DNA from: Polaromonas sp. SP1
GTDB lineage: Bacteria > Pseudomonadota > Gammaproteobacteria > Burkholderiales > Burkholderiaceae_C
Assembly (NCBI RefSeq): GCF_003711205.1
Contig: NZ_CP031013.1
Location: 3,824,501 to 3,888,500 of the forward strand
Reading direction: 5' to 3'
Length of the DNA: 64,000 nt
Part shown: piece after piece, positions 1 to 64,000 of the stretch
How the letters are laid out: the number at the start of each line of letters is the position of its first letter
How positions within the stretch are numbered: the stretch's first letter is position 1
Position numbers and translations under genes: made by a program
The notes under the pieces: generated by a model
Seen by the model: only the letters and a program-made list of their open reading frames with translations
What the model was told of the DNA's origin: nothing
The model's database searches: none

Positions 1-283
1 CCTCGGACGATTCGGCAAAGCTGCCATGGCAGGAGGCGCATTGCGCTTCCCACAGCACTTCGCCCTGGCGCACCGAGCCCTGGCCCTTGGGCAGGCCCTT
101 GAAGTCGGGCCGTACGTCGATGTCCCAGGCCTTGATTTCGGCGGGTGTGGCGGTGCGGCCGACCTCTGCCAGCGCGGCTTGCCGCGCGGCCGGCTGGGCG
201 TGGGCCCAACCTGCGCCCAGCAGGCAAAGGCCCGCCAGCACGAACGAGGGCGAAGAAAGCCGGTGCAACTCAAACCTGGACAT
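1..283 (-). CDS. soxD: SoxD, diheme-type cytochrome c subunit of sulfur dehydrogenase (3' part missing)
   Basis: Only the first 94 codons are present; the gene runs off the left edge. The protein opens with a Sec signal peptide (hydrophobic FVLAGLCLLGAGWAHA) and then a region ending in a heme c attachment motif CASCH at about residues 82-86. It starts inside the end of soxC (14 bp overlap), which implies translational coupling. In the Sox pathway SoxCD is a periplasmic molybdenum-heme complex that oxidises the sulfane sulfur bound to SoxY, and SoxD carries electrons out to small c-type cytochromes. The call rests on the single heme motif plus the position directly after soxC. The rest of the protein, including any second heme, is not visible. 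Confidence 0.85.
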   Translation of the reverse strand, partial: MSRFELHRLSSPSFVLAGLCLLGAGWAHAQPAARQAALAEVGRTATPAEIKAWDIDVRPDFKGLPKGQGSVRQGEVLWEAQCASCHGSFAESSE

Positions 284-1601
284 TTTTCACCTCGCCGTTT
301 TCTTCCAGCGACCACGACTGGATGGCGTTGTTGTGATAGATGCTGCGCGATGCGCGGACCTTGCGCAGTTCGCTGTAAGTCGGCTGTACCTGGCCGGTCT
401 CATCGACGGCGCGGCTCTGGAAGATTGCCGGTTTGCCGTCCCAGACGAAGTCGGCGTTAAAACGCGTGAGGCACTTGGAGAGCACCGGCCCTTCGAGCCG
501 CGCCTGCGTCCAGTTTTTTCCGCCATCCACCGACACGTCGACCCGGCGGATCTTGCCGCGCCCGCTCCAGGCCAGGCCGGTGAGGTTGTGAAAGCCCTTT
601 TGCAGCAACACCTGGCCGCCGCTGGGCGAAGTCACCACGCTTTTGACTTCCTGGACGCTGGTGTACTGGCGATGCAGGCCGTCCGGCATCAGGTCGACGT
701 AATGGATGGTTTCGTCCTTGGCGCCGTAGGGCATGTCGCCCACTTCGATGCGCCGCAGGTATTTGACCCAACTCACACCCTGCACGCCCGGCACGACGAG
801 GCGCAGCGGGTAGCCGTTTTCGGGGCGCAGCATTTCGCCGTTCTGGCCGTAGGCCACCAGCACTTCGCCGCTCATCACCAGGCTCATGGGGATGGTGCGG
901 GTCATGCCCGAGCCGTCCGCGCCTTCGGCCAGGATGAATTTGGCACGCTTGAAATCAGTGCCGCACAACTCAAGCAATGCGCGCAAAGGCACACCGGTGA
1001 ATTCGCTGCAGCTGAGCATGCCGTGGGTGTACTGCACCGTCGGCACGGCGGCGTTGCCCCATTCCATGCCGGTGTTGGCGCCGCATTCGATGAAATGCAT
1101 GCGGCTCACATTGGGCAGGCGCATGATTTCGTCCATGCTGAACACCATGGGTCGCTTGAGCATCATGTCGTCCGAGCCGTTGAGCATCAGGCGGTGTTTG
1201 GAGGGGTCGATGTCCCACCATCCCTGGTGATGGCGCTCAAAGTGCAGGCCGCTGGGCGTGATGATCCCGAACAGGCCCTGCAGCGGGCAAAAGCTCACGC
1301 TCGCCTGGCCGATGCGCGTCAGGCCCGGGCTCTCGCGGCGCTGCAGGTTTTTTTCCCATTCGCTGGGCAGGCCGTACCCGCGGGCCGCCACAGGCTGGCC
1401 CAGGCCTTTGCTGTGGGGCGGAAGGTTCAGGATATTGGCGTCGCCCTCGGCGGCAGCGCCTTGCGCGCTGGCACGGCTGGCCGCAGCGGCGGCCGCCGCA
1501 AACGCCCCGGCCAGAAAGCCGCGGCGCCCTGCCCGCACTTCATGAATCTGGTCCCGCGAGAGGAAGTGCTCAGGGGCACGCTGGATGAATCGGTTCAACA
1601 T
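270..1601 (-). CDS. soxC: SoxC, molybdenum-containing sulfane dehydrogenase subunit
   Basis: Sulfite-oxidase-family molybdoprotein of 443 residues, the catalytic partner of SoxD. A twin-arginine signal (GRRGFLAGAF near residue 25, followed by an Ala-rich core) sends it folded to the periplasm. The FIECGAN segment holds the Cys expected to ligate molybdenum in this family, and the C-terminal half is the Mo-cofactor dimerisation domain. A first ATG at 1610 has AAAGAG touching it, whereas the ATG at 1601 has that element 9 nt upstream, so I chose 1601. It lies between soxR (19 bp upstream) and soxD (overlapping), so the three are one leftward operon. Length and order match the SoxCD pairs of thiosulfate oxidisers. 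Confidence 0.9.
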   Translation of the reverse strand: MLNRFIQRAPEHFLSRDQIHEVRAGRRGFLAGAFAAAAAAASRASAQGAAAEGDANILNLPPHSKGLGQPVAARGYGLPSEWEKNLQRRESPGLTRIGQASVSFCPLQGLFGIITPSGLHFERHHQGWWDIDPSKHRLMLNGSDDMMLKRPMVFSMDEIMRLPNVSRMHFIECGANTGMEWGNAAVPTVQYTHGMLSCSEFTGVPLRALLELCGTDFKRAKFILAEGADGSGMTRTIPMSLVMSGEVLVAYGQNGEMLRPENGYPLRLVVPGVQGVSWVKYLRRIEVGDMPYGAKDETIHYVDLMPDGLHRQYTSVQEVKSVVTSPSGGQVLLQKGFHNLTGLAWSGRGKIRRVDVSVDGGKNWTQARLEGPVLSKCLTRFNADFVWDGKPAIFQSRAVDETGQVQPTYSELRKVRASRSIYHNNAIQSWSLEENGEVKNVQV

Positions 1602-1620
1602 GGATGGCATCTCTTTTTAT

Positions 1621-2004
1621 TCAGGCGTCAGCAGCTCCGGACCGGGGCGACAGGCTTTCGCCCGGCGGCAGCGCGCCCGGCTCGTCCAGCTCGATGGCGA
1701 TCTGCGTGCAGACGCTGCGGCACAGCGCCACGGCTTTTTCGCTTTGCACCCGGTAGATCACCTGCGTGCCCTCTTTGCGCTTGGCCAGCACGCCGGTGCG
1801 GTAGAGCACAGCCAGGTGCTGTGAAAGATTGGGCTGCGTGGTGTCGATTTCAGCCAACAACTCATTGACGGACTTTTCACGCTCGCACAGGGCGCTGAGC
1901 ACCCGCAAACGCATGGGCGTTGCCAGCACGGCGAAAAGTTCCGCCGCCAGCTCAAAAACCCGGCCTCTTTCAACCTGCGCACTGCCCTGAATCATCTGGT
2001 CCAT
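1621..2004 (-). CDS. soxR: SoxR, ArsR-family repressor of sulfur oxidation genes
   Basis: 127-residue ArsR/SmtB-type winged-helix protein. The recognition region TTQPNLSQHLAVLYRTGVL is typical of the family, and the wing is KRKEGTQVIYRV. Cys residues at about position 40 (ALCEREKS) and in the pair CRSVC near the end fit a thiol- or persulfide-sensing repressor like BigR/SqrR/SoxR, although which of them sense is not shown by sequence alone. It is the first gene of the leftward soxR-soxC-soxD operon. An AT-rich imperfect palindrome lies 15 bp upstream of its start, so it probably represses its own operon until sulfur compounds appear. The name is based on the family and on the soxCD neighbours. 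Confidence 0.8.
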   Translation of the reverse strand: MDQMIQGSAQVERGRVFELAAELFAVLATPMRLRVLSALCEREKSVNELLAEIDTTQPNLSQHLAVLYRTGVLAKRKEGTQVIYRVQSEKAVALCRSVCTQIAIELDEPGALPPGESLSPRSGAADA

Positions 2005-2018
2005 AGCAACTTTTTCTT

Positions 2019-2040
2019 AATATAAGCAATGACTAATATT
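2019..2040. promoter_or_regulatory. Probable SoxR operator (AT-rich imperfect palindrome)
   Basis: The 22 bp from AATATAAGC to ACTAATATT pair at 8 of 11 positions about their centre. The site ends 15 bp before the soxR start codon, in an otherwise GC-rich stretch. ArsR-type sulfur regulators of the BigR group bind AT-rich imperfect inverted repeats in their own promoters. Autoregulation is inferred. Confidence 0.5.
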
Positions 2041-2088
2041 ATTCATCAGTACCCATAAGGAAAGACACCGTAGATACCCTCAGGCACC

Positions 2089-2156
2089 GTGAAATTGGTA
2101 AATATCACCAGGCACCGGCCAAACCGGCAAAAGGTGTTGCCAACACGCAATTTCAC
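2089..2156 (+). other. Structured leader candidate upstream of the Slam-like operon
   Basis: A perfect 9-bp inverted repeat, GTGAAATTG (2089-2097) and CAATTTCAC (2148-2156), encloses a second set of pairable segments: CACC (2113-2116) with GGTG (2133-2136), and an inner GCC/GGC. The whole can fold as a long hairpin about 100 bp before the start at 2260. No T-run follows, so it is not a simple terminator. It could be an operator pair or a 5' UTR structure. I recognise no known riboswitch class. Confidence 0.3.
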
Positions 2157-2259
2157 CCCCCGCCGAAAGGTGTAATAAAGCGTTGCACGCCCCTTGAGCG
2201 TGATATAAAACTTTTGTTGCTTACGGGTTGTTACCTAAGACACTTAAAAAATAATACTT

Positions 2260-3588
2260 ATGTTTTCAAAAAACACACTTTTTTCGGGTGGCTTACTGGT
2301 CGCGGCCCTGATCACCCATCCCGCACATGCAGAGGTCGACGCCCTGGTCACCAATGCCCGCACATTGCTCGACCAAAGCCAGGCGCAAAAAGCCTTCGAC
2401 CTGCTGGAGCCGCAAGAGCCCGCACGCGCAGGGGATCCCGACTTCGACACCGTGCTGGGTATCGCCGCCAATGAGACCGGACAGTACACCCGGGCCGTCT
2501 TCGCACTGGAGCGCGTGCTGGCCGTGCAACCCAGCAACTCGCGGGCACGCGCCGAACTCGGCCGCGCCCTCTTCTCCGTCGGCGACACCAAGGCCTCCCG
2601 CCAGGTGCTGATGGAAACCAAGCGGGACAACATCCCCGCCGAGGCCGCCGCGACCATCGACCAGTTCCTGCAGGCCATTGACCGCACCGAGGAAGCGGCC
2701 CGCTCCTCGGTCAAGCCCTTCCTCGAAGCCGGTATCGGCTACGACACCAACATCAACAGCGGCCCGGGCAACCCCAATGTGGCCGTTCCGGCTTTCGGCG
2801 GGCTGATCTTCACGCTGAACCAGGCTGGCGTTGAAACCAAGGACACGTTTTTCACTCTGGGCGGCGGTGTATCCGCCCGCTATGTCGTGGATCCACGCTG
2901 GTCGCTGATCGGCAACGTCTACGGCAATGCCCGCGCCAACGCGAAGCACGGCGACTTCGACACCGGGCAGGTCGACGTCAACGCCGGCGCCAGCTACCGG
3001 TATGAAAAGCACGAATTCAGCGGCGTCGTCCAGGCCGGCACCTACTCCGTCAACGGATCACGCGCACGCGACCAGCAAGGCCTTGTGGGCGAATGGACCT
3101 ACCGCATCGACGGCTTTCGCCAATGGAGCACCTACATCCAGTGGGGCGACCTGAAATACCCGGGGCAGTCGATTCGCGACGCCACACGCACGGTGCTCGG
3201 CACGTCATACGCGCACGCTTTCCGCGAAAGCAACATCATCGTGTTTGGCGGCGGTTATGTCGGGACCGAAAAGGAAAACGCCGCCGGTGTGCCGCACCTG
3301 GGCCACGACCTCGTCGGCTTTCGCGCCGGTGCGCAGAAAACGCTGTCAGATGCCCTGGCCCTGTTTGGCAGCGTGAGCTATGAAGACCGCAAATACGGCG
3401 GCGCCGACCCGCTCTTCCTTGTCACCCGCCATGACAAGCAATGGAATTTGAACCTGGGCCTGAACTGGGTGCCCGCCAAACTGTGGCGCGTCACGCCCCA
3501 GCTGACGCTGACCAACGTGAAATCCAATGTTGCCATTTCCGACTACAACCGCAGCCTGTTCTCCGTGACGGTGCGCCGCGATTTCTGA
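2260..3588 (+). CDS. Slam-like (DUF560) outer-membrane exporter with N-terminal TPR and C-terminal beta-barrel
   Basis: 442 residues. A Sec signal peptide (cleavage near AHA-EV) is followed by about 130 residues of TPR-like helices (for example GQYTRAVFALERVLAVQPSNSRARAELGRALF). The last 290 residues are alternating amphipathic strands that begin with GIGYDTNINSG and end VTVRRDF, with the terminal Phe typical of outer-membrane barrels. This TPR plus barrel plan and the DTNIN entry are characteristic of Slam/type XI secretion outer-membrane proteins, which move proteins carrying a TbpB-like barrel domain to the surface or medium. It is slightly shorter than neisserial Slam. It is followed after 42 bp by two candidate substrates. 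A generic TPR-porin is the alternative. Family membership is read from motifs and not from an alignment. Confidence 0.65.
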   Translation: MFSKNTLFSGGLLVAALITHPAHAEVDALVTNARTLLDQSQAQKAFDLLEPQEPARAGDPDFDTVLGIAANETGQYTRAVFALERVLAVQPSNSRARAELGRALFSVGDTKASRQVLMETKRDNIPAEAAATIDQFLQAIDRTEEAARSSVKPFLEAGIGYDTNINSGPGNPNVAVPAFGGLIFTLNQAGVETKDTFFTLGGGVSARYVVDPRWSLIGNVYGNARANAKHGDFDTGQVDVNAGASYRYEKHEFSGVVQAGTYSVNGSRARDQQGLVGEWTYRIDGFRQWSTYIQWGDLKYPGQSIRDATRTVLGTSYAHAFRESNIIVFGGGYVGTEKENAAGVPHLGHDLVGFRAGAQKTLSDALALFGSVSYEDRKYGGADPLFLVTRHDKQWNLNLGLNWVPAKLWRVTPQLTLTNVKSNVAISDYNRSLFSVTVRRDF

Positions 3589-3630
3589 CCTTCGTCACGA
3601 CAGAGAACGCAACGGCAGGAAACCAACGCC

Positions 3631-5046
3631 ATGAAAACAAGAAGAAGCCTTCCGCTTAAACGCACCGCCCTCTCGGTCGTGGTGGCGGCGGCCTTCCCCC
3701 TGTTTCCGGCGCACACCCTGGCGGCCGGGTCGGCGGGCGTGGCTCAATTCATCGCCGGCGACGTCAATGTGCTGCGCGCAAACGGCAAAACCGAGCCGCT
3801 CGCCAAAGGCAAAGCGCTCGAGAGCGGCGAATCCATCCTGACGGGCAACGCCGGCCGCGCGCAGGTGCGCTTCACCGACGGCGGCCTGGTGTCCCTTCAG
3901 CCCAACACCGAATTCAAGATCGCGAACTATGTCGACGAAGCAGACCCCAAACAGGACCGCTTCCTGGTCGACCTGCTGCGCGGCAGCATGCGGGCCATCA
4001 CCGGCCTGATCGGCAAGCGCAACCGCGAGAACTACAAGGTCACCACAACCACCGCCACCATCGGCATACGCGGCTCCGGCTTCAGCGTGGGCTACAACCC
4101 CGACGGCTCGCTGGGCATCACCACCGAACTGGACGGCATCGAAGTCTGCAATGCCGGCGGCTGCGTGGGGCTGACGGCAGGCGAGTCAGTGCGCGTGGTA
4201 AGCCCTACCGAGGCGCCCGTACGTACCAATGTGCGGGCAAACGTGCCAACGCCGGCGCCAGCCCAGGAGGTGGTCACGGTCGGCAACCAGACCACTGCCG
4301 ACGGCAAGGCCAGCATCGTTTCCACGCCGTCCGCCCCTGCCAGGCAAGTGTTCACCGACCTGTCGGTGGGCGTGGTGTTTACCGATACCTCAGCCAACCC
4401 GGTGGCGGAAAGCTACCACCCCGAGGGCGGCACCGCCGTGCTGACCAGCTTCCTCAGCGGGCAACCCATCGACTTCGACAGCGTCGACAGCAGCAACGTC
4501 CGGACCCAGTTCCGCAGCACGCCCGGCCTCACCAACATGGAAAAGGGCACGCTGGGCGTACCCACCGACGCCGATTTCGTCGGCTGGGGCAGCTGGGTAA
4601 CGGGGCAAAAGATCGTGGGCGGTTCGGCCGCGTCCATCGAGTCCGTTCACTTTGTGATGGGCCGGCCGACGCCTCTGGCGCAAATGCCCACCAACATGCA
4701 GGGCACTTACGCGCTTGCCGGCGGCACGGCGTTTTCCAACACGCTCGGCGCAGGTCAATTGGTCGGCGGCTCCATCACAGCCAATTTCAGCGGCGCCGGC
4801 CAGGGCAATGGTTATCTCGACCTCACCACACGCTTTGGCGGCACCAACTACTCAGTGACGGGCATCTCCCTGGATATCAACAACTCCAGGATCACGAATA
4901 CTTCGGGGTCCAATATCACCGGCTTCTTCACCGGCAGCAACGCCAGCCGGGCAGCGCTGGTCTACAGCACGCCGATCGAAAGCGCAGGCCAGGTTTCCGG
5001 CGCAGCCGTCTTCCAGCAGACCGGCTTGAGCGCCATCCCCCAATAA
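3631..5046 (+). CDS. Secreted FecR-domain protein with TbpB-like C-terminal barrel, candidate Slam substrate 1
   Basis: 471 residues. A Sec signal peptide without a lipobox (cut near LAA-GSAG) implies a soluble rather than lipidated product. Residues about 35-190 form a FecR-type domain (AQFIAGDVNV, RAQVRFTDGGLVSLQPNTEF, TTTATIGIRGSGF, and EVCNAGGCVGLTAGESVRV with two Cys). A Pro/Ala linker follows, then a conserved GWGSWVTG / HFVMGRPTP block. The C-terminal strands end ITGFFTGSNASRAALVYS and VSGAAVFQQ, closely resembling the GxFxGPNAxxxGGxF signature of TbpB-type barrels carried by Slam-dependent proteins. The start has AGGA 10 nt upstream. A second copy of the gene follows. Transport role is inferred from the upstream exporter; ligand is unknown. 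Confidence 0.6.
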   Translation: MKTRRSLPLKRTALSVVVAAAFPLFPAHTLAAGSAGVAQFIAGDVNVLRANGKTEPLAKGKALESGESILTGNAGRAQVRFTDGGLVSLQPNTEFKIANYVDEADPKQDRFLVDLLRGSMRAITGLIGKRNRENYKVTTTTATIGIRGSGFSVGYNPDGSLGITTELDGIEVCNAGGCVGLTAGESVRVVSPTEAPVRTNVRANVPTPAPAQEVVTVGNQTTADGKASIVSTPSAPARQVFTDLSVGVVFTDTSANPVAESYHPEGGTAVLTSFLSGQPIDFDSVDSSNVRTQFRSTPGLTNMEKGTLGVPTDADFVGWGSWVTGQKIVGGSAASIESVHFVMGRPTPLAQMPTNMQGTYALAGGTAFSNTLGAGQLVGGSITANFSGAGQGNGYLDLTTRFGGTNYSVTGISLDINNSRITNTSGSNITGFFTGSNASRAALVYSTPIESAGQVSGAAVFQQTGLSAIPQ

Positions 5047-5095
5047 GCCAGCCCGCGCGCACAGCATTACCCAAAAAAATCTCCGGAGAATCAGC

Positions 5096-6439
5096 ATGAC
5101 CCCCTCGTCCTTCAAGCTTCAGCACACTGTCCTGGCCGTTGCGCTGGCTGCCATTTACCCGCTGCAGGCGTCTGTTGCGGCTTCTGCCGGTGTGGCCCAG
5201 TTCATTGCAGGTGATGTGAATGTCCGCCGTGCCGATGGCGGCTCCACACCGCTGGTCAAAGGCAAAGACATCGAAAGCGGCCAGGCCATCGTGACCGGCG
5301 CCAGCGGCCGGGCGCAGGTGCGCTTCACCGACGGCGGCCTGGTGTCCCTGCAGCCCAATACCGAATTCAAGGTGGCCAACTATGTCGACAAGGCCGACCC
5401 GAAAGAAGACCGCTTCCTGGTCGACCTGCTGCGCGGCAGCATGCGGGCCGTCACCGGCCTCATCGGCAAGCGCAACCGCGAGAACTACAAGGTCACCACC
5501 ACCACCGCCACGATCGGCATACGCGGCTCGGGCTTTAATGCCGGCTACAACCCCGACGGCTCGCTGGGTGTAACCACCGAGTTCGACGGCATCGAAGTCT
5601 GCAACGCCGGCGGCTGCGTGGGCCTGACGGCCGGTGAATCGGTGCGCGTGGTCAACAACACGGACGCACCCGTGCGCACGAATGTGCGAGCCATAGTGCC
5701 CACGCCGGGGCCCATACAGGATCCTGTGATTGTGGGTAACCAGACCACGCCCAAGGGAGCACCAAAAATCCTCGTGGAAGACTCAAAAGTTGCTGGACTC
5801 CCCACCGGTGAAAACGGCACCTTCACCGACATGACCGCTGTCGTTCATTACCATCTGCCGCCTGTCAACACTGACCCGAATGGCAGCTTTGCCGGCCCGA
5901 TTGCTTCAACGTCAGTGGTGCTGAGCGGCAGCAAGGCCACGTCCATCGAAGCTTCTGGCTTCACCTTCACGCCGACCGTCAACACAGCGGCGGGCTCTTT
6001 CGGTTCAGTCGCTACCAATGACTTCATCGGCTGGGGCAACTGGGCCACCGGCACCAAGACAGGCCCCACCAACCTCGCCGAGATTCACTACCTCGTGGGC
6101 CAGGCTACGCCGGTCATACCGACCATCGGGGGAGCCGCCTCCTACACTCTCGTCGGCGGCTCGGCCCCCACGTCGTACACCGGTGCCAGCGGAGTCCTGA
6201 ACAGCGCAACGCTTTCGGTCAACTTTGGTGGTGGCTTTCTGGACGTCAACATTAACACCTCATTTGGCAATGTGGTGGAGAACTTCCTGTATTTCTCCAG
6301 CTCCACCTTCAGCAGCGGCAGCGGCAGCATCAAAGGCATGTTCACAGGCCCCAACGCCAATTACGCGGGCCTTATTTACAACGGCGGCCTGTCGCCGGCA
6401 GGCACGTTCACCGGCACCGCGATCTTCAAGGCGCCTTAA
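5096..6439 (+). CDS. Secreted FecR-domain protein with TbpB-like C-terminal barrel, candidate Slam substrate 2
   Basis: 447 residues, paralogue of the preceding gene, with the SD sequence CCGGAGAA before its ATG. It has a Sec signal peptide (PLQASVAA) and no lipobox. The FecR domain (about residues 28-185) is almost the same as in its neighbour even at DNA level, including the pair of Cys in EVCNAGGCVG. The C-terminal half has diverged but keeps GWGNWATG, IHYLVGQATP and the final GMFTGPNANYAGLIY...GTFTGTAIFKAP, a very good match to the TbpB-barrel signature. The plan is therefore a fixed N-terminal domain with a variable middle and a conserved export barrel. It is the last gene of the operon and overlaps the convergent glycosyltransferase gene by 4 bp. 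Confidence 0.6.
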   Translation: MTPSSFKLQHTVLAVALAAIYPLQASVAASAGVAQFIAGDVNVRRADGGSTPLVKGKDIESGQAIVTGASGRAQVRFTDGGLVSLQPNTEFKVANYVDKADPKEDRFLVDLLRGSMRAVTGLIGKRNRENYKVTTTTATIGIRGSGFNAGYNPDGSLGVTTEFDGIEVCNAGGCVGLTAGESVRVVNNTDAPVRTNVRAIVPTPGPIQDPVIVGNQTTPKGAPKILVEDSKVAGLPTGENGTFTDMTAVVHYHLPPVNTDPNGSFAGPIASTSVVLSGSKATSIEASGFTFTPTVNTAAGSFGSVATNDFIGWGNWATGTKTGPTNLAEIHYLVGQATPVIPTIGGAASYTLVGGSAPTSYTGASGVLNSATLSVNFGGGFLDVNINTSFGNVVENFLYFSSSTFSSGSGSIKGMFTGPNANYAGLIYNGGLSPAGTFTGTAIFKAP

Positions 6440-7491
6440 CGCCCGCACCAGGCAGCCGCAGGCCCAAGGTAATAAACCATCTCCCGCTGCGTGGCCTCGG
6501 GGCCATGCACAGCGATCGCCTGCAGCCTTCCTGCCTCGCCCATGCTCCGGCACAACGCGGGGTCCGCCGCCAGTTGCATCACCGCGTCGTAAGCTTCTTC
6601 CTGCGACTGTATGAGCCGGCCCGACACCCCGTCTTCCATCACTTCGGCATAACCGCCGCGCACGTGCGCCACGACGGGCAGGCCCGCGGCCATGGCTTCC
6701 ACCACCACGCGGCCATACGCTTCCGTTGACGCGCCGGTGCGATAGAAAAATGCATCCAGCGAACGGTAGAAATCGGGCGTGCTTTCAGCGCCGGCGGGCA
6801 GCAGTTCAACCCCTTCGACACCCGCCAGCGCCTGCGCCATGCAGGTGCCGCCCATGATGCGCACCCGCAGCCCCCGGCTGGCCAGCATGCGGTACAGCGC
6901 CGGGTCTTCGGGGTGGTGCTTGTCGGGTGCGTCGCGGCTGACGCGGCCCACGGTGAAGGGGCGATCAGCCGCCCCCGGCGTGGAAGCCTGTGCGAAGCGC
7001 TCGCCGGCTACCGCCAGGAAAGGCTGCACGTCCATCAGGCTGCGTGAAATGCGCCCAGGCAAACCAACGCTCAACTGCAGCAGCTTTGACACGAACACCA
7101 GCTCCGGGTCTAGACCCGTGCTGTCCCGCAGGGACTCCATCGCTGCAAACAGCTGCGCGTGGTTGGCCAGGTTGTAAAACAGGATGATCTGCTCAAACTT
7201 CGCGTACTTCAGCCAGAGGCCGGGCCGCATGTGCACGCCGGCAATCAGCAAGGCGCCGCCCCTGGGGAACTGCTGGGCAAAAGGCTGGATCACGGCAATG
7301 TCCTGCCCCGCGTAGCTGGGGTGCAGCGGCACATCCGACCACAGCTTCACAGGCCGCCGCCCTTGCAGCAGGCGCCGGATGTCCAGCAGCTCACGCTCTG
7401 CACCGGTATAGGCCTGGCTGAAACGCCCCAGCAAATGCAGCGTAGAGGCTGGTGATGCAGGCGAAGGCGAGGCTGGAGCAGAGGCATTCAT
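6436..7491 (-). CDS. Glycosyltransferase, GT4-like (family 1)
   Basis: About 351 residues with a GT-B fold. The acceptor-side N-terminal half contains LLGRFSQAYTGAEREL. The C-terminal half holds the nucleotide-sugar signature STEAYGRVVVEAMAAGLPVVAHVRGGYAEVMEDGVSGRL, where E of VVVEAM is the usual donor-sugar ligand. I chose the ATG at 7491 because upstream codons would run over the start of the divergent neighbour. It lacks membrane segments, so it is cytoplasmic or peripheral. It faces a TPR-OGT-type transferase across a 50 bp gap and ends against the FecR-protein operon, which suggests a role in modifying secreted proteins or surface glycans. Donor and acceptor are unknown. Confidence 0.75.
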   Translation of the reverse strand: MNASAPASPSPASPASTLHLLGRFSQAYTGAERELLDIRRLLQGRRPVKLWSDVPLHPSYAGQDIAVIQPFAQQFPRGGALLIAGVHMRPGLWLKYAKFEQIILFYNLANHAQLFAAMESLRDSTGLDPELVFVSKLLQLSVGLPGRISRSLMDVQPFLAVAGERFAQASTPGAADRPFTVGRVSRDAPDKHHPEDPALYRMLASRGLRVRIMGGTCMAQALAGVEGVELLPAGAESTPDFYRSLDAFFYRTGASTEAYGRVVVEAMAAGLPVVAHVRGGYAEVMEDGVSGRLIQSQEEAYDAVMQLAADPALCRSMGEAGRLQAIAVHGPEATQREMVYYLGPAAAWCGR

Positions 7492-7541
7492 TCTTCGGCA
7501 ATTATCCCTGCGATGCGAGGCTCTGCCACATAATCCGGAGG

Positions 7542-9716
7542 ATGCAAAACACGCTCCCGGGCGCACCCGACGCTGCCGGCCTGCAGGCCCCTGAAGACAG
7601 CCAAAGCTGGATGCTGCGCGGCTCCCGGCTTCATGCCGCCGGCCAGCTCGAGCAGGCGCTGATCGCCTTTGAAAAAGCCCTCGCCCTGCAGCCCACCGAC
7701 GTCAATGCCGCCTCGGCCTGCGCCACGCTGCTGTCTGCGCTCTCCCGGCCGATGGCGGCGTACAAGGCACTGCTTTCCGTCGAGGCCCTGCTGCTGGAAA
7801 CCGCCGACGGTGCAGCCAACCTGGCCATCGCGGCCGAAAGCTGCGGCGACCTCGCCCGCGCCAGCATGGCCTACCAGCGCGCATTGGTGCTGGACCCCCA
7901 CCATGGGCGCGCCCTCAACAACGTCGGGCTGATGGCCGCCGCGCAGTCGCAGTGGGAGGCCGCGCTCGAATGCGCCCGCCAATGCCTGGCGCAAGACCCC
8001 GCCCACGCGCCCTACCACGTCAACCTGAGCGACTACCTCTGCGGCGCCCGGCGCTATGCCGAGGCGCTAGCCGTGCTTGAAGCGGCCGCGCTTCGCTTCC
8101 CGGACGACCTGGACATCCGCATCCGCACCGCCGCCGTGCTGGCTTTCAACGGTGACTTTGAAAAGTCCCGCGAAGCAAGACTGCGCTTTGACGCCGCCAC
8201 GCTGGATTACTTCAAGGACTTCCTCTCCCGCTCAATCGCGCCCGCCTACCTCGACCACAGGTTGCGTGGCCCCCAAGGTCAACTCCCCGATGCGTTTCAG
8301 CTCTACACCGGCCAGGCCTTCGAAGCCATGACCGTCTGCGACTGGCGGGACAACGAACGCGCCGCGGCCACGCTGCGGCAAATGCTGGACGACGTCTTGC
8401 GCACCGGCATAGGCCGCGACTGGCGCGACGCGCAGTTCTACGGCCTCATGCTCGGCATGAACGAAGACGAGCTGGCACAGATACGCCGCATCTCGGTGGC
8501 CAGGATCAGCAAAGACCTGCAGTCGCCCCTGCCGCCGTTTGTGCAGCGGCAAAACCCGGTGGGCAAGCGCGACGGGCGCATCCAGATCGGCATCACGGTG
8601 CAAAGCCTGCGCGACGAGCGCCATGCGCACGCCCTCAAACGCCAGCTTGCGCTGCACGACAGCAGCCGCTTTGCCATCCACCTCTATTCACCGACACGGC
8701 ACCCCGAACCCGCGCACAGCGAAATGCTGCAAGCGCACGTCGCCAGCGTGACGGAAATCGCGCACATGTCCGACGTGGAAGCCGCCGCGCGCATGCGGCT
8801 GGACCACCTCGACGTGTTTGTCGACATGACGTTTGACACCGCTTGGTGCCGGCCCGAAATACCCGAGCTGCGCGTGGCGCCGGTGCAAATACGCCAGCTC
8901 ACGTGGCACCGCCACAACCCGCCGCGGCCTTGCGACTACAACATGTCCGACACCTTTGTGCACCCCGACGGGCTGGACCTCACGCCCTACGGCGCCGTCG
9001 TGCGCCTGCCGCACACCTGCTGGCTGGCCACGCATGACGAAGCACCCGAGGCCGGCTGGGACAACCGCGAGAAAGCCGGCCTGCCCGCCGGCGCGCTGGT
9101 GCTCTGCTCGGTGGTGCCGTCGGTCATGCTCGATCCGCAAAGCTTCGCCGCCTGGATGAAAATCCTGCGCTCGCTGCCCGACGCGGTGCTCTGGCTGCCC
9201 GCCTACAGCCTGCCCATTGCCGCCAACCTGGTGCGCGAGGCCAACGCCGCCGGCGTGCATGAAAACCGCCTGCTGTTTGCCAACCGCCTCTCGCGCGTGC
9301 AGACGCTCGCCTGCATGAAGCACGCCGACCTCTTCCTCGACACCCTGCGTTTCAGCGCCAACCAGGGCCTGGAAGACGCCCTGCGCATCGGCGTGCCGGC
9401 CATCACCTGCGCGGGCGACAGCATGGCCTCGCGCCTGGGCGGCAGCATGCTGCGGGCCGCGGGACTAAACCAGTGCGTGATGCAAAGCCCGGACGCCTAT
9501 GTCGCAGAGGCCGTGCGCCTGGGGCGCGACCCGCAAGCGCTGCAGCAGTTAAGGCAGCAGCTGCTGGCCGAAAAAGCCGGCGCGCCGCTCTTTGACCTGG
9601 CCGCGCGCGTTCGGGAATGGGAGGCCGCCTGGGCCCATATGGCTGAGCGCACGCGCGCGGGGCTGGCGCCTGCGGCCTTTGATGTGCCCGCCTCTGCCAG
9701 CACGGCGAAGCTGTAG
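7542..9716 (+). CDS. TPR-containing O-GlcNAc-transferase-type glycosyltransferase (SPINDLY/GT41-like)
   Basis: About 724 residues. Residues 20-230 are TPR-like repeats (QLEQALIAFEKALALQPTDVNAA; ARASMAYQRALVLDPHHGRALNNVG; RYAEALAVLEAAALRFPDD). The rest is a GT-B catalytic region with the GT41-type end: HENRLLFANRLSRVQTLACMKHADLFLDTLRFSANQGLEDALRIGVPAITCAGDSMASRLGGSML. Related enzymes add GlcNAc or glucose to Ser/Thr or Asn of cytoplasmic proteins, including adhesins before export (HMW1C). The ATG at 7542 directly follows CGGAGG, a very short SD spacing. An upstream in-frame ATG at 7452 is possible but overlaps the divergent gene. A protein-glycosylation role for the neighbouring secreted proteins is inferred. 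Confidence 0.75.
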   Translation: MQNTLPGAPDAAGLQAPEDSQSWMLRGSRLHAAGQLEQALIAFEKALALQPTDVNAASACATLLSALSRPMAAYKALLSVEALLLETADGAANLAIAAESCGDLARASMAYQRALVLDPHHGRALNNVGLMAAAQSQWEAALECARQCLAQDPAHAPYHVNLSDYLCGARRYAEALAVLEAAALRFPDDLDIRIRTAAVLAFNGDFEKSREARLRFDAATLDYFKDFLSRSIAPAYLDHRLRGPQGQLPDAFQLYTGQAFEAMTVCDWRDNERAAATLRQMLDDVLRTGIGRDWRDAQFYGLMLGMNEDELAQIRRISVARISKDLQSPLPPFVQRQNPVGKRDGRIQIGITVQSLRDERHAHALKRQLALHDSSRFAIHLYSPTRHPEPAHSEMLQAHVASVTEIAHMSDVEAAARMRLDHLDVFVDMTFDTAWCRPEIPELRVAPVQIRQLTWHRHNPPRPCDYNMSDTFVHPDGLDLTPYGAVVRLPHTCWLATHDEAPEAGWDNREKAGLPAGALVLCSVVPSVMLDPQSFAAWMKILRSLPDAVLWLPAYSLPIAANLVREANAAGVHENRLLFANRLSRVQTLACMKHADLFLDTLRFSANQGLEDALRIGVPAITCAGDSMASRLGGSMLRAAGLNQCVMQSPDAYVAEAVRLGRDPQALQQLRQQLLAEKAGAPLFDLAARVREWEAAWAHMAERTRAGLAPAAFDVPASASTAKL

Positions 9717-9717
9717 C

Positions 9718-9770
9718 GCTATCAATTTAGTAGCTACAAGCCCAGGCAGCGCCTGGGCTAGAGGCACTTT
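9718..9770 (+). repeat. Dispersed Comamonadaceae-type repeat, copy A
   Basis: Starts GCTATCAATTTAGTAGCTAC, with an inverted GCTA/TAGC, followed by a perfect hairpin AGCCCAGGC-agc-GCCTGGGCT and then AGAGGC. It directly follows the stop codon of the TPR transferase and could serve as a transcription terminator with the TTTTT at about 9768. Related copies lie at 18519, 33935, 39134, 43602 and 59728. Confidence 0.7.
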
Positions 9771-9806
9771 TTACTTAAAATTCCGTGAGATCCTGTGAAG
9801 CCGCGC

Positions 9807-10850
9807 TCAGGCCTCACCAGGCGACGCGGGCAGCGCACACACCTCGCCAGTCGGCAGCAACCCCGCCTGCGCTTTCGCTTCAGCAATACCCACAGCACGC
9901 GGCAAAGCCACGCCGTTCTTCACCGCCGTCAGCTCAGCCAGGATGGAGATCGCAATCTCGGGCGGCGTCTTGCTGCCGATGTAAAGGCCGATCGGGCCGT
10001 GCAGCTTGCCCAGCTCTTCGGCCGTCAAGTCGAAGTGCTCGGCCAGCCGCTCACGGCGGCGCTGGTTGTTCAGGCGGGAGCCGATGGCGCCGACGTAAAA
10101 CGCCTCAGAGCGCAGCGCCTCCATCAGCGCCAGGTCGTCCAGCTTGGGGTCGTGCGTCAGCGCAATGACGGCGCAGCGCGCGTCCAGCTTCATGTCGTGC
10201 ACCACGTCGTCCGGCATGCCGGTGGCCAGCTCCACGCCGTCGACCTGCCAGCTGTCACGGTATTCCTCGCGCGGGTCGCACACCGTCACGGCGTAGTCCA
10301 TGCCCTGCGCAATCTGCGCCACAAAGCGCGACAGCTGCCCGGCGCCGATGATCAGCAAACGCCAGCGCGGGCCGTGCAAGGTCACCAGCGCAGCCTCAGA
10401 CACCTGCATGCCCTGGCTGGGCTGGGCCGTGCTGAGCGTGACGGCGCCCGTGTGCAGATCAAGCCGGCGCGCCACCAGTTCACCGGCCTGCAGGCGCTGC
10501 AGCAGTTCGTCAATCCGGCTGGCTTTTGTCAACGGCTCAATCGCCAGCTCAATGGTGCCGCCGCAAGGCAGGCCGAAGCGGCGCGCCTCATCGGCGGAGA
10601 CGCCGTAAGTCACGATGGCCGGCCGCGCCTGGCTCAGGCCTTCGCGGCGGGCGCGGTCAATCATGTCGTCTTCAATGCAGCCGCCTGACACCGAGCCCAC
10701 CACCCGGCCGTCTTCGCAGATGGCCAGCATGGAGCCCTCGGGCCGCGGGCTGGAGCCCCAGGTCTTGAGCACGGTCACCAGCTCGCAGCGCAGCCCGGCG
10801 GCCAGCCACTGCGACGAGGTTTTCAGAACTTCGAGGTCGATGTTGTCCAT
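9807..10850 (-). CDS. xdhC: XdhC-family molybdenum cofactor insertion chaperone
   Basis: 347 residues with the two XdhC/CoxI domains. The N-terminal part has LVTVLKTWGSSPRPEGSMLAI and GSVSGGCIEDD, and a Rossmann-like C-terminal part has LLIIGAGQLSRFVAQIAQGMDYAVTVCDPRE and FYVGAIGSRLNNQRRRERL. Proteins of this family bind the molybdenum cofactor, help its sulfuration or cytosine-dinucleotide form, and load it into xanthine-dehydrogenase-type enzymes in the cytoplasm before Tat export. The gene is 54 bp downstream of the iorB-type large subunit and in the same direction, so it is probably the dedicated maturation factor for that enzyme. The second iorAB pair at 54-57 kb has no such gene beside it and may share this one. 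Confidence 0.88.
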   Translation of the reverse strand: MDNIDLEVLKTSSQWLAAGLRCELVTVLKTWGSSPRPEGSMLAICEDGRVVGSVSGGCIEDDMIDRARREGLSQARPAIVTYGVSADEARRFGLPCGGTIELAIEPLTKASRIDELLQRLQAGELVARRLDLHTGAVTLSTAQPSQGMQVSEAALVTLHGPRWRLLIIGAGQLSRFVAQIAQGMDYAVTVCDPREEYRDSWQVDGVELATGMPDDVVHDMKLDARCAVIALTHDPKLDDLALMEALRSEAFYVGAIGSRLNNQRRRERLAEHFDLTAEELGKLHGPIGLYIGSKTPPEIAISILAELTAVKNGVALPRAVGIAEAKAQAGLLPTGEVCALPASPGEA

Positions 10851-10904
10851 GCGTCAAATGCTAGCAGCCCGCGTCCTTCGGCGCCCCGGCCTGGCGTCAA
10901 TCCC

Positions 10905-13064
10905 TCACGCCTTGGCCAGGTTGTCATTCAGCGGCAGCGTGCGCACGCGCTTGCCGGTGGCGGCAAACACCGCATTGGCCACCGCCGGCGCCACCAGCGC
11001 CGTGGCCGGCTCGCCAATGCCGCCGGGCTTCTCGGTGCTGGGCACCAGCGTGATGTCCATCACCGGCGACTCATGCATGCGCAGCACCGGGTAGTCGCCA
11101 AAATTGGTCTGCTGCACCCGGCCCTTGTCCAGCGTGATCTGGTTGTTCAGCGCCGCCGAGAGGCCAAACACAATGCTCGACTGGATCTGCGCCTGCACCG
11201 TGTCGGGGTTGACCATGCGGCCCAGGTCGGCCACGGTGGTGATCTTGTGCACGGTGATCTGGTTGTCCTTCACCGAGACCTCGGCCACCTGCGCCATGTA
11301 GGTGTCGTAGCCCTCCATCAGCGCGATGCCGCGGCTGCGGCCCGCCGGCGGCGGTGTGCCCCAGCCGGCCTTGTCGGCCGCCATCTTCAGCACATTGGCA
11401 AAGCGCGGTTGTTTCTCGAGCAGCGACATCCGGTAGGCATACGGGTCCTTGCCCGCCGCCAGCGCCATCTCGTCGACAAAACTCTCATTGGCAAACGCGT
11501 TGAGCGCATGGCTGACCGAGCGCCAGTAGCCGGCACGCAGCCCGGTGTCATGGATCACCAGGTCGTACTGCGTGTTCGGGATGTCGTAGGGCATCACGCC
11601 GGCTTCGGCCATGAACGGGTCCAGCGTGTCCTTGGGCAGGCCAAAGGCGCGCTGCGTGATGGACTGCGAGGTCACCTTGAAATTCAGCGCCACCGGTTTG
11701 CCGTCGGCGCCCAGCCCGGCTGAGAGCTGGTTGACGGCCATGGGCCGGTAGAAGTCGTGCGTGGTGTCGTCCTCGCGGCTCCAGATCAGCTTGACGGGCT
11801 TGCCCACGGCCTTGGAGATTTGCGCCGCCTGCACGATGAAGTCGAGCTCCAGCCGCCGGCCAAAGCCGCCGCCCAGGAAGGTCGTCTTCAGCGTGATGTC
11901 TTCAGGCTTGAGGCCCAGCGCCGCCGCCACACTGCCCTCGGCACCCTGCTGGAACTGCGTGGGGCCGATCAGCAGGATCTTGCCGTTCTTGAAGTCGGCC
12001 GTGAAGTTCATCGGCTCCAGCGTGGCGTGCGCCAACAGCGGCGAGACATACTCGGCTTTCACCGTCCTGGCCGCGCCCTTCATCGCGCCCGCCGCATCGC
12101 CCTTGGCCGGCACGATCGGGATCAGCTTGCCGCTGTCCGCCGCTTTGCGGATGCCGTCCAGCATGTTGGCGTTGTTGATGGCCGCGACCGGGCCTTCGTC
12201 CCATTGCACCGTCAGCGCCTGGCGCGCCTTGTAGGCATGCCAGTAGCTGTCGGCCACCACGGCCACGCCGTCCGGGATCTGCACCACGTCGATCACGCCG
12301 GGCATGGCTTTGGCCTTCGCTGCATCAAAGCTCGTGACCTTCCCGCCGATGACCGGGCATTGCTCCAGGCTGGCGTAGACCATGCCGGGCAGCTTCACGT
12401 CGATACCGAACTCGGCCGTGCCGTTGACCTTCATCGGCGTGTCCAGCCGCTTGGTGGGCTTGCCGATCACGGTGAAGTCTTTCGGGTCTTTCAACGCCAC
12501 GTTTTCCGGCACCGGCAACTTCGAAGCCGCCTCGGCCAGCGAGCCGTAAGTCGCCTTCTTGCCGTTGGGCCCGATCACCATGCCGTTTTCGGCCTTCAGC
12601 GTCGAGGCATCGACGTTCCACTTAGCAGCCGCCGCCGACACGAGCATGGTGCGCACCTGCGCGCCCGCAATGCGCAGCTTCTCCCAGCCGTCCCGCACCG
12701 AGGTCGAGCCACCGGTGATCTGCGCGCCCAGCAGTGCATTGGTATAGACCTTGCCCGGAGGCGCAATCGCCACCTTGATCTTGCGGATATCGACATTGAG
12801 CTCTTCAGCAATCAGCATGGGCATCGACGTGTACACGCCCTGCCCCATCTCGGAACGCGCCGACAGCAGCGTGATGGTGTTGTCGTCGGCAATGTGCACC
12901 CAGGCATTGGGTGTGTAGAGCGTTCCGGCCGCCTGCGCGGCCGACGGAACACCCAGCGATACACCCAGCATCAAGCCGCCGCCGGCCACCGTCAGCGCGG
13001 ACGATGTCTTGAGGAAAGTGCGGCGGTTTGGAGAAACCAGTGAAGTCAATGAGGTGATAGTCAT
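10905..13064 (-). CDS. iorB: Molybdenum hydroxylase large subunit (isoquinoline 1-oxidoreductase beta type), copy 1
   Basis: 719 residues of the xanthine-dehydrogenase molybdopterin-binding family. A twin-arginine signal (PNRRTFLKTSSALTVAGG) precedes a mature protein starting near AQAAGTL, so the enzyme works in the periplasm. Family marks are SEMGQGVYTSMPMLIAEEL, the cofactor loop [15 protein letters not shown], and the C-terminal GGIGEPATALVAPA, whose Glu is the catalytic base in this superfamily. The small Fe-S subunit is encoded 11 bp upstream and XdhC 54 bp downstream. Relatives hydroxylate N-heterocycles or oxidise aldehydes and pass electrons to cytochrome c. The substrate cannot be read from sequence, so the symbol denotes the family only. 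Confidence 0.85.
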   Translation of the reverse strand: MTITSLTSLVSPNRRTFLKTSSALTVAGGGLMLGVSLGVPSAAQAAGTLYTPNAWVHIADDNTITLLSARSEMGQGVYTSMPMLIAEELNVDIRKIKVAIAPPGKVYTNALLGAQITGGSTSVRDGWEKLRIAGAQVRTMLVSAAAAKWNVDASTLKAENGMVIGPNGKKATYGSLAEAASKLPVPENVALKDPKDFTVIGKPTKRLDTPMKVNGTAEFGIDVKLPGMVYASLEQCPVIGGKVTSFDAAKAKAMPGVIDVVQIPDGVAVVADSYWHAYKARQALTVQWDEGPVAAINNANMLDGIRKAADSGKLIPIVPAKGDAAGAMKGAARTVKAEYVSPLLAHATLEPMNFTADFKNGKILLIGPTQFQQGAEGSVAAALGLKPEDITLKTTFLGGGFGRRLELDFIVQAAQISKAVGKPVKLIWSREDDTTHDFYRPMAVNQLSAGLGADGKPVALNFKVTSQSITQRAFGLPKDTLDPFMAEAGVMPYDIPNTQYDLVIHDTGLRAGYWRSVSHALNAFANESFVDEMALAAGKDPYAYRMSLLEKQPRFANVLKMAADKAGWGTPPPAGRSRGIALMEGYDTYMAQVAEVSVKDNQITVHKITTVADLGRMVNPDTVQAQIQSSIVFGLSAALNNQITLDKGRVQQTNFGDYPVLRMHESPVMDITLVPSTEKPGGIGEPATALVAPAVANAVFAATGKRVRTLPLNDNLAKA

Positions 13065-13075
13065 GATCGTTCTCC

Positions 13076-13540
13076 TCAGGCTTTACGCATCGTGGAAGCA
13101 GCATCCTTGATCGCCGCCTTGATGCGCGGGTAGGTGCCGCAGCGGCAGATGTTGCCGCTCATCGCCGCATCAATGTCGGCGTCGCTCGGGTTTTTGTTGC
13201 CCTTGAGCAAGGCCGCTGCGCTCATCAGTTGCCCTGACTGGCAGTAGCCGCACTGCGGCACATCGTGTTTGATCCACGCCACCTGCAGAGGGTGCGTGTT
13301 GTTGCGCGACAGGCTTTCAATCGTCGCCACCTTCTGCCCGGCGGCTGCAGACAGCGGTGTTTGACACGATCGCACCGGGTTGCCATTGAGGTGCACGGTG
13401 CACGCGCCGCACAGCGCAGCGCCACATCCAAACTTGGTGCCGGTCATGCCCAGCTCATCGCGTATCACCCACAAGAGGGGTGTGTCGGGTTCAGCATTAA
13501 CGGAAACGGCGCGGCCGTTCACGTTGAGTTTTGTTGTCAT
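13076..13540 (-). CDS. iorA: (2Fe-2S) small subunit of molybdenum hydroxylase, copy 1
   Basis: 154 residues. The N-terminal plant-type ferredoxin domain has [23 protein letters not shown] as its four-Cys cluster loop. The C-terminal helical domain has PQCGYCQSG and [11 protein letters not shown] for the second 2Fe-2S cluster next to the molybdenum site. It carries no signal peptide, so it would be exported as a passenger of the Tat-signal-bearing large subunit encoded 11 bp downstream. It is the first gene of the leftward iorA-iorB-xdhC operon. Start ATG has AAGGAAC upstream. Confidence 0.88.
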
Positions 13541-13855
13541 GGTGGGGGTTCCTTTTAGCCGCTGCCTTACTCGTCGTAATCACAGAATCCGGCAGGCCCC
13601 TCCAAAAAGTCAGCTGTTCAGCGACTCACCCAGCGACTACCCGAAGGCCTTGCGCAGGTCATGCTATGACTGGGGTTTAGGGGGTGTCTGGGTAGAAACC
13701 CTTGGCTGAAACAAAGTCTCAATACTTTTTCTCAAGATGAGACATTGGCGATTAGTTCATTTGATTCATCAATTAGAGGAGGCGCCTCTTCCTGCGCCTC
13801 CCTAAACTGAGCTATGTGACCGTTTACCGGTGCGCCATAGGTCTGCTTCAACCCG
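13541..13855. promoter_or_regulatory. Divergent intergenic region between iorA and the HEPN-like gene, with hairpins
   Basis: No gene is visible in these 315 bases. Base composition drops from GC-rich to AT-richer along it, marking the left edge of the islet. There is a perfect 8-bp stem, GGAGGCGC (13778-13785) with GCGCCTCC (13794-13801) and an 8-nt loop. A weaker inverted repeat GTCTCA/TGAGAC lies around 13716-13743. Promoters for both flanking genes must lie here, but I do not see a convincing -35/-10 pair. Confidence 0.5.
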
Positions 13856-14635
13856 ATGATGCCCTTAAGTCTGAACTCAAGCATGGAACAAAAAGCTCAA
13901 CTATCTTTTTCTCACACCGTCGACTACGCATTCGTCGAGACTGCACTGAAGGCCCGATGGGAACCATTCTCTGAATTGGAGACGGAATTCCACTCATTCG
14001 TACCTAAAACCATCCAAGACTTCGCTGAATATCGCAACTCTGAACTGGATAGATTAAAAGCACTAAATCCAGACTCTCCAGCGGAAGATCTCCTAAAGTT
14101 GATTGACGGTCAAATTCGTGCGCACGCGAATCCCGAATATCAAGTTTTCCGCCGCTTCACAGATCGCGTTATGGCTGAGTACGTAACCATCGCATTTCTC
14201 TCGCACGCGCTTTCAGAGTCAGCGATCAATGCCATTCTCGCAATTGGCCTAGCAACATCTGGAACTGAAGAACTTTTTAGTCTGCTGGAGCGCGCTGAAA
14301 TCAAAGAAAAGTGGATTGCCGGCCCTAAAGCATTTCATCCCTCTTACACGCTCCCCAAGAACACCGCGCTCTATCAAACACTGCAAAAACTGACGCGACA
14401 ACGAAACGCGTTCGTCCATCACAAAATCGAGATTGAAATGGAAGGGAAAGTAAAACTGGAAGGATCTCGTCTTGACCGACTTCCTTTGAGTGAACAGCTT
14501 TCTTGGATGAGGCGATTTTTAAGTTTGCCCTACGATTTGGCGAATCACGCGGGGAGAGAAATTCCATCCTTCCCGGGGTTGATCCTCTATGACAGCGGTC
14601 CAATCCAGCGTTTCCCCCCTCATCTTCTAACTTAA
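13856..14635 (+). CDS. Unknown protein with HEPN-like R-x4-H motif
   Basis: 259 residues, mostly helical, no signal peptide or membrane segment. I do not recognise the family. Near residues 180-190 the segment LTRQRNAFVHHK contains R183-N-A-F-V-H188, the R-x4-H pattern (often RN at its start) that forms the active site of HEPN RNases. It sits at the end of a helix after a leucine-rich helical region, as in HEPN folds. Base composition is clearly AT-richer than both flanks. The gene is followed after 49 bp by a probable nuclease gene. Start is uncertain: an ATG at 13883 is an alternative and neither has a strong ribosome site. A toxin or defence RNase role is a hypothesis. Confidence 0.55.
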   Translation: MMPLSLNSSMEQKAQLSFSHTVDYAFVETALKARWEPFSELETEFHSFVPKTIQDFAEYRNSELDRLKALNPDSPAEDLLKLIDGQIRAHANPEYQVFRRFTDRVMAEYVTIAFLSHALSESAINAILAIGLATSGTEELFSLLERAEIKEKWIAGPKAFHPSYTLPKNTALYQTLQKLTRQRNAFVHHKIEIEMEGKVKLEGSRLDRLPLSEQLSWMRRFLSLPYDLANHAGREIPSFPGLILYDSGPIQRFPPHLLT

Positions 14636-14684
14636 GTCACTTCCGCCATACCGGGCGGCTTATGTCAGGTAACAAGGTTTACTT

Positions 14685-15416
14685 ATGAGAATCGAAAATT
14701 ATTTTCGGTCGATTTCCGCAGAACTCGATGCTCTAAAAAATCGAGTGCGACACATGATAGAAGACCATCACTGGCCGACAGATGGAGAATGGAAAGAGTC
14801 AGTTCTTCGATCAATTATTCGCCGAAGCGCTCCAGCTTCTGTTTCGGTTGGGCGAGGTTTTGTTGTCACAGCCACCGGTTGCACCACTCAATTAGATATT
14901 TTGATTCACGACAATTCTCATCCGGTTCTATATAGGGATGGAGACTTAGTATTTGTATCTCCAGCTGCATGTTTGGCGATTATCGAAGTCAAATCAAAAT
15001 TGACAACTACGAATTTTCGCGACGCAAGCGATCAACTGGCTACTGCCGCCGGTTTTGTGAGACATGCTCCGGGAGGAAGAAATATATTTGCCGGCTTATT
15101 TGCTTACGAGCTATCAGGCTCTCGTCCAGAAAGAATTCTCGACAGCCTAGCAGCGTCGGCAAACGGAGACATGCACCGAGTTATTGATCATGTCGCGCTA
15201 GGAGAAGACCATTTCATTAAATGGTGGCACACAACGCCTGAACGCCCAAGACAATTGCACGAATCGTGGCACGCATATCGACTTCGAGAAATGGCGGCTG
15301 GATATTTTGTGCATAACTTACTTATGCACCTCAGTCCGGACAAAGAGAATGATCAAACAATCTGGTTTCCCGAGCAATCAAAAGAGGCTCATGTCCTTTC
15401 GCGACATGGCCTTTAG
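14685..15416 (+). CDS. DUF6602-type PD-(D/E)XK nuclease-like protein
   Basis: 243 residues. Residues 35-105 follow the restriction-endonuclease-fold layout: Glu39 in a first helix (EWKESVLRSIIRR), strands around SVSVGRGFVV, Asp71 in TTQLDILIHD, and Glu101-x-Lys103 in CLAIIEVKSKL. The D...ExK trio is what PD-(D/E)XK enzymes use to bind metal. The remainder is helical with WWHTTPERP and no other recognised domain. It resembles the DUF6602 family as I recall it. Translation starts after AAGG. With the HEPN-like gene it forms a compact AT-rich two-gene islet between iorA and prpE, suggesting a transferred toxin or anti-phage module. That role is inference. Confidence 0.6.
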   Translation: MRIENYFRSISAELDALKNRVRHMIEDHHWPTDGEWKESVLRSIIRRSAPASVSVGRGFVVTATGCTTQLDILIHDNSHPVLYRDGDLVFVSPAACLAIIEVKSKLTTTNFRDASDQLATAAGFVRHAPGGRNIFAGLFAYELSGSRPERILDSLAASANGDMHRVIDHVALGEDHFIKWWHTTPERPRQLHESWHAYRLREMAAGYFVHNLLMHLSPDKENDQTIWFPEQSKEAHVLSRHGL

Positions 15417-15457
15417 GAATTTGTCCCGGACGACCTACCCCACATGATCACAGTGGC

Positions 15458-17371
15458 TCAGACGCCCGCCACCCGATCCCGAATCTGCTGCAACGCCGCC
15501 GGGTCGTCCATCGTCGTCAAATCCCCCGGGTCCCGGCCCTCGCACACGGCCTGAATCGCGCGGCGCAGCATCTTGCCGCTGCGGGTTTTGGGCAGGGCTG
15601 AGACAAAGTGCACACGTGAAGGCCGGGCGACCGCACCCAGGTCACCGTCCACGCGTTTCATGACTTCGCCCTCCAGCTTCATCGCCGCCGCCTTGTCGGC
15701 CAGCACGCCCGAATCCTTGGGCACGGCAAACGCCATGGCGACCTGGCCTTTGAGCTGATCTGCCACACCGATCACTGCCACCTCAGCGACGCCAGCGTGG
15801 CCCGAAATGCTTTCTTCGATTTCTCGCGTACCCAGGCGATGGCCGGCCACGTTGATCACGTCGTCGGTGCGGCCCAGGATGAAGTAATAACCGTCTTCGT
15901 CGCGTATGCCCCAGTCGAAGGTGCTATAGACCATCTTGCCGGGCACGCTTTTCCAGTAGGTGTTGACGAAGCGGGCGTCGTCCTTCCAGATGGTTTGCAT
16001 AAAACCGGGCGGCGTCGGGCCTTCGATAACGACCACGCCTTTTTCGTTGGGCTGGGTCAGCTCTTCGCCGGTGGACTCGTGCAGGATCTTGACCTTGTAG
16101 CCGTACATGGGCACGCCGGGGCTGCCGAATTTGCTGGCTTTCTTTTCAACGCCGTTGGCAATCGTGATGATGGGCCAGCCGGATTCGGTCTGCCAGTAGT
16201 TGTCGATGATGGGCACGTTCAGGCCTTCGCTGATCCAGCGTGCTGTCGGCTCATCGAGCGGCTCGCCGGCCAGGAAGAAGGCGCGCAGGCTGGAGAGGTC
16301 GTGTTTTTTCAGCAGGGCCGGGTCCTGCTTTTTCAGCACGCGCACTGCCGTGGGCGCGCTGAACATCGCGGTCACCTTGTACTTCTCGACCAGGCTCCAC
16401 CAGATCGCGCCGTTGGGCTGTTGGTCCATGCCTTGCGTGGGCAGGCCTTCGTACATGATGGTGGCCATGCCGGCAATGAGCGGGCCGTAGACGATGTAGC
16501 TGTGGCCGACCACCCAGCCGATGTCGCTGGTGGAGAAATAGGTTTCACCGGCGCGGCCGTCAAAGATGTGCTTCATGCTGGCGGCCAGCGCCACGGCATA
16601 ACCGCCGGTGTCGCGCTGCACGCCCTTGGGCTTGCCGGTGGTGCCGCTGGTGTAGATGGTGTAGCTGATGGCGGCGGAGTCCAGCCATTCGCAGTGCACC
16701 TGAGCGTGCATGTATTTGGCACGCAGGGTTTCCCAGTGCAGGTCGCGGCCGGCCACGATGGTCATGGGCGCCATGCCGCGGTCGACCAGCAGCACGGCTT
16801 CGGGCTGGTGCTTGGCCAGGCGGATGGCCTCGTCGAGCAGCGGTTTGTACGCCACCACCTTGCCGCCGCGCGAGCCGGCGTCGGCGCTGATGATCACGCG
16901 CGGCGTGGCGTCGTCAATGCGTGAGGCGAGCGAGCCGCTGGCAAAGCCGCCAAACACCACGCAGTGAATCGCGCCAATACGTGCGCAGGCCAGCATGGCA
17001 AACGCGGCCTCGGCAATCATGGGCATGTAGATGAGCACACGGTCGCCCTTGATCACGCCCATGGCGAGCAGGCTGGCGGCCATGCGCTGCACTTCGACAT
17101 GCAGCTCTTTGAAGCTGTAGGTTTTTTCAATACCGGTTTCGCTCGACACGTAAATCAGCGCCGCCTGGTCGGCCCGGTCTTTGAGGTGCCGGTCGACCGC
17201 GTTGTGGCACAGGTTGGTCTGCCCGCCTTCGAACCACTGGGCAAAGGGCGGCTTGTCGTCGTTGCAGACGCGGGTGAAGGGCTTGTGCCAGTCGATCAGT
17301 TTGGCCTGCTCGGTCCAGAAGGCGTCGGGCTGGGCTATGGACTGGCGGTAGAAGTCTGCGTAGCTTGTCAT
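15458..17371 (-). CDS. prpE: Propionyl-CoA synthetase (acyl-CoA synthetase PrpE)
   Basis: 637 residues of the ANL adenylating-enzyme family, the usual PrpE length. The N-terminal FYRQSIAQPDAFWTEQAKLIDW is the ACS N-terminal domain. The AMP-binding P-loop is YTIYTSGTTGKPKGVQRD, with the aromatic motif YWQTESGWP, hinge region YFILGRTDDVINVAGHRLGTREIEE and the C-terminal catalytic lysine in KTRSGKMLRR, which is also the acetylation site that switches such enzymes off. It activates propionate (or short acids such as acrylate) with ATP and CoA in the cytoplasm. It lies 36 bp after acuI in the same direction, so the two form an operon for making propionyl-CoA. Confidence 0.9.
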   Translation of the reverse strand: MTSYADFYRQSIAQPDAFWTEQAKLIDWHKPFTRVCNDDKPPFAQWFEGGQTNLCHNAVDRHLKDRADQAALIYVSSETGIEKTYSFKELHVEVQRMAASLLAMGVIKGDRVLIYMPMIAEAAFAMLACARIGAIHCVVFGGFASGSLASRIDDATPRVIISADAGSRGGKVVAYKPLLDEAIRLAKHQPEAVLLVDRGMAPMTIVAGRDLHWETLRAKYMHAQVHCEWLDSAAISYTIYTSGTTGKPKGVQRDTGGYAVALAASMKHIFDGRAGETYFSTSDIGWVVGHSYIVYGPLIAGMATIMYEGLPTQGMDQQPNGAIWWSLVEKYKVTAMFSAPTAVRVLKKQDPALLKKHDLSSLRAFFLAGEPLDEPTARWISEGLNVPIIDNYWQTESGWPIITIANGVEKKASKFGSPGVPMYGYKVKILHESTGEELTQPNEKGVVVIEGPTPPGFMQTIWKDDARFVNTYWKSVPGKMVYSTFDWGIRDEDGYYFILGRTDDVINVAGHRLGTREIEESISGHAGVAEVAVIGVADQLKGQVAMAFAVPKDSGVLADKAAAMKLEGEVMKRVDGDLGAVARPSRVHFVSALPKTRSGKMLRRAIQAVCEGRDPGDLTTMDDPAALQQIRDRVAGV

Positions 17372-17407
17372 TGTCTTTGGCTCCGTTTTCTTTTCTTGAA
17401 TCTGCGT

Positions 17408-18385
17408 TCAGATTTTGACGACCACCCGGCCACGCACCTTGCCTAACATCAAGTCCGCGGCTTTTTCTGCAGCGCGGGCCAGCGGCACTTCTTCGATCAT
17501 GGACTCCAGCTTCGCCGTGTCCAGGTCTTTGGCCAGGCGATCCCACGCCTGCTGGCGTTTGGCCAGCGGCGCCATCACGCTGTCGATGCCGGCCAGCGTC
17601 ACACCACGCAGGATGAAAGGCATCACCGTCGCCGGGAAGTCCGCGCCCTGCGCCAGCCCGCAGGCCGTGACCACGCCGCCGTAACGCGTCTGCGCGCAGG
17701 CATTGGCCAGCGTGTGCGAACCCACCGCGTCGACCACCGCGGCCCAGCGTTCCTTTTGCAGCGGCTTGCCGGGGGCCGAGAGTTCTGCGCGGTCGATGAT
17801 GCTGGCTGCGCCGAGTTGCTTCAGGTAAGCCTCTTCACTGGCCTTGCCGGTGGCCGCCACCACGGTGTAGCCCAGCCTGGCCAGCAGCGCGACAGCCACG
17901 CTGCCCACGCCGCCAGTCGCGCCCGTCACCAGCACTTCGCCGTCGCCCGGCCTGGCGCCATGCGCCTCCAGCGCCAGCACGCTCAGCATCGCGGTGTAGC
18001 CCGCCGTGCCGATGGCCATGGCCTGGCGCGGGGTGAAGGCTGCCGGCAGCTTGACCAGCCAGTCGCCCTGCAGGCGCGCACGCTCGGCCATCAGGCCCCA
18101 GCGCGTTTCACCCAGGCCCCAACCGTTGTGCACAAAGCGGTCACCGGCCTTCCAGCCGGCGTGGGTGGATTCGAGCACGGTGCCCGCGCCGTCAATGCCG
18201 GCCACCATGGGCCAGCTGCGCACCACCGGCCCCTTGTTGGTAATGGCCAGGCCGTCTTTGTAATTGAGGGTGGAGTACTCGACCTGCACCAGCACGTCGC
18301 CGGCGGGCAGCTGCGCTTCGTCGGTGTCCGTGATGGCGGCGGAAAAACCGGCGTCGGATTTGCTCAGTTGAAGGGACTTGAACAC
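17408..18385 (-). CDS. acuI: Acryloyl-CoA reductase (AcuI/YhdH-type medium-chain reductase)
   Basis: 325 residues, the usual AcuI size. The N-terminal GroES-like domain contains QVEYSTLNYKDGLAITNKGPVVRSWPMVAGIDGAGTV and HNGWGLGETRWGLMAERAR, a run typical of the YhdH/AcuI branch. The Rossmann domain has VLVTGATGGVGSVAVALLARLGYTVVAATGK for NADPH. It lacks zinc-ligand Cys clusters, as expected. The enzyme reduces toxic acryloyl-CoA to propionyl-CoA during growth on acrylate, 3-hydroxypropionate or DMSP breakdown products. Pairing with prpE immediately downstream supports this route. No DMSP lyase or propionyl-CoA carboxylase gene is seen in the window. Confidence 0.85.
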   Translation of the reverse strand: MFKSLQLSKSDAGFSAAITDTDEAQLPAGDVLVQVEYSTLNYKDGLAITNKGPVVRSWPMVAGIDGAGTVLESTHAGWKAGDRFVHNGWGLGETRWGLMAERARLQGDWLVKLPAAFTPRQAMAIGTAGYTAMLSVLALEAHGARPGDGEVLVTGATGGVGSVAVALLARLGYTVVAATGKASEEAYLKQLGAASIIDRAELSAPGKPLQKERWAAVVDAVGSHTLANACAQTRYGGVVTACGLAQGADFPATVMPFILRGVTLAGIDSVMAPLAKRQQAWDRLAKDLDTAKLESMIEEVPLARAAEKAADLMLGKVRGRVVVKI

Positions 18386-18518
18386 GGGTTTGTCTCCGGA
18401 AAGGTGGTGGCCTGCGCTGGGCCGAAGAGGTGAAAAAAGAGCGAAACTGAATTCTTAATTATGGATAACGGGCTTTCAGCTGGCTGACGAAGACGGTTAT
18501 GACCCTTTAACAGGTGCT

Positions 18519-18580
18519 ATTTGCTATTAATTTGATAGCTATAAGCCAAGGCACGGTCTTGGCTAGATCCACTTTTCATT
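18519..18580 (+). repeat. Dispersed Comamonadaceae-type repeat, copy B
   Basis: TTTGCTATTAATTTGATAGC followed by TATAAGCCAAG...CTTGGCTAGATCC: the first half is an inverted GCTAT/ATAGC and the second a hairpin GCCAAG/CTTGGC. It lies in the 223 bp between acuI and the DUF1772 gene. The rest of this gap shows nothing else recognisable. Confidence 0.65.
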
Positions 18581-18608
18581 AATAATTTATGCCTGCCTGG
18601 AAAAGCGC

Positions 18609-19097
18609 TTATAGCCGCGTCAAAGCCCAAATGAGCAGCACTGCCGCAACCAGCGCCGCAAACGTGCGCACGTGGTTCCACATCGTCCAGCCAGTCACAT
18701 AACCACGCCAGAAACCCACCGCCTCCGCCGCCGACGGATCAAGCCGCGCCAGCGCGTTATTGCGCGGCACATTAAAAGCCATGGTCACGCCGAAAGTACC
18801 CAGCACGTAGCAGACGCTGCCTGCTGCCAGGTACAGCGCAGCCGGCGATTGCCAGTGCATCACGGCGTAGACAAACAGTACGGCGCACGCCAGCGCCGTG
18901 CCCATAAAGAGACCGAGAAAAAGCGGGTTAAGCACCACCACATTGATAGCCTGCATAGCCGCAATGCCGGCCGGCGGGCTGATGCGGGCCAGCGCGCCCA
19001 TCACGAAGCTGGAAAACGCCAGGAAGATGCCGGCGACGAGCGCGCAGCCCAAGGCGGCAAGAAAGGTCAGTGCAAACAGCCAGGTGTCAGCAGGCAT
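18609..19097 (-). CDS. DUF1772 (anthrone oxygenase-like) membrane protein
   Basis: 162 residues with four hydrophobic helices: about 5-30, 47-75, 82-105 and 140-160. The loop MAFNVPRNNALARLDP and the end WNHVRTFAALVAAVLL are typical of DUF1772 proteins, small inner-membrane proteins related by fold to anthrone oxygenase. The biochemical role of most bacterial members is unknown. The gene stands alone between a dispersed repeat and an unknown gene, and nothing nearby suggests a pathway. Confidence 0.7.
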   Translation of the reverse strand: MPADTWLFALTFLAALGCALVAGIFLAFSSFVMGALARISPPAGIAAMQAINVVVLNPLFLGLFMGTALACAVLFVYAVMHWQSPAALYLAAGSVCYVLGTFGVTMAFNVPRNNALARLDPSAAEAVGFWRGYVTGWTMWNHVRTFAALVAAVLLIWALTRL

Positions 19098-19172
19098 GGT
19101 GTCTCGCTGGGGGGCGCAGGGTGCTCACGTCTGGCAGGGTAACGCCTCTGCGCGTCCTAGCCAACCGATTTG

Positions 19173-19577
19173 TTATACGCCACCCACGACCTGGTTGCGA
19201 TAAGCGGTCCATCGCTCCAGACCGGCTGCCGCGTTATGGGCTCGTTCAAGGAACTCACCGGTGCTGCAGTCGAGCGCCTGCCAGCGCTGCGCAACACACA
19301 TTGCGACAATCAGCTGAACGACGGCTGCAGACGCCCGGATGTGCATCATGAACCCGGTATTCGGCTTGTCTTCACCGACGCTGAACTCAATGGAGCCATG
19401 CGGCGAATTGAACCTTCCCCACGCGGGATCAGACCAGTCGGTGGCGCCAAAGTGCTGTGAAATGGCTGCGTGCACCTCGGCACGGGAGCCCAAAGGCATG
19501 CAGCACTCTGTTTCGGGGATGTCCCCGAGCGCCTCGTACTCGCGCGAGTACCGTGCCACAAATACGTCCCAACTCAT
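19173..19577 (-). CDS. Unknown conserved-looking cytoplasmic protein
   Basis: 134 residues from the ATG at 19577, chosen because CAGGAG lies 7 nt upstream. It opens MSWDVFVARYSREYEALGDIPETECC and contains HFGATDWSDPAWGRFNSPHGSIEFSVGEDKPNTGFMMHIR, then a helical tail with WQALDCSTGEFLERA. No signal peptide or membrane segment is present. The layout (short helical start, acidic residues, mixed alpha/beta core) is that of a small folded cytoplasmic protein, but I cannot place it in a family. The gap of 75 bp to the DUF1772 gene downstream leaves a shared transcript possible. Confidence 0.6.
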   Translation of the reverse strand: MSWDVFVARYSREYEALGDIPETECCMPLGSRAEVHAAISQHFGATDWSDPAWGRFNSPHGSIEFSVGEDKPNTGFMMHIRASAAVVQLIVAMCVAQRWQALDCSTGEFLERAHNAAAGLERWTAYRNQVVGGV

Positions 19578-19710
19578 AAGCAGCTCCTGTGGTACTTTTA
19601 TCCATGCCTGAATAGCCCACAGACCAGGCACTTCGCGGGTCAGGGCCGTTATTTCTCAACATTTTGCCCCACCGGCACGGCCTGCGGCCTCCGCGCGACA
19701 GGGGCGTGCC

Positions 19711-20334
19711 TCACTTCACCAGGGCCAGCACGTCCTTGAAAGCCTCATGCTCAGCCGTTCGCAGCCACTCAAAAGCCACCATCTCGGTCGTCACCAGCTC
19801 GGCGCCGTTGCCGGCCAGGCGGTCAAAGGCGGCGTCGCGGTTGCGTTCGCTGCGGGAGCTGCAGGCATCCGTCACCACCCAGACTTCAAACTCGTCTTCC
19901 AGCAGATCCAGCGCGGTCTGCATCAGGCAGACATGGGCTTCGCAGCCGGCGATGACGATGGTGCTTCGGCCCTCTTCCGGTTCGGGCGCGGGTTTTTGCA
20001 GGTGCTTGGGCAGGCTGCGGGCGTTGCCGCCGGCCTGCGCCTTGCGCACGGGCGGGCGCAGCAGTTCACCAAAGCCGTCGGCCACGGCACTGAAAGACAT
20101 CTTGTCGAAGGTTTTACCGCCGGCCGCTTCGATGGCGGCCTGTAACTCAGGCACGTTGGGGCCCAGCGATGCCGGGTTTTCGGCGGTGCCCCACACCGGT
20201 ACGTCGAGCAGCTTGGCGATGCGGGCCAGCCGCAGCGCATTGGCCAGCACCACGCTGCTTTCAAAAATCGAGGGCATGAGGCGGGACTGGTAGTCCACCA
20301 GCACCAGTTGGGAGTCGTCGGCATCAAGCAGCAT
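19711..20334 (-). CDS. Isochorismatase-family cysteine hydrolase
   Basis: 207 residues with the family trio: Asp14 in LVLVDYQSRLM, the Lys of GKTFDKMSFSA, and the nucleophile Cys in IVIAGCEAHVCLMQTALDLLE. The insert between Lys and Cys (PPVRKAQAGGNARSLPKHLQ) is longer than in short relatives. Members hydrolyse amides, nicotinamide, ureides or N-carbamoyl compounds in the cytosol; the substrate here is not evident. It precedes no obvious partner. The tetR gene ends 44 bp upstream in the same direction, so the two could be cotranscribed. Confidence 0.8.
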   Translation of the reverse strand: MLLDADDSQLVLVDYQSRLMPSIFESSVVLANALRLARIAKLLDVPVWGTAENPASLGPNVPELQAAIEAAGGKTFDKMSFSAVADGFGELLRPPVRKAQAGGNARSLPKHLQKPAPEPEEGRSTIVIAGCEAHVCLMQTALDLLEDEFEVWVVTDACSSRSERNRDAAFDRLAGNGAELVTTEMVAFEWLRTAEHEAFKDVLALVK

Positions 20335-20378
20335 GGGAAATCCTGGGAAATGAGTGAAGGCGGAAGGCTGAGAGCGAA

Positions 20379-21002
20379 TCAGGCGGACGGCCGCTGCAGG
20401 CGCTCGACCAGGGCAATCAGGTAGGCGTCAAACAGCAACGTGGCGTCTTGCCCGAACATGCGGATACGGCCTGTGTGCTTCATCAGCAGCAAACCGACAC
20501 CGTGCGCGAACAAGGCCGTATTTTCGCGCAAGGCGTCTTCGGCATTCAAACCCATGGCCTGCAGGGCCGCTTCGCAGGGCCGCAAGGCGTCATGCAAGCG
20601 GTCGTTGAGCTGGTAGTTCAGCTCTGCCGTCAGCCCGCGCGGGCGCATGCCCTGCACGAGGTAAAAGCCCAGGTCCAGGTCGCGCGGGTTGGCCGCAAAA
20701 AAGCCGAACCAGGCGTCGGCCTTGGCCTCCAGCAGGTCGGCGGGCTCGGTGCAATCGTTGCCGGCCGCGTCCACCGCGGCGTTCAGGCGCTCCAGCGACT
20801 CGGCCAGCAAGGCGCCGTAAATCGCCTCTTTGTTCTCGAAGTAGGAATAGATGGCGCCGGCGGTGTAGCCGGCTTCCTTGGCGATCTCGCGGATGCTGGC
20901 GCCCTCGATGCCCAGGCGGTCAAACACCGCGCGGGCCGCGTCCAGCACCCCTTTGCGGCGCGAGTCGCTTTGGGCCTGTTGGCGGTCTAGTCGGGCTTGC
21001 AT
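20379..21002 (-). CDS. TetR-family regulator, divergent to the HpaB-type hydroxylase
   Basis: 207 residues. The N-terminal helix-turn-helix is clear: RKGVLDAARAVFDRLGIEGASIREIAKEAGYTAGAIYSYFENKEAIYGALL. The C-terminal ligand-binding half is helical and unassigned. The gene is divergent from the HpaB-family gene across 126 bp that hold a perfect 17-bp palindrome, so it most likely represses that gene and perhaps itself. The ligand is unknown. Confidence 0.88.
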   Translation of the reverse strand: MQARLDRQQAQSDSRRKGVLDAARAVFDRLGIEGASIREIAKEAGYTAGAIYSYFENKEAIYGALLAESLERLNAAVDAAGNDCTEPADLLEAKADAWFGFFAANPRDLDLGFYLVQGMRPRGLTAELNYQLNDRLHDALRPCEAALQAMGLNAEDALRENTALFAHGVGLLLMKHTGRIRMFGQDATLLFDAYLIALVERLQRPSA

Positions 21003-21073
21003 CGATCAAATGTAAGCCCAAAGGCAGCGCCGGAAGCCCTGAATTGGGGTGAAAAATAACACTTGTTTTAAAT

Positions 21074-21090
21074 TTTGAACACTGTTCAAA
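21074..21090. promoter_or_regulatory. TetR operator, perfect 17-bp palindrome
   Basis: TTTGAACACTGTTCAAA is symmetric about the central C. It lies midway between the divergent tetR (start 21002) and hydroxylase (start 21129) genes, the typical place for a TetR site controlling both. Confidence 0.7.
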
Positions 21091-21128
21091 TAATTAACCA
21101 CACGTTCAACCACGATTCAGGAGACTCC

Positions 21129-22766
21129 ATGAATGCCCCTGCCCCCGCCGCCAGCCTGATGTCCGGCAAGGACTTTCGCGAGTCGCTGCGCCGCTACAAA
21201 CCCCGGGTGTTCCTGGACGGCCGCCAAGTCGGCAGCGTGGCCGACGAGCCAGGCTTTGGCCCCGGCATCAATGCGATTGGGCTGACGTACGACTACGCGC
21301 TCAAACCGCAGTACGCACCGCTGATGACGGCGGTGCAGCACACCAGCGGAAAGCGGGTCAACCGCCTCAGCCATATCAACACCAGCAGCGGCGACCTGCT
21401 GAACAAGCTGGAAGCCGTGCGCCTGGTCTGCCAGGAGACCGGCTGCGCCCAGCGCTACCTCACGCACGACGCGCTCAACGCCATCGGCCAGGTGTCGGCG
21501 CGCATCGACGATGCGCAAGGGAGCAAAGAGCACTCCGCACGCTTCCTGAACTACCTGCACCGGGTGCAAGACCAGGACCTGACGCTCGCCGTCGCCATGA
21601 CCGACGCGAAAGGCGACCGCAGCCGCCGCCCGCATGAGCAGGCCAACGTGGACAGCTATGTGCATGTGGTCGAGCGCAATGCCAAAGGGATCGTGATTTC
21701 AGGCACCAAAGCCATCGTGACCGGCGCACCCTATGTGCATGAGTTCCTCGTCATGCCCTGCCGCAACATGGGCCAGGAAGACGCCGACTTCGCCATCTGC
21801 TGCGCCGTGCCGGTGGACGCGCCCGGCATCACCATCATTGCGCGCCCTGCCGGCCGCCCTGGCGAAAAGGTCGAGCACGGCGCCGCCCTCTTCAGCCGCA
21901 AATACGGCCAGAGCACCGGCGTGGTGATGTTCGACAAGGTCTTTGTGCCCTGGGAGAGCGTGTTTTACGACGGCAGCAACGGCACCTGGGAACACTCCGG
22001 CCACCTCACCTACAGCTACGCCACCCACCACCGCCACACCTGCATAGGCGCGCGCGCCGGCTTCGGTGATTTGCTGATTGGAGCGGGCGCACTGATGTGC
22101 GAGGCCAACGGCTTTGACCCGGGCAAGGAAACGCATCTGCGTGAGCAGATGGTCGAGCTGATCACCATCACCGAAAGTTTTTACGCCTGCGGCGTGGCGG
22201 CCAGCGTGTATGGCAAGCCCGACGAGCACAGCAAGACCTTTGTGCCCGACGCCGTCTTCAGCAACATCGGCAAGCTGCTGCTGGCCACCAAGATTTACGA
22301 CATGCACCGCATCGCGCACTATGTGAGCGGCGGCCTGATCGTCACCCTGCCCGGCCCGGACGAAGACCACAACCCCGAGACAGGCGCCAAGCTCTCGGAA
22401 GTGCTGCGCGCCAACCCCGATGTGCCCTATGAGCAGCGCATAGAAACCGCCCGCTTTATCGAAGACCTGACGGCCGGCTACCAGGGCGGCTGGTACAGCG
22501 TGATCAGCCTGCACGGCGGCGGCTCACCGGCGGCCATGAAGCAGGAGATCTACCGCAACTACCCGGTGGGCTCGAAGGTGGAACTGGTGGAGCGCATCCT
22601 GGAGCGCGGCGTGAATGGCGACGGCGTCCCGCACGACCCGGACCGCGCCATCACGAAGAACCGCCAGCCCGGCAAGTGCTGCGACACAGGTTGCACCGCG
22701 CCCGGGCAGCCGGTGATGGTGGATTTGCCCGCCTTGCCTTCTGCGTTGACCATCGCGCGGCACTGA
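21129..22766 (+). CDS. 4-hydroxyphenylacetate 3-hydroxylase (HpaB) family flavoprotein
   Basis: 545 residues from the ATG at 21129, which has CAGGAG 7 nt upstream. The N-terminal KDFRESLRRYKPRVFLDGRQVGSV and middle GLTYDYALKPQ, THHRHTCIGARAGFGDLLIGAGALM and DMHRIAHYVSGGL are typical of HpaB/AbfD flavoproteins. HpaB members are FADH2-dependent aromatic monooxygenases needing a reductase. The related 4-hydroxybutyryl-CoA dehydratase uses a 4Fe-4S cluster held by three Cys and one His. Here the Cys after THHRHT is shifted and the first Cys pair is C-x4-C, so those ligands appear broken and a monooxygenase is more likely. The C-terminal KCCDTGC is an odd extra Cys cluster. No reductase gene is adjacent. 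Regulated by the divergent TetR. Confidence 0.75.
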   Translation: MNAPAPAASLMSGKDFRESLRRYKPRVFLDGRQVGSVADEPGFGPGINAIGLTYDYALKPQYAPLMTAVQHTSGKRVNRLSHINTSSGDLLNKLEAVRLVCQETGCAQRYLTHDALNAIGQVSARIDDAQGSKEHSARFLNYLHRVQDQDLTLAVAMTDAKGDRSRRPHEQANVDSYVHVVERNAKGIVISGTKAIVTGAPYVHEFLVMPCRNMGQEDADFAICCAVPVDAPGITIIARPAGRPGEKVEHGAALFSRKYGQSTGVVMFDKVFVPWESVFYDGSNGTWEHSGHLTYSYATHHRHTCIGARAGFGDLLIGAGALMCEANGFDPGKETHLREQMVELITITESFYACGVAASVYGKPDEHSKTFVPDAVFSNIGKLLLATKIYDMHRIAHYVSGGLIVTLPGPDEDHNPETGAKLSEVLRANPDVPYEQRIETARFIEDLTAGYQGGWYSVISLHGGGSPAAMKQEIYRNYPVGSKVELVERILERGVNGDGVPHDPDRAITKNRQPGKCCDTGCTAPGQPVMVDLPALPSALTIARH

Positions 22767-22775
22767 GCGCGTGCG

Positions 22776-22800
22776 CCTCCCCCTCTAAACAAGGGAGGGG
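22776..22800 (+). terminator. Possible terminator hairpin after the HpaB-family gene
   Basis: CCTCCC (22776-22781) pairs with GGGAGG (22793-22798); the alternative register CCCCTC/GAGGGG also works. It lies 10 bp after the stop codon. There is no long T-run, only TTAACC, so efficiency is doubtful. Confidence 0.35.
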
Positions 22801-22877
22801 TTAACCCGCTGCGTTTCCGGGAAGACTGGGCACACATTTGCTGGGTGTTTCACCCTGCATCTCACACCGGAAAATCC

Positions 22878-23441
22878 ATGTTGATAAAAATCAGACCCCA
22901 CAACGCCGCGCTATGGAAAGCCGGCCTCGCAGCCCTCGTGGCAAGCCTTCTCGTGTTGGCGGGTTGCGCCACGCCCGCCACAAAATATGCCGCGTCAAAC
23001 CCGGTGAACAACCAGAGGCTGACCACGGCGAATGTGGTGTTTCAGGATCCGCCCAACATGGGCCTGGCCTTCGCCACCACCAGGCTCGCCCCGCCGGAAC
23101 AACGAAACAACGACCGCAAGTATGCGGAGGCGGCGCTGGAACCGATGGTGAGGTCTTTGCGGGTCAATGCACCGAACCAGTTGCGGGCGGCGCTCTCGCA
23201 GCGGGGCGTGACCGGCGGCAGGGACGCCATCATTTACCTGCGGCCGATACAGGCCAGCAACCTGCCGGAGACCGGGCTTCAGGTCACGCTTGAAGTCACC
23301 GTCCAGCCGAGGGACGGCGCCAAGTGGGTTGTCAGCATTCCGGATGGCTCCAGCCTCAACCCCGGCGGTGAAGAAGTCGCTGCAAAATTCACCGCCAGGA
23401 TCATCCAGGAACTGGTCAAGGCTGGCTTCCTGGCAAGCTGA
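22878..23441 (+). CDS. Unknown outer-membrane or periplasmic lipoprotein
   Basis: 187 residues. The start at 22878 gives a signal peptide with lipobox LVLAGC, so Cys about 34 would be lipidated. The residue after it is Ala, which favours outer-membrane sorting. The mature part includes RLTTANVVFQDPPNMGLAFATTRLAPPE, APNQLRAALSQRGVTGGRDAIIYLRPIQ and GGEEVAAKFTARIIQELVKAGFL, an alternating strand and helix pattern like small accessory lipoproteins. I do not recognise the family. It stands alone between the HpaB-type gene and a convergent gene. Confidence 0.6.
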   Translation: MLIKIRPHNAALWKAGLAALVASLLVLAGCATPATKYAASNPVNNQRLTTANVVFQDPPNMGLAFATTRLAPPEQRNNDRKYAEAALEPMVRSLRVNAPNQLRAALSQRGVTGGRDAIIYLRPIQASNLPETGLQVTLEVTVQPRDGAKWVVSIPDGSSLNPGGEEVAAKFTARIIQELVKAGFLAS

Positions 23442-23497
23442 GGTCTCGGGGCGGAAGGCTCGCGAACTTCCGTAAGCGCGCCCACCGCCAACGCACA

Positions 23498-24055
23498 TCA
23501 CATTGCAGCCAGGTCCTGGATCGCGTCCACCACCATGTTGCTGCCCACCGCGATCAGCAGGATGTCGGTGGCGACGCGCACATATTTGTGGCCTGCGGGC
23601 GGTGCGCCGAGTTGCACCACCACCGACGAGGGCACGGGGTAGAACACCACGTCACGCGGCAGCGGCTGGCCGATGGCGTATTTTTTTGCCTGCCCCGGAG
23701 GCAGGCAGCCGTTGTTTTTCTTGGCCAGGCCCGGGGGGCATTTGCCGGCCTTGAATTGCTGGCCGTAGTAGTTTTGCACCACCACACGCTGCTGCGGCAC
23801 AAAGTAACCGCCGACCTTGACCTCGGCGGCCTGCTTGTTTTTCTTCGCCTTCTTGCCCTTGCCGGAATCGCCCTGGTCGGACTGCTCCACCTGGTCGTGC
23901 TTGTTGCCCTTGTTTTTGCCGCCGCCGGCCCATTCGGGTTTTTCGGCAAAGCTGGAGGAGCAGGCCAAGGCCAAGGCGGCTGCCATGACGAGCGTAAAGC
24001 TGTGGCTCCGCAAGAAGGCATTGGTGGGACTGGTGTTTGTCGTGGGGGTTGTCAT
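23498..24055 (-). CDS. RcnB-like periplasmic protein
   Basis: 185 residues from the ATG at 24055 (CCGGAG 7 nt upstream). A Sec signal peptide ends near FAEKPEWAGGG. A very Lys/Gly/Asp-rich stretch (residues 40-80) follows, then CPPGLAKKNNGCLPPGQAKKYAIGQPLPRDVVFYPVP and HKYVRVATDILLIAVGSNMVVDAIQDLA. The last two blocks are typical of RcnB-type/DUF-annotated periplasmic proteins, some of which affect nickel and cobalt levels. The two Cys may form a disulfide. The function here is unproven; there is no efflux gene next to it. Confidence 0.6.
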   Translation of the reverse strand: MTTPTTNTSPTNAFLRSHSFTLVMAAALALACSSSFAEKPEWAGGGKNKGNKHDQVEQSDQGDSGKGKKAKKNKQAAEVKVGGYFVPQQRVVVQNYYGQQFKAGKCPPGLAKKNNGCLPPGQAKKYAIGQPLPRDVVFYPVPSSVVVQLGAPPAGHKYVRVATDILLIAVGSNMVVDAIQDLAAM

Positions 24056-24196
24056 CGTGGTGCTCCGGTAGTTTTTGGTGAGAGGCCAGGCGGCAGTAAC
24101 CCGCTCGCATATCACGCCTCAATATGTCCAACGGGTCTATTTGCCCACCGTTGACAGGAGTTTCCCCGGAGCCGGTGGTGTTACAAGCCTTCGCGC

Positions 24197-24655
24197 TCAC
24201 TCCGAACGCGAAGGCTCGGCAAACTTCAGCAGCCGTGTGGCCAGCAAGGTCTCGGCCAGAAAACACACCAGCGCCAGCAAGAAACAGATCACCCCGGACA
24301 AAAAACACACCGTGGCGATCCGCAGGATCGGCAATTCACTGGTTTCGCCGAGAAACAGCAGGATGATGGTGGTGCCTATCAGGATGGCGCAAAAGGTCAG
24401 CAAGGCGATGCAGATGTTGACCAGCCAGCCGCGGTGGCGCAACTCGCGCAACTCGGCATACATGCGCTGGGCGCGGGACTCTTCCACGCCGCCGGTTTCG
24501 AGCCGGTTTTCCAGAAAGCGCGCGCGGTCGATGATGCGGGCCAGGCGGCCGGCGACGGCGGCGATCATGCCGGAGACGGCCGTGAGCAAAAACACCGGGG
24601 CTACCGCCAGCTGGATGCCGTGGGTGACCGTGGCAAGGTCGGGCGCAAAGTTCAT
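24197..24655 (-). CDS. DUF2721 inner-membrane protein
   Basis: 152 residues from the ATG at 24655. Three hydrophobic helices are visible: about 15-37 (VAPVFLLTAVSGMIAAVAG), 78-103 (VNICIALLTFCAILIGTTIILLFLG) and 111-140 (LRIATVCFLSGVICFLLALVCFLAE). The basic loop RLARIIDRARFLENRL after helix 1 is a family hallmark. Function of DUF2721 proteins is unknown. Its upstream region contains four 12-bp tandem repeats. It diverges from the peroxiredoxin fusion gene. Confidence 0.75.
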   Translation of the reverse strand: MNFAPDLATVTHGIQLAVAPVFLLTAVSGMIAAVAGRLARIIDRARFLENRLETGGVEESRAQRMYAELRELRHRGWLVNICIALLTFCAILIGTTIILLFLGETSELPILRIATVCFLSGVICFLLALVCFLAETLLATRLLKFAEPSRSE

Positions 24656-24698
24656 CCGGGGCTCCAGGAAGGTTGAAGGGTTGGCGAGCTCGCTATTG

Positions 24699-24746
24699 TC
24701 ATTCAAAGAGTCATTCAAAGAGTCATTCAAACAGCCATTCAAGCAT
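24699..24746. repeat. Four 12-bp tandem repeats in a divergent promoter region
   Basis: TCATTCAAAGAG twice, then TCATTCAAACAG, then the degenerate CCATTCAAGCAT. It lies between the divergent DUF2721 (start 24655) and peroxiredoxin-glutaredoxin (start 24887) genes. The near one-helix-turn period suggests a regulator-binding array or a slippage tract. Confidence 0.65.
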
Positions 24747-24886
24747 CGTGCCAGGCGCGTTTGCGGCCTGCCCAAACCGCCCGCTGGTGGTGAAGCCTTA
24801 CACCGATGTCGTCGCTGTCCGACAGCACCGCGCAGGCGGCGGTCCCCACAATGAATGACCATCCCAAGGACTCTCAAGGATTTCCC

Positions 24887-25708
24887 ATGCTCTCCAACAA
24901 CGAGGGACAACGCGTCCCGGACGTCAGCTTCAAAACCCGCAAGGACGACCAGTGGGTCGAGCTCAAAACCGCCGACATCTTTGCCGGCAAAAACGTCGTG
25001 GTGTTTTCCCTGCCCGGCGCCTACACGCCGACCTGCTCGTCCACCCACCTGCCGCGCTTTAACGAACTGGCCAACACCTTCAAGGCCAACGGCATTGACG
25101 ACGTGGTGTGCTTTTCAGTGAACGATGCGTTTGTGATGAACGAATGGGGCAAGGCGCAGGAGGCCGGCAACATCACGCTGATCCCGGACGGCAACGGCGA
25201 CTTCACCCGCGGCATGGGCATGCTGGTCGACAAGAGCGACCTGGGCTTCGGCAAGCGCTCGTGGCGTTATTCGATGCTGGTGCGGGACGGCGTGGTCGAG
25301 AAGATGTTTATCGAACCCGAAAAAGAAGGCGACCCGTTTGAGGTCTCGGACGCCGACACCATGCTCAAGTACGTCGCGCCTGATGCAAAAGCGCCTGAGC
25401 CGGTGACTATCTTCACCAAACAGGGTTGCCCGTTTTGCGCTAAAGCCAAGGCCCTGCTGGAAGAGGCAGGTCTCAGCTACGAGGAGATTACCTTGGGCCA
25501 TGGCATTACGACCAGGACCTTGCAGGCGGTGGCGGGCGCGGGAACGGCGCCGCAAGTGTTTATCGACGGGAAAAAAATCGGTGGGTCGGAAGACTTACAG
25601 ACCTGGCTGGCAGAGACAAGATCGGGAGACGGTGCGAGTTTATCGGGTGCATCAGGGGCATCAAGCCAAACCGAGGCGCAACCATTGCCGCACCAGTTTC
25701 TTGATTAG
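24887..25708 (+). CDS. Peroxiredoxin-glutaredoxin fusion (Prx5/Grx hybrid)
   Basis: 273 residues. Residues about 1-165 are a Prx5-type peroxiredoxin with the peroxidatic Cys in [16 protein letters not shown]. Residues 170-245 are a glutaredoxin with the redox pair [16 protein letters not shown] and GGSEDL. In such hybrids glutathione reduces the glutaredoxin part, which in turn regenerates the peroxidase, so the protein detoxifies H2O2 and organic peroxides in the cytoplasm. The start at 24887 has AAGGA 6 nt upstream; ATG 24851 is an alternative. A Ser/Gly-rich tail of about 25 residues follows the glutaredoxin domain. It overlaps the 3' end of convergent hipA by 4 bp. Control may involve the tandem repeats at 24699-24746. 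Confidence 0.9.
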
Positions 25709-27054
25709 CCTCCAGCCAGTGCCCTGCGTTTGGCGCCGGCAGCACGCCGCGCACGCCAGCTGACCACCGCATCGCAGGCCTCAAAGTGTTTGAGCAGGTT
25801 CTGCTTTTGCCGCTCGAGCAGTTGGCTGTCGGCAATCATCCGCGGCCATGATTCGCAGGCTTTGCCCACTGCCTCATTGAGCACGCCGCGCACGCGCGTT
25901 TCAAACATGCCGGTGGCATTGCAGAAGCTGCGCAAGGTTTGCGCGTTCAGCCGCGCCTGCTTCTCGCCGCCGGGCACAAACCGCAGCGCGTGCCCTCGCC
26001 CCCCCAGGTAGGCCGCGTAGGCCACCACGTCATAGGCGGGAGACAACGCGGGCGTACGCCCATCGCGGTAGAGCACACCGAAGTTCTTCACATGTGCGTC
26101 GTAGTTGCCCAGCATTTCATTGACCATCACGCGGCGTATCAGCTCTTCGGCCGCGCCCTCGCCCTCTTGCGCCGGCAAGCTCATGCCTTCGCGCAGGGTG
26201 CGCGCCATGGCCGCGTAACTGGCGGCCGGGTGGGTGTATTTTTCTTCGGGCTGGATGCGCAGGATCTGCGCAAAGTCTTCGCAGTGGATGTGGCCTTCAG
26301 GCCCGCGGTCAAAACGTTTGACGGCCAGGAACTGCCGGCTCTCGCCCAGCACAAAGGGCTGCTCGGCGACGATCTCGTCCAGCGGCGCCAGCCAGGCCTC
26401 GCACACCGTCACCCCGGCGGCCCGGGCCAGGCGCAAAGACAACTCTTCGACTTCGGGCAACAGCGCAAATTCAGCCGTGGGCAGCTTGGCAATGATGTGC
26501 GTGCCCCTGGCATCCCGCGTGCGTGCCACGTAGCGCCCCTGCTGCTGCACCAGCGCCAGCTTGGGCTGCACGCCTGACAGTGAGGTCGCATCGGGCAACG
26601 GGTCGGCGGTGACGGACATCTCGAGTGCGTCGTGGTGCTGGGTCACCACGCCGGCCAGCGCCTGGGCGTCGAGGTGCGCGGGGTAGGCATAGACGTTGCC
26701 CGGCAAGTCGGTGCCGCAGGCGGCCAGCATGTCGAAATGGTCGTTGGGGCCGCAGCCGCGCAGTTGCTCGAGGTGGCGGCGCAGCGGCCCTTCGGGCAAC
26801 AGGTTTTGAAAGAAGGCCGGCAGGCGGCCGCCTTCGGCATTGAAGAACGGCGTGTTCACGTAACTGCGCCAGAAAATCTCGCGGCGCTGGGCGTCGTCAT
26901 CCGTCGCGGCCCATGAGAACACCGGCGAGGCCGGGTTGGACCAGAAGGCCTCGTCGGGAATCAAACGCGTGATGGCGGTGCTGCCCGTGCCGTACTGGAA
27001 CAGCAGCCCGGCGCGCAAAGGGCCGATGTAGATGTCGAGCGCCAGGACGTTCAT
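25705..27054 (-). CDS. hipA: HipA-type serine/threonine kinase toxin
   Basis: 449 residues, the usual HipA length. The N-terminal Couple_hipA domain has [24 protein letters not shown] and [15 protein letters not shown]. The kinase core has the Gly-rich Ser loop [10 protein letters not shown], where HipA autophosphorylates, and LAVKRFDRG. The catalytic segment [17 protein letters not shown] supplies the Asp and Asn, and [10 protein letters not shown] holds the metal-binding Asp. Known HipA toxins phosphorylate glutamyl-tRNA synthetase or related targets and cause persistence. Its ATG overlaps the stop of hipB by 4 bp, so the two are translationally coupled. All visible key residues are intact. 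Confidence 0.9.
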
Positions 27055-27365
27055 GGCTTAAGCCCGGCGAGTTGCGAGGTCTCAGCCACGATGCGGTCCA
27101 CCCGCGACAGCGCAGGCGGCGGGGGTTCTTCGGCGGTATGCGCCTGCAAGCCGGACGCCACCACCTTGGGCAGCAGCAGCACCTCCAGCCCAAGCTGGTC
27201 GGCAATCGCCATCAATGTGGTGATGCGCGGCGCGGTGCGGCCCTGCAAAACGCCGCGCACCGATAGGGGCGTGAGGCCTGTGCGCTCAGCCAGGGCCTGG
27301 TAGTCCAGTCCCAGCCGCCGCCGTTCTTCTTCCAGGCGGGTGGCCATGTCAGAAAGGGTTTTCAT
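27051..27365 (-). CDS. hipB: HipB-type antitoxin, XRE-family DNA-binding protein
   Basis: 104 residues. Residues 10-65 are a Cro/C1-type helix-turn-helix: EEERRRLGLDYQALAERTGLTPLSVRGVLQGRTAPRITTLMAIADQLGLEVLLLP. The Pro/Ala-rich tail (HTAEEPPPPALSRVDRIVAE) is the likely toxin-contact or flexible region. HipB proteins dimerise, bind palindromes in their own promoter and neutralise HipA. The AT-rich DNA upstream (27366-27490) contains several palindromes fit for this. First gene of the hipBA operon. Confidence 0.88.
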   Translation of the reverse strand: MKTLSDMATRLEEERRRLGLDYQALAERTGLTPLSVRGVLQGRTAPRITTLMAIADQLGLEVLLLPKVVASGLQAHTAEEPPPPALSRVDRIVAETSQLAGLKP

Positions 27366-27393
27366 ACAGAAATAAAAGAGAAGTATAAATAAG

Positions 27394-27481
27394 TATCGAT
27401 TTTCATGAAATCGATAGTATTTTATCTATATCAAGCTTGAAAATCAATATTGAACTATCTTTTTTGCTAAATGAGATAGTT
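27394..27481. promoter_or_regulatory. hipBA operator region with several palindromes
   Basis: In an AT-rich stretch just upstream of hipB: 9-bp arms TATCGATTT/AAATCGATA (27394-27416), the 10-bp palindromes TCAAGCTTGA (27431-27440) and TCAATATTGA (27444-27453), and AACTATCT (27453-27460) with AGATAGTT (27474-27481). HipB autorepressors bind several spaced palindromes, so these are the likely sites. The remaining bases to 27558 include a GGGCG/CGCCC hairpin near 27515 but no gene. Confidence 0.55.
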
Positions 27482-27558
27482 TAATATCGATTAACACCAA
27501 GGCATGGTGGTGATGGGCGGCAAACGCCCTCCTCCAAAAGCATTCCTGAAATGCGACC

Positions 27559-29694
27559 CTAAAACGCGTAGCTGCCCGACAGCGACAGCAGCCAGCTTCG
27601 CCCGGCGGCAGGCTCAAAGTAACGGCCATTGCCCTCATTGACGATGACGGAGCCGGCGTACTTTTTGTCGAACAGGTTGTCCAGCCGTGCGCTGGCAAGC
27701 ACTTTCCAGCCGGCGGCCTCTACCGCATACCCCACATGCGCCGCCGCCGTCACAAACGAAGCGGCCGTATCCGAGTTGAGGTCGTTCACGGCCACGCTGC
27801 CCAGGTAGCGTGCCTCCACACCGCCGCGCCATCCACGCGCCGGGCGCCAGCCGGCCTCTACCGCCAGCGCTGTACGCGCCAGCCCCGGAATGCGGTTGCC
27901 CGCCGGCACCGCCACGTTGGGCACGGCGCAGGGCGTGGCCGCGCAGGTGAGGAAGGCGTCGCGGTAACGCGCGTCCAGCCGGGTGTAGGACGCCTGCACC
28001 AGCCAGTCGCCCGGCATAGCCAGGCTGCCGGCCAGCTCCAGCCCGCGGCGGCGGGTGGCGCCGGCGTTTTGAAAAGTGCTGCGCCCGCCGACATTGGTCT
28101 GGGTGACGATCTCGTCCTGTGTGGCGGTGTTGAACAGGGCGGCGCTCCACTCCACGCGAGTCGGGTTGCCTGCCGGCGTGCGCCCTTTCACGCCGGCTTC
28201 GACGTTGTTGCTGCGCGAAGGCCTCAAGCCCAGGTTGAGGCCGGTGGAGCCGTCGGCGCGGTAAGCCGTCTCATTGAGCGTCGGCGTTTCAAACCCCTTG
28301 CCGGCCGTGGCGTAAAAGCGCAGGTCTTTCGACGGCGCGTACATCACGCCGGCCACCGGCAAGGTCGCGCTGTAGCGCGCGCTGCCGCTGTCATTGCCGT
28401 TGGGCCCGGCCACATACTGGTCGGCCGATTCAAAGCGCACCGTGCTGCGGCGCAGGCCGGCGTGCAATGTCCACTGCGGCGATAGCTTGAGGCTGGCCTG
28501 CGCGTACGGGTCCAGGCTGCTGGCGCGGTTGACTTCATCGCGGCGCAGAGCGCCCTGCACGCCCAGGGTGGCGCCGCTGAAGTTTTGAAAACCCCGGCGG
28601 TGCTCGCGCAGCGTGTCATAGGCCAGGCCCGTCACCAGCTCCAGCGGCAACTGGGCCAGGTGCGCCTGCAGGGTCAGGCGCACATCGGCGCCGCCGTAAT
28701 TTCTGTCCAGATCAATCACGCCGCCGGGATGCAACGGGCTGGCCTGCACCGCCACCGGAATTGCCTGGTACTGCACGGTGGCGCGCTGGCCCTGGTAGAC
28801 CATGGCGCGCAGGCGGTTGCCGCCGCCCAAAGGTTCCTCGTACACCAGTCCGGCCTGGGTCTGTCGCACCGTCTTGCGGGTGTTGAACTGGGTGGCTGAC
28901 GGGTCGGCGCTTTGCGGTGCGGTGTCGAACTGGTTGCGGTTCAGGCCCAGCGGGTCGTCGGCGCGCGCATCGAGGTGGTTGGCGACCAGGGTGAGCTGCC
29001 CGCCGGAAAGCAGTTGCCAGTCCAGGCGGGCGTTGGCCAGGTCGCGCTCTGACGCGCTATGGGCACGAAAGCCGCCGCCGGCAATGCGGCTGGCGTTCAG
29101 TGCGTAGCCGAACGGCCCGATGCCCCCCGCAGCTTTGACGCCGCCCCTGTAAAAACCGTCACTGCCCCACGCGGCGCTGGGCGTGACGACGGGCCGGCCG
29201 CGGCCCTCCTCGGTAAACACCTGAACCACGCCGCCCGACGAATTGCCGTACAGCGCGGAAAACGGCCCGCGCAGCACCTCGACCCGGCCCACCGAGCCGA
29301 GGTCTATGTGCGAGAGCTGCCCCTGCCCGTCCGGCATGGTGGCCGGAATGCCGTCGACATAGATGCGCACACCGCGCACGCCGAAGGTAGAGCGCGCGCC
29401 AAAGCCGCGCACCGAGAGTTGCAGGTCCTGTGCCTGGTTTTGCCGGTCACGGGCCAGCACGCCGGGCGTGAGCGACAGGCTTTCGGAAAGGTTGAGTTGC
29501 GCGCGGCCGTCGGCGCGAAGCCGCTCGCCGTCCAGCACGTCGACGGAGGCGGGCACGTCAAAAGGTGGCAGCTCGGTGCGGGTGGCGGTTACGGTGACGG
29601 GTGTGAGGGATTGGGCTTGCGCGTCGCTTGCCGGCCACGGCAACAAGGCCAGCATCATCGCCAGCGGAACAGGCTTCGTGAATGGAAGGGGCAT
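27559..29694 (-). CDS. TonB-dependent outer-membrane receptor
   Basis: About 711 residues from the ATG at 29694, which yields a clean signal peptide (PLAMMLALLPWPASDAQAQS). A TonB box-like LTPVTVTATR follows. The plug domain runs to about residue 170 and contains SLSLTPGVLARDRQNQAQDLQLSVRGFGARSTFGVRGVRIYVDGIP and EVLRGPFSALYGNSSGGVVQVFT. The 22-strand barrel ends with ...WLLSLSGSYAF, the terminal Phe of outer-membrane proteins. Such receptors import siderophores, cobalamin, heme or other large solutes using TonB energy. The ligand cannot be told, and there is no ABC transporter or regulator next to it. It lies downstream of the Hsp70 gene across a strong stem. Confidence 0.9.
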   Translation of the reverse strand: MPLPFTKPVPLAMMLALLPWPASDAQAQSLTPVTVTATRTELPPFDVPASVDVLDGERLRADGRAQLNLSESLSLTPGVLARDRQNQAQDLQLSVRGFGARSTFGVRGVRIYVDGIPATMPDGQGQLSHIDLGSVGRVEVLRGPFSALYGNSSGGVVQVFTEEGRGRPVVTPSAAWGSDGFYRGGVKAAGGIGPFGYALNASRIAGGGFRAHSASERDLANARLDWQLLSGGQLTLVANHLDARADDPLGLNRNQFDTAPQSADPSATQFNTRKTVRQTQAGLVYEEPLGGGNRLRAMVYQGQRATVQYQAIPVAVQASPLHPGGVIDLDRNYGGADVRLTLQAHLAQLPLELVTGLAYDTLREHRRGFQNFSGATLGVQGALRRDEVNRASSLDPYAQASLKLSPQWTLHAGLRRSTVRFESADQYVAGPNGNDSGSARYSATLPVAGVMYAPSKDLRFYATAGKGFETPTLNETAYRADGSTGLNLGLRPSRSNNVEAGVKGRTPAGNPTRVEWSAALFNTATQDEIVTQTNVGGRSTFQNAGATRRRGLELAGSLAMPGDWLVQASYTRLDARYRDAFLTCAATPCAVPNVAVPAGNRIPGLARTALAVEAGWRPARGWRGGVEARYLGSVAVNDLNSDTAASFVTAAAHVGYAVEAAGWKVLASARLDNLFDKKYAGSVIVNEGNGRYFEPAAGRSWLLSLSGSYAF

Positions 29695-29805
29695 GAAGGC
29701 GGCAGGGTTGGTGGGCAACGGAAAAGGCCAAGCCATCGTAGCTTGCCGATGCCGCCCTTGCCACCGCAAGGCTGTAGGCCGATGCCGCAAAAGGAGGCGC
29801 CCTTC

Positions 29806-29836
29806 TTACTCCCTCTCCCTCTGGGAGAGGGAGTAA
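29806..29836. terminator. Perfect 14-bp stem between the Hsp70 and TonB-receptor genes
   Basis: TTACTCCCTCTCCC (29806-29819) pairs fully with 29823-29836 around the 3-nt loop TCT. Read leftward it follows the Hsp70 stop codon by 16 bp, so it may end that transcript. The CCCTCTCCC/GGGAGAGGG core is common as an interspersed hairpin in proteobacterial genomes. No downstream T-run is present in the leftward direction. Confidence 0.55.
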
Positions 29837-29852
29837 AACCATGTGCGCAGGT

Positions 29853-31118
29853 TCAGCCGAACTTGCGCACCGCATCCAGCGCCAGCCCCGCGCCGATGCT
29901 GCCGAAACGGTCACCTTCCACGCTGCGCGCCTGCGGCAGCAAGGCGGAGATCTGCTCGCGCAGCAAAGGCACGCCGCTGGAGCCACCGGTGAAAAACACG
30001 GTGTCGATGTCGCCGACATTTACGCCCGCATCTTTGAGCAGCGCCACAACGGTGCGCGACACCGTGCCGACCAGCTCGCTGATGGCCGCGTCGAAATCAG
30101 GCCGGTGCAAGGTGAGAGTCTCACCCGGCGCGATGCGGCCCAGGTCCATGGTGGTTTGCGGCGCGTCAGACAACGCGATCTTGGCCGCCTCGACCTGCAT
30201 GGCCAGCCAGTGGCCCGCGCGCTCACGCACGAGGTTCTGCAGGCGGTCCAGCTTGTCCTTGTCGACCGCACTGCGCCGGATGTCGCTGATCTGCGTCCAC
30301 GATTTTTTGCTGTAGACCTGGTTGATGGTGTGCCAGGTCGCCAGGTTGAAGTACTGGGCCGAGGGCACCTCCAGCCCGCTCTGCAGCTTGCTGCCCAGGC
30401 CCAGCGTGGGCATCACGCTGGCCAGGCTCAGGTATTTGTCGAAGTCGGTGCCGCCTATGTGCACACCGCCGCTGGCCAGGATGTCGTCACGGCGCTCAGC
30501 CTTGCGCGCGCGCTCGGGCGACAGACGCACGAGCGCAAAGTCCGAGGTGCCGCCGCCGATGTCGACCACGAGCACCAGTTCTTCGCGCCGGATCTGCGAC
30601 TCGTAGTCAAACGCCGCGGCGATCGGTTCGTACTGGAAGGCAATGTCTTTGAGGCCGACCGCATGCGCGATTTCGGCCAGTGTGTTTTCAGCTTTCTTGT
30701 CGGCGGCCGCATCGTCATCCACGAAAAACACTGGGCGGCCCAGCACCGCTTGCGTAAAAGGCTGGTCGGCAGCTTTTTCGGCACGGTGCTTGAGCTCGCC
30801 GATGAACTGCGCCAGCAAATCGCGAAACGGCAGCGCGCGGCCGGCGACTTCGGTGTGGTCGTCAATCATGGAGGTGCCGAGCAGGCTTTTGAGCGAGCGC
30901 ATCAGCCGCCCTTCGTAGCCCGCCAGGTAGTCGGCCAGCGCGGCGCGGCCGTAGCTCACATGCTCGTCCTCGGCATGGAAGAACACGACAGAAGGCAGCG
31001 TGGGCTTTCCGCCTTCAAGCGGCAACAACGCAGGAAGTGCGGGAAGCCCCGGCCGGCTCCAGCCTGCCGTGGAGTTGGACGTGCCGAAGTCGATCCCGCA
31101 GGCGCGGGGGGCGCTCAC
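29853..31118 (-). CDS. Hsp70-family chaperone-like protein (YegD type)
   Basis: 421 residues, much shorter than DnaK (about 640). The actin-like ATPase core is complete: phosphate 1 loop CGIDFGTSNSTAGW, phosphate 2 loop LVLVVDIGGGTSDFALVRL, and adenosine motif VFFTGGSSGVPLLREQI. The substrate-binding beta-sandwich and lid of DnaK are absent, as in YegD. The role of YegD proteins is poorly known; they may act on specific clients. It overlaps the following-upstream small gene by 4 bp (ATGA), so the two are translationally coupled and that small protein may be its partner. Confidence 0.85.
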   Translation of the reverse strand: MSAPRACGIDFGTSNSTAGWSRPGLPALPALLPLEGGKPTLPSVVFFHAEDEHVSYGRAALADYLAGYEGRLMRSLKSLLGTSMIDDHTEVAGRALPFRDLLAQFIGELKHRAEKAADQPFTQAVLGRPVFFVDDDAAADKKAENTLAEIAHAVGLKDIAFQYEPIAAAFDYESQIRREELVLVVDIGGGTSDFALVRLSPERARKAERRDDILASGGVHIGGTDFDKYLSLASVMPTLGLGSKLQSGLEVPSAQYFNLATWHTINQVYSKKSWTQISDIRRSAVDKDKLDRLQNLVRERAGHWLAMQVEAAKIALSDAPQTTMDLGRIAPGETLTLHRPDFDAAISELVGTVSRTVVALLKDAGVNVGDIDTVFFTGGSSGVPLLREQISALLPQARSVEGDRFGSIGAGLALDAVRKFG

Positions 31119-31633
31119 CGCCCTGCCGGCTTGGCGAAGCCGCTTTCAGCCCACGCCACGGCGCTGGCACGGTTGAGCTTGAAGGACGGCGCCACGCGGA
31201 CCTGCGCGAGCTCCTCACCCGCTTCGTCAGCGGCGCTGAGCAGGCCGTGCGGGTTGTCTTCGTCCGGAACGATGTCGAGCGAAACGGTGACGCGCACCTC
31301 ATTGGCCGTCACTGCAATGCTCTGGTGCAACGTGGCATGCAGTTGCTGCTCATGGCGGCGCACAAACTCCGACGCGGTTTTCACCAACGTGCTGAAGGCC
31401 GGGCCGTCCAGCGGCTTGGGGTTCTTCTTGTCGCGGCCCATGGTCCAGGGGCCGACCAGTGCGGGCTCGGGCTCGCCGTCCTTGATCATCGCCACCGCCC
31501 AACCGTCGTCGTCCTCGTTCTTGATGACCTTGGCCGTCCAGCCGTCGCCGCACCAAAGCCGCGGCTCCTGGATGGGCGTGTCGTTGGGGGATTCATCGGC
31601 CAGGCCGGCCGGCGGGGTGTGGGAGTCAGTCAA
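31115..31633 (-). CDS. Unknown protein translationally coupled to the Hsp70-like gene
   Basis: About 172 residues if it starts at the TTG at 31633; an in-frame ATG exists at 31747, but the intervening codons look non-coding. The visible core is WCGDGWTAKVIKNEDDDGWAVAMIKDGEPEPALVGPWTMGRDKKNPKPLD, then a helical stretch with FVRRHEQQLHATLHQS and a strand-rich end VRVTVSLDIVPDEDNPHGLL. It has no signal or membrane segment and I know no family name for it. Its stop overlaps the Hsp70-like start by 4 bp, which argues for a joint function. Confidence 0.55.
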   Translation of the reverse strand: MTDSHTPPAGLADESPNDTPIQEPRLWCGDGWTAKVIKNEDDDGWAVAMIKDGEPEPALVGPWTMGRDKKNPKPLDGPAFSTLVKTASEFVRRHEQQLHATLHQSIAVTANEVRVTVSLDIVPDEDNPHGLLSAADEAGEELAQVRVAPSFKLNRASAVAWAESGFAKPAGR

Positions 31634-31743
31634 AACGCAGTCACTCGGGTGGGGCGCCCCGGTTACAGGCCGGGGGCAAATTCGGGTCACGCACCACATG
31701 GCGCGCAGAGGGGAGCGGATTTTACAACCCCTCCCCCATCCCG

Positions 31744-32211
31744 TCACAAGCCGAGGTCGCTCAGGCTCGGGTGATCTTCGGGCCTGCGCCCCAGCGGCCA
31801 GTGAAACTTGCGGTCGGCCGCCTTGATGGGCAGGTCGTTGATGCTGGCGTGGCGCACCGCCATCAGGCCGTTTTCGTCGAACTCCCAGTTCTCGTTGCCG
31901 TAGGAGCGAAACCAGTTGCCGGCGTCGTCATGCCATTCGTAGGCAAAACGCACGGCAATCCGGTTGCCGCCAAAGGCCCACAGCTCCTTGATGAGGCGGT
32001 AGTCGAGCTCGCGCGCCCATTTGCGCGACAGCAGGCCGGCTATTTCTTCGCGGCCGGTGACAAATTCGGCGCGGTTGCGCCAGCGGCTTTGCGCGGTGTA
32101 GGCCATGGACACGCGCTGCGGCTCGCGCGTGTTCCAGCCGTCTTCGGCGGCGCGGACTTTCTGGGCGGCAGTCTCAAGGGTGAAAGGCGGAAGGGGTGGC
32201 CGGGTTTCCAT
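31744..32211 (-). CDS. DUF1348 / NTF2-like small protein
   Basis: 155 residues of the SnoaL/NTF2 fold. [54 protein letters not shown] is the family's first half, and [44 protein letters not shown] the sheet. Annotators call it DUF1348 and its substrate is unknown. It is divergent from a TetR gene across 113 bp that carry two GTAGACA operators, so it is the probable target of that repressor. Confidence 0.8.
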
Positions 32212-32249
32212 GCGATGTCCTTTGATGAAATTTGAAGGCGGTGATTTTG

Positions 32250-32305
32250 GTAGACAAGTCTGTCTACACGTAGAAATTCTGGCACAAGTAGACAGGCCTG
32301 TCTAC
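32250..32305. promoter_or_regulatory. Two TetR operators, 38 bp apart centre to centre
   Basis: GTAGACAAGTCTGTCTAC (32250-32267) has perfect 7-bp arms, and GTAGACAGGCCTGTCTAC (32288-32305) is a perfect 18-bp palindrome. They sit between the divergent DUF1348 (start 32211) and tetR (start 32325) genes. This size and symmetry fit a dimeric TetR repressor controlling both directions. Confidence 0.75.
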
Positions 32306-32324
32306 TCCACCTAAAATCTCGTCC

Positions 32325-32885
32325 ATGGACATCCCTGCCCCCTCCCCGCGCGAGCGCATCCTGCTCACCGCGCACGACCTTTTTTACCGCGACGGCCTGC
32401 GCGCCACCGGCATAGACCGCATCATTGCCGAGTCGGGTGTCGCCAAGCTCACCTTCTACCGGTGCTTTGCCAGCAAGGACGAGCTGATCCGCACCTTCCT
32501 CGACTACCGCCATGAGCGCTGGATGGCCTGGTTTGTCGATGCGCTGGGGCGGCACGGCGCTGTGGCGGGTGGCGGCCTGGCGCCGCTGGTGCCGGCGCTG
32601 GGCGAATGGTTTGCCGACCCGCTGTTTCGCGGCTGCGCTTTCATCAATGCCATCGCCGAGGTGGGCTCCGCAGTTCCTGGCGTGGCCGGCATCGTGCAAA
32701 GCCACAAGCAGGACATGCAGCAGGTGATTGCCGGTTTGCTGCCTGCCGGCGTGCGCCAGCAGGCGCTTGCCGGCGCGGCGGCATTGGCCGTAGATGGCGC
32801 CATCGTGCGGGCGCAGATGCAGGGCTCTGAAGCCGCATTGGCCGGGCTGCTGCTGCTGCTGGACGCGCTTGAGGTGCCCGCCTAA
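32325..32885 (+). CDS. TetR-family repressor, divergent to DUF1348
   Basis: 186 residues. The helix-turn-helix ILLTAHDLFYRDGLRATGIDRIIAESGVAKLTFYRCFASKDELIRTFL is unmistakable; FYRCF replaces the usual FYRHF. The C-terminal half (DPLFRGCAFINAIAEVG) resembles TetR_C regulators that sense quinones or aldehydes, but the ligand is unknown. Its 3' end overlaps the end of the convergent merR gene by 4 bp. The two operators 20-75 bp before its start imply autoregulation and control of DUF1348. Confidence 0.88.
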   Translation: MDIPAPSPRERILLTAHDLFYRDGLRATGIDRIIAESGVAKLTFYRCFASKDELIRTFLDYRHERWMAWFVDALGRHGAVAGGGLAPLVPALGEWFADPLFRGCAFINAIAEVGSAVPGVAGIVQSHKQDMQQVIAGLLPAGVRQQALAGAAALAVDGAIVRAQMQGSEAALAGLLLLLDALEVPA

Positions 32886-33340
32886 ACCTTGGCAGGCCGG
32901 CGCTGCCCAGGCGCGCCGCCCGTGCGCGCTACGGCCTTCACATCTTTCACCGACTTCACCGCCGGGCGCTTGCCCGAGGCCACCCACTCGTCGTAAAAAT
33001 CGATCTTGGTGTTGAGCAGCGTGAGCGCCTGCTGCCACTCGCCAATCATGGCCTTGACCTGCTCGCGGTGCGCCGCGAGCAGCGCCTGCCGTTTGGCCAG
33101 CGTGCTGCTGCCTTGCTTCACCAGCTCGGTGTACTCGCGCATTTCGGCAATCGACATGCCGGTGCGGCGCAGGCGGTCCATCAGGTCGAGCCAGTTGATG
33201 TGGAGCTCGCCATACACGCGGCGGCGGCCGCTGTCGCGCGCCACGCCGGGGATCAGGCCTTGCGCCTCATACCAGCGAATGGTGTGCACGCTGCGCCCGG
33301 TACGCGCGGCGAGTTGCCCGATCAGAAAGTTTTCAGCCAT
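32882..33340 (-). CDS. MerR-family regulator
   Basis: 152 residues from the ATG at 33340. The MerR winged helix is at the N-terminus: FLIGQLAARTGRSVHTIRWYEAQGLIPGVARDSGRRRVYGELHINWLDLMDRLRRTGMSIAEMREYTELV. A coiled-coil helix follows (AKRQALLAAHREQVKAMIGEWQQALTLLNTKIDFYDEW). No metal-binding Cys cluster is seen, so an organic or redox effector is likely. It lies 23 bp after an NTF2-like gene in the same direction and probably shares its transcript. Confidence 0.85.
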   Translation of the reverse strand: MAENFLIGQLAARTGRSVHTIRWYEAQGLIPGVARDSGRRRVYGELHINWLDLMDRLRRTGMSIAEMREYTELVKQGSSTLAKRQALLAAHREQVKAMIGEWQQALTLLNTKIDFYDEWVASGKRPAVKSVKDVKAVARTGGAPGQRRPAKV

Positions 33341-33363
33341 GCCCGACTGTAGGAAGTTGCGGC

Positions 33364-33822
33364 TCAGGCCGCAAGCGCGGCCACGGCGGGAGGAGCTTCC
33401 AACGCCTCCAGCACCAATGCGGTGTCCAGGTATTCCATCAACTCCTTCATCTGCCCGCCTTCCATGCGAAAGACATAGCAATACCGGTTGTTATAGGCCT
33501 TGCCAGCCTTGGTGGTGACCTTTCCCTCGAACTCGACCACCACCCTGTCGCCGTCGGCCAGGATGCTGCGCGTGGTGCTGATGTAAGGGAGAACGAACTG
33601 GGCATACAGCGGTTGCAGCAGCTCACTGACGACGGCCTGCTTGCCGCGGTAGCTGCGCGACCACGGGGTGTCGCCGGGGATGGTCCAGCAAAAGTCGTCG
33701 GCCATGGCGTCGACAAAAGGCTTGCCGTTGCCTTTGTCCAGCTCGGCCATGATGTGCTGCAGGCGCTGGCGGTTGGCGTTTGTGATGTCGGTGGTGGTAG
33801 TGGTGGCGGAAGCTGCGTTCAT
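33364..33822 (-). CDS. SnoaL/NTF2-like ketosteroid-isomerase-fold protein
   Basis: 152 residues from the ATG at 33822. QRLQHIMAELDKGNGKPFVDAMADDFCWTIPGDTPWSRSYRGKQAVVSELLQPL is the helical half with the usual FxWTIPG and PWSRxYxG, and DGDRVVVEFEGKVTTKAGKAYNNRYCYVFRMEGGQMKELMEYLDTALV is the sheet. The family includes small isomerases and stress proteins; the substrate is unknown. Its neighbour downstream is a MerR regulator in the same operon, so the pair is probably self-regulated. Confidence 0.78.
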   Translation of the reverse strand: MNAASATTTTTDITNANRQRLQHIMAELDKGNGKPFVDAMADDFCWTIPGDTPWSRSYRGKQAVVSELLQPLYAQFVLPYISTTRSILADGDRVVVEFEGKVTTKAGKAYNNRYCYVFRMEGGQMKELMEYLDTALVLEALEAPPAVAALAA

Positions 33823-33934
33823 GTTCAATCTCCGTGAGGTGTTGGAGCCCGGCATCGTGCAAGGCTTGGGGCGATTAAAAATCCTTGAGTGCACTCAAGG
33901 TCAAGCCCCTGTTGCAGATTCATCAGATTGAGCA

Positions 33935-33993
33935 CCAAATTGGCCTCCAGCCCAATACCCGCATAGGCTATTCGCTCCTTTTTTGATAGCAAA
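33935..33993 (-). repeat. Dispersed Comamonadaceae-type repeat, copy F (minus orientation)
   Basis: On the minus strand it reads TTTGCTATCAAAAAAGGAGC, then ATAGC, a 12-nt variable stretch, and GGGCTGGAGGCCAATTTGG. It matches copy E (43602-43660) in both halves and in length. It fills the gap between an NTF2-like gene and a small unknown gene. Confidence 0.7.
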
Positions 33994-34018
33994 CACCTCA
34001 CAACCCTACAATGCCACC

Positions 34019-34258
34019 ATGAACCAGAAAAGACCTGCCAACAGCGAATGGGTGACAAAAATGCTGGCCGTGCTGAAAACCGGCAACACGCCGGCGGCGC
34101 TGGCCCAGATCAAGGCCACCACCAGCAGCAAGGATTTGCAGCAACTGCATGCCGCGCTGGAAAAAGCGCAACTGCTCAAGCAGCTCAAGGCCGTCGATGT
34201 CGCGATTGCCGACCAGCTCGTGGCGCTGGCTTCTCCACGGCTGAGCCGCTCGCCCTGA
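34019..34258 (+). CDS. Small unknown helical protein
   Basis: 79 residues from the ATG at 34019. The sequence is basic at both ends and helical throughout (NSEWVTKMLAVLKTGNTPAALAQIKATTSSKDLQQLHAALEKAQLLKQLKAVDVAIADQLVAL). There is no signal peptide or Cys. I do not recognise it; the composition and codon use are normal for the window, so it is likely a real gene. It stands alone after a dispersed repeat. Confidence 0.5.
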   Translation: MNQKRPANSEWVTKMLAVLKTGNTPAALAQIKATTSSKDLQQLHAALEKAQLLKQLKAVDVAIADQLVALASPRLSRSP

Positions 34259-34294
34259 GCGTTTCTTCCCTCCCCTGATCAGTCACTGCAGTAG

Positions 34295-34339
34295 TTGACA
34301 GTGCGCAATGCCCGGCTTAATATAGCTACATGGCTATAT
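34295..34339 (+). promoter_or_regulatory. Sigma-70 promoter with overlapping ArsR operator
   Basis: A perfect -35 TTGACA (34295-34300), a 17-bp spacer and the -10 TAATAT (34318-34323). An inverted repeat ATATAGC-tacatg-GCTATAT (34320-34339) overlaps the -10 and the start site. A dimer bound there would block RNA polymerase, so the arsR-SRPBCC operon is probably autorepressed. Confidence 0.75.
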
Positions 34340-34353
34340 AACCAAACAGGAAA

Positions 34354-34752
34354 ATGAACACCTCTCCAGACACCCTCAACCAGGCCTTCGCCGCCCTGGC
34401 AGACCCGACCCGGCGCGCCATCGTGGCCCGGCTGGCGTCCGGCGAAGCCACCGTCAATGAGCTGGCCGCGCCCTTCAACATGAGCCAGCCGTCCATCTCC
34501 AAGCACCTCAAAGTGCTGGAGCGGGCGGGTTTGATCTCGCGCGGGCGCGCGGCGCAAACCAGGCCGTGCCGGCTGGAAGCGGCGCCGCTCAGGCAGGTCG
34601 CCGGCTGGGTGGATCTGTACCGCAATATCTGGGAAGAAAGCTTCGACAAGCTCGACACCTTCCTGCAGTCCACCGCGCCGCCGCCTTTGCCGACCGCCAT
34701 TCCAAACGCCACCCCACCGTCCACGAAAGGAAAAAAACATGTCCTCAAATAA
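34354..34752 (+). CDS. ArsR-family repressor
   Basis: 132 residues. Winged-helix core: LNQAFAALADPTRRAIVARLASGEATVNELAAPFNMSQPSISKHLKVLERAGLISRGRAAQTRPCRLEAAPL. It belongs to the large group of ArsR proteins always paired with an SRPBCC/AHSA1 protein, and it overlaps that gene by 14 bp here. There is no obvious metal site beyond one Cys. The promoter just upstream carries a palindrome on its -10, which is the likely binding site. Confidence 0.88.
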   Translation: MNTSPDTLNQAFAALADPTRRAIVARLASGEATVNELAAPFNMSQPSISKHLKVLERAGLISRGRAAQTRPCRLEAAPLRQVAGWVDLYRNIWEESFDKLDTFLQSTAPPPLPTAIPNATPPSTKGKKHVLK

Positions 34753-35233
34753 CGCCCCCTTCTTCATCACACGCGTCTTCAAGGCGCCGCGCGAGCGCGT
34801 CTGGCAAGCCTGGAGCGACGCCGCTTCGCTGCAGCAATGGTGGGGGCCCAAGGGCTGCACCCTCGACGCCTTGCGTTTTGAGTTCAGGCCCGGCGGCTTT
34901 TTTCACTATGCGATGAAGTTCGACGGCGCACCCACGTGGTGGGGCCGCTTCAACTACCGCGAGATCATTGAAGGCGAGCGCATCGTCTGGCTCAACTCAT
35001 TTGCCAACGCAGCGTGCGGCATTGCGCGTGCGCCCTTCAGCGAGGTCTGCCCGATGGAGATTGAAAACACGGCGACCTTCACCGAAAAAGACGGTGTGAC
35101 GACCGTCTCATTGCGCGCCCTGCCCTTCGGCGAATCCGCGGCGGAGCGCCAGTACTTTGAAGAGCTGAAGCCCTCGCTGGAGCAAGGCTACGGCGGCACG
35201 CTGGACCAGCTGGCCAGCTATCTCAAAGTGTGA
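34739..35233 (+). CDS. SRPBCC / AHSA1-domain protein
   Basis: 164 residues. PFFITRVFKAPRERVWQAWSDAASLQQWWGPKGCTLDALRFEFRPGGFFHYAMK and YREIIEGERIVWLNSF, then WTATF-like ENTATFTEKDGVTTVSLRALPFGESAAERQYFEELKPSLEQGYGGTLDQLASYL, are typical of the Aha1/SRPBCC family that folds into a hydrophobic pocket. The ligand is unknown. It is coupled to the ArsR regulator upstream (14 bp overlap), forming a common two-gene regulatory pair. Confidence 0.87.
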   Translation: MSSNNAPFFITRVFKAPRERVWQAWSDAASLQQWWGPKGCTLDALRFEFRPGGFFHYAMKFDGAPTWWGRFNYREIIEGERIVWLNSFANAACGIARAPFSEVCPMEIENTATFTEKDGVTTVSLRALPFGESAAERQYFEELKPSLEQGYGGTLDQLASYLKV

Positions 35234-35250
35234 ATGCCTGAGCCATCACT

Positions 35251-35302
35251 ACCGTTCGCCCTGAGCTCGTCGAAGGGCTTCGACAAGCTCAGCCCGAACG
35301 GT
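35251..35302. repeat. REP-like inverted repeat (CCGTTCG family), copy 1
   Basis: ACCGTTCGCCCTGAGC at one end and GCTCAGCCCGAACGGT at the other, with GTCGAAG/CTTCGAC between, form a near-perfect long hairpin of 52 bp. A related element is at 38288-38384. It lies after the SRPBCC gene and may end transcription from both sides. Confidence 0.7.
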
Positions 35303-35325
35303 GTGGTGTCATCCCTCGTGGAACA

Positions 35326-35634
35326 TCAATAGGCCGGGCGGATCTCGAACTGCGCATCACCCATATAGCGGTGCGGCCCCAGCGCGGCGGTGGTGGCGGC
35401 CAGCTCGGCCGCCTGCCACTGAGTGAAGATTTCAAGCTCGTCGCTGGACAGCACATCTTCGGCCGGTGAATCGCCATAGATGCCGACCAGCCGCATGTAG
35501 GCGGTGTAGACCGGCAGCACCAGGCTTTCATGGCCCAGCGCTTCGTCCAGCGCGGCCCTGAAGCGCTGCTCCGCCGCCTTCAGCTCGCCCTCGGAGGCGT
35601 CTTCATAGGCATACAGCCTCAAGCGGTAACTCAC
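35326..35634 (-). CDS. Small unknown cytoplasmic protein
   Basis: 102 residues: MSYRLRLYAYEDASEGELKAA then EQRFRAALDEALGHESLVLPVYTAYMRLVGIYGD and DELEIFTQWQAAELAATTAAL. It is helical with a strand at the start and ends FEIRPAY. No signal peptide is seen and I know no family. It lies 10 bp downstream of the MCE-operon lipoprotein in the same direction, so it may be the last gene of that operon. Confidence 0.55.
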   Translation of the reverse strand: MSYRLRLYAYEDASEGELKAAEQRFRAALDEALGHESLVLPVYTAYMRLVGIYGDSPAEDVLSSDELEIFTQWQAAELAATTAALGPHRYMGDAQFEIRPAY

Positions 35635-35644
35635 AACGCGTCCT

Positions 35645-36334
35645 TCATGGCTTGGTGACCGGGGGCCGTGCCGCTGCCGATGTGCCTTGCGTCAACTCGA
35701 TGCGGCGGCGCAGCCGCTCGGCGGCCTGCGTGTCGCCGGCCTGCTCGGCACGGCGCAACTGCACGCCCAGCCAAGCCAGCAAGGGCCTGCGCCAGCCCTT
35801 GTCTGATGCGGTGTCGATCGCCTGCGCGATCACGTCCGGGCTGGCCTTGTTGGTTTGCAGCATCACGCCGGCAGCCACGAGCCTCGACAGCGGATCGGCA
35901 ATGCCCTGCAGCGCGCCCGCATTGCCCGCAGCGGCGGCGCGTTGCGATTCGGGCAGCAGTGCAATGCCTGCCGGCTGCACCTGGCCCTTCAAATAATCAG
36001 CGTAGGCGCGCTGGGCGTCGGTGGCATCGGGCCGCAGTTTTTCAAACGCGGCGCAGGGCTCATCGAACACCAGGCTGGCCACGCGGGTGGCGCAGTGCAG
36101 CAGCTCGGCCGTGGCCAGCAGGTCGGCGCGGCCCGAGCGCGTGAGCTGGGTGCGTGCGCGCTCCAGCTCGGCCATCTCGACACGGCTGTTGCCCTCCATG
36201 TAGGCGGCGACGGAGCGGTCCATCGAACCTTTGGCTTCAAGCTGCCAGTCAGGCGGTTGCGGGCCGCCGGCGCAGGCGGCCAGCACAGCGGCTGCAACCA
36301 TAGGCAAGATGAGTTTGATGACAGCGGTCTTCAT
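35645..36334 (-). CDS. Lipoprotein of the MCE operon
   Basis: 229 residues. The signal peptide ends in lipobox VLAAC, so Cys21 would be lipidated, and the next residue is Ala (outer membrane). The mature part is helical and TPR-like in its alternation (RVEMAELERARTQLTRSGRADLLATAELLHCATRVASL). In MCE operons such lipoproteins may dock at the outer membrane, but this role is inferred. Its start overlaps the mlaD-type stop by 4 bp. Confidence 0.65.
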   Translation of the reverse strand: MKTAVIKLILPMVAAAVLAACAGGPQPPDWQLEAKGSMDRSVAAYMEGNSRVEMAELERARTQLTRSGRADLLATAELLHCATRVASLVFDEPCAAFEKLRPDATDAQRAYADYLKGQVQPAGIALLPESQRAAAAGNAGALQGIADPLSRLVAAGVMLQTNKASPDVIAQAIDTASDKGWRRPLLAWLGVQLRRAEQAGDTQAAERLRRRIELTQGTSAAARPPVTKP

Positions 36335-37362
36335 GGCAGCTTCATCTCCGCATCACGCGCATCCTTGGCAAAAGGCCATTTGCGGCTGATCTCGTTGATC
36401 AGGCCTTCGACCTTGCGCAGGCTGGCCTCCACATCGGCGCGCAGCGCGCCCAGGTCGTCGGTGGCGTCTTTGGCGTTGCGGGTGACGGCCTGGGCGTCCT
36501 GCAGCAGTGCATCGACTTTCTTGAGGCTGGTGCGGGCCTCTCCCAGCATGGCATTGAGCTGCACGACGGTCGCGCGCGTCTCGGGCATCAGGCCTTTGTC
36601 GCCAAATACCTGCGTATCGGTCTTGGCGGCCAGCCCGTCGAGTTTGGTGAGCAGGGAGTTGGTGCGCTCCAGCGTGGCGGCAAACTTCTTGGCCTCGGCC
36701 TCGCTGCCCAGCAGCACAGTGAGCGCGCCGCCCGGGCCGTTCAGGCGCTCGGTCAGCGTCTGCAAATTGGCCAGGCTGGCGCCCACCGCGCCACCGCTGC
36801 CGGTGAGGGTGTTGAGGTTTTCGATCAGGTCCTTGGCGGCGGCAATCACTTTGGGCACCTCGCCCGCCGCGTCGCCCAGCAGCACGGTGCGCTCGGCGCC
36901 GTCGGGCAGCGGCGGGTCGTTCAGCAGCCCGGTGTAGGCGCGAATGTTGGTGCCGCCCACCAGGCCCTTCACGAGCGTGAACACGCTGGTGGTGCGCAGC
37001 CAGTGTGCATCCTTGGAAGCCACGTCGACCAGGATGCGGGCCTTGCCGTCGCTGGCCAGTTCGATGCGTTTGACACGGCCTATTGGAAAGCCGGAAAAGG
37101 TCAGGTCCATGCCGACCACCACGCCTTCGGAGTCGTCGGCGATCAGCACCAGGCGCTGGGTGGATTCAAACGCGCCGCGCGCATACATCACATACAGCGC
37201 CGAGCCGATCACCAGCACCAGCATGAAGATCAGCAGCAGCCGCGCCTTGAACTCCAGGCTGGCGATTTCCGCCGGCGAGGATTCGGTCTCGCGCGCCGGC
37301 TGGAGCGGGTCCGGCCGGTCGTGCTCCGGCGATTGCGGTGAGGGGTCGTGGGGTGATCTCAT
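36331..37362 (-). CDS. MlaD-family (MCE-domain) lipid-transport protein
   Basis: 343 residues. After a cytoplasmic Pro/Ser-rich tail and one membrane helix at about 40-62 (ARLLLIFMLVLVIGSALYVMYARGAF), the MCE domain follows with GVVVGMDLTFSGFPIGRVKRIEL and VFTLVKGLVGGTNIRAYTG. The C-terminal 180 residues are helical and coiled (LENLNTLTGSGGAVGASLANLQTLTERL, SLKKVDALLQDAQAVTRNAKDATDDL). MCE proteins form hexamers or tubes that move phospholipids between membranes. The partner permease is encoded upstream; no ATPase gene is nearby. It is coupled by ATGA overlap to the lipoprotein. Confidence 0.85.
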   Translation of the reverse strand: MRSPHDPSPQSPEHDRPDPLQPARETESSPAEIASLEFKARLLLIFMLVLVIGSALYVMYARGAFESTQRLVLIADDSEGVVVGMDLTFSGFPIGRVKRIELASDGKARILVDVASKDAHWLRTTSVFTLVKGLVGGTNIRAYTGLLNDPPLPDGAERTVLLGDAAGEVPKVIAAAKDLIENLNTLTGSGGAVGASLANLQTLTERLNGPGGALTVLLGSEAEAKKFAATLERTNSLLTKLDGLAAKTDTQVFGDKGLMPETRATVVQLNAMLGEARTSLKKVDALLQDAQAVTRNAKDATDDLGALRADVEASLRKVEGLINEISRKWPFAKDARDAEMKLP

Positions 37363-37392
37363 GGGTATTGTTTTTGGTATTTTTTGAGGAGG

Positions 37393-38199
37393 TCAATAGT
37401 AGTTGCCGACCAGCGAAGCCACTTCAATCAGCAGCAGCACAGCGAACATGCGCACCAGGCCGCGCATCTCGGCGCTGGTGCGGACGCTGGCCTCGCCCAT
37501 GCCGTAGAGCGCCGAGGCCATGGGGATCAGCGACACGGCCAGGCAGAAGAACAGGGTTTTCAGCACAAAGATCAGCGTGACGGACGGGCTGAAGACCTGG
37601 CCGAACAGCCGGGTGTAGGCCGCCAGGCCTGACACGCTAAAGCCGTAGGTCGCCACATAGGCCACCACCAGCGCCACCACGCAGCTGAGCGCCGCCAGCG
37701 TGATGCCCGAGAACATGCCCGCCACCACGCGCGGCAGCACCTCTCGCCGCACCGGCTCCACGCCGCGCTCGCGCATCTCGTCGAGCTCGCCGCTGGCCTG
37801 CATGGCCGTGAGTTCCGCGCCGTCAGGGATGGTGCAGCGCAGCGCCACAAACAGCGCCGCCGTCAGCGGAATCAGCTCCAGCACCAGCACGCGGATGACG
37901 ACCTGCAGCGCGTATTGCGACAGCCCGTAGCTGAGCGCCGTTACCAGCACGATGCGCGTCAGCACCACCGTGACCAACGCACACAGCAAGGTAAAACCCA
38001 GCAGGATGGGCGCGGTGTTGATGTAGATGTGGCGCGACAGAATTGCGCGGTTTTGCGGGCTGTAGCTGGACGGCGAAAGCGTCAGCACCAGGATGATCGC
38101 GCCGAGGTTGACCAGGCGCCACCATTCGATCAGCCAGTGCTGGGCGTCGCGGCCTGTTTTGGCGAGGCGGCCGTGCCAGTGTGATGCTGTTGAAGCCAT
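37393..38199 (-). CDS. MlaE-family (YrbE-type) ABC transporter permease of the MCE system
   Basis: 268 residues with about five membrane helices. The hallmark LGFTLLCALVTVVLTRIVLVTALSYGLSQYALQVVIRVLVLELIPLTAALFVALRCTIPDGAELTAMQASGELDEMRERGVEPVRREVLPRVVAGM includes the E-x3-M coupling loop that contacts an ATPase. It forms the inner-membrane part of an MCE transporter. The usual MlaF-type ATPase gene is missing on both sides: upstream DNA is a repeat plus an outward gene. It may borrow an ATPase encoded elsewhere. Confidence 0.85.
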   Translation of the reverse strand: MASTASHWHGRLAKTGRDAQHWLIEWWRLVNLGAIILVLTLSPSSYSPQNRAILSRHIYINTAPILLGFTLLCALVTVVLTRIVLVTALSYGLSQYALQVVIRVLVLELIPLTAALFVALRCTIPDGAELTAMQASGELDEMRERGVEPVRREVLPRVVAGMFSGITLAALSCVVALVVAYVATYGFSVSGLAAYTRLFGQVFSPSVTLIFVLKTLFFCLAVSLIPMASALYGMGEASVRTSAEMRGLVRMFAVLLLIEVASLVGNYY

Positions 38200-38287
38200 C
38201 CGGGCATGATAACTGCGGGCTATCGTTGTCCATGTAGGATGGCAGGCGTTTTGAAAAGCTTGGCTTGTTCCAATACTGCTCGAGAAA

Positions 38288-38384
38288 CCGTTCGGGCTGA
38301 CCCTTCGACAGGCTCAGGACAAGGTACGCCTGACGGCGTATCGAAGCCCTCTCCGACAGCCCTTCGATACCTCAGGGCGAACGG
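38288..38384. repeat. REP-like inverted repeat (CCGTTCG family), copy 2
   Basis: CCGTTCGGGCTGACCCTTCGACAGG... at one end and CCCTTCGATACCTCAGGGCGAACGG at the other. Compared with copy 1 it has an insertion in the middle with GTACGCCTGACGGCGTA. It lies between the divergent permease and RhtB-type genes. The rest of this 264-bp gap (38200-38463) shows nothing else clear. Confidence 0.65.
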
Positions 38385-38463
38385 CCTTAAACGAACAGCA
38401 TTGGGGCTCGCACCCTGCCCCCATCACCACCCGCCTCTTTCTTCATCTCTACCCTGCTTCACC

Positions 38464-39114
38464 ATGGCCATCGACACCTGGACCGCCTACTTCCTCGCTT
38501 CCATCCTCATCGCGCTGTCACCCGGCTCGGGCGCCGTGCTGGCCATGAGCCACGGCCTGAGCTACGGCATGCAGCGCACGCGCGCCACCATTGCCGGGCT
38601 GCAGCTCGGGCTGGTCATCATCCTGCTGGTGGCGGGTGCGGGTGTGGGTTCGCTGCTGATAGCGTCGGAGCTGGCCTTCAATGTGGTGAAGGTGTTGGGC
38701 GCCGGCTATCTCATTTACATCGGCTGGGCGCAGTGGCGCTCGGCAAACGGCATTGCACCGGAAGGCGGCGAAAACCTGGCGGATGCCAACGGCTTGTCGG
38801 TCAAACGGCGCTTCCTCACCGGCCTGCTCACCAACGTGACGAATCCCAAGGGCATCCTCTTCATGGTGGCGGTGCTGCCGCAGTTCATCAGCCCCACGCG
38901 CCCGCTGTGGCCGCAGCTGCTGGTGATGGCGTTGACGACCGTGGCGGTCGACACCGTGGTGATGCACGGCTATGCGTTTGCGGCCAGCCGCCTGCAAAAG
39001 CTGTTCAACAACGCGCGCGCCGTGCGGCTGCAAAACCGGGTCTTCGGCGGCATGCTGATGGCGGTGGGAGCGGGTCTCTTTTTCGTCAAGCGCAGCCACG
39101 CGGCGGCGCATTAG
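38464..39114 (+). CDS. LysE/RhtB-family amino-acid exporter
   Basis: 216 residues, six hydrophobic helices. WTAYFLASILIALSPGSGAVLAMSHGLSYGMQRTRATIAGLQLGL is the family signature, followed by YLIYIGWAQWRSANG and FLTGLLTNVTNPKGILFMVAVLPQFI. RhtB-type proteins export homoserine, threonine or other amino acids across the inner membrane. Substrate is not decidable. The gene is followed by a dispersed repeat and a MocR regulator running in the opposite direction. A second, related exporter is at 41292. Confidence 0.85.
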   Translation: MAIDTWTAYFLASILIALSPGSGAVLAMSHGLSYGMQRTRATIAGLQLGLVIILLVAGAGVGSLLIASELAFNVVKVLGAGYLIYIGWAQWRSANGIAPEGGENLADANGLSVKRRFLTGLLTNVTNPKGILFMVAVLPQFISPTRPLWPQLLVMALTTVAVDTVVMHGYAFAASRLQKLFNNARAVRLQNRVFGGMLMAVGAGLFFVKRSHAAAH

Positions 39115-39133
39115 GCGGCCGGGGCCTGGCATG

Positions 39134-39188
39134 TTGCTACTAAAAATATAGCAGCATGCCCATACCCATCAAGGGCTAGAGGCCTAAA
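39134..39188 (+). repeat. Dispersed Comamonadaceae-type repeat, copy C
   Basis: TTGCTACTAAAAATATAGCA followed by GGGCTAGAGGCCTAAATTTC. It lies between the convergent ends of the RhtB-type exporter and the MocR regulator, a good place for a bidirectional terminator. Confidence 0.65.
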
Positions 39189-39215
39189 TTTCTTATAAAA
39201 CGCTTGTAAAACGTT

Positions 39216-40694
39216 TCAGCCCGCCCCGGCCTTTGCGGCCTCTGCCGACACAATCCCCGCCAGCTTGCGCAGCGCCTCGTCGGCTTGGGCTGAATACGGC
39301 GCGCCGCAGCTGATGCGCAAAAAGTGGTCGAAGCGGCTGGAGTTGGAAAACAGCGAGCCGGGCGACACGCGTATGCCCTGGCGGATGGCGGTGTTGAAGA
39401 CCGCCTGCGCCGAGGTGCCGGGCGGCAACTCGACCCACAGCAGCATGCTGCCGCCGGGCACCGACAGCCGGGTGCCGGCCGGAAAGTGCGAGGCGATGGC
39501 GTCGGCCATTTGTTCACGCTGCACGGTGAATGTGCGACGCAGCCGGGCGAGGTGCCTGTCATACGCGCTGGAGGCCATGAACTCCGCCACAGCCAGCTGG
39601 GGCAAGGTTTCGTTGACGCGGCTTTGCGCGTACTTGAGCATGTTGATGCGGGCCTGCCAGCGCCCGCCGGCGATCCAGCCCAGGCGCATGCCGGGCGCCA
39701 GGGTTTTACGCAGCGAGGCGCAGTAAATCACCGAGCCGCTGCGGTCCCAGGCCTTGACGGCTTTCAGCGGAATGTCGTCGCGGCCCATGGCGGCGTAAGT
39801 GTCGTCCTCGATCAGCGCCACCTGCTGGCGCTCGCACAGCCGCACCAGCTTTTCCTTCTCGGAATCGGGCATGACGCAGCTCAGGGGGTTGTGGAAATTG
39901 GGTATCACCACCACCGCCCGAATCCGGTCGTGCGTCTGGAAGGCCAAATCCAGCGCCTCGACCGAAATGCCTTGCGTCGGGCTGGTCGGGATTTCGAGGG
40001 CGCGCAGGCCCAGGCTTTCCAGGATCTGCAGCAGGCCGTGGTACGTGGGGGATTCAACCGCCACGGTGTCGCCGGGCTGGGCCACCGCGCGCAGGGCGAT
40101 GTTGATGGCCTCGATACAGCCGTTGGTGACCAGGATGTCTTCGGGCGCCAGCTGCATGCCGGCCTCCAGTGCGCGCTTGGCCAGTACGGCATTGAGCGGT
40201 GAATCATTGAGGAAGTCGGGCGGGCTGGACAGCAGCATCGGGTGCTTGCGCAGCGCCCGGATGGCGGCGTTTTTCAGCGCCTCGGCCGGGTAGACCTCAG
40301 GCGGGCCGTAGGTGCCGGCCAGGTTGGTGACCAGCGGGTAGATCTCGCACTTGGCCACGTAATCCGAGACCCGGTCATGGATGCCGACGTACTGCGCCGC
40401 ATCCAGCTTGCGGCCCGGATCGGGCTCGCTGGGCGGCGGCAAATCAACCCGGCGGCGCTTGAGCACAAAGTAGCCCGACCGCGGCCGCGCCTCCAGCAGG
40501 CCTTCGTCTTCCAGCGTGTGGCAGGCCTCCACAGCCGTCGACAGGCTGACCTGGTGCAGCCGGGTCAAGGCCCGTACCGAAGGCATGCGTTCGCCCGGCA
40601 TCAGCACGCCGGACTGGATGGCCTGGCGGTAGTGGCTGGAGAGCCGCAGATAGAGGGGTTCCGCGTGAGATTGCGCTGGGGATTGCACGTTCAT
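39216..40694 (-). CDS. MocR-type regulator (GntR HTH fused to aminotransferase domain)
   Basis: 492 residues from the ATG at 40694. Residues 12-80 are a GntR winged helix (YRQAIQSGVLMPGERMPSVRALTRLHQVSLSTAVEACHTLEDEGLLEARPRSGYFV). The rest is a fold-type I aminotransferase domain with the PLP lysine in SLRKTLAPGMRLGW and TNGCIEAINIALRA. MocR proteins use PLP as effector sensor and do not catalyse. It is divergent from the DUF2917 gene, and flanked by two amino-acid exporter genes, which may be the targets. The divergent region (40728-40860) has several ACAGAT/ATCTGT-like elements, consistent with its operator. Confidence 0.88.
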   Translation of the reverse strand: MNVQSPAQSHAEPLYLRLSSHYRQAIQSGVLMPGERMPSVRALTRLHQVSLSTAVEACHTLEDEGLLEARPRSGYFVLKRRRVDLPPPSEPDPGRKLDAAQYVGIHDRVSDYVAKCEIYPLVTNLAGTYGPPEVYPAEALKNAAIRALRKHPMLLSSPPDFLNDSPLNAVLAKRALEAGMQLAPEDILVTNGCIEAINIALRAVAQPGDTVAVESPTYHGLLQILESLGLRALEIPTSPTQGISVEALDLAFQTHDRIRAVVVIPNFHNPLSCVMPDSEKEKLVRLCERQQVALIEDDTYAAMGRDDIPLKAVKAWDRSGSVIYCASLRKTLAPGMRLGWIAGGRWQARINMLKYAQSRVNETLPQLAVAEFMASSAYDRHLARLRRTFTVQREQMADAIASHFPAGTRLSVPGGSMLLWVELPPGTSAQAVFNTAIRQGIRVSPGSLFSNSSRFDHFLRISCGAPYSAQADEALRKLAGIVSAEAAKAGAG

Positions 40695-40880
40695 AAGCCG
40701 AATGATCCGTGAAAGAAAAGCCTGCACACAGCCACAGATAGGGCGAAATCAGACCATAACAGATGTAAAACAAGTCGTCTGTACCGATACAGAAAGGTCC
40801 CGGGTGCATCTGTCGGAAATCAGCCGCTTTCCTTAATCTAGCGGTGTCCCTTCCCTGATTGACCCCTCTATGGAGCCGCC

Positions 40881-41216
40881 ATGAAAAGCCATCCCGCCTC
40901 CCGCCAGCTTGAGCTTGACCCCGGTGAATCGCTGTTTTTCCACAGCAAGGCCGGCAGCGCACTGATCAGCACCGCCGGCACCCTGCTGGTGACGGGCGCG
41001 CCGCGCTGGTTGGGCGAGCAGCTTGTGTGCAACAGCACGGTGCTGGAATCAGGGCAGGCGCACACCCTCGACCAGGACGGCTGGATCACCGTGACCGCCC
41101 AGCACGGCGGCGCGGTCTGCGTGGTGGCCCAGAAGGGCCGCCCCTGGCCATGGGCCGCGCTGGTGTCCGCCTGCGTTGCAGTATTCGGCCGATACCGCAG
41201 CGCCAAACCGGTCTAA
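40881..41216 (+). CDS. DUF2917 protein
   Basis: 111 residues. SLFFHSKAGSALISTAGTLLVTGAPRWLGEQLVCNSTVLESGQAHTLDQDGWITVTAQHGGAVCVV matches the beta-rich DUF2917 domain (strand-rich, cupin-like pattern with GxAxxL). The C-terminal 30 residues are basic and carry a hydrophobic stretch WPWAALVSACVAVFG. Role unknown. It is probably under control of the divergent MocR gene and followed by a LysE-type exporter gene 75 bp downstream. Confidence 0.65.
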   Translation: MKSHPASRQLELDPGESLFFHSKAGSALISTAGTLLVTGAPRWLGEQLVCNSTVLESGQAHTLDQDGWITVTAQHGGAVCVVAQKGRPWPWAALVSACVAVFGRYRSAKPV

Positions 41217-41291
41217 AGCCGTCGCGGTAAATTCGATCTGTTCCCCTTCCCCTTCTTATCTGTCATTCATCCGGCCCACGCCAACGACCCC

Positions 41292-41927
41292 ATGACCACC
41301 TCCGCCTGGCTCCTCTTCATCACCATTTCGCTTGTCACCGCGCTCAGCCCCGGGCCGGGCATTTTGCTGGCGGTGTCCAACGCCGTGGCGTGGGGGCCGC
41401 GCAAGACGCTGTGGAGCTCCGCCGGCAATGTGCTGGGCGTGTTTTCCGTGTCTGCCGCGGCCATGGCCGGCCTGGGCACCTTGCTGCACACCTCGGCCTG
41501 GCTGTTTGCAGTACTCAAAACCATAGGCGCGGTCTACCTGGTCTACCTCGGCTGGCGCCAGTGGACCAGCAAGACCTCGATGTTCGACACACCGCTGCCC
41601 GAGCAGACCCAGACAGGTAAAACCAATGCCGCGCTGTTCCGCCAGGGCCTGCTGGTGGCGCTGACCAACCCGAAGAGCATCCTCTTCTTCACCGCCCTCT
41701 TTCCCCAGTTCATCCGCCCCGAGGCCCCGGTGCTGCCGCAGTTCCTGGCCCTGACCAGCGCTTTCGCCGCCTGTGTGCTGGTGTCGCATCTGGCGTATGT
41801 GCTGCTGGCCCGCCACACCCACCGCTGGTTCGGCACGCCCCGCCGGGCGCGCATTTTCAACCGGCTGTGCGGTGGCGCCTTTGGCTTGCTGGGCTTGAGC
41901 CTGCTGCGGCTGAAAAGCCCCCAATAA
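41292..41927 (+). CDS. LysE/RhtB-family amino-acid exporter
   Basis: 211 residues with six helices. TALSPGPGILLAVSNAVAWGPRKTLWSSAGNVLGVF, VYLVYLGWRQW and RQGLLVALTNPKSILFFTALFPQFIRPEAPVLPQFLAL are the family blocks. It is a second copy of the exporter type at 38464 with clearly different sequence. It lies 24 bp upstream of ridA. RidA removes reactive 2-aminoacrylate made during amino-acid breakdown, so the pair suggests handling of excess amino acids. Confidence 0.85.
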   Translation: MTTSAWLLFITISLVTALSPGPGILLAVSNAVAWGPRKTLWSSAGNVLGVFSVSAAAMAGLGTLLHTSAWLFAVLKTIGAVYLVYLGWRQWTSKTSMFDTPLPEQTQTGKTNAALFRQGLLVALTNPKSILFFTALFPQFIRPEAPVLPQFLALTSAFAACVLVSHLAYVLLARHTHRWFGTPRRARIFNRLCGGAFGLLGLSLLRLKSPQ

Positions 41928-41951
41928 AACCAACACATAAAGGAATCCCCC

Positions 41952-42461
41952 ATGAGCGACTCCCGCGACACCCGCGACACCCGCGACACCCGCGACACCC
42001 GCTTCGCCGCCATCGAAAAAGCCCTCGGCTACAGCTTTGACGGCGAAATCAAGATAGGCGGTAACTACACCTCCACCGTGCAGCACGGCGATGTGGTTTA
42101 CGTCAGCGGCCAGGTGCCGCGCGTGGGCAGCACCGTGGTCGTCACCGGCCGCGCCGGAGCGGACGTGTCACTCACGCAGGCCCAACTCGGCGCCAAGGTG
42201 TGCGCCATGCGCGCGCTGGCGTTACTGCGGCAAAACCTGGGCAGCCTGGACCGCATCCAGCAGGTCATGCGGGTCACGGTCTACACGCAGTCCGCCACCG
42301 ATTTCACCCAGCAAAGCGAGGTAGCCGACGCCGCGTCGGAGGTGCTGCACACGGTGCTGGGCGCGGCGGGCATCCATACGCGCACCTCGGTGGGCGTGGC
42401 CCAGTTGCCCAAGAACGCGACGGTCGAGGTCGACCTGATCGCCGCCGTCACGCCGGCTTGA
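41952..42461 (+). CDS. RidA-family protein (reactive enamine/imine deaminase)
   Basis: 169 residues, longer than canonical RidA (about 130) because of an N-terminal repeat. The RidA core runs from about residue 20: GEIKIGGNYTSTVQHGDVVYVSGQVPRVGSTVVVTGRAGADVSLTQAQLGAKVCAMRALALLRQNLGSLDRIQQVMRVTVYTQSATDF, ending HTRTSVGVAQLPKNATVEVDLIAAV. The Arg of HTRTSVGVAQLP corresponds to the ligand-binding Arg. The repeat (RDT)4 precedes the core. The gene starts 24 bp after the exporter, with AAAGGA upstream, so it is cotranscribed. It has no signal peptide. Confidence 0.85.
   Translation: MSDSRDTRDTRDTRDTRFAAIEKALGYSFDGEIKIGGNYTSTVQHGDVVYVSGQVPRVGSTVVVTGRAGADVSLTQAQLGAKVCAMRALALLRQNLGSLDRIQQVMRVTVYTQSATDFTQQSEVADAASEVLHTVLGAAGIHTRTSVGVAQLPKNATVEVDLIAAVTPA
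41964..41999 (+). repeat. Four 9-bp tandem repeats in the start of ridA-like gene
   Basis: CGCGACACC is repeated four times in frame, encoding Arg-Asp-Thr each. Copy number changes by slippage would not shift the frame. It is a minisatellite just after the start codon. Confidence 0.85.
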
Positions 42462-42480
42462 ACCGGCGAGCCCGATCCCG

Positions 42481-43653
42481 TCAGTTCGCGGGCAGCAGGC
42501 GGATCAGCTTGCCGTTGCTGTTGTCCGTCAGCACGTAGAGCAGGCCGTCCGGCCCCTGTTTCACATCGCGGATGCGTTCGCCCACCTCGGTGAGCAGCTT
42601 GTTCTCGCGCACCACCTTGCCGCTGAAGGGCGCCGACAGCTCGATCCGGTTGAGGTAGCCGAACTTGAGCGAGCCCACAAACAGGTTGCCCTGCCAGGCC
42701 TTGCCGTAGCGCTCGCTGGTCAAGAACGCCATGCCCGAAGGCGCGATCGACGGCACCCAGTAATGCAGCGGCTGCTGCATGCCGGCCTTTTCGGTGAGGC
42801 CCTCGCCGATCTTGCCGCCGCCGTAGTTCTCGCCGTAGGTGACCACGGGCCAGCCGTAATTGGCGCCGGGTTCGGGAAGGTTGATCTCGTCGCCGCCTTG
42901 CGGGCCGTGCTCGTGCATCCACAAGGCGCCGTCGGGCGCCAGCGTGGCGCCCTGGGCGTTGCGGTGGCCGTAGCTCCAGATCTCCGGCAGCGCCCCGGCC
43001 TTGCCCACAAACGGGTTGTCTTTGGGCACCGTGCCGTCCTTGTTGATGCGCACGATCTTGCCGTGGTGGTTGTCCAGCGTCTGGGCGTCTTCCTTGCGGG
43101 AATAACGGTCGCCCAGCGTGAGGAAAAGCGGGCCATCTGCAGCGCCATTCGCGCCGCCGGCCCGGCTTTCAACGATGCGGCAGCCGAAATGCGCGGTGCT
43201 GGCGAACTTGGGCTTCTGGCTGAAGATGACTTTGAGGTTCTCGAGCCGGCTGTCGTCGGCGCTCAAGGTCGCCCGCGCCAGCGCCGTGCTGTTGCCGCCC
43301 CCGCTGGCCGCCGGCTCTGAATAGCAAAAATAGACCGTGCGGTTGCGGGCAAAGTCGCTGTCGGCCAGCACATCCAGCAAACCGCCCTGCCCGCCGGCCG
43401 CCACCCGGGGCACCCCCGCCAGCGCGGCCGAGGCCTTGCCGTCCGTCGCGATCACCCGCATCCGGCCGGGGCGCTCGGTTACCAGAAAGCGCCCCTCCGG
43501 CAAAAACGCCACACCCCAGGGGTTTTCAAGCCCGGCGGCCACCGTTTGCGGCCGCACCGCCTGGCCCCAGGCAGGCTGAGTGGCTAAAACCGCCACCGAT
43601 ATTGCTATCAAAAAAGGAGCTATAAGTGCACGTGGCGATTGGGCTGGAGGCAT
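42481..43653 (-). CDS. PQQ-dependent soluble-type sugar dehydrogenase (aldose sugar dehydrogenase)
   Basis: 390 residues from the ATG at 43653 (AGGGA upstream). A Sec signal peptide ends near PAWGQA. The six-bladed beta-propeller shows AAGLENPWGVAFLPEGRFLVTERPGRMRV, GQGGLLDVLADSDFA, GDRYSRKEDAQTLDNHHGKIVRINKDGTVPKDNPFVG, WSYGHRNAQGATLAPDGALWMHEHGPQGGDEINLP and GMAFLTSERYGKAWQGNLFVGSL. In this family the active-site His and the WxxGxRNxQG loop bind PQQ and calcium. It oxidises aldose sugars in the periplasm. The N-terminus is built from a dispersed repeat, see 43602-43660. No PQQ synthesis genes are in the window. Confidence 0.85.
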   Translation of the reverse strand: MPPAQSPRALIAPFLIAISVAVLATQPAWGQAVRPQTVAAGLENPWGVAFLPEGRFLVTERPGRMRVIATDGKASAALAGVPRVAAGGQGGLLDVLADSDFARNRTVYFCYSEPAASGGGNSTALARATLSADDSRLENLKVIFSQKPKFASTAHFGCRIVESRAGGANGAADGPLFLTLGDRYSRKEDAQTLDNHHGKIVRINKDGTVPKDNPFVGKAGALPEIWSYGHRNAQGATLAPDGALWMHEHGPQGGDEINLPEPGANYGWPVVTYGENYGGGKIGEGLTEKAGMQQPLHYWVPSIAPSGMAFLTSERYGKAWQGNLFVGSLKFGYLNRIELSAPFSGKVVRENKLLTEVGERIRDVKQGPDGLLYVLTDNSNGKLIRLLPAN

Positions 43654-43660
43654 ATTTGAT
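43602..43660 (+). repeat. Dispersed repeat copy E, overlapping the start and signal peptide of the sugar dehydrogenase
   Basis: TTGCTATCAAAAAAGGAGC at 43602-43620 and GGGCTGGAGGC at 43641-43651, with the same length as copy F. Read on the minus strand, the coding sequence of MPPAQSPRALIAPFLIAI comes from this element. The start codon ATG (43653-43651) lies within the conserved half. Confidence 0.75.
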
Positions 43661-43852
43661 CCCTGAAGTTGGTGCTGACCGGGCGCGAACCGCCGCTGCC
43701 AGCCATTGCACCCGAAAACACGGCCGGTGAGGCTGTTTTTACGCCCCAAATCGTATGTAAACATAGCATCCAGACCAAAAACAAGGGTTTTCGCGTACAC
43801 AAAACCGTTACAAATCAATGGTTTGAATACGTTATCAAGAACGGACTTGAGG

Positions 43853-43882
43853 TTGACGTAGGACAGATCTGTCAAGTATCCT
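43853..43882 (+). promoter_or_regulatory. Possible promoter and operator of the NlpC/P60 gene
   Basis: TTGACG (43853-43858), an 18-bp spacer and TATCCT (43877-43882). The 12-bp palindrome GACAGATCTGTC (43862-43873) lies within the spacer. The -10 ends only 7 bp before the ATG, which would make the mRNA leaderless, so a different promoter upstream is possible. Confidence 0.4.
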
Positions 43883-43889
43883 AGGCGCC

Positions 43890-44588
43890 ATGCGAAAAAT
43901 TGCCCCTGCGCTCATCATTGCCTCTGCCGCCTGGCTGGCAATCAACGCGCACGCGGCGCCGAACCACGCGGCCGATGACATGGACAAACTGCTGGCCGAC
44001 AAAGGCCTGCTGAACAAAATTGAGCATGTCCGCCAAAACGTCAGCAACAAGGCTTCCGAGCTGGTCGTCAACGCCATGGGCTTCCTGGGCGTGCCCTACA
44101 AGCGCGGCGGCAACACCGCCGAAACCGGTTTTGACTGCAGCGGCTTTGTACGCGCCATTTACGAACAAAGTGTCGGCCTGCTGCTACCGCGCCGCGCCGA
44201 GCAGCAAGCCGCCGCCACCCAGCGCATCGACAAAAACGACCTGCAGCCCGGCGACCTGGTGTTTTTCAACACCATGCGCCGCGCCTTCAGCCATGTCGGC
44301 ATTTATGTGGGCGACGGCAAATTCATCCACTCCCCCAAGCCCGGCGCCGAAGTGCGCGTCGAAAGCCTGAGCGTGAGCTACTGGCAGCGCCGCTTTGACG
44401 GCGCCCGCCGCGTGCAGGCCGACGGCGCCGCAGGCCAGGACACGCAACGCACCGCCGCCCTGCCGGCTGCGCAGCCCCAGGCGGCGCAACTCGCCGTGGA
44501 GACCCAGGCGGCGCAGGCTTCGGCTTCGCAGCTCACGGTGGCCCAGCAGACGCAACTGCTGATGCAGCAAGAGCAATACAGACGCTGA
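43890..44588 (+). CDS. Periplasmic NlpC/P60 endopeptidase
   Basis: 232 residues. A Sec signal peptide (IIASAAWLAINAHA) is followed by a NlpC/P60 domain at about residues 55-165 with the catalytic Cys in ETGFDCSGFVRAIYEQ, His in AFSHVGIYVGDGKFIHSPKPG, and a second His in that stretch. These cut D-gamma-Glu-mDAP bonds in peptidoglycan. The last 65 residues are Ala/Gln-rich (AAQPQAAQLAVETQAAQASASQ) with no cell-wall-binding domain. It is an independent gene followed by a strong terminator. Confidence 0.88.
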   Translation: MRKIAPALIIASAAWLAINAHAAPNHAADDMDKLLADKGLLNKIEHVRQNVSNKASELVVNAMGFLGVPYKRGGNTAETGFDCSGFVRAIYEQSVGLLLPRRAEQQAAATQRIDKNDLQPGDLVFFNTMRRAFSHVGIYVGDGKFIHSPKPGAEVRVESLSVSYWQRRFDGARRVQADGAAGQDTQRTAALPAAQPQAAQLAVETQAAQASASQLTVAQQTQLLMQQEQYRR

Positions 44589-44625
44589 TCGACGCTATTC
44601 GGCGCTGATCGGCGCTATCGACACC

Positions 44626-44650
44626 AACCGGCGCCAAGCCGGTTTTTTTT
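44626..44650 (+). terminator. Rho-independent terminator after the NlpC/P60 gene
   Basis: Perfect 7-bp stem AACCGGC (44626-44632) and GCCGGTT (44638-44644) with loop GCCAA and eight T in a row (44643-44650). It is 38 bp after the stop codon, on the plus strand. Confidence 0.9.
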
Positions 44651-44686
44651 CGCCCCTGCCCGGCCCCCGGGCCTCTGCTCAGCCCC

Positions 44687-47600
44687 TCAGTCTTTCTCCT
44701 TTTCCTTCCCGTCCTTCCCGTCCTTCCCGCTTTCCCCTTCATGGCCTGGCGACATGTCCAGCTCGACCGCCTGGCCGTTGTCGATGGCCTCGCCGGCGCC
44801 GGACGGTTTGCTGCGGCCCACGGCTTGCTCTCCCCCGCTTGCCAAAACGCCGGCCTGGGCCAGCTGAAGCACAGGCTCATCGGCGCCGTTGCCCTCGGCC
44901 TGGCTGCTGCCGGTGGGGATCACGCGGTTGTTCTCCGCGTTGGACGACAGCTGCTGGTTGCCCTGGGGCCTGCCGTTCACGTTGACCAGGCCGCTGCCCG
45001 AATTGGTGACCTGCCCGAAGTTGCCGCTGACGGTGCCGCTGGGGGCGTTCATCGTGACCTGGGACGACGAGCCGGACAGATGGGCATCGCTGACGGCGGC
45101 CACTTCCACCACGGGCGCGACGACGTTGGCGACGACAGAATCGCCGGCCAGCGAAGCGGAGCCCGAGGCCACCACATTCACATTCACATCGCCCTGTGCC
45201 TGCACCGTCACGTTGTTCCCGCTGATGCTGCCGGTGATGTCGCCTGTGCTGCTGGTGATCTGCACATTGCCCTGGCTGGTGGTGGTGCCCGTCACGTCGC
45301 CGACGGCGGCCACTGCCACCGTGCTGGCCGTCACGTTGGCCGAGACGTCGCCGCCGCTGGTGACCTGCACGGCGCCCAGACTGATGGTGGAGCCGCTGAC
45401 GTCGCCGCCGGCGTTCAGCGTGTTGGTGGCGCTGGCATCCTGCCCGCGCAGGGTGTGGTCGCTCAGCGCGACATTGCCCAGCGCGTCAATCCCGTAGCCC
45501 TTGACCCACAGCGTGCTGTCCAGGCTGTAGCCGTTGGACACCACCTCCAGCCGGCCGAGCGCGTTGGCCTCGGTGCCGCCCGACACCATGTGCACATTGC
45601 CGCGGTTGGCGCCTGAGCCGGCCAGCAGGCTCAGCGCGCGGGCCGTGCTGCCGGCATTCTGGATGTCGCCGTTGAGCGTGATGTCGGCGCCCTGGGTGGC
45701 GAGTGTGGTGTCGCCCAGCAGGCTGACGGGCGCATTGAACACGATGCCGCCGGCGCCGTCGGCTGTCACCGTGCCGCTGACGCCGGAGCCTGCCGCGCCG
45801 CTTGTGAGTGAAAGGCTGTGCACGGTGGCGCCGTTAAAGAACAGGTTGAACGGGTTGCTCACCACCACGTTCTCGGCATAGGTGCCCGCACCCACGTTGA
45901 TGCCGGCGCCGTTGGCCGCGTTGCCCAGCGCCGTGCCGATGGACATCGCCTGGCTGCCGCCGCCCAGCAGGTTGCCGGTGCCGACGTGGAAGTTCTGCGT
46001 GGCCTGCGCGCCGTTCCAGCCCTGCACATAGCTGGAGGCCGAGCTGCCCAGGTTGACGGCGAAGTCGAAGGCGTTTTGCTGCGAGGCCTGCAGCCAGGTG
46101 TACTGGTTGTTGCTATTGGCCGTGCTGGCGTTGCGCACGGCAAAGTCAAAGCCGGCGATGTTGAGCGTGCCGAAGTCGCGGCTGGCCGACTCGTCCTGCA
46201 GGTAGACCGGGTTGCGCTCGGTAAAGCTGTTGTTGGCCGCCACCGTGATGTTGTTCATCTGCTGGTTGTAGGCGCGGTTGGCCTGGTAGAGCGCCAGGCC
46301 GCCCCAAGCGTTGTTGCGCGTGGTCGAATTGGTGATCGTCACATTGGCGCTGTCGGTCAGCTGGATGCCGGCGCCCTGCGTGCTGCCGCTGTTGTTGCCC
46401 ACCGGCGCGCCGTCGGCCGTGACGTGGTCGATGACCGCGCCGTCCACGCCGTTCAGGTCGAGCTCGGCCCGGCCCGCGCCGCGGCTGGTGACGTTGCTGA
46501 TTGAAAAGTTGTGCAGCCGCGCCGACGCGCCGCCCGAAGGCGCCACCTTGATGCCGTAGGACGCGGCCACATTGGCACTCGGGCCGTACAGCGTGAAGTC
46601 CCGCAGCGACACGTTGTCCGCCGTGACCTGGATGCCGTAGCCGTTCACGCCGCTCGCATCGATCACGGTGGACCCCTGGCCAGCACCGGCCAGCGTCATG
46701 CTGCGGTCCACCGTGACGGTGCGGGCCTGTACATGGGTGCCGCTGCCCACGTTCACCGTGCCGCCCGCCACGACGGCGTCGACACCGCGCTGCAGGCTGC
46801 CGCTGTTTTGCGTGACATAGACATTGCCGTCCGTCCAGGTCACCAGGCCGCGGCCGGTGGCGTCCAGCGCGTGGGTCACGCGGTCTTCAATGGCAAAACC
46901 GTCGGCCGCGCCGACAAAGACGGCGCCGCGGGCGTCCACCTTCACGGCGTCCACCGAGATGTCCTGCCCGTTGTTTTTGAACTGGGTGCCGCCGCTGATG
47001 GTGACCGTGGGCTGGCCGCCGCTGCCGTTGCGCAGGGTTTCCACACGCAGGCCGGTGCGGGCGGAGTCCTCGATGCTGCCGCCCGAAATATTGACGCTTT
47101 GCAGGCTGGCCGGCGCCGCGGTGTAGTCCGTGCTGTCGCCGGCGATGCCGCGCGTCTTGATCACCACCGCCGCAGCCGTCGGGCTATTGGAGCTGTAGCC
47201 CGAGTTTTTGACCACCACGTTGTCGAAGTTGATCGAATTGAAGGCGTCGTACTTCAGGTTGATGTCGATGCCCGCGCCGTACTGCTGGTGCTGCGACGAA
47301 CTGGCCGGCGCGCCGTAGTTGCCGGCGTTGCTGACGGTGACGTTCCTGAGCGTCAGGTCGTTGGCGGTCTCCAGGTAAAAGCCCTTGAAGGTCGGGCCGT
47401 CGATGGTGACGTTCTCAAACAGGGCATTGGCAAAAGAGCCCGTGGCGACCGGCTGGCCGCCCACCATCTGGTAGCCGTTGTAGGTCTGCACGCCGATCTG
47501 CCCGCCGGTGATGCTGCTGTTGAGCATGCGGAAGTTGTCGGCGCGGGTCGCCGTGCCGTTGCGCATGCCGAAGGTGTTGTTGTTGAAGGCCACGCGGTTG

Positions 47601-49543
47601 ACCGTCACGTTGTTCGAAGTGCCGTTAAGGCGCAGCCCGTACAGGTAGTCGGCGATGGACAGGTCGGACAGCGTGACGTTGGAGGCGTTGTTGATGGTCA
47701 CCGCGTCGCCGGCGCCCGCGGCGGCCGACCGCAGCACGGTTTGCCCGGCGCCCGCGCCGTCCAGCGTCAGCGACTTGCCGATGACGACGCTGCCGCTGTA
47801 ATTGCCGGCCGCCACATTCACCGTGCCGCCCGTCACCACGGCGTCCACGCCGGCCTGGATGCTGCCTAGCGGGTTGAGCAGGCTGCCCTGCGCGCCGCCG
47901 GCGCCGTTGGCCGCCACGTTCACATGCGTGCGGTTGGACGAGGTATACGCCTGGTCCTGCACCGACCAGCCGCCGTTGGCCGCGCTCAGGGCCAGCAGGG
48001 ATTGCTGCCACCCCAGCGTCGGCGCCGCAGCCATAGGGTTGCTGAGAATATTTCCACCCGACAGATAGCCGTTCAGGTGCAGGTTCATCCCCCACTCGTT
48101 GCCGACCGGCCCCTGGCTGTTGCCGGCCAGGGTGATGCCGGCGCCGTCGGTGTATTGCACCGAGATGGCGCTCTTGGTGTTTTCAATCCGGTTGCCGGTC
48201 ACGCTGCCGGTGTTGCGCCCGTCGATCAGGATGCCGTTGCGCACATCGTGGATGTTGTTGTTGGCGATGGTGAAGCCGGTCACGCCGTTGGCGACCGCGA
48301 TGCCGCGGGTGATTCCCGAACCCCAGGCATAACTGGTGTAAGGCTGGTTGACGGGGCCGGCGATCTCCATCCCGGTGACCGTCACGTTGTTGGCTGTGAT
48401 GCTGATGCCGTTGAGCTGGCCGGCCGTGTCGGGCACCTCGATCTTCGCGCCCGCCAGGCCGGTCAGCGTCATGTTGGCCTTGTTGAGCGCCACCTGCTCT
48501 GCATAGTTGCCGGCATGCACATCGACCGCCGCGCCCGCACCCGGGCTGCCGGTCTTGGCGATGTTCACCGCGTCCTGGATGCGCGCGCCGCTGTACACGT
48601 CCACCCGGTTGGCGTTGCCGCTGACATTGGGCGCCTGCAGCGCCGACTTGAGCACCACGGCGTGGCCGTTGACGACGATGGCGTTGCTGGCCTGCTGCAC
48701 GCCTTCCAGGTTGATCACACCCGACAGCAGGTTGGCGGCATCGCCGACGCCCAGGCGCAAGGTGGCGCCGTCCAGGCTGGCGCCTGCCGTGTTGGACACG
48801 CTGTTGCCGGTGGCGCCCGTGGGGATGGCGAATTCATAAAGCCCTCCGTTCAGCGACACCGTGGCGGCCGTGCTGCCCCCCAGCGCGATCGTGCCGCCGG
48901 TGGCGGTGATGCTGCCCTGGTTGGTGACCGAGGGCGCGACCAGCGCCACCAGCCCGGCGCCCTGCGCGGTAATGCTGCCCTCGTTGGTGATGCTGCCTGC
49001 AGCACCGGTGATCAGCGCGCCGCCGGTATTGATGAAATTGTTCACATCGATGTTGCCGGTGGTGGCAATGAGCGAACCCACATTCACGGTGGCGGTCTGT
49101 CCGAACATCACGCCGTTCGGGTTCATCAGCATGACGGTGCCGGGCGCCGTGAGGCTGCCGAGAATCTGCGAAGGGTTGGCGTCGCCCGTGACCCGGTTGA
49201 GCATGGCGGACCCCGCGCCGGGCTGCAGGATCTGCACCGCCTTGCCGGCATCGATGTTGAAGGACGCCCAGTCCACCACGGCCCGCGCGCTCGTCTGGTT
49301 GATGGTCAGCTGGTTGCCAGCAACGCAGCCGGCGACGCAGGGGGAGATCGTCCCGGAAAACACCGTCCCGTTTTGCGGCAGGCCCGCACCGCCGGCGATG
49401 TCTATCGTCCAGCCCGCCGGTGAAAACAGCAGCGCCACCGCGGCGGGGAGCGCTTTCAGTGCGAAGGATTTGCGGCGCAGCGCCGGAAGGGCCGGAAGGG
49501 CCGGGATGACCGGGAGGACCGGAAAGTAAAGATCAGCTTGCAT
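44687..49543 (-). CDS. TpsA-type exoprotein (filamentous haemagglutinin N-terminal domain plus beta-helix)
   Basis: 1618 residues. The start has AGAGG upstream. After an unusual Pro/Ala/Leu-rich N-terminus and signal region comes the TPS domain (about 55-330) with NPNGVMFGQTATVNVGSLIATTGNIDVNNFINTGG and TNQGSITATGGTIALGG. Residues 330-1350 are right-handed beta-helix with three NosD-like modules (each a GTVNVxxGxY start, SLTLDGAGAGQTV middle and NVTVxD type rungs). The C-terminal 260 residues hold short repeats, ending PGHEGESGKDGKDGKEKEKD. The TpsB transporter is encoded upstream in the same operon and should secrete this protein. Function (adhesin, contact or other) is unknown. Confidence 0.85.
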   Translation of the reverse strand: MQADLYFPVLPVIPALPALPALRRKSFALKALPAAVALLFSPAGWTIDIAGGAGLPQNGTVFSGTISPCVAGCVAGNQLTINQTSARAVVDWASFNIDAGKAVQILQPGAGSAMLNRVTGDANPSQILGSLTAPGTVMLMNPNGVMFGQTATVNVGSLIATTGNIDVNNFINTGGALITGAAGSITNEGSITAQGAGLVALVAPSVTNQGSITATGGTIALGGSTAATVSLNGGLYEFAIPTGATGNSVSNTAGASLDGATLRLGVGDAANLLSGVINLEGVQQASNAIVVNGHAVVLKSALQAPNVSGNANRVDVYSGARIQDAVNIAKTGSPGAGAAVDVHAGNYAEQVALNKANMTLTGLAGAKIEVPDTAGQLNGISITANNVTVTGMEIAGPVNQPYTSYAWGSGITRGIAVANGVTGFTIANNNIHDVRNGILIDGRNTGSVTGNRIENTKSAISVQYTDGAGITLAGNSQGPVGNEWGMNLHLNGYLSGGNILSNPMAAAPTLGWQQSLLALSAANGGWSVQDQAYTSSNRTHVNVAANGAGGAQGSLLNPLGSIQAGVDAVVTGGTVNVAAGNYSGSVVIGKSLTLDGAGAGQTVLRSAAAGAGDAVTINNASNVTLSDLSIADYLYGLRLNGTSNNVTVNRVAFNNNTFGMRNGTATRADNFRMLNSSITGGQIGVQTYNGYQMVGGQPVATGSFANALFENVTIDGPTFKGFYLETANDLTLRNVTVSNAGNYGAPASSSQHQQYGAGIDINLKYDAFNSINFDNVVVKNSGYSSNSPTAAAVVIKTRGIAGDSTDYTAAPASLQSVNISGGSIEDSARTGLRVETLRNGSGGQPTVTISGGTQFKNNGQDISVDAVKVDARGAVFVGAADGFAIEDRVTHALDATGRGLVTWTDGNVYVTQNSGSLQRGVDAVVAGGTVNVGSGTHVQARTVTVDRSMTLAGAGQGSTVIDASGVNGYGIQVTADNVSLRDFTLYGPSANVAASYGIKVAPSGGASARLHNFSISNVTSRGAGRAELDLNGVDGAVIDHVTADGAPVGNNSGSTQGAGIQLTDSANVTITNSTTRNNAWGGLALYQANRAYNQQMNNITVAANNSFTERNPVYLQDESASRDFGTLNIAGFDFAVRNASTANSNNQYTWLQASQQNAFDFAVNLGSSASSYVQGWNGAQATQNFHVGTGNLLGGGSQAMSIGTALGNAANGAGINVGAGTYAENVVVSNPFNLFFNGATVHSLSLTSGAAGSGVSGTVTADGAGGIVFNAPVSLLGDTTLATQGADITLNGDIQNAGSTARALSLLAGSGANRGNVHMVSGGTEANALGRLEVVSNGYSLDSTLWVKGYGIDALGNVALSDHTLRGQDASATNTLNAGGDVSGSTISLGAVQVTSGGDVSANVTASTVAVAAVGDVTGTTTSQGNVQITSSTGDITGSISGNNVTVQAQGDVNVNVVASGSASLAGDSVVANVVAPVVEVAAVSDAHLSGSSSQVTMNAPSGTVSGNFGQVTNSGSGLVNVNGRPQGNQQLSSNAENNRVIPTGSSQAEGNGADEPVLQLAQAGVLASGGEQAVGRSKPSGAGEAIDNGQAVELDMSPGHEGESGKDGKDGKEKEKD

Positions 49544-49606
49544 GGAACACCTCTTGATGCAAAAAGGCCAATGACATGGAATGACGTCGAATAAGACAGC
49601 GCGCTT

Positions 49607-51316
49607 TCAGAACCGCACGAGCAGCGAGCCCATCAGGCGCGGGTCTTTGCCCTGCCCCTGGCCCTGGTAGCTCGCGATGGATTTGGTCAGCGGCCACGCC
49701 GCCTCAATCGCGGCCACCACATTTCTTTCGAGGAAAAGCCGCACACCCAGGCCGGCGGAGGCCAGGCTCTGGCTGGCAGGCGTGCCGGGTGTGACGCTCC
49801 CCACCTTCCAGACCTTGCCGATGTCGTAAAAGCCGAACACCTGAAAAGACCTGACGCCCGGCATGCCGGAGGCGCCGACATAACGCGGCTCGACGCGAAA
49901 CGCCAGCGCGCGTTCACCCACCATTTCGGCCGGCTCATAGGCCCGCCCAAACTTGCGCCCGCCCAGGGCGTATTGCTCCGACGAGAGCAGCGGCGTGTTG
50001 GCCCACTGCCCGCCGACGCCCACACTGAAAGAGACATTCGGGCTCAGGAACTGCGAACGCTCGTAGTCAAACACCAGCTTGTTGAACACGCCCTTGGCGC
50101 CGGCCCGGCTCTTGAGCAGGTCGGACTCCTGCGTGCCGCCCAGCCCCTGGGTGAAGTCGACATCGAGCGCGTTCTGCCCGTCCAGCCGGTCCAGCACCCG
50201 CCAGCTGATGCCCAGGCGCAATGCACGGATGCGGTCTTCAATCACCCGCGTGCCCAGCACATTGGTATGCACATCCGAATGGTCGTACACGGCGCGGGCG
50301 ATCACGCTTTCATTGCGCGTTCTCAGCAAGGGATAAACCGCCGCCACCGACACCGTGTCGGCATTGCCACGCACATCAAACGGCGCGAGCACATCACCCG
50401 GCTGCGTGCGCGCCCTGGACACCGCCGCGGCAAGCTTGAGCCCCTCGGTCGTCACGACCTGGCTGTACGACAGCTGGGCATAGGACATCTCGGAGTTGCC
50501 GGTGCTCACGCCGACAAACCGCCACTGGTCGTTGACGCCGAGCAGCTGGTTGCCCGTCACGGCCAGGGTCGCCTGGCCCGGCCCCAGGTATTTGGAGCCG
50601 TAGTTGTCGATCGCGGCAAAACCCTCCACCCGCTTGAGGCTGGCCACCAGCGTGAGGTCGGCCGCGCCTGGCGCCTTTGACGGCGCCAGGATGCTGCGCA
50701 GTTCAACGCCGGGAAGGTCGTTGGCCAGCAGCAGGTAGTGCTCGAGCACGGCGCTCCTGATGGGCCGCGAAGCCGTGATGCGCTCACCGATCAGCGCCAG
50801 CCTTTGTGCAATGCGGGGGTTCATGCCTTCTGCTGTCTGCACGTTAACCCGGTCGATGTAGCCCTCGATCACGCGCAGCGTGAGCGTGCCGCCAGACAGC
50901 GACTGCGGCGGCACCACCACCAGCGACAGGATGTAGCCCGCATTGCGGTACATCGCCGTGAGCGACGCCGCGAGCTCCAGGATGTCGTTGCCGGTGATTT
51001 CGCGCCCGGTGTAGGTGTCGGCGCGCGCCTGCAGCACGTTGCCGGGCAGTACGGTGGCGCTTTCTATCTCGATACGCTGCAGCGTGACGCGGATGGCTCG
51101 AAGCGAGTCGGGCATGGACTCGATGGGCTCCGTGCGCAGTTGCGCCGGCGGCGGCGCCGGCGTTGCCTCGGGCTGGAAATCAAACCGTTCACGAAGCCGG
51201 CCCGGGTCGATGGTCGGCGGTGGCTGTTGTGCCAGCGAGACGGCCGGAGCAAGCACCAGCACGCCAAGGGCATAGTGAAGAACAGGGTGTATGCCATCAC
51301 CATCGGTACGCTTCAT
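49607..51316 (-). CDS. TpsB-type outer-membrane transporter (ShlB/FhaC family)
   Basis: 569 residues from the ATG at 51316 (AAGGA upstream). A signal peptide ends near SLAQQ. A Pro-rich linker leads to two POTRA domains (QRIEIESATVLPGNVLQARADTYTGREITGNDILELAASLTAMYRNAGYILSLVVVPPQSLSGGTLTLRVIEGYIDRVNVQ). The 16-strand barrel carries the VTTEG region and the conserved FERSQ-like YERSQFLS, ending LLVRF with the final Phe. It exports the TpsA exoprotein through its pore. Gene order tpsB-tpsA with a 63 bp gap is usual. Slightly above average length. Confidence 0.9.
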   Translation of the reverse strand: MKRTDGDGIHPVLHYALGVLVLAPAVSLAQQPPPTIDPGRLRERFDFQPEATPAPPPAQLRTEPIESMPDSLRAIRVTLQRIEIESATVLPGNVLQARADTYTGREITGNDILELAASLTAMYRNAGYILSLVVVPPQSLSGGTLTLRVIEGYIDRVNVQTAEGMNPRIAQRLALIGERITASRPIRSAVLEHYLLLANDLPGVELRSILAPSKAPGAADLTLVASLKRVEGFAAIDNYGSKYLGPGQATLAVTGNQLLGVNDQWRFVGVSTGNSEMSYAQLSYSQVVTTEGLKLAAAVSRARTQPGDVLAPFDVRGNADTVSVAAVYPLLRTRNESVIARAVYDHSDVHTNVLGTRVIEDRIRALRLGISWRVLDRLDGQNALDVDFTQGLGGTQESDLLKSRAGAKGVFNKLVFDYERSQFLSPNVSFSVGVGGQWANTPLLSSEQYALGGRKFGRAYEPAEMVGERALAFRVEPRYVGASGMPGVRSFQVFGFYDIGKVWKVGSVTPGTPASQSLASAGLGVRLFLERNVVAAIEAAWPLTKSIASYQGQGQGKDPRLMGSLLVRF

Positions 51317-51766
51317 TGTCCATCCTTGCGGAAAATCCTGAATCAATGGCTCCCTGGCCAGCCGGACCGAGTATTTCGGTTCTATTTTTCGTGAATTAAG
51401 TCACGGTAACCAATTGTGAAACTTGATACAAGCAAGAAAAAGTGATTAATTACTGAAGACTTTGTGGCAGAGTTTCGCGCCGGTTTTTTGGCGATGAATT
51501 CTTGCGTGTTACATCAATGCCTGTTTTGCGCCGTTTTGCGGCAAACAAATTGCGGCAATGTGATACCTCCGGCTTATTGGAAGCCGGCGCAAACCCCGCT
51601 TCACGGGTCGCGGTTTTAGAAAAGTCCTCAGGTTTGCTGTGTAAAGTTTTGGGTGCAATTGGTGCCCGCCAGCCATGCCGGGCCAGCGGCCGGCTTGCGT
51701 TATAAGCTGCAAGGCCAAAGGCAAAAAACCGGAAACGAGACCAGGAACGAAACCAGGAAGCCGCCA
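51317..51766. other. Intergenic region between tpsB and the glycosyltransferase, with hairpins
   Basis: No gene is seen in 450 bases. The part next to tpsB is AT-rich, with no clear -35/-10. The part nearer the transferase has a perfect stem CCGGCTT-attgg-AAGCCGG (51569-51587), then ACCC...GGGT within 51592-51608. A 12-bp direct repeat (GAAACGAGACCAGG/GAACGAAACCAGG type) lies around 51733-51760. It might be a structured 5' UTR for the transferase gene. I compared it with the c-di-GMP riboswitch pattern and could not match it. Confidence 0.4.
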
Positions 51767-52675
51767 GTGAAGGTTCACGTCTATACCGATATCGAGACCT
51801 TGTTCGGCCGCGCCTCGCGTGTGTGGATGGACACGCTCCTGGAGGCCGGGCATGAGGTGGAGCTCGTTGACCTGGGCACCAACACCGAGGCCCCCTTGCC
51901 CGACGTGGGCGCCGCTGATGTCAATGTGCTCATCGCCGGCATTTACGCCCTGCCGCGCTTTGCAAAACAGGGGCTGCCGCGCCACGGCAAACACCTGCTC
52001 TGGATGTTTGACCCATTGACCAAAAATGAAGCCTCGGTGCACCGCCACAAGGCCGCCCTGTTTGATGCACTGGCGCCAAAGCTGCACGCGGTCATGGCGA
52101 TGGACGCTTGCATCGGGCGCTACATCGCGCAGCATTTTCCGGCGCTTGCCGTCTTTTACCTGCCCTACCTGGTGGCCGGCAAACATGTGCGCGCACCGAT
52201 TCCTGAATCACAGCGCAACAGGGGCGTCATCCTGCTGGGCGGAGACACTCCGCGGCGGCGCGAAGCCGAAAAACATTTCCAGGGCGCAAAGACGCCGCTG
52301 GACGCCGAGTTCATCTGGAGCGGCATGTGGGGTGCCGCCCGCGACGCCTGCCGCGCCGGGGCGCGCATCAGCCTGAGCATTCATGCGGATGCCGAACACA
52401 CCTACTTCGACCAGTTCCGCGCTTTTGAGACCTGGGCTGCAGGCACCGTGGTGGTCTCCGACCCTTTTGATGGCTGGGAGAGTTTCGGCATCGAGCCGGG
52501 TGTGCACCTGGCCATGGCGGCGCCGCAAGAAATGCCGCAGCTGTGCGCAGAGCTGCTGGCCGATGCGCCGCGGCGCGAAGCCATGGTGCAGGCCTCCCAG
52601 AAACTGCTGCGCGAGCGCTTTTCCCCGGCCGCGTGGCAGGGCCGCATGCTCTCCATGATCGAAAGCGTCGCCTGA
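51767..52675 (+). CDS. CgeB-like glycosyltransferase
   Basis: 302 residues if it starts at the GTG 51767, which has AGGA 8 nt upstream. KVHVYTDIETLFGRASRVWMDTLLEAGHEVELVDLG is a Rossmann-type start. The C-terminal half, YFDQFRAFETWAAGTVVVSDPFDGWESFGIEPGVHLAMAAPQEMPQLCAELLADAPRREAMVQASQKLLRERFSPAAWQGRML, matches the Glyco_trans_1_2 / CgeB ending. It is soluble. The next gene on the other side is the tpsB-tpsA pair, so it may glycosylate TpsA. Donor and acceptor are not known. Confidence 0.6.
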   Translation: MKVHVYTDIETLFGRASRVWMDTLLEAGHEVELVDLGTNTEAPLPDVGAADVNVLIAGIYALPRFAKQGLPRHGKHLLWMFDPLTKNEASVHRHKAALFDALAPKLHAVMAMDACIGRYIAQHFPALAVFYLPYLVAGKHVRAPIPESQRNRGVILLGGDTPRRREAEKHFQGAKTPLDAEFIWSGMWGAARDACRAGARISLSIHADAEHTYFDQFRAFETWAAGTVVVSDPFDGWESFGIEPGVHLAMAAPQEMPQLCAELLADAPRREAMVQASQKLLRERFSPAAWQGRMLSMIESVA

Positions 52676-52710
52676 GCTCGCAGAACCTTTCGAGAGAAGA
52701 ACTGGTTGGC

Positions 52711-53817
52711 TTGCGACTGGCGAGCCATCGGCTGGTATCGCCCTTTTCAACCAGGCGCATAGAGCAGGCGGTGCAGTGGTCCGGCGCCGTGCAGGCGCAG
52801 GAATACACCCATGCCCGGTGGGCTATCGGCTCCCGGTTTGCGCCGGCAGCATCAGCGACCGACACCTCCATTGAACAGGCTGTGGCCAAACGCAAGGTGA
52901 TCCGCACCTGGGCCTTGCGCGGCACCCTGCACCTGGTGGCGGCGGCCGACGTGCGATGGCTGCTGGCGCTGGCCGCGCCCGCGCTGCTCACGCGCACGGC
53001 GGCCAGCTATCGAGACGCGAAACTGGACGCGGCGGCCTTCCGCAAAATCCTTCCGGCCGTCCGGCAATGCCTCGAAGGCGGCCAGCAATTGACGCGCGCG
53101 GCACTTTTTGAAGAACTTGCCCGCCGCCGCATAGACACCGGGGGCCATCGCGGCGGGCTCATCCTGTACCGCGCCGCGCAAACCGGGTTGATCTGCCTGG
53201 GCCTGCCGAGCGGCAAACAAGCCACCTATACCTTGCTTGATGAATGGCTGCCGCAACCCGCAGAAGCACCGGAGCCCTCACGCGAAGACGGCCTCAAGCG
53301 GCTCGCACAACGCTACTTCACCAGCCACGGCCCGGCCACCCTGGCCGACTTCACCTGGTGGTCAGGGCTGGCCGCAGGTGAAGCCAAGGCAGCGCTGGAG
53401 ATGGCCCTGCCAGGCCTGTCAGAAGCGCTGCATGCGGGCAGCACGGTCTGGTGGTCAGCGCGTACGCCGGTGCCAAGCGCATCACCAATCAGCACTCCGA
53501 TGGTGCATCTTCTCGCTGGTTTTGATGAATACCTGTTGGGTTACACCGACCGCACACCCATCATCGACAAGGCGCAGGCGGGGAAGGTGATGACGCCGAA
53601 CGGCCTCTTTCGGCCGGCCCTGCTGGTGGATGGCCGGGTGGCCGGAACCTGGCAAGCCGAAACCAGAGAGGGCGCACTCGTCCTGAGTGTTGCGCCGTTC
53701 GCCCCTGCGCTGCTTTCCCGCAAGGCCGGCGCTGCATTGCAAGAGGCTGCACAGCGCCATGCAGCATTCAACGGTCTCGCACTGGGTGAGATCCGCAACG
53801 GTATTGCGCCGAAGTAA
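52711..53817 (+). CDS. Winged-helix DNA glycosylase-like protein (AlkZ/YcaQ, HTH_42 family)
   Basis: About 368 residues; the start is uncertain because no ATG lies in a suitable place. TTG 52711 is chosen here; CTG 52702 has GAGAGAAG closer upstream. Family blocks are RRIEQAVQWSGAVQAQEYTHARWAIGSRF, KVIRTWALRGTLHLVAAADVRWLLAL, RYFTSHGPATLADFTWWSGL and LAGFDEYLLGYTDR. The QAQEY element is near the QxQ-type active site of AlkZ-family glycosylases that unhook interstrand crosslinks. Function in this case is inferred. It follows the glycosyltransferase with 35 bp. Confidence 0.7.
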   Translation: MRLASHRLVSPFSTRRIEQAVQWSGAVQAQEYTHARWAIGSRFAPAASATDTSIEQAVAKRKVIRTWALRGTLHLVAAADVRWLLALAAPALLTRTAASYRDAKLDAAAFRKILPAVRQCLEGGQQLTRAALFEELARRRIDTGGHRGGLILYRAAQTGLICLGLPSGKQATYTLLDEWLPQPAEAPEPSREDGLKRLAQRYFTSHGPATLADFTWWSGLAAGEAKAALEMALPGLSEALHAGSTVWWSARTPVPSASPISTPMVHLLAGFDEYLLGYTDRTPIIDKAQAGKVMTPNGLFRPALLVDGRVAGTWQAETREGALVLSVAPFAPALLSRKAGAALQEAAQRHAAFNGLALGEIRNGIAPK

Positions 53818-54032
53818 TTCACAGCAGTCCGACGCGGCCGCAGTGGTCACGCGCATGAATGGCAAGGGTTTACCCCATCGAACTTTGTCCGCCGCCGCAA
53901 GTCATCACATTACTCGGGTATAGACGCTGCAGGTGCATTTGACGTGCACCGGCGCTACTATCCGCCGAGCCTGTTAACAGGCCCTGGTCTTCCGCCCATC
54001 CTGGTTCCTTTCAAATAATGAGGAGTGCATCC

Positions 54033-54536
54033 ATGGCAAAACTGAACGTCAACGGTGTCGTGCGTGAGTTTGAGGCGGAGGAGGACACACCGCTGCTGTG
54101 GGTCATCCGCGAGCAGCTTGGCCTGACCGGCACCAAATATGGCTGCGGCATTGCGGCCTGCGGCGCCTGCACCGTGCACCTCGACGGCGTCCCCACACGC
54201 AGCTGTGTGCGGCCCGTCTCCACGGTGGGCCCGACCGAAAAAATCGTGACCATCGAAGGCCTGTCACCTGACGGCTCACACCCCATCCAGAAGGCCTGGG
54301 TGGCGCTGGACGTTCCGCAGTGCGGCTACTGCCAGTGCGGCATGGTGATGACGGCAGCGGCGCTGATCAAGGCCAAACCGAACCCGACGGATGCCGACAT
54401 CAACGAGGCGATGAGCAACATCTGCCGCTGCGGCACCTACAACCGCATCCGTGCCGCCATCAAGGTCGTTGCCGCCGGTGGCAACACCAAGAGCGCAGCG
54501 CTCTCTATTCAACACACCGACGGGAGCACGACATGA
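54033..54536 (+). CDS. iorA: (2Fe-2S) small subunit of molybdenum hydroxylase, copy 2
   Basis: 167 residues with GAGGAG 9 nt before the ATG. The first Fe-S loop is [23 protein letters not shown], the second cluster [18 protein letters not shown] with [11 protein letters not shown]. Compared with copy 1 it has an extra Cys in QCGYCQCG and a C-terminal tail ([14 protein letters not shown]). The ATG of the large subunit overlaps its stop by 4 bp. It is the first gene of an operon that continues into soxXYZA. Confidence 0.87.
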
Positions 54537-56743
54537 ACGCGCCCTCCTCCACGACCTCCTCCACCTCCCCACGCCTGTCGCGCCGCCGTTTCCTGGCGTC
54601 AAGCGCATCGGCCGGCCTCATCGTCGGTTTTCACATTCCATTTGGCAGCGCGGCCCTCGCCCAGGGCGCAGCCTCACCGGAGATCAATGCCTGGGTCGTG
54701 GTACGCCCCGACGACACGGTGGTGATTCGCATCGCCCGTTCTGAAATGGGTCAGGGCAGCTTGACGGGCCTGGCGCAACTGGTGGCCGAAGAACTCGAAT
54801 GCGACTGGGCCAAGGTCACTACCGAATACCCCACACCCGGGCAAAACCTGGCACGCAACCGGGCCTGGGGCAATTTCTCGACCGGCGGCAGCCGCGGCAT
54901 CCGCGAGTCGCACGACTACGTGCGCAAGGGCGGCGCCACCGCCCGCATGATGCTGGTGCAGGCCGCGGCCGACGAATGGAAGGTGCCGGCGTCCGAATGC
55001 ACGGCGGCCAACAGCGTGATCACGCACACGCCCTCGGGGCGCAAGACCACCTACGGCAAGGTCGCCGTCGCGGCGGCCAAGGTGGCGCCGCCTGCGGCCC
55101 CCACGCTGAAAGACCCGAAAGACTGGAAGCTGGTGGGCAAGCGCCTGGCCCGGCTGGACACGCTGGACAAAGTCACCGGCAAGCAAATCTACGGCGCAGA
55201 CCTGAAGCTGCCCGGCATGCTCAATGCCGCCATCAAGGACTGCCCGGTGTTCGGCGGCAAGGTCAAAAGCTTCAATGCCGCCGCGATTGAAAAACGCCCC
55301 GGCGTGAAGAAGGTCGTGGCCGTCGGCGACAGCGCGGTGGCGGTGGTGGCCGACACCTGGTGGCGCGCCAAGACCGCGCTTGACGCGCTACCCATCGAAT
55401 GGGACTACGGCCCCAACGTCGCGAACTCCAGCGCCACGGTGGCCGCGATGCTCAAGGCCGGGCTGGACGCGCCCGATGCCGCCGTCGGCAACCAGAACGG
55501 CGACGCCAAAGCCGCGCTGGCAAGCGCTGCGCGCAAGATCGAAGCGGTGTATTCCTACCCGCACCAGAACCACGCCACCATGGAGCCCATGAACGCGACA
55601 GCGCGCTGGACGTCCGAGCGCTGCGAAGTCTGGACACCCACGCAAAACGGCGAAGCCGCGCTGGCCGCCACCTCCGAGGCGGCGGGCCTGCCGGCGGCCC
55701 AATGCGAGGTCTACAAGATCCACCTGGGCGGCGGCTTCGGGCGGCGCGGCGCAGTGCACGACTGGGTGCGCCAGGCGGTCGACATCGCCAAACAAATGCC
55801 GGGCGTGCCGGTCAAGCTGCTCTGGTCGCGTGAAGAAGACATGCTGCACGGCCGCTACCACCCCGTCACGCAGTGCAAGCTGCAGGCCGGGCTGGACGCG
55901 CAGGGCAATGTCACCGCGCTGCACATGCGCATCTCGGGCCAGTCCATCCTGGCAGGGGTGTTTCCGCAAAACATCAAGAACGGGCTGGACCCCGTGCAGT
56001 TCCAGGGCCTGAATGCGCCCGGGCCTGAAGCGTCCATCGGCTACAGCTTTCCCAACCTGCTGATTGACCACGCGATGCGCAACCCCAGCGTGCCGCCCGG
56101 CTTCTGGCGCGGTGTGAACCTGAACCAGAATGCGATTTACCTCGAGTCCTTCATCGATGAAATCGCCTTCGCCACGAAGCAGGACCCGCTGGCCTTGCGG
56201 CGCAAGCTGATGACCAACCATCCCAAACACCTGGCCGTGCTCAACGCCGTGGCCGAGCGCGTGAAGTGGGATGTGCCGCCGCCCGATGTCGGCGGCCAGA
56301 AGGTCTACCGTGGGCTGGCGCAGACCATGGGCTTCGGCAGCTATGTGGCGGCCTGCGCGGAGGTGTCGGTGAACAACGAAGGCGAGCTCAAAATCCACCG
56401 CATCGTGGCCGCGACCGACCCGGGCTACGCCGTCAATCCGCAGCAGATCGAGGCGCAGGTCGAAGGCTCTTTTTCCTATGGCCTGTCGGCAGCGCTTTTT
56501 GGCGAGTGCACGCAAAAAGACGGCCGCATCGAGCAGGACAACTTCAGCACCTACCCCGTCGTGCAGATGCATCACATGCCCGCGGTGGAAACCATCATCG
56601 TGGCCTCGGGCGGCTTCTGGGGCGGCGTGGGCGAGCCGACCATCGCGGTGGCCGCGCCTGCGGTGCTGAACGCGGTGTTTGCCGCGACCGGCAAACGCAT
56701 ACGCGACCTGCCGCTGAAGAACCACAGCCTGAAGAAGGCTTGA
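54533..56743 (+). CDS. iorB: Molybdenum hydroxylase large subunit (isoquinoline 1-oxidoreductase beta type), copy 2
   Basis: 736 residues. A twin-arginine signal is present ([21 protein letters not shown]). Mature marks: [55 protein letters not shown] and the active-site region [21 protein letters not shown], with the catalytic Glu in place. It is divergent enough from copy 1 to be an older paralogue with another substrate. It ends 7 bp before soxX. This link to sox genes suggests that it oxidises a sulfur or related compound, or at least feeds the same cytochromes, but this is inference. Confidence 0.83.
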
Positions 56744-56750
56744 CGAACGC

Positions 56751-57203
56751 ATGACCTGGCAAGGGGCCATCGCCGGCGGGATGATGATGATGGTGCCCTG
56801 GACCAGCTTTGCGCAGCAGGCGGCGCCCCCTGGTGAGCTTCGCGTGGCTGGCGATGCCATCCCGCAAACGCTGACAGGCACGCCCGGCGACGCGGCGCGC
56901 GGCCGGGCCATCGTCGCCAACCGCCAGCTGGGCCTGTGCCTGCTCTGCCACACCGGCCCCATTCCCGAAGAGCGCTTTCAGGGCAACCTGGCGCCTGATC
57001 TTTCAGGTGCAGGCACACGGTGGACTGAAGGGCAGCTGCGCCTGCGCATCGCCGACGCGCAGCGCCTGAACCCGGCCAGCATCATGCCGGCCTACTACCG
57101 CACCGATGGACTGGTGCGCGTGAATGCAAGCTGGCAGGGCAAGCCGCTGCTGGAGGCGCAGCAGATTGAAGACGTCGTGGCTTTCTTGCTGACGCTAAAG
57201 TGA
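56751..57203 (+). CDS. soxX: SoxX-type monoheme cytochrome c
   Basis: 150 residues. The signal peptide is short and Met-rich (GAIAGGMMMMVPWTSFAQQ). The heme motif CLLCH at about residue 64 is followed by DLSGAGTRWTEGQLRLRIADAQRLNPASIMPAYYRTDGLVRV, and KPLLEAQQIEDVVAFLLTL, all typical of SoxX; M of IMPAYY is the axial ligand. In SoxAX it accepts electrons during linkage of thiosulfate to SoxY. It follows iorB and is followed by soxY, Z and A. It could also take electrons from the Ior complex. Confidence 0.85.
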   Translation: MTWQGAIAGGMMMMVPWTSFAQQAAPPGELRVAGDAIPQTLTGTPGDAARGRAIVANRQLGLCLLCHTGPIPEERFQGNLAPDLSGAGTRWTEGQLRLRIADAQRLNPASIMPAYYRTDGLVRVNASWQGKPLLEAQQIEDVVAFLLTLK

Positions 57204-57207
57204 ACTC

Positions 57208-57681
57208 ATGACCACCACAGACAATCCCCACGCTTTCAAACGACGCCGCATTTTGGCCGGTGCGGCCGGCATGGGCCTGAGCGTCGTTTTTCGCCCTGCA
57301 GCCGCACAGGCCGATGAGCTTGCCGCAGCGGTGGCGGCCTACGCCCAGGGCGCCCCGGTGCGCGCAGGCAAAGTCAAACTGGATGTCGCCGAGCTGGTGG
57401 ACAACGGCAACGTGGTACCCATCACTGTCACGGTAGAAAGCCCCATGACAGCGGCGGACCACGTGAAAGGCATCGCTGTTTTCAACGCAAAAAATCCCCA
57501 GCGCGATGTGGCGCGCTTTACCCTCGGCCCGCGCGCCGGCAAGGCCAGCGTGACCACACGCATCCGCCTGGCCACATCGCAGCAACTGGTGGCCGTTGCG
57601 CAGATGAGCGACGGCAGCTACTGGTCGCATACCGTCAACGTGATCGTGACCTTGGCAGCCTGCATCGAGGGGGACATTTAA
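57208..57681 (+). CDS. soxY: SoxY, sulfur-carrier protein with atypical C-terminus
   Basis: 157 residues. A twin-arginine signal (KRRRILAGAAGMGLSVVF) precedes the SoxY domain with VELVDNGNVVPITVTVESPMTAADHVKGIAVFNAKNPQRDVARFTLGP. SoxY carries the sulfur substrate on a Cys near its end, normally in a glycine-rich GGCGG tail that swings between enzymes. Here the end is VTLAACIEGDI: the Cys is present but the glycines are not, and five residues follow it. This could limit flexibility or define a different partner. The next gene starts inside its stop codon. Confidence 0.85.
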   Translation: MTTTDNPHAFKRRRILAGAAGMGLSVVFRPAAAQADELAAAVAAYAQGAPVRAGKVKLDVAELVDNGNVVPITVTVESPMTAADHVKGIAVFNAKNPQRDVARFTLGPRAGKASVTTRIRLATSQQLVAVAQMSDGSYWSHTVNVIVTLAACIEGDI

Positions 57682-58004
57682 TGGCACGCACCCTCATCAA
57701 TGCCCCCACCACTGCCAAACGCGGCGAAGTCATCGAGATACGCACCACCATCGGCCACCCGATGGAAACCGGTTTTCGCCCCGGCGAAGACGGCAAGACC
57801 CTGCCGCGCAACATCATCCAGCGCTTTAGCTGCCGGTACAACGGCGAGCTTGTCTTCAGCGCGGAGTTGTTCTCTGCCGTGTCGGCCAATCCGTATATCG
57901 CCTTTCACACTGTCGCCACCGACACCGGCACCCTGGTGCTGAGCTGGGAAGGCGATAACGGCTTTGCGCAGACTGAAAGCATCAGCCTGACCGTCACGGC
58001 ATGA
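57681..58004 (+). CDS. soxZ: SoxZ, partner of SoxY
   Basis: 107 residues. No signal peptide; it is exported with SoxY by the Tat system. RTLINAPTTAKRGEVIEIRTTIGHPMETGFRPGEDGKTLPRNIIQRFSCRYNGELVFSAELFSAVSANPYIAFHTVATDTGTLVLSWEGDNGFAQTESISLTVT is the complete SoxZ immunoglobulin-like fold. It shares one base with the stop of soxY and overlaps soxA by 4 bp, so translation of the whole block is coupled. Confidence 0.9.
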   Translation: MARTLINAPTTAKRGEVIEIRTTIGHPMETGFRPGEDGKTLPRNIIQRFSCRYNGELVFSAELFSAVSANPYIAFHTVATDTGTLVLSWEGDNGFAQTESISLTVTA

Positions 58005-58777
58005 CGCGAACCGTCGCCTGCCTGCTGTCGTTGTTCTTCCTCGCGGGGCACGCCGCCTCGCAACCGGCGCCCAAGGAGGCCCGCCGCTCGGGCTACGACT
58101 TCATGGGTGCCTCCACACAGGCCATGCAGAAGGACGACACCCTCAACCCCGGCATGCTGTGGGTCAAGGACGGCGAAGTTTTGTGGAATCAGCCCGCCGG
58201 TGCCAGCGGCAAGGCTTGCGTGAGCTGCCACGCGGCAGCGCAAAGCAGCATGCGCGGCGTGGCGGCACGCTACCCCGCGTTCGAACCAAACCTGGGCCGG
58301 CCCGTGGCCTTGGGCCAGCGCATCAACCAATGCCGCCAGCAGCACCAGCAGGCCGCGCCGCTGCGCGCCGAAAGCCAGGAGCTGCTGGCCCTTGAAAGTT
58401 ATGTCGCGCTCCAATCCCGCGGCCTGCCGCTGGCGCCGCCTGACGACGCCCGGCTGGAGCCGTTCCGCCGGCGCGGCGAGCAGCTCTTCATGCAGCGCAT
58501 CGGCCAGCTGAATTTGTCATGCGCGCAATGCCACGACGGCCTGGCCGGCAGGCGCCTGGGCAGCAGCGTGATCCCCGAGGCACACCCCACAGGCTACCCG
58601 GTGTACCGGCTTGAGTGGCAGGCAATGGGCTCCCTGCAGCGCCGCCTGCGCGGCTGCATGAGCGGTGTGCGCGCCGAGCCCTTTGCCTATGGCGCGCAAG
58701 AGCTGGTGGAACTGGAGCTCTACCTGAACGCCCGCGCGAAGGGCATGCCGCTGGAGTCACCCGGCGTGCGGCCCTGA
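58001..58777 (+). CDS. soxA: SoxA, diheme cytochrome c of the SoxAX complex
   Basis: 258 residues. A signal peptide (SLFFLAGHAAS) is followed by two heme attachment motifs, CVSCH at about residue 75 and CAQCH at about 172. The catalytic heme ligand Cys is in RLRGCMSGVRAEPF, which matches the persulfidated Cys of SoxA. SoxAX couples thiosulfate to the SoxY Cys in the periplasm. It ends the operon; soxB is not in the window, so the second module is incomplete by itself. Confidence 0.87.
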   Translation: MTRTVACLLSLFFLAGHAASQPAPKEARRSGYDFMGASTQAMQKDDTLNPGMLWVKDGEVLWNQPAGASGKACVSCHAAAQSSMRGVAARYPAFEPNLGRPVALGQRINQCRQQHQQAAPLRAESQELLALESYVALQSRGLPLAPPDDARLEPFRRRGEQLFMQRIGQLNLSCAQCHDGLAGRRLGSSVIPEAHPTGYPVYRLEWQAMGSLQRRLRGCMSGVRAEPFAYGAQELVELELYLNARAKGMPLESPGVRP

Positions 58778-58870
58778 CTAGCGGGGTTTGAACGCAGGGC
58801 TTCACCGGTTGCCTTTGCGGTGGCCGCCGCATACGATGGCCCGGCTACAACCAACAACGAGGGAGTCGGG

Positions 58871-59713
58871 ATGATCAATACGCGGTGGGGCCTTGCCCAA
58901 AAATCTTCTCGCCCCTCGTGGCGAACGGCCCTCCTGTTCAGCCTTTCGGTGGTGGTCTCGGGCTGCGCGGCAGTCAAGCCCGCAGAAGCCGACAAACCCG
59001 CGCTCTACGTCTATTCCACCATCGACGCGCTCTTGTCCGGCGCCTATGACGGCGAGCTCACCGTCAAACAGCTGGTCAGCAAAGGCGACTTCGGGCTGGG
59101 CACCTACAACCGGCTGGACGGCGAGATGCTGGTGCTGGGCGGCGTGCCCTATCACTTCAAGGCCGACGGCTCCGTCACTGTGGCCAAACCGGACGACAGG
59201 ATTCCACTGGCCTACGTGCTGCCGTTCAAGCCGACCCATCGTTTCACGCTGGCGGGCTCGCCCGCGGCGATGTCGCTGACAGACATCGAGGCCGCCATTG
59301 ACGCGCGCCTTCCCAACAAGAACCTGTTTTACGCCGTCGACGTGACGGGGCAGTTCACCGGCATTACCACCCGGGCGATTGCCGCCCAGGTGCGCCCCTA
59401 CCGCCCGCTGGCCGAGCTGGTGAAGACCCAGGTTCTTTTTCCCCGGGCGTCGGCCACCGGCACCATGGTCGGCATCCGCAGCCCCGCCTTCAGCAAAGGC
59501 GTGAGCGTTCCGGGCTGGCACTGGCATTTCATTTCCGACGACAGGTCTTACGGCGGCCATGTGCTGGCCATCGGCCTGGTGAATGCCGTCGCCAACATCA
59601 CGCCGTCGCACAAGGTGGAACTGGATCTGCCGGGCAATGAAGACTTCGCCAATTCAGACCAGACCAGGGACCGGTCCGCCGAGCTTCACCAGGTCGAGAA
59701 GCAGCAGAAGTAG
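58871..59713 (+). CDS. Alpha-acetolactate decarboxylase, lipoprotein-anchored
   Basis: 280 residues from the ATG at 58871 (GGGAG upstream). The lipobox VVVSGC places the Cys at about residue 32. The mature domain is ALDC-like: YVYSTIDALLSGAYDGELTVKQLVSKGDFGLGTYNRLDGEMLVLGGVPYHFKADGS and the zinc region GWHWHFISDDRSYGGHVLAIGL with its His trio. The enzyme converts acetolactate to acetoin. ALDC is usually cytosolic or secreted; here it would sit on the periplasmic side, and no acetolactate synthase is nearby. Confidence 0.82.
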   Translation: MINTRWGLAQKSSRPSWRTALLFSLSVVVSGCAAVKPAEADKPALYVYSTIDALLSGAYDGELTVKQLVSKGDFGLGTYNRLDGEMLVLGGVPYHFKADGSVTVAKPDDRIPLAYVLPFKPTHRFTLAGSPAAMSLTDIEAAIDARLPNKNLFYAVDVTGQFTGITTRAIAAQVRPYRPLAELVKTQVLFPRASATGTMVGIRSPAFSKGVSVPGWHWHFISDDRSYGGHVLAIGLVNAVANITPSHKVELDLPGNEDFANSDQTRDRSAELHQVEKQQK

Positions 59714-59727
59714 TCCGGCACCGCCCA

Positions 59728-59782
59728 TTTGCTATCAAATCAATAGCTGTCTGCCCTTATGGTGTTTCGGCTAGATCCCTAT
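59728..59782 (+). repeat. Dispersed Comamonadaceae-type repeat, copy D
   Basis: TTTGCTATCAAATCAATAGC followed by a diverged second half ending GGCTAGATCCC. It follows the acetolactate decarboxylase gene. The rest of the gap to 59936 (about 150 bp) has no recognisable element except the SD sequence AGGAGG before the next gene. Confidence 0.65.
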
Positions 59783-59936
59783 CTCTTTTGAGTTTTGGGA
59801 TGTCGGGCCGATTGCTGCAGCTGGTCCGGGAGTCACCTTCCGCAGTGACAAATAGCCCCGATCGCCGGGCGAGCGGCGTTCAGGTTATCTCGCTCAATTC
59901 ATTCGCTAAACAACAATGCGAAACAGGAGGCTACCA

Positions 59937-62900
59937 ATGAGCAAAGCAGGCATTCAATCCAATCGAGGCGATGGCTATCAGACGTTAGTGGCCTTTGAAT
60001 GGGCACTAGATGTTCTCAGTGATCCGGCTTACGAATGGCTTGAAGTTGATGCTGCGACGATTCCAGTAGATGATGTGGTCGTCGGTAAAAAAGATGGGTC
60101 AAGGATTTGCTGTCAATGCAAAAAGAACCAAACATCGCATCAGTCATGGTCAATAACAGATCTTGCCGACGAACTTCAAAAAGCCAGCGAGTTGCTCGCT
60201 AGCGACCCGAAAGCATCCGTACGTTTTTATTCCCGTAGCCCCTTCGGTGAATTGGCAACTTTGCGGGAGTACAGCACCAACTATCCCAACGCGGCCAGCT
60301 ACCAAGCCAACTTGAGCAAAACGACTGAGACAACAAATGCAAAACTGAAAACCCAGCTTGAGCATCGCGCCCCGACACTTTCAACCCACGACTTCCTGCG
60401 CCGCACCACGTTTGAAATCAGTCCAGAACTGGATCGTATGGAAACATTGCTGCGCGAACGCCTGCACCGGTTGGCAAGCAACCCCGATGTTGCTTTCAAT
60501 GCCCTTTGGACGCGCCTTGACCTTCTCGGCATGCGTGCTGACAGCGGGAACGGACAAAAAGCAGCGATACAACACAGACTAAGCAAAGCTGATCTTCAAT
60601 CCATTCTTGATGCGGCTGGTTCTTTGCTGGTTCCCACCATGAATTTGGTGGAAGTTCGCTCTACGTTTGAAAGCACATCGGCTGTTGGCAGAAAGTGGCG
60701 CAGAGACATTGCTGGCGAAGTCATTTTGACTCCGTTGGTGGCCGAAATACTGACAGCCATTGACTCCAAGCCCTCTTCCATTTTGCTCACTGGCCAGCCT
60801 GGCTCCGGAAAAACTTGCGTGATGCTTGCCTTGCAAGAAGCGCTTGAACTACAAACCCAGTCCCGCTTGGATAGATTCCCCCTTTTTATCCAATCCCGCG
60901 AATTTGCGGATTTGGATACCGCGCAAGACCGCCAAGCTCAAGGACTACCACATGACTGGGTAGAGCGCGCCGCACGCATGGCCGAAACAGCTCATGTGGT
61001 AGTAATCATTGACTCGCTAGATGTGCTCTCCATTGCCCGCGAACACAAGGTGTTGGACTATTTTTTGGCACAGATAGATCGCCTGCTGAGATTGCCTAAT
61101 GTCACGGTTATCACTGCCTGCCGCGACTTTGATCGCCAATATGACAGACGCATTGCCCAACGAAAGTGGAGCAGCGAATTCAAATGCGCCCCCTTGAACT
61201 GGGCAACAGATATTGCGCCGCTACTCACCAGACAGGGCATAGATACCTCCGACATGGAGGACGCCACCAGGCAACTGATTCAAAACCCGCGTGAATTGGC
61301 CTTGTATGTGGAACTGGCTCGCCAAGGCGGCAGCTTTAATGTGGTGACCAGTCAGGCACTGGCCCAAAAATATTTGGACACTATTGTTCAAGGCAATAAC
61401 GCGCTGGGTAGTGCCGCTATGCACGCAATCGAGGCCATTTCTACAGAAATGCTGAAGCTGCGCAGCCTGTCAGTACCACCGCAACGACTGGCGAGTTCTG
61501 ATGCGGTGCGACGTTCGCTGTTAAGTCACAACGTGCTGCAGCAAACCCAAGATGGAAAACTGACGTTTGGACACCAAACCTTGCTGGATGTGCTGGTCAT
61601 AAGTGATGCCTTGAGGCAGGGAAAAACATTGCACGCATTCGTTCAAAACTTACCGCCGGTGCCCTTTGTCCGTCCAAGCATCCGCAGCTTTGTAGCCCAA
61701 CTGGCCACCGGGGACAGAAAAATATTCCGCAGCCAACTGCGCACCGTACTCACCCATAAGCATGTCTTTCACATCCGCCGCCTAGTAGCGGAATGCCTGG
61801 CCGAACAAATACCGCAGGACGATGACTGGCCCCTGATTCGCGATTTGCGTGCCCAACATCCTGAAGTTTTCCAAGTCGTGTACACCCAAGCGGTTAGATT
61901 GGAGTGGCATCACTTCTGGATGAAGCATCTGGTCCCCCACCTGAAACTTCTGCGAGACGGCGAGGGCATGACAAGGCACTTTCATCGCATCTCGGCGTGG
62001 AAAACCGATGATGTGACAGGGGTGATTGGCTTCTGGACGGAAGTACTGACGACCGAATGGGTTGATCGCGCGCACTTAGGAGAACAATTGGCCTTCGCCA
62101 TATCAAGCATGGGCGACAGTTATGCAAGCCAGCTGTCCCCCTTGTTAAAAATATTGTTGAACATGCCGAGGGGGGAGCGCAGCTTTCTTGGAAAAGCTTT
62201 GGCACGTTGCGTCACTGCCGGGGGGCTGGACGATGAGGTGTTGTGGAAATACATCGCAGGCGAAGTCAGCGACAAGGACGTCCTCGGATATCGCTTCGAC
62301 AAGAATTTGCATTGCGAACCAAACGAATTCGGCCATGCAAATGACCGTTTTTTGACTCGTCGCATGCAGATGTCGACATCCTTACTGAATTTGGCGGTGG
62401 ACGCATTGGAAGGTTGGAGCAAGACCCATTCATCGCGATACGGCGGAGATCAGGGCTATCGGAGTGGTTTTCTGCGTGAAACATCCTATGAAGACACCCA
62501 CAGCCAGACCGACCACCGACCTATCGATAGCGGGCGTATTTTTATGGACTCTATTGAAGCAGCGGTCGTTCACCATGCAAATACCAACTCCGAGTGGTGG
62601 CAACTGAACCGTAAACGACTGTGCTCCAACACGGAAGGAGCATTGCGCTATTTCGCTATCCGAGCCTGCATAGCGACGCCGGCTACCAATTTGGAGGTAA
62701 TCGGCCGTATGTTGTGCGATGCAGATCTACTCAAATCGGATTTATCGTTCGAGATCGGAGCACTGATCCAGACCGCCTTTATTGACTTGGACTTTGCCAC
62801 GCAAGATGCAATTCAGCTGGAAATTTTGGACATTTATCGTGAAGACACTACCGATACGGACCATCTTGCATGGAGGTTACTCCTACAAGCTCAATTGATA

Positions 62901-64000
62901 CTGCCCATCCCATGCCATCTACGAACCCCGGCGAGTCAAGCAGTCATCGATAAGGTTGAATATTTGAAGTGGCCCCTTGTCAGACAGGCCAGCATTGACT
63001 CTGCTGGTGGCTGGGTTGCACCACCCTTTTCCTTTGAAGTTTTTTTGAACTCCAGTGACGTAGCGGTACTGGGATTGCTACGCCACTACGAGGGCTATCT
63101 GAGAAATTCCTTCAGTGATTTTTTGATTGGTGGTGAAGAAGAGGTTGGCCGTCAACTGCAGGAAGCAACATCGCGCCATCCAGGTCGCTTCATCGCATTT
63201 TTGTTGCATCACTGGGAAGACATACCAAAGAGATTCCGCGATGACCTCATGGATGGTGCCGCCACTCATCTCGCCATCCGCCACGGTAACTTGCAGCCCA
63301 ATGGCAACTGGACGCCTGTTAAAGAAGCCGACGCTGCGGCACTTGCTCAAGACATGCTGAATGCTCTGGAAAAATATCCAGAACACTGGCATCACAGTCG
63401 CGAGGCAGCCAAAGCTTTGGAAGCCTGTGCACATTTAATCCATGACACTCCGACATCCCAAAGACTGGTGTTATTGGCTAGGCAGTTTTTGGCAATGACT
63501 GAGAAAGAATCCATTTCTGGCGATTCAGTTAGTTGGCTGGACATTGGCATCAACATGACAAAAGGCAATGTTGCTGATGCACTGATGATTGTGGCCACGG
63601 AGCTTCAAGAAAACAGCACGCCCTGGCCTGAACTTCTGGCTCCTACTCTGCGTAGTTTTGCAAACGATATCCACCCTGCTGTTCGGGCAGTCATGCTGCG
63701 ACGGTTGCCATATTTGCAAAGTCTTAATCCCGAATTTGGATGGCACCTGTTTGACATCGCCATGCACCAACCTGCCGCGGGGCTTTGGGCGATGGCGGAG
63801 CCTTGTCTGTATTACGCGTACCACCAGCGGTTTGAGATAGTTAAGCCGCGGCTTGTACAAATGGCGACCAAAGGCGACGGCAAAGATCTCGAAACATGGG
63901 GTCGTATTGCTGCACTTGCGGCATTGAGCGACAGATTTGATTTCAATCTGCTGCTTGAGCAGCTTAAGACCATGAATACCGCGGAGGCTTGGCGAGGCGC
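59937..64000 (+). CDS. Very large nuclease-STAND NTPase-like protein (3' part missing)
   Basis: Open from ATG 59937 (AGGAGG 6 nt upstream) to the window end without a stop: at least 1354 codons. Residues 8-65 are RGDGYQTLVAFEWALDVL, D45-D46 in PVDDVVVGKKDG, and Q60-x-K62 in CCQCKK, the DD...QxK pattern of Cap4/DUF4297-like PD-(D/E)XK nucleases. A P-loop at 286-293 (GQPGSGKT), Walker B VVVIIDSLDVLS with Asp359, and ITACRDFD near 394 form a STAND/NACHT-like ATPase. The rest is long helical repeats. This plan is seen in Avs-type and related anti-phage STAND proteins. Codon use is AT-richer than the flank, so recent acquisition is likely. Cannot exclude other helical-repeat ATPases. Confidence 0.65.
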   Translation, partial: MSKAGIQSNRGDGYQTLVAFEWALDVLSDPAYEWLEVDAATIPVDDVVVGKKDGSRICCQCKKNQTSHQSWSITDLADELQKASELLASDPKASVRFYSRSPFGELATLREYSTNYPNAASYQANLSKTTETTNAKLKTQLEHRAPTLSTHDFLRRTTFEISPELDRMETLLRERLHRLASNPDVAFNALWTRLDLLGMRADSGNGQKAAIQHRLSKADLQSILDAAGSLLVPTMNLVEVRSTFESTSAVGRKWRRDIAGEVILTPLVAEILTAIDSKPSSILLTGQPGSGKTCVMLALQEALELQTQSRLDRFPLFIQSREFADLDTAQDRQAQGLPHDWVERAARMAETAHVVVIIDSLDVLSIAREHKVLDYFLAQIDRLLRLPNVTVITACRDFDRQYDRRIAQRKWSSEFKCAPLNWATDIAPLLTRQGIDTSDMEDATRQLIQNPRELALYVELARQGGSFNVVTSQALAQKYLDTIVQGNNALGSAAMHAIEAISTEMLKLRSLSVPPQRLASSDAVRRSLLSHNVLQQTQDGKLTFGHQTLLDVLVISDALRQGKTLHAFVQNLPPVPFVRPSIRSFVAQLATGDRKIFRSQLRTVLTHKHVFHIRRLVAECLAEQIPQDDDWPLIRDLRAQHPEVFQVVYTQAVRLEWHHFWMKHLVPHLKLLRDGEGMTRHFHRISAWKTDDVTGVIGFWTEVLTTEWVDRAHLGEQLAFAISSMGDSYASQLSPLLKILLNMPRGERSFLGKALARCVTAGGLDDEVLWKYIAGEVSDKDVLGYRFDKNLHCEPNEFGHANDRFLTRRMQMSTSLLNLAVDALEGWSKTHSSRYGGDQGYRSGFLRETSYEDTHSQTDHRPIDSGRIFMDSIEAAVVHHANTNSEWWQLNRKRLCSNTEGALRYFAIRACIATPATNLEVIGRMLCDADLLKSDLSFEIGALIQTAFIDLDFATQDAIQLEILDIYREDTTDTDHLAWRLLLQAQLILPIPCHLRTPASQAVIDKVEYLKWPLVRQASIDSAGGWVAPPFSFEVFLNSSDVAVLGLLRHYEGYLRNSFSDFLIGGEEEVGRQLQEATSRHPGRFIAFLLHHWEDIPKRFRDDLMDGAATHLAIRHGNLQPNGNWTPVKEADAAALAQDMLNALEKYPEHWHHSREAAKALEACAHLIHDTPTSQRLVLLARQFLAMTEKESISGDSVSWLDIGINMTKGNVADALMIVATELQENSTPWPELLAPTLRSFANDIHPAVRAVMLRRLPYLQSLNPEFGWHLFDIAMHQPAAGLWAMAEPCLYYAYHQRFEIVKPRLVQMATKGDGKDLETWGRIAALAALSDRFDFNLLLEQLKTMNTAEAWRG

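Follow-up and report, generated by a model that had tools for sequence, protein, structure and literature searches.

FecR-headed barrel cargoes beside a Slam-type outer-membrane protein in Polaromonas sp. SP1: a probable type XI secretion module

In classical Slam-dependent, or type XI, secretion (T11SS), with TbpB, LbpB, fHbp, HpuA and hemophilin as cargo, an outer-membrane protein combining TPRs and a barrel adjoins a cargo that bears a signal peptide and ends in an eight-stranded barrel, an arrangement shared by the locus described here. In one survey, characterised T11SS cargo is lipid-anchored or soluble and originates from the animal-associated cluster, and a further nine clusters, associated mainly with water and soil, have no characterised members (PMC8406197); in marine cluster 3, surveyed in a further study, barrel cargo is rare (PMC12282271). 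In the published model, a C-terminal motif marks Slam cargo for recognition, and flipping of its N-terminal lipid is the final step (PMC9090332). We have investigated a 64,000-nt window, the whole stretch of DNA analysed, of Polaromonas sp. SP1 (GCF_003711205.1, contig NZ_CP031013.1, 3,824,501-3,888,500, forward strand), in which three genes sit where an initial annotation had placed them (2260-6439). The locus is probably a type XI (Slam) secretion module exporting two FecR-headed barrel cargoes, and its outer-membrane protein belongs to a large Slam branch whose substrates, as far as we found, seem undescribed.

The outer-membrane protein P0001

P0001 (442 aa, 2260..3588, + strand) carries a signal sequence followed by TPR helices, and its best Pfam family is SlipAM (DUF560, PF04575), matched at residues 214-442 with 53.6 bits against a cut-off of 22. 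TPR_19 is detected upstream of this domain (31.2 bits, cut-off 25); PF24575, the TPR model specific to Slam, scores P0001 beneath its cut-off (18.1 vs 35.2). The structural model (pLDDT 91.8) contains 7 helices and 14 long strands, which are assumed to close into a barrel, and porin folds such as OmpG match it. The outer-membrane barrel of Slam has 14 strands, that of BcsC 16. The initial annotation had described a Slam-like outer-membrane protein with TPRs and a barrel and had suggested a DUF560/Slam profile search; the PF04575 cut-off is exceeded, and the TPR_19 match and the 14-strand model agree with the description. P0001 is thus confirmed as an outer-membrane protein of the Slam-type (DUF560/SlipAM, T11SS) family, by which export is predicted.

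Foldseek ranks BcsC first and PelBC third for the P0001 model, and glycosyltransferase genes adjoin the locus. These features would suit a TPR-barrel polysaccharide channel of the BcsC/PgaA/PelB type, the FecR proteins then being accessory cell-wall or sugar-binding proteins. We regard such a channel as highly improbable and prefer the Slam assignment, as SlipAM is the best family and lies above cut-off, the model has 14 rather than 16 strands and the neighbouring proteins carry hemophilin-type barrels. Among the best 50 of 1,538 Foldseek matches no entry is named Slam, so that this comparison could not have pointed to one. Sigma-70-like sites in the region are not above chance (2 found vs 1.1 expected; one at 2228-2255). 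Other neighbours of the locus are a sulfite-oxidase-like enzyme and, by eye, an ArsR-like regulator.

Heads and barrels of the cargo proteins

Both cargo genes lie on the + strand. Cargo 1 (P0002, 471 aa, 3631..5046) consists of a signal sequence without a lipobox, a FecR/retention-module type head (about residues 34-206, 3730..4248), a short linker, and handle strands and a C-terminal eight-stranded barrel (together residues 245-468, 4363..5034, from DSSP of the model and the hemophilin profile match). Cargo 2 (P0003, 447 aa, 5096..6439) has the same architecture, its head (about residues 29-202, 5180..5701) being recognised by PF04773 and by identity to the cargo 1 head, and its barrel-side part (residues 213-447, 5732..6436) being matched by the cargo 1 barrel query and included in barrel alignment A5. 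The FecR family PF04773 matches P0002 with 48.7 and P0003 with 47.0 bits (cut-off 24) and, at E 0.01, 46/46 cargoes. Read by eye, neither signal sequence contains a cysteine, and a loose lipobox pattern is found in only 1/46 cargoes (L141). The two proteins had been annotated from the outset as bearing signal peptides without a lipobox and N-terminal FecR-type domains, which these results bear out.

The model of cargo 1 (pLDDT 83.3) has eight strands, the sixth broken, at residues 332-468 with good confidence (DSSP), and its Foldseek matches include TbpB, fHbp, hemophilin and NHBA, together with the unrelated BFA1, whose E of 2.5e-4 is better than that of fHbp or hemophilin. When the barrel profile (alignment A5) is compared with 177,635 PDB sequences, the top match is hemophilin (E 8e-6), followed by LbpB (E 0.55). 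Iterated over 5,494 ORFs of the fetched loci, the profile retrieves 96 FecR ORFs and 4 others, counts of ORFs in which some genomes figure twice (as family-sample locus and as named locus), and all 4 others look like pieces of cargo. The barrel ends 15 residues or fewer from the C-terminus in 94/96 FecR-barrel ORFs, a count with the same double entries, and the C-terminal GFFTGSNA/GMFTGPNA signature pointed out at the start is found again in relatives. Among the 65 FecR-barrel ORFs from the window and the named loci, 8 have tandem barrels, 2 to 4 per chain. Curated Pfam barrel families match 0/46 cargoes, Pfam at E 0.01 giving FecR only; NCBIfam slam_lipo matches 7/46 at E 0.01, below cut-off wherever scores were shown, and this Slam-dependent lipoprotein model (NF041636) gives P0002 25.1 bits against a cut-off of 80. 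Single-sequence comparison of the barrel profile with three classical cargoes yielded no significant match (probabilities 2.7, 1.0 and 0.3%). The initial expectation of a TbpB-type barrel therefore holds for the PDB search, with hemophilin on top, and for the structural model, with its eight strands and Slam cargo folds among the best matches, but not for the curated Pfam families. We conclude that the C-terminal domain of the cargo is a hemophilin/TbpB-type barrel, as shown by computation. The barrel is missing in 23/77 complete Slam-linked FecR cargoes of close relatives and so is not required in every case; at FecR loci of a class-wide sample the iterated profile detects it in 11/20, a count in which L199 is truncated by a contig end and a similar C-terminal motif of L202, L203 and L205 is visible by eye only. 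L130, classed as barrel-less, has a second FecR gene that is truncated by a contig end.

The two cargoes of one locus have heads that are 78-100% and barrels that are 31-60% identical in 8/8 pairs examined, all from outside the class-wide sample; for cargo 2 against cargo 1 of the window the values are 85% and 37%. Against the PDB, the whole-cargo profile matches best the cell-surface anchoring domain 5ix9 (E 4e-5), which also superimposes on the fold of cargo 1 (rmsd 1.0 over 62 columns, TM 0.77 of target, Foldseek E 1.5e-3). Because of the near-identity of heads within a locus and the likeness to an adhesin anchoring domain, we prefer docking or anchoring as the function of the head, and from these comparisons we read it as a putative constant module for this purpose, with the barrels as the variable display part. 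Retention homology was rejected as proof of anchoring. The NCBIfam retention_LapA model NF033682 gives the cargo 33.8 bits, below its cut-off of 50, and sub-threshold likeness is common to barrel-less FecR proteins: 18-29 bits are reached by 7/7 other FecR proteins in which no barrel was detected, five of them at Slam loci and two (L187, L188), from the SP1 genome, away from any Slam gene (28.2 and 26.8 bits). Release of the cargo under LapG control was also rejected, as the protease (PF06035) was not found in the SP1 genome. The ligands first suggested for the head, a metal, peptidoglycan or a surface partner, gained no specific support.

Proteins of the FecR family relay the state of a receptor to sigma factors or kinases. 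The PF04773 match of the cargoes and the presence of 4m0h, a putative anti-sigma factor, among the Foldseek matches of cargo 1 would suit a periplasmic sensor reporting barrel export state or ligand binding inward. This role is improbable, as inspection by eye reveals no inner-membrane segment in the cargo beyond its signal sequence, and among the neighbours (sulfite-oxidase-like, ArsR-like and glycosyltransferase genes) no FecI-type sigma factor or receptor partner was noticed. It is less improbable, though still rather unlikely, that the complete cargo with its head is secreted or bound to the surface in the manner of soluble hemophilins, the head being an outward effector that binds a ligand, a surface polymer or a cell. 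The missing lipobox of P0002, P0003 and, by the loose pattern, 45/46 cargoes would fit such secretion, as would a resemblance of the head, below cut-off, to the Leptospira surface adhesin Lsa33; solubility is common among hemophilin-like cargoes, and known cargoes differ in the N-terminal effectors they carry (PMC12282271). An outward effector would, however, be expected to vary, whereas here the head is constant and the barrel variable, the reverse of that published scheme.

FecR-Slam pairing and neighbouring glycosyltransferases across genomes

A FecR gene adjoins and follows the Slam gene in 81/81 close-relative loci, a figure that is conditioned, since the Slam alignment with which the named loci (the best 80 of 338 relatives) were found was built from FecR-linked members. 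These closest named relatives comprise Polaromonas and further Betaproteobacteria, most of them environmental. The class-wide sample, drawn by Pfam family and covering 29 loci read within 1.5 kb plus five more genomes and further places, is not conditioned in this way. In it, FecR lies beside Slam in 19/20 non-classical genomes above the Pfam cut-off, the sole one without it being the fragment L181, in 21/27 with weaker matches included, and in 0/7 classical genomes; below the cut-off FecR is present in 2/7 non-classical genomes and absent in L184, L219, L220, L221 and L222. When 299 family genomes were searched with the barrel alone, it was detected at 15 places, spread over 11 genomes; one of these places is at a contig end and the others are all Slam loci. 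The SP1 genome contains one SlipAM gene and four FecR places, two of them neighbours of that gene, which together with the recurrence in relatives indicates that the adjacency is not due to chance. In a Slam tree that includes 9 of the 80 named loci and takes its class-sample loci from those preceding the five added genomes and further places (no usable row was obtained for L046, L072 and L181), FecR-linked Slams form one clade apart from classical Slams (SH-aLRT 99) with three exceptions, L180, L069 and L071, which fall outside the main clade and are weakly placed. Thus, FecR-Slam pairing is near-obligate and is the rule across a whole Slam clade. The co-occurrence that the initial annotation proposed to examine is very strong, and the FecR-headed Slam cargo it described is a real pairing but not a local oddity.

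A GT4-type glycosyltransferase gene (6436..7566, - strand; Glycos_transf_1, 58.8 bits) lies tail to tail with cargo 2, next to a gene for a TPR-containing, O-GlcNAc-transferase/SPINDLY-like GT41 glycosyltransferase (7452..9716, + strand; Glyco_transf_41, 120 bits), whose real start is perhaps ~7542 instead of 7452. The latter is the only GT41 gene in the SP1 genome, and relatives of the GT4-type gene are present at many of the Slam loci. For loci whose first cargo is complete and followed by 2.5 kb or more of sequence, a limit set by us, GT41 is found alongside 32/46 barrel loci and 0/19 barrel-less loci (Fisher 9e-8). These statistics do not carry the association, as the barrel label changes only 3 times on the Slam tree, giving 2 independent pairs; GT41 is also common in the family (183/299 genomes), and it was set aside as an established barrel partner. 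N-X-S/T sequons, counted over related rows and beside a GT41 enzyme that looks O-GlcNAc-transferase-like, are slightly enriched in barrels of GT41- or GT4-bearing loci (179 vs 143.6 +/- 10.5 shuffled); other barrels (85 vs 82.5) and Slams (100 vs 94.2) show no enrichment, and cargo heads are depleted of them. The GT41 and GT4 genes are associated genes with a putative role, and it is doubtful that the GT41 enzyme would modify the cargo barrel with sugar.

Proposed mechanism and comparison with known systems

In the mechanism we propose, the cargo would first undergo Sec export and the Slam-type protein would then recognise the C-terminal hemophilin/TbpB-type barrel, the unfolded chain passing outward through the Slam barrel and the cargo barrel refolding once at the surface. 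The FecR-type head would most likely dock on the periplasmic side of the exporter and, replacing the lipid anchor, would tether the chain at that site, with the variable barrel exposed on the outside. Export itself is an inference, as are the order in which the parts pass and the retention of the head in the periplasm, the last of these being put forward tentatively, as a possibility. On a more speculative level, lipid-free anchoring might be general to the branch, with the head on the periplasmic side of the Slam pore, a flexible and in some cases long proline-rich linker running through it and 1-4 variable, possibly glycosylated barrels outside; the heads belonging to one exporter would stay alike, at some loci through recent gene conversion, so that barrels could be swapped onto a fixed export/anchor cassette.

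The loci provide a non-classical Slam branch with a clear, conserved substrate architecture, and they offer a simple test of which cargo part is recognised and how unlipidated cargo remains on the cell. If true, a fixed head with exchangeable barrels would constitute a natural surface-display cassette. A literature search, with papers' supplements outside its scope, found no published link of FecR with Slam/T11SS, in keeping with the initial annotation, to which a FecR head on Slam cargo was not known as described.

Several known systems share parts of this architecture. Tandem barrels likewise occur in T11SS cargoes of Sphingomonas and Psychrobacter, which bear N-terminal proline-threonine-type repeats instead of the FecR-type head found here; FecR is not mentioned in the main text of that study (PMC12282271). 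RTX adhesins of the LapA/MpAFP type have an N-terminal retention module, and the cargo matches their anchoring domain 5ix9 by profile and fold; in contrast, their exporter is type I and that found here is Slam, the SP1 genome lacks LapG and NF033682 is below cut-off. The adhesin HMW1, exposed at the surface, has a dedicated outer-membrane transporter and a GT41 enzyme in one locus and uses two-partner secretion. A surface protein (predicted here), an outer-membrane transporter and GT41 are similarly combined in our locus, whereas the GT41 enzyme here contains TPRs and, among PDB sequences, matches O-GlcNAc transferases best. Compared with classical Slam/T11SS, the exporter falls in a separate clade, the cargo is without a lipobox and is led by a FecR-type head, and cargo paralogues keep a common head while their barrels diverge.

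A Slam-type exporter gene followed by two genes for likely, FecR-headed cargo

The genome consists of a single contig of 4.5 Mb (the window lying at C1:3824501-3888500), on which three consecutive genes are observed on one strand: the Slam/SlipAM exporter (2260-3588, +), in which Pfam detects SlipAM above its cut-off together with TPRs, cargo 1 (3631-5046, +) and cargo 2 (5096-6439, +), each with a FecR match above the Pfam cut-off. The exporter is the only SlipAM gene detected in the genome by profile search, and its closest named relatives, among the best 80 of 338 loci, are from Polaromonas, which makes Polaromonas the most likely host genus. The exporter model, produced with 63 relatives aligned, has a pLDDT of 91.8 and contains seven helices and 14 long strands. 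Both cargoes carry a Sec-type signal sequence which, by eye, is without a lipobox cysteine, and share a C-terminal domain.

In the cargo 1 model, built with 45 relatives including cargo 2 (pLDDT 83.3), the strands of the N-terminal head end by residue 199 and are followed by a linker of low confidence, handle strands (245-329) and, at 332-468, eight strands of which the sixth is broken. TbpB is the top Foldseek match of this model in the PDB, fHbp, hemophilin, the NHBA C-terminal domain and the unrelated BFA1 also being among the matches, with low TM-scores of ~0.2 for multi-domain matches and 0.61 of the target for single-domain NHBA. A sequence profile of 21 barrels, searched against 177,635 sequences of the PDB with a limit of E 10, returned only hemophilin (E 8e-6) and lactoferrin-binding protein B (E 0.55), both of the known Slam-cargo type. 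The NCBIfam model for Slam-dependent lipoproteins gives matches below its cut-off for cargo 1, for 5 members of one set of 10 relatives and for 7 of 46 in another. Direct profile comparison of the barrel with three classical cargoes gave no significant match, and in 46 cargoes FecR was the sole Pfam family matched at E 0.01, no curated barrel family being detected. Model and profile matches combined identify the C-terminal domain of the cargoes as a barrel of the Slam-cargo type.

Pairing of Slam and FecR genes

In an exporter tree of 64 sequences, nine classical Slams form one clade and 50 FecR-linked Slams a separate clade, each with SH-aLRT support of 99; the latter includes locus L183, whose FecR gene lies upstream, while L067, L069, L071, L180 and L184 fall outside both. 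In the family of the window, SlipAM is present in 27 of 299 genomes and the cargo barrel in 11. Ten of these 11 are also SlipAM-positive, and in each the two genes share a contig; the remaining barrel is located at a contig end. A FecR gene adjoins 24 of the 29 SlipAM places in this sample, the window counted; the remaining five are the classical, top-scoring L045-L047 and the low-scoring L067 and L072. The FecR gene is next after the Slam on the same strand in 81/81 cases (the best 80 of 338 exporter-similar loci and the window), a count conditioned by a search alignment built from FecR-linked Slams. Of 369 genomes sampled across the class by Pfam, 35 have a SlipAM match, the window's genome included. 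No FecR head was observed at the listed places, with wider stretches read, in the classical genomes (7 of the other 34). A FecR gene adjoins the Slam-like gene in 21 of the 27 non-classical genomes: above the Pfam cut-off in 19 of 20, the one exception being fragmentary, and below this cut-off in 2 of 7. Slam-FecR pairing is the rule, not an oddity.

Among 5,494 ORFs of the loci, an iterated barrel profile matched 96 FecR ORFs and four others. These four resemble fragments of cargo: in L062, and in L094 as its copy, a short ORF encoding a barrel lies behind the cargo, in L073 the piece is at the contig end, and in L100, by eye, it is at the contig end upstream of the Slam.

Other arrangements are also observed. 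An extra short, barrel-less FecR gene lies directly upstream of the Slam, besides the downstream barrel cargo, at five loci (L129 4152-4943, L141 4205-4966, L143 4214-4966, L146 4055-4810 and L147 2866-3648, titled Rhodocyclaceae, Dechloromonas, Azonexus, Pseudomonadota and Betaproteobacteria, respectively), and a second Slam with its own FecR gene (~545 aa) is found directly upstream of the first pair in L106 (1786-4780) and L140 (1856-4853). Elsewhere in the window's own genome, at L218 (C1:1219000-1231000; genes 1400-3280, 3274-5181 and 5301-8492, all -), another FecR gene lies in an apparent operon behind 635-aa and 1063-aa proteins, neither with a Pfam match, the former outer-membrane-barrel-like by eye; this is possibly another outer-membrane/FecR pairing, outside SlipAM.

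Constant heads and variable barrels

The barrel forms the very C-terminus (within 15 residues of the end) in 94 of 96 FecR-barrel ORFs, the position expected for a Slam targeting signal. Linkers, proline-rich in some cargoes, are at most 198 residues long (median 18). Of 65 FecR-barrel ORFs at the named loci and in the window, 57 carry a single barrel, and two, three and four barrels are present in 5, 2 and 1, respectively; 13 multi-barrel ORFs, some entered twice under two locus names, have a single head each. Of 77 complete cargoes from close relatives, 23 have the FecR head but no barrel; 17 of these 23 are titled Acidovorax and 19 have a tail of 36-47% proline. This tail, ~130-170 residues, replaces the barrel in 19 Slam-adjacent FecR loci, mostly Acidovorax, including L101, L103, L105, L107, L108, L109 and L111.

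At all eight two-cargo loci examined, identity is 78-100% in the heads and only 31-60% in the barrels, the window cargoes being 85% and 37% identical, respectively. DNA identity of the L100 heads is 100% over residues 31-180 and 99% in the next bin, then decreases to 34-64%, and that in L113, from a complete genome, is 96-100% over residues 31-180. The L052 heads are 96% identical mutually but 75-77% identical to those of the window, so that the two heads evolve together within this locus. Heads in L074, L076, L077 and the window, however, track gene position across species, with 94-97% identity to the counterpart and 82-88% to the other copy, indicating that homogenisation is not continuous. 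The head likeness possibly reflects opportunistic gene conversion without function. The simplest reading of these alignments is that the head would contact a partner common to both cargoes and co-evolving with them, the exporter being the most plausible candidate, and that barrels would be exchangeable parts.

Head resemblance, neighbouring genes and known systems

Foldseek matches of the cargo model include 4m0h, a putative anti-sigma factor, and 5ix9, a cell-surface anchoring domain. The latter is also the best PDB sequence match of the 46-cargo profile (E 4e-5, at profile positions 37-84, corresponding to the head); it is labelled antifreeze protein and we take it to be the ice adhesin of Marinomonas primoryensis. 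The LapA retention model is matched by 46/46 cargoes at E 0.01, cargoes 1 and 2 below its cut-off, and also by 7/7 other FecR proteins (18-29 bits), so that this likeness is probably a general property of the FecR fold. By analogy, periplasmic anchoring by the head is reasonable, not proven. In the published Slam model (PMC9090332), a C-terminal motif is recognised and the N-terminal lipid flips last; a folded N-terminal head could serve as a stop in this scheme.

Cargo 2 is followed by a GT4-type enzyme, encoded on the opposite strand, and then by a TPR-GT41 enzyme, whose gene is the genome's sole GT41 gene. With an iterated profile, GT41 genes are found at 32 of the 80 named loci; where the first cargo is complete and the locus extends at least 2.5 kb past it, they occur at 32/46 barrel loci versus 0/19 barrel-less loci. 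GT41 genes are common in the window's family, and shared ancestry explains much of this contrast; cargo glycosylation is a lead only. Very large proteins adjoin divergent SlipAM and short FecR genes in L069 (8008-13500) and L071 (3-4805), the former combining TPRs with GT41, GT2 and GT1-type glycosyltransferase domains in one chain, the latter matching the GT41 profile of the window. Also encoded in the window are a 1618-aa protein containing a TPS secretion domain (44687-49543, -) and, forming a two-partner secretion pair with it, a ShlB/FhaC-type transporter with POTRA (49607-51346, -), as well as two proteins of the aldehyde-oxidase large-subunit kind that carry molybdopterin cofactor-binding domains (10905-13064, -; 54320-56743, +).

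A full-text literature search, with supplements and most subscription journals outside its scope, found no paper joining FecR with Slam, DUF560, SlipAM or T11SS, and FecR is absent from the main texts of PMC12282271, PMC8406197 and PMC5449769. Slam/T11SS is a known system, and the clade with FecR-headed, unlipidated cargo appears to be a new form of it.
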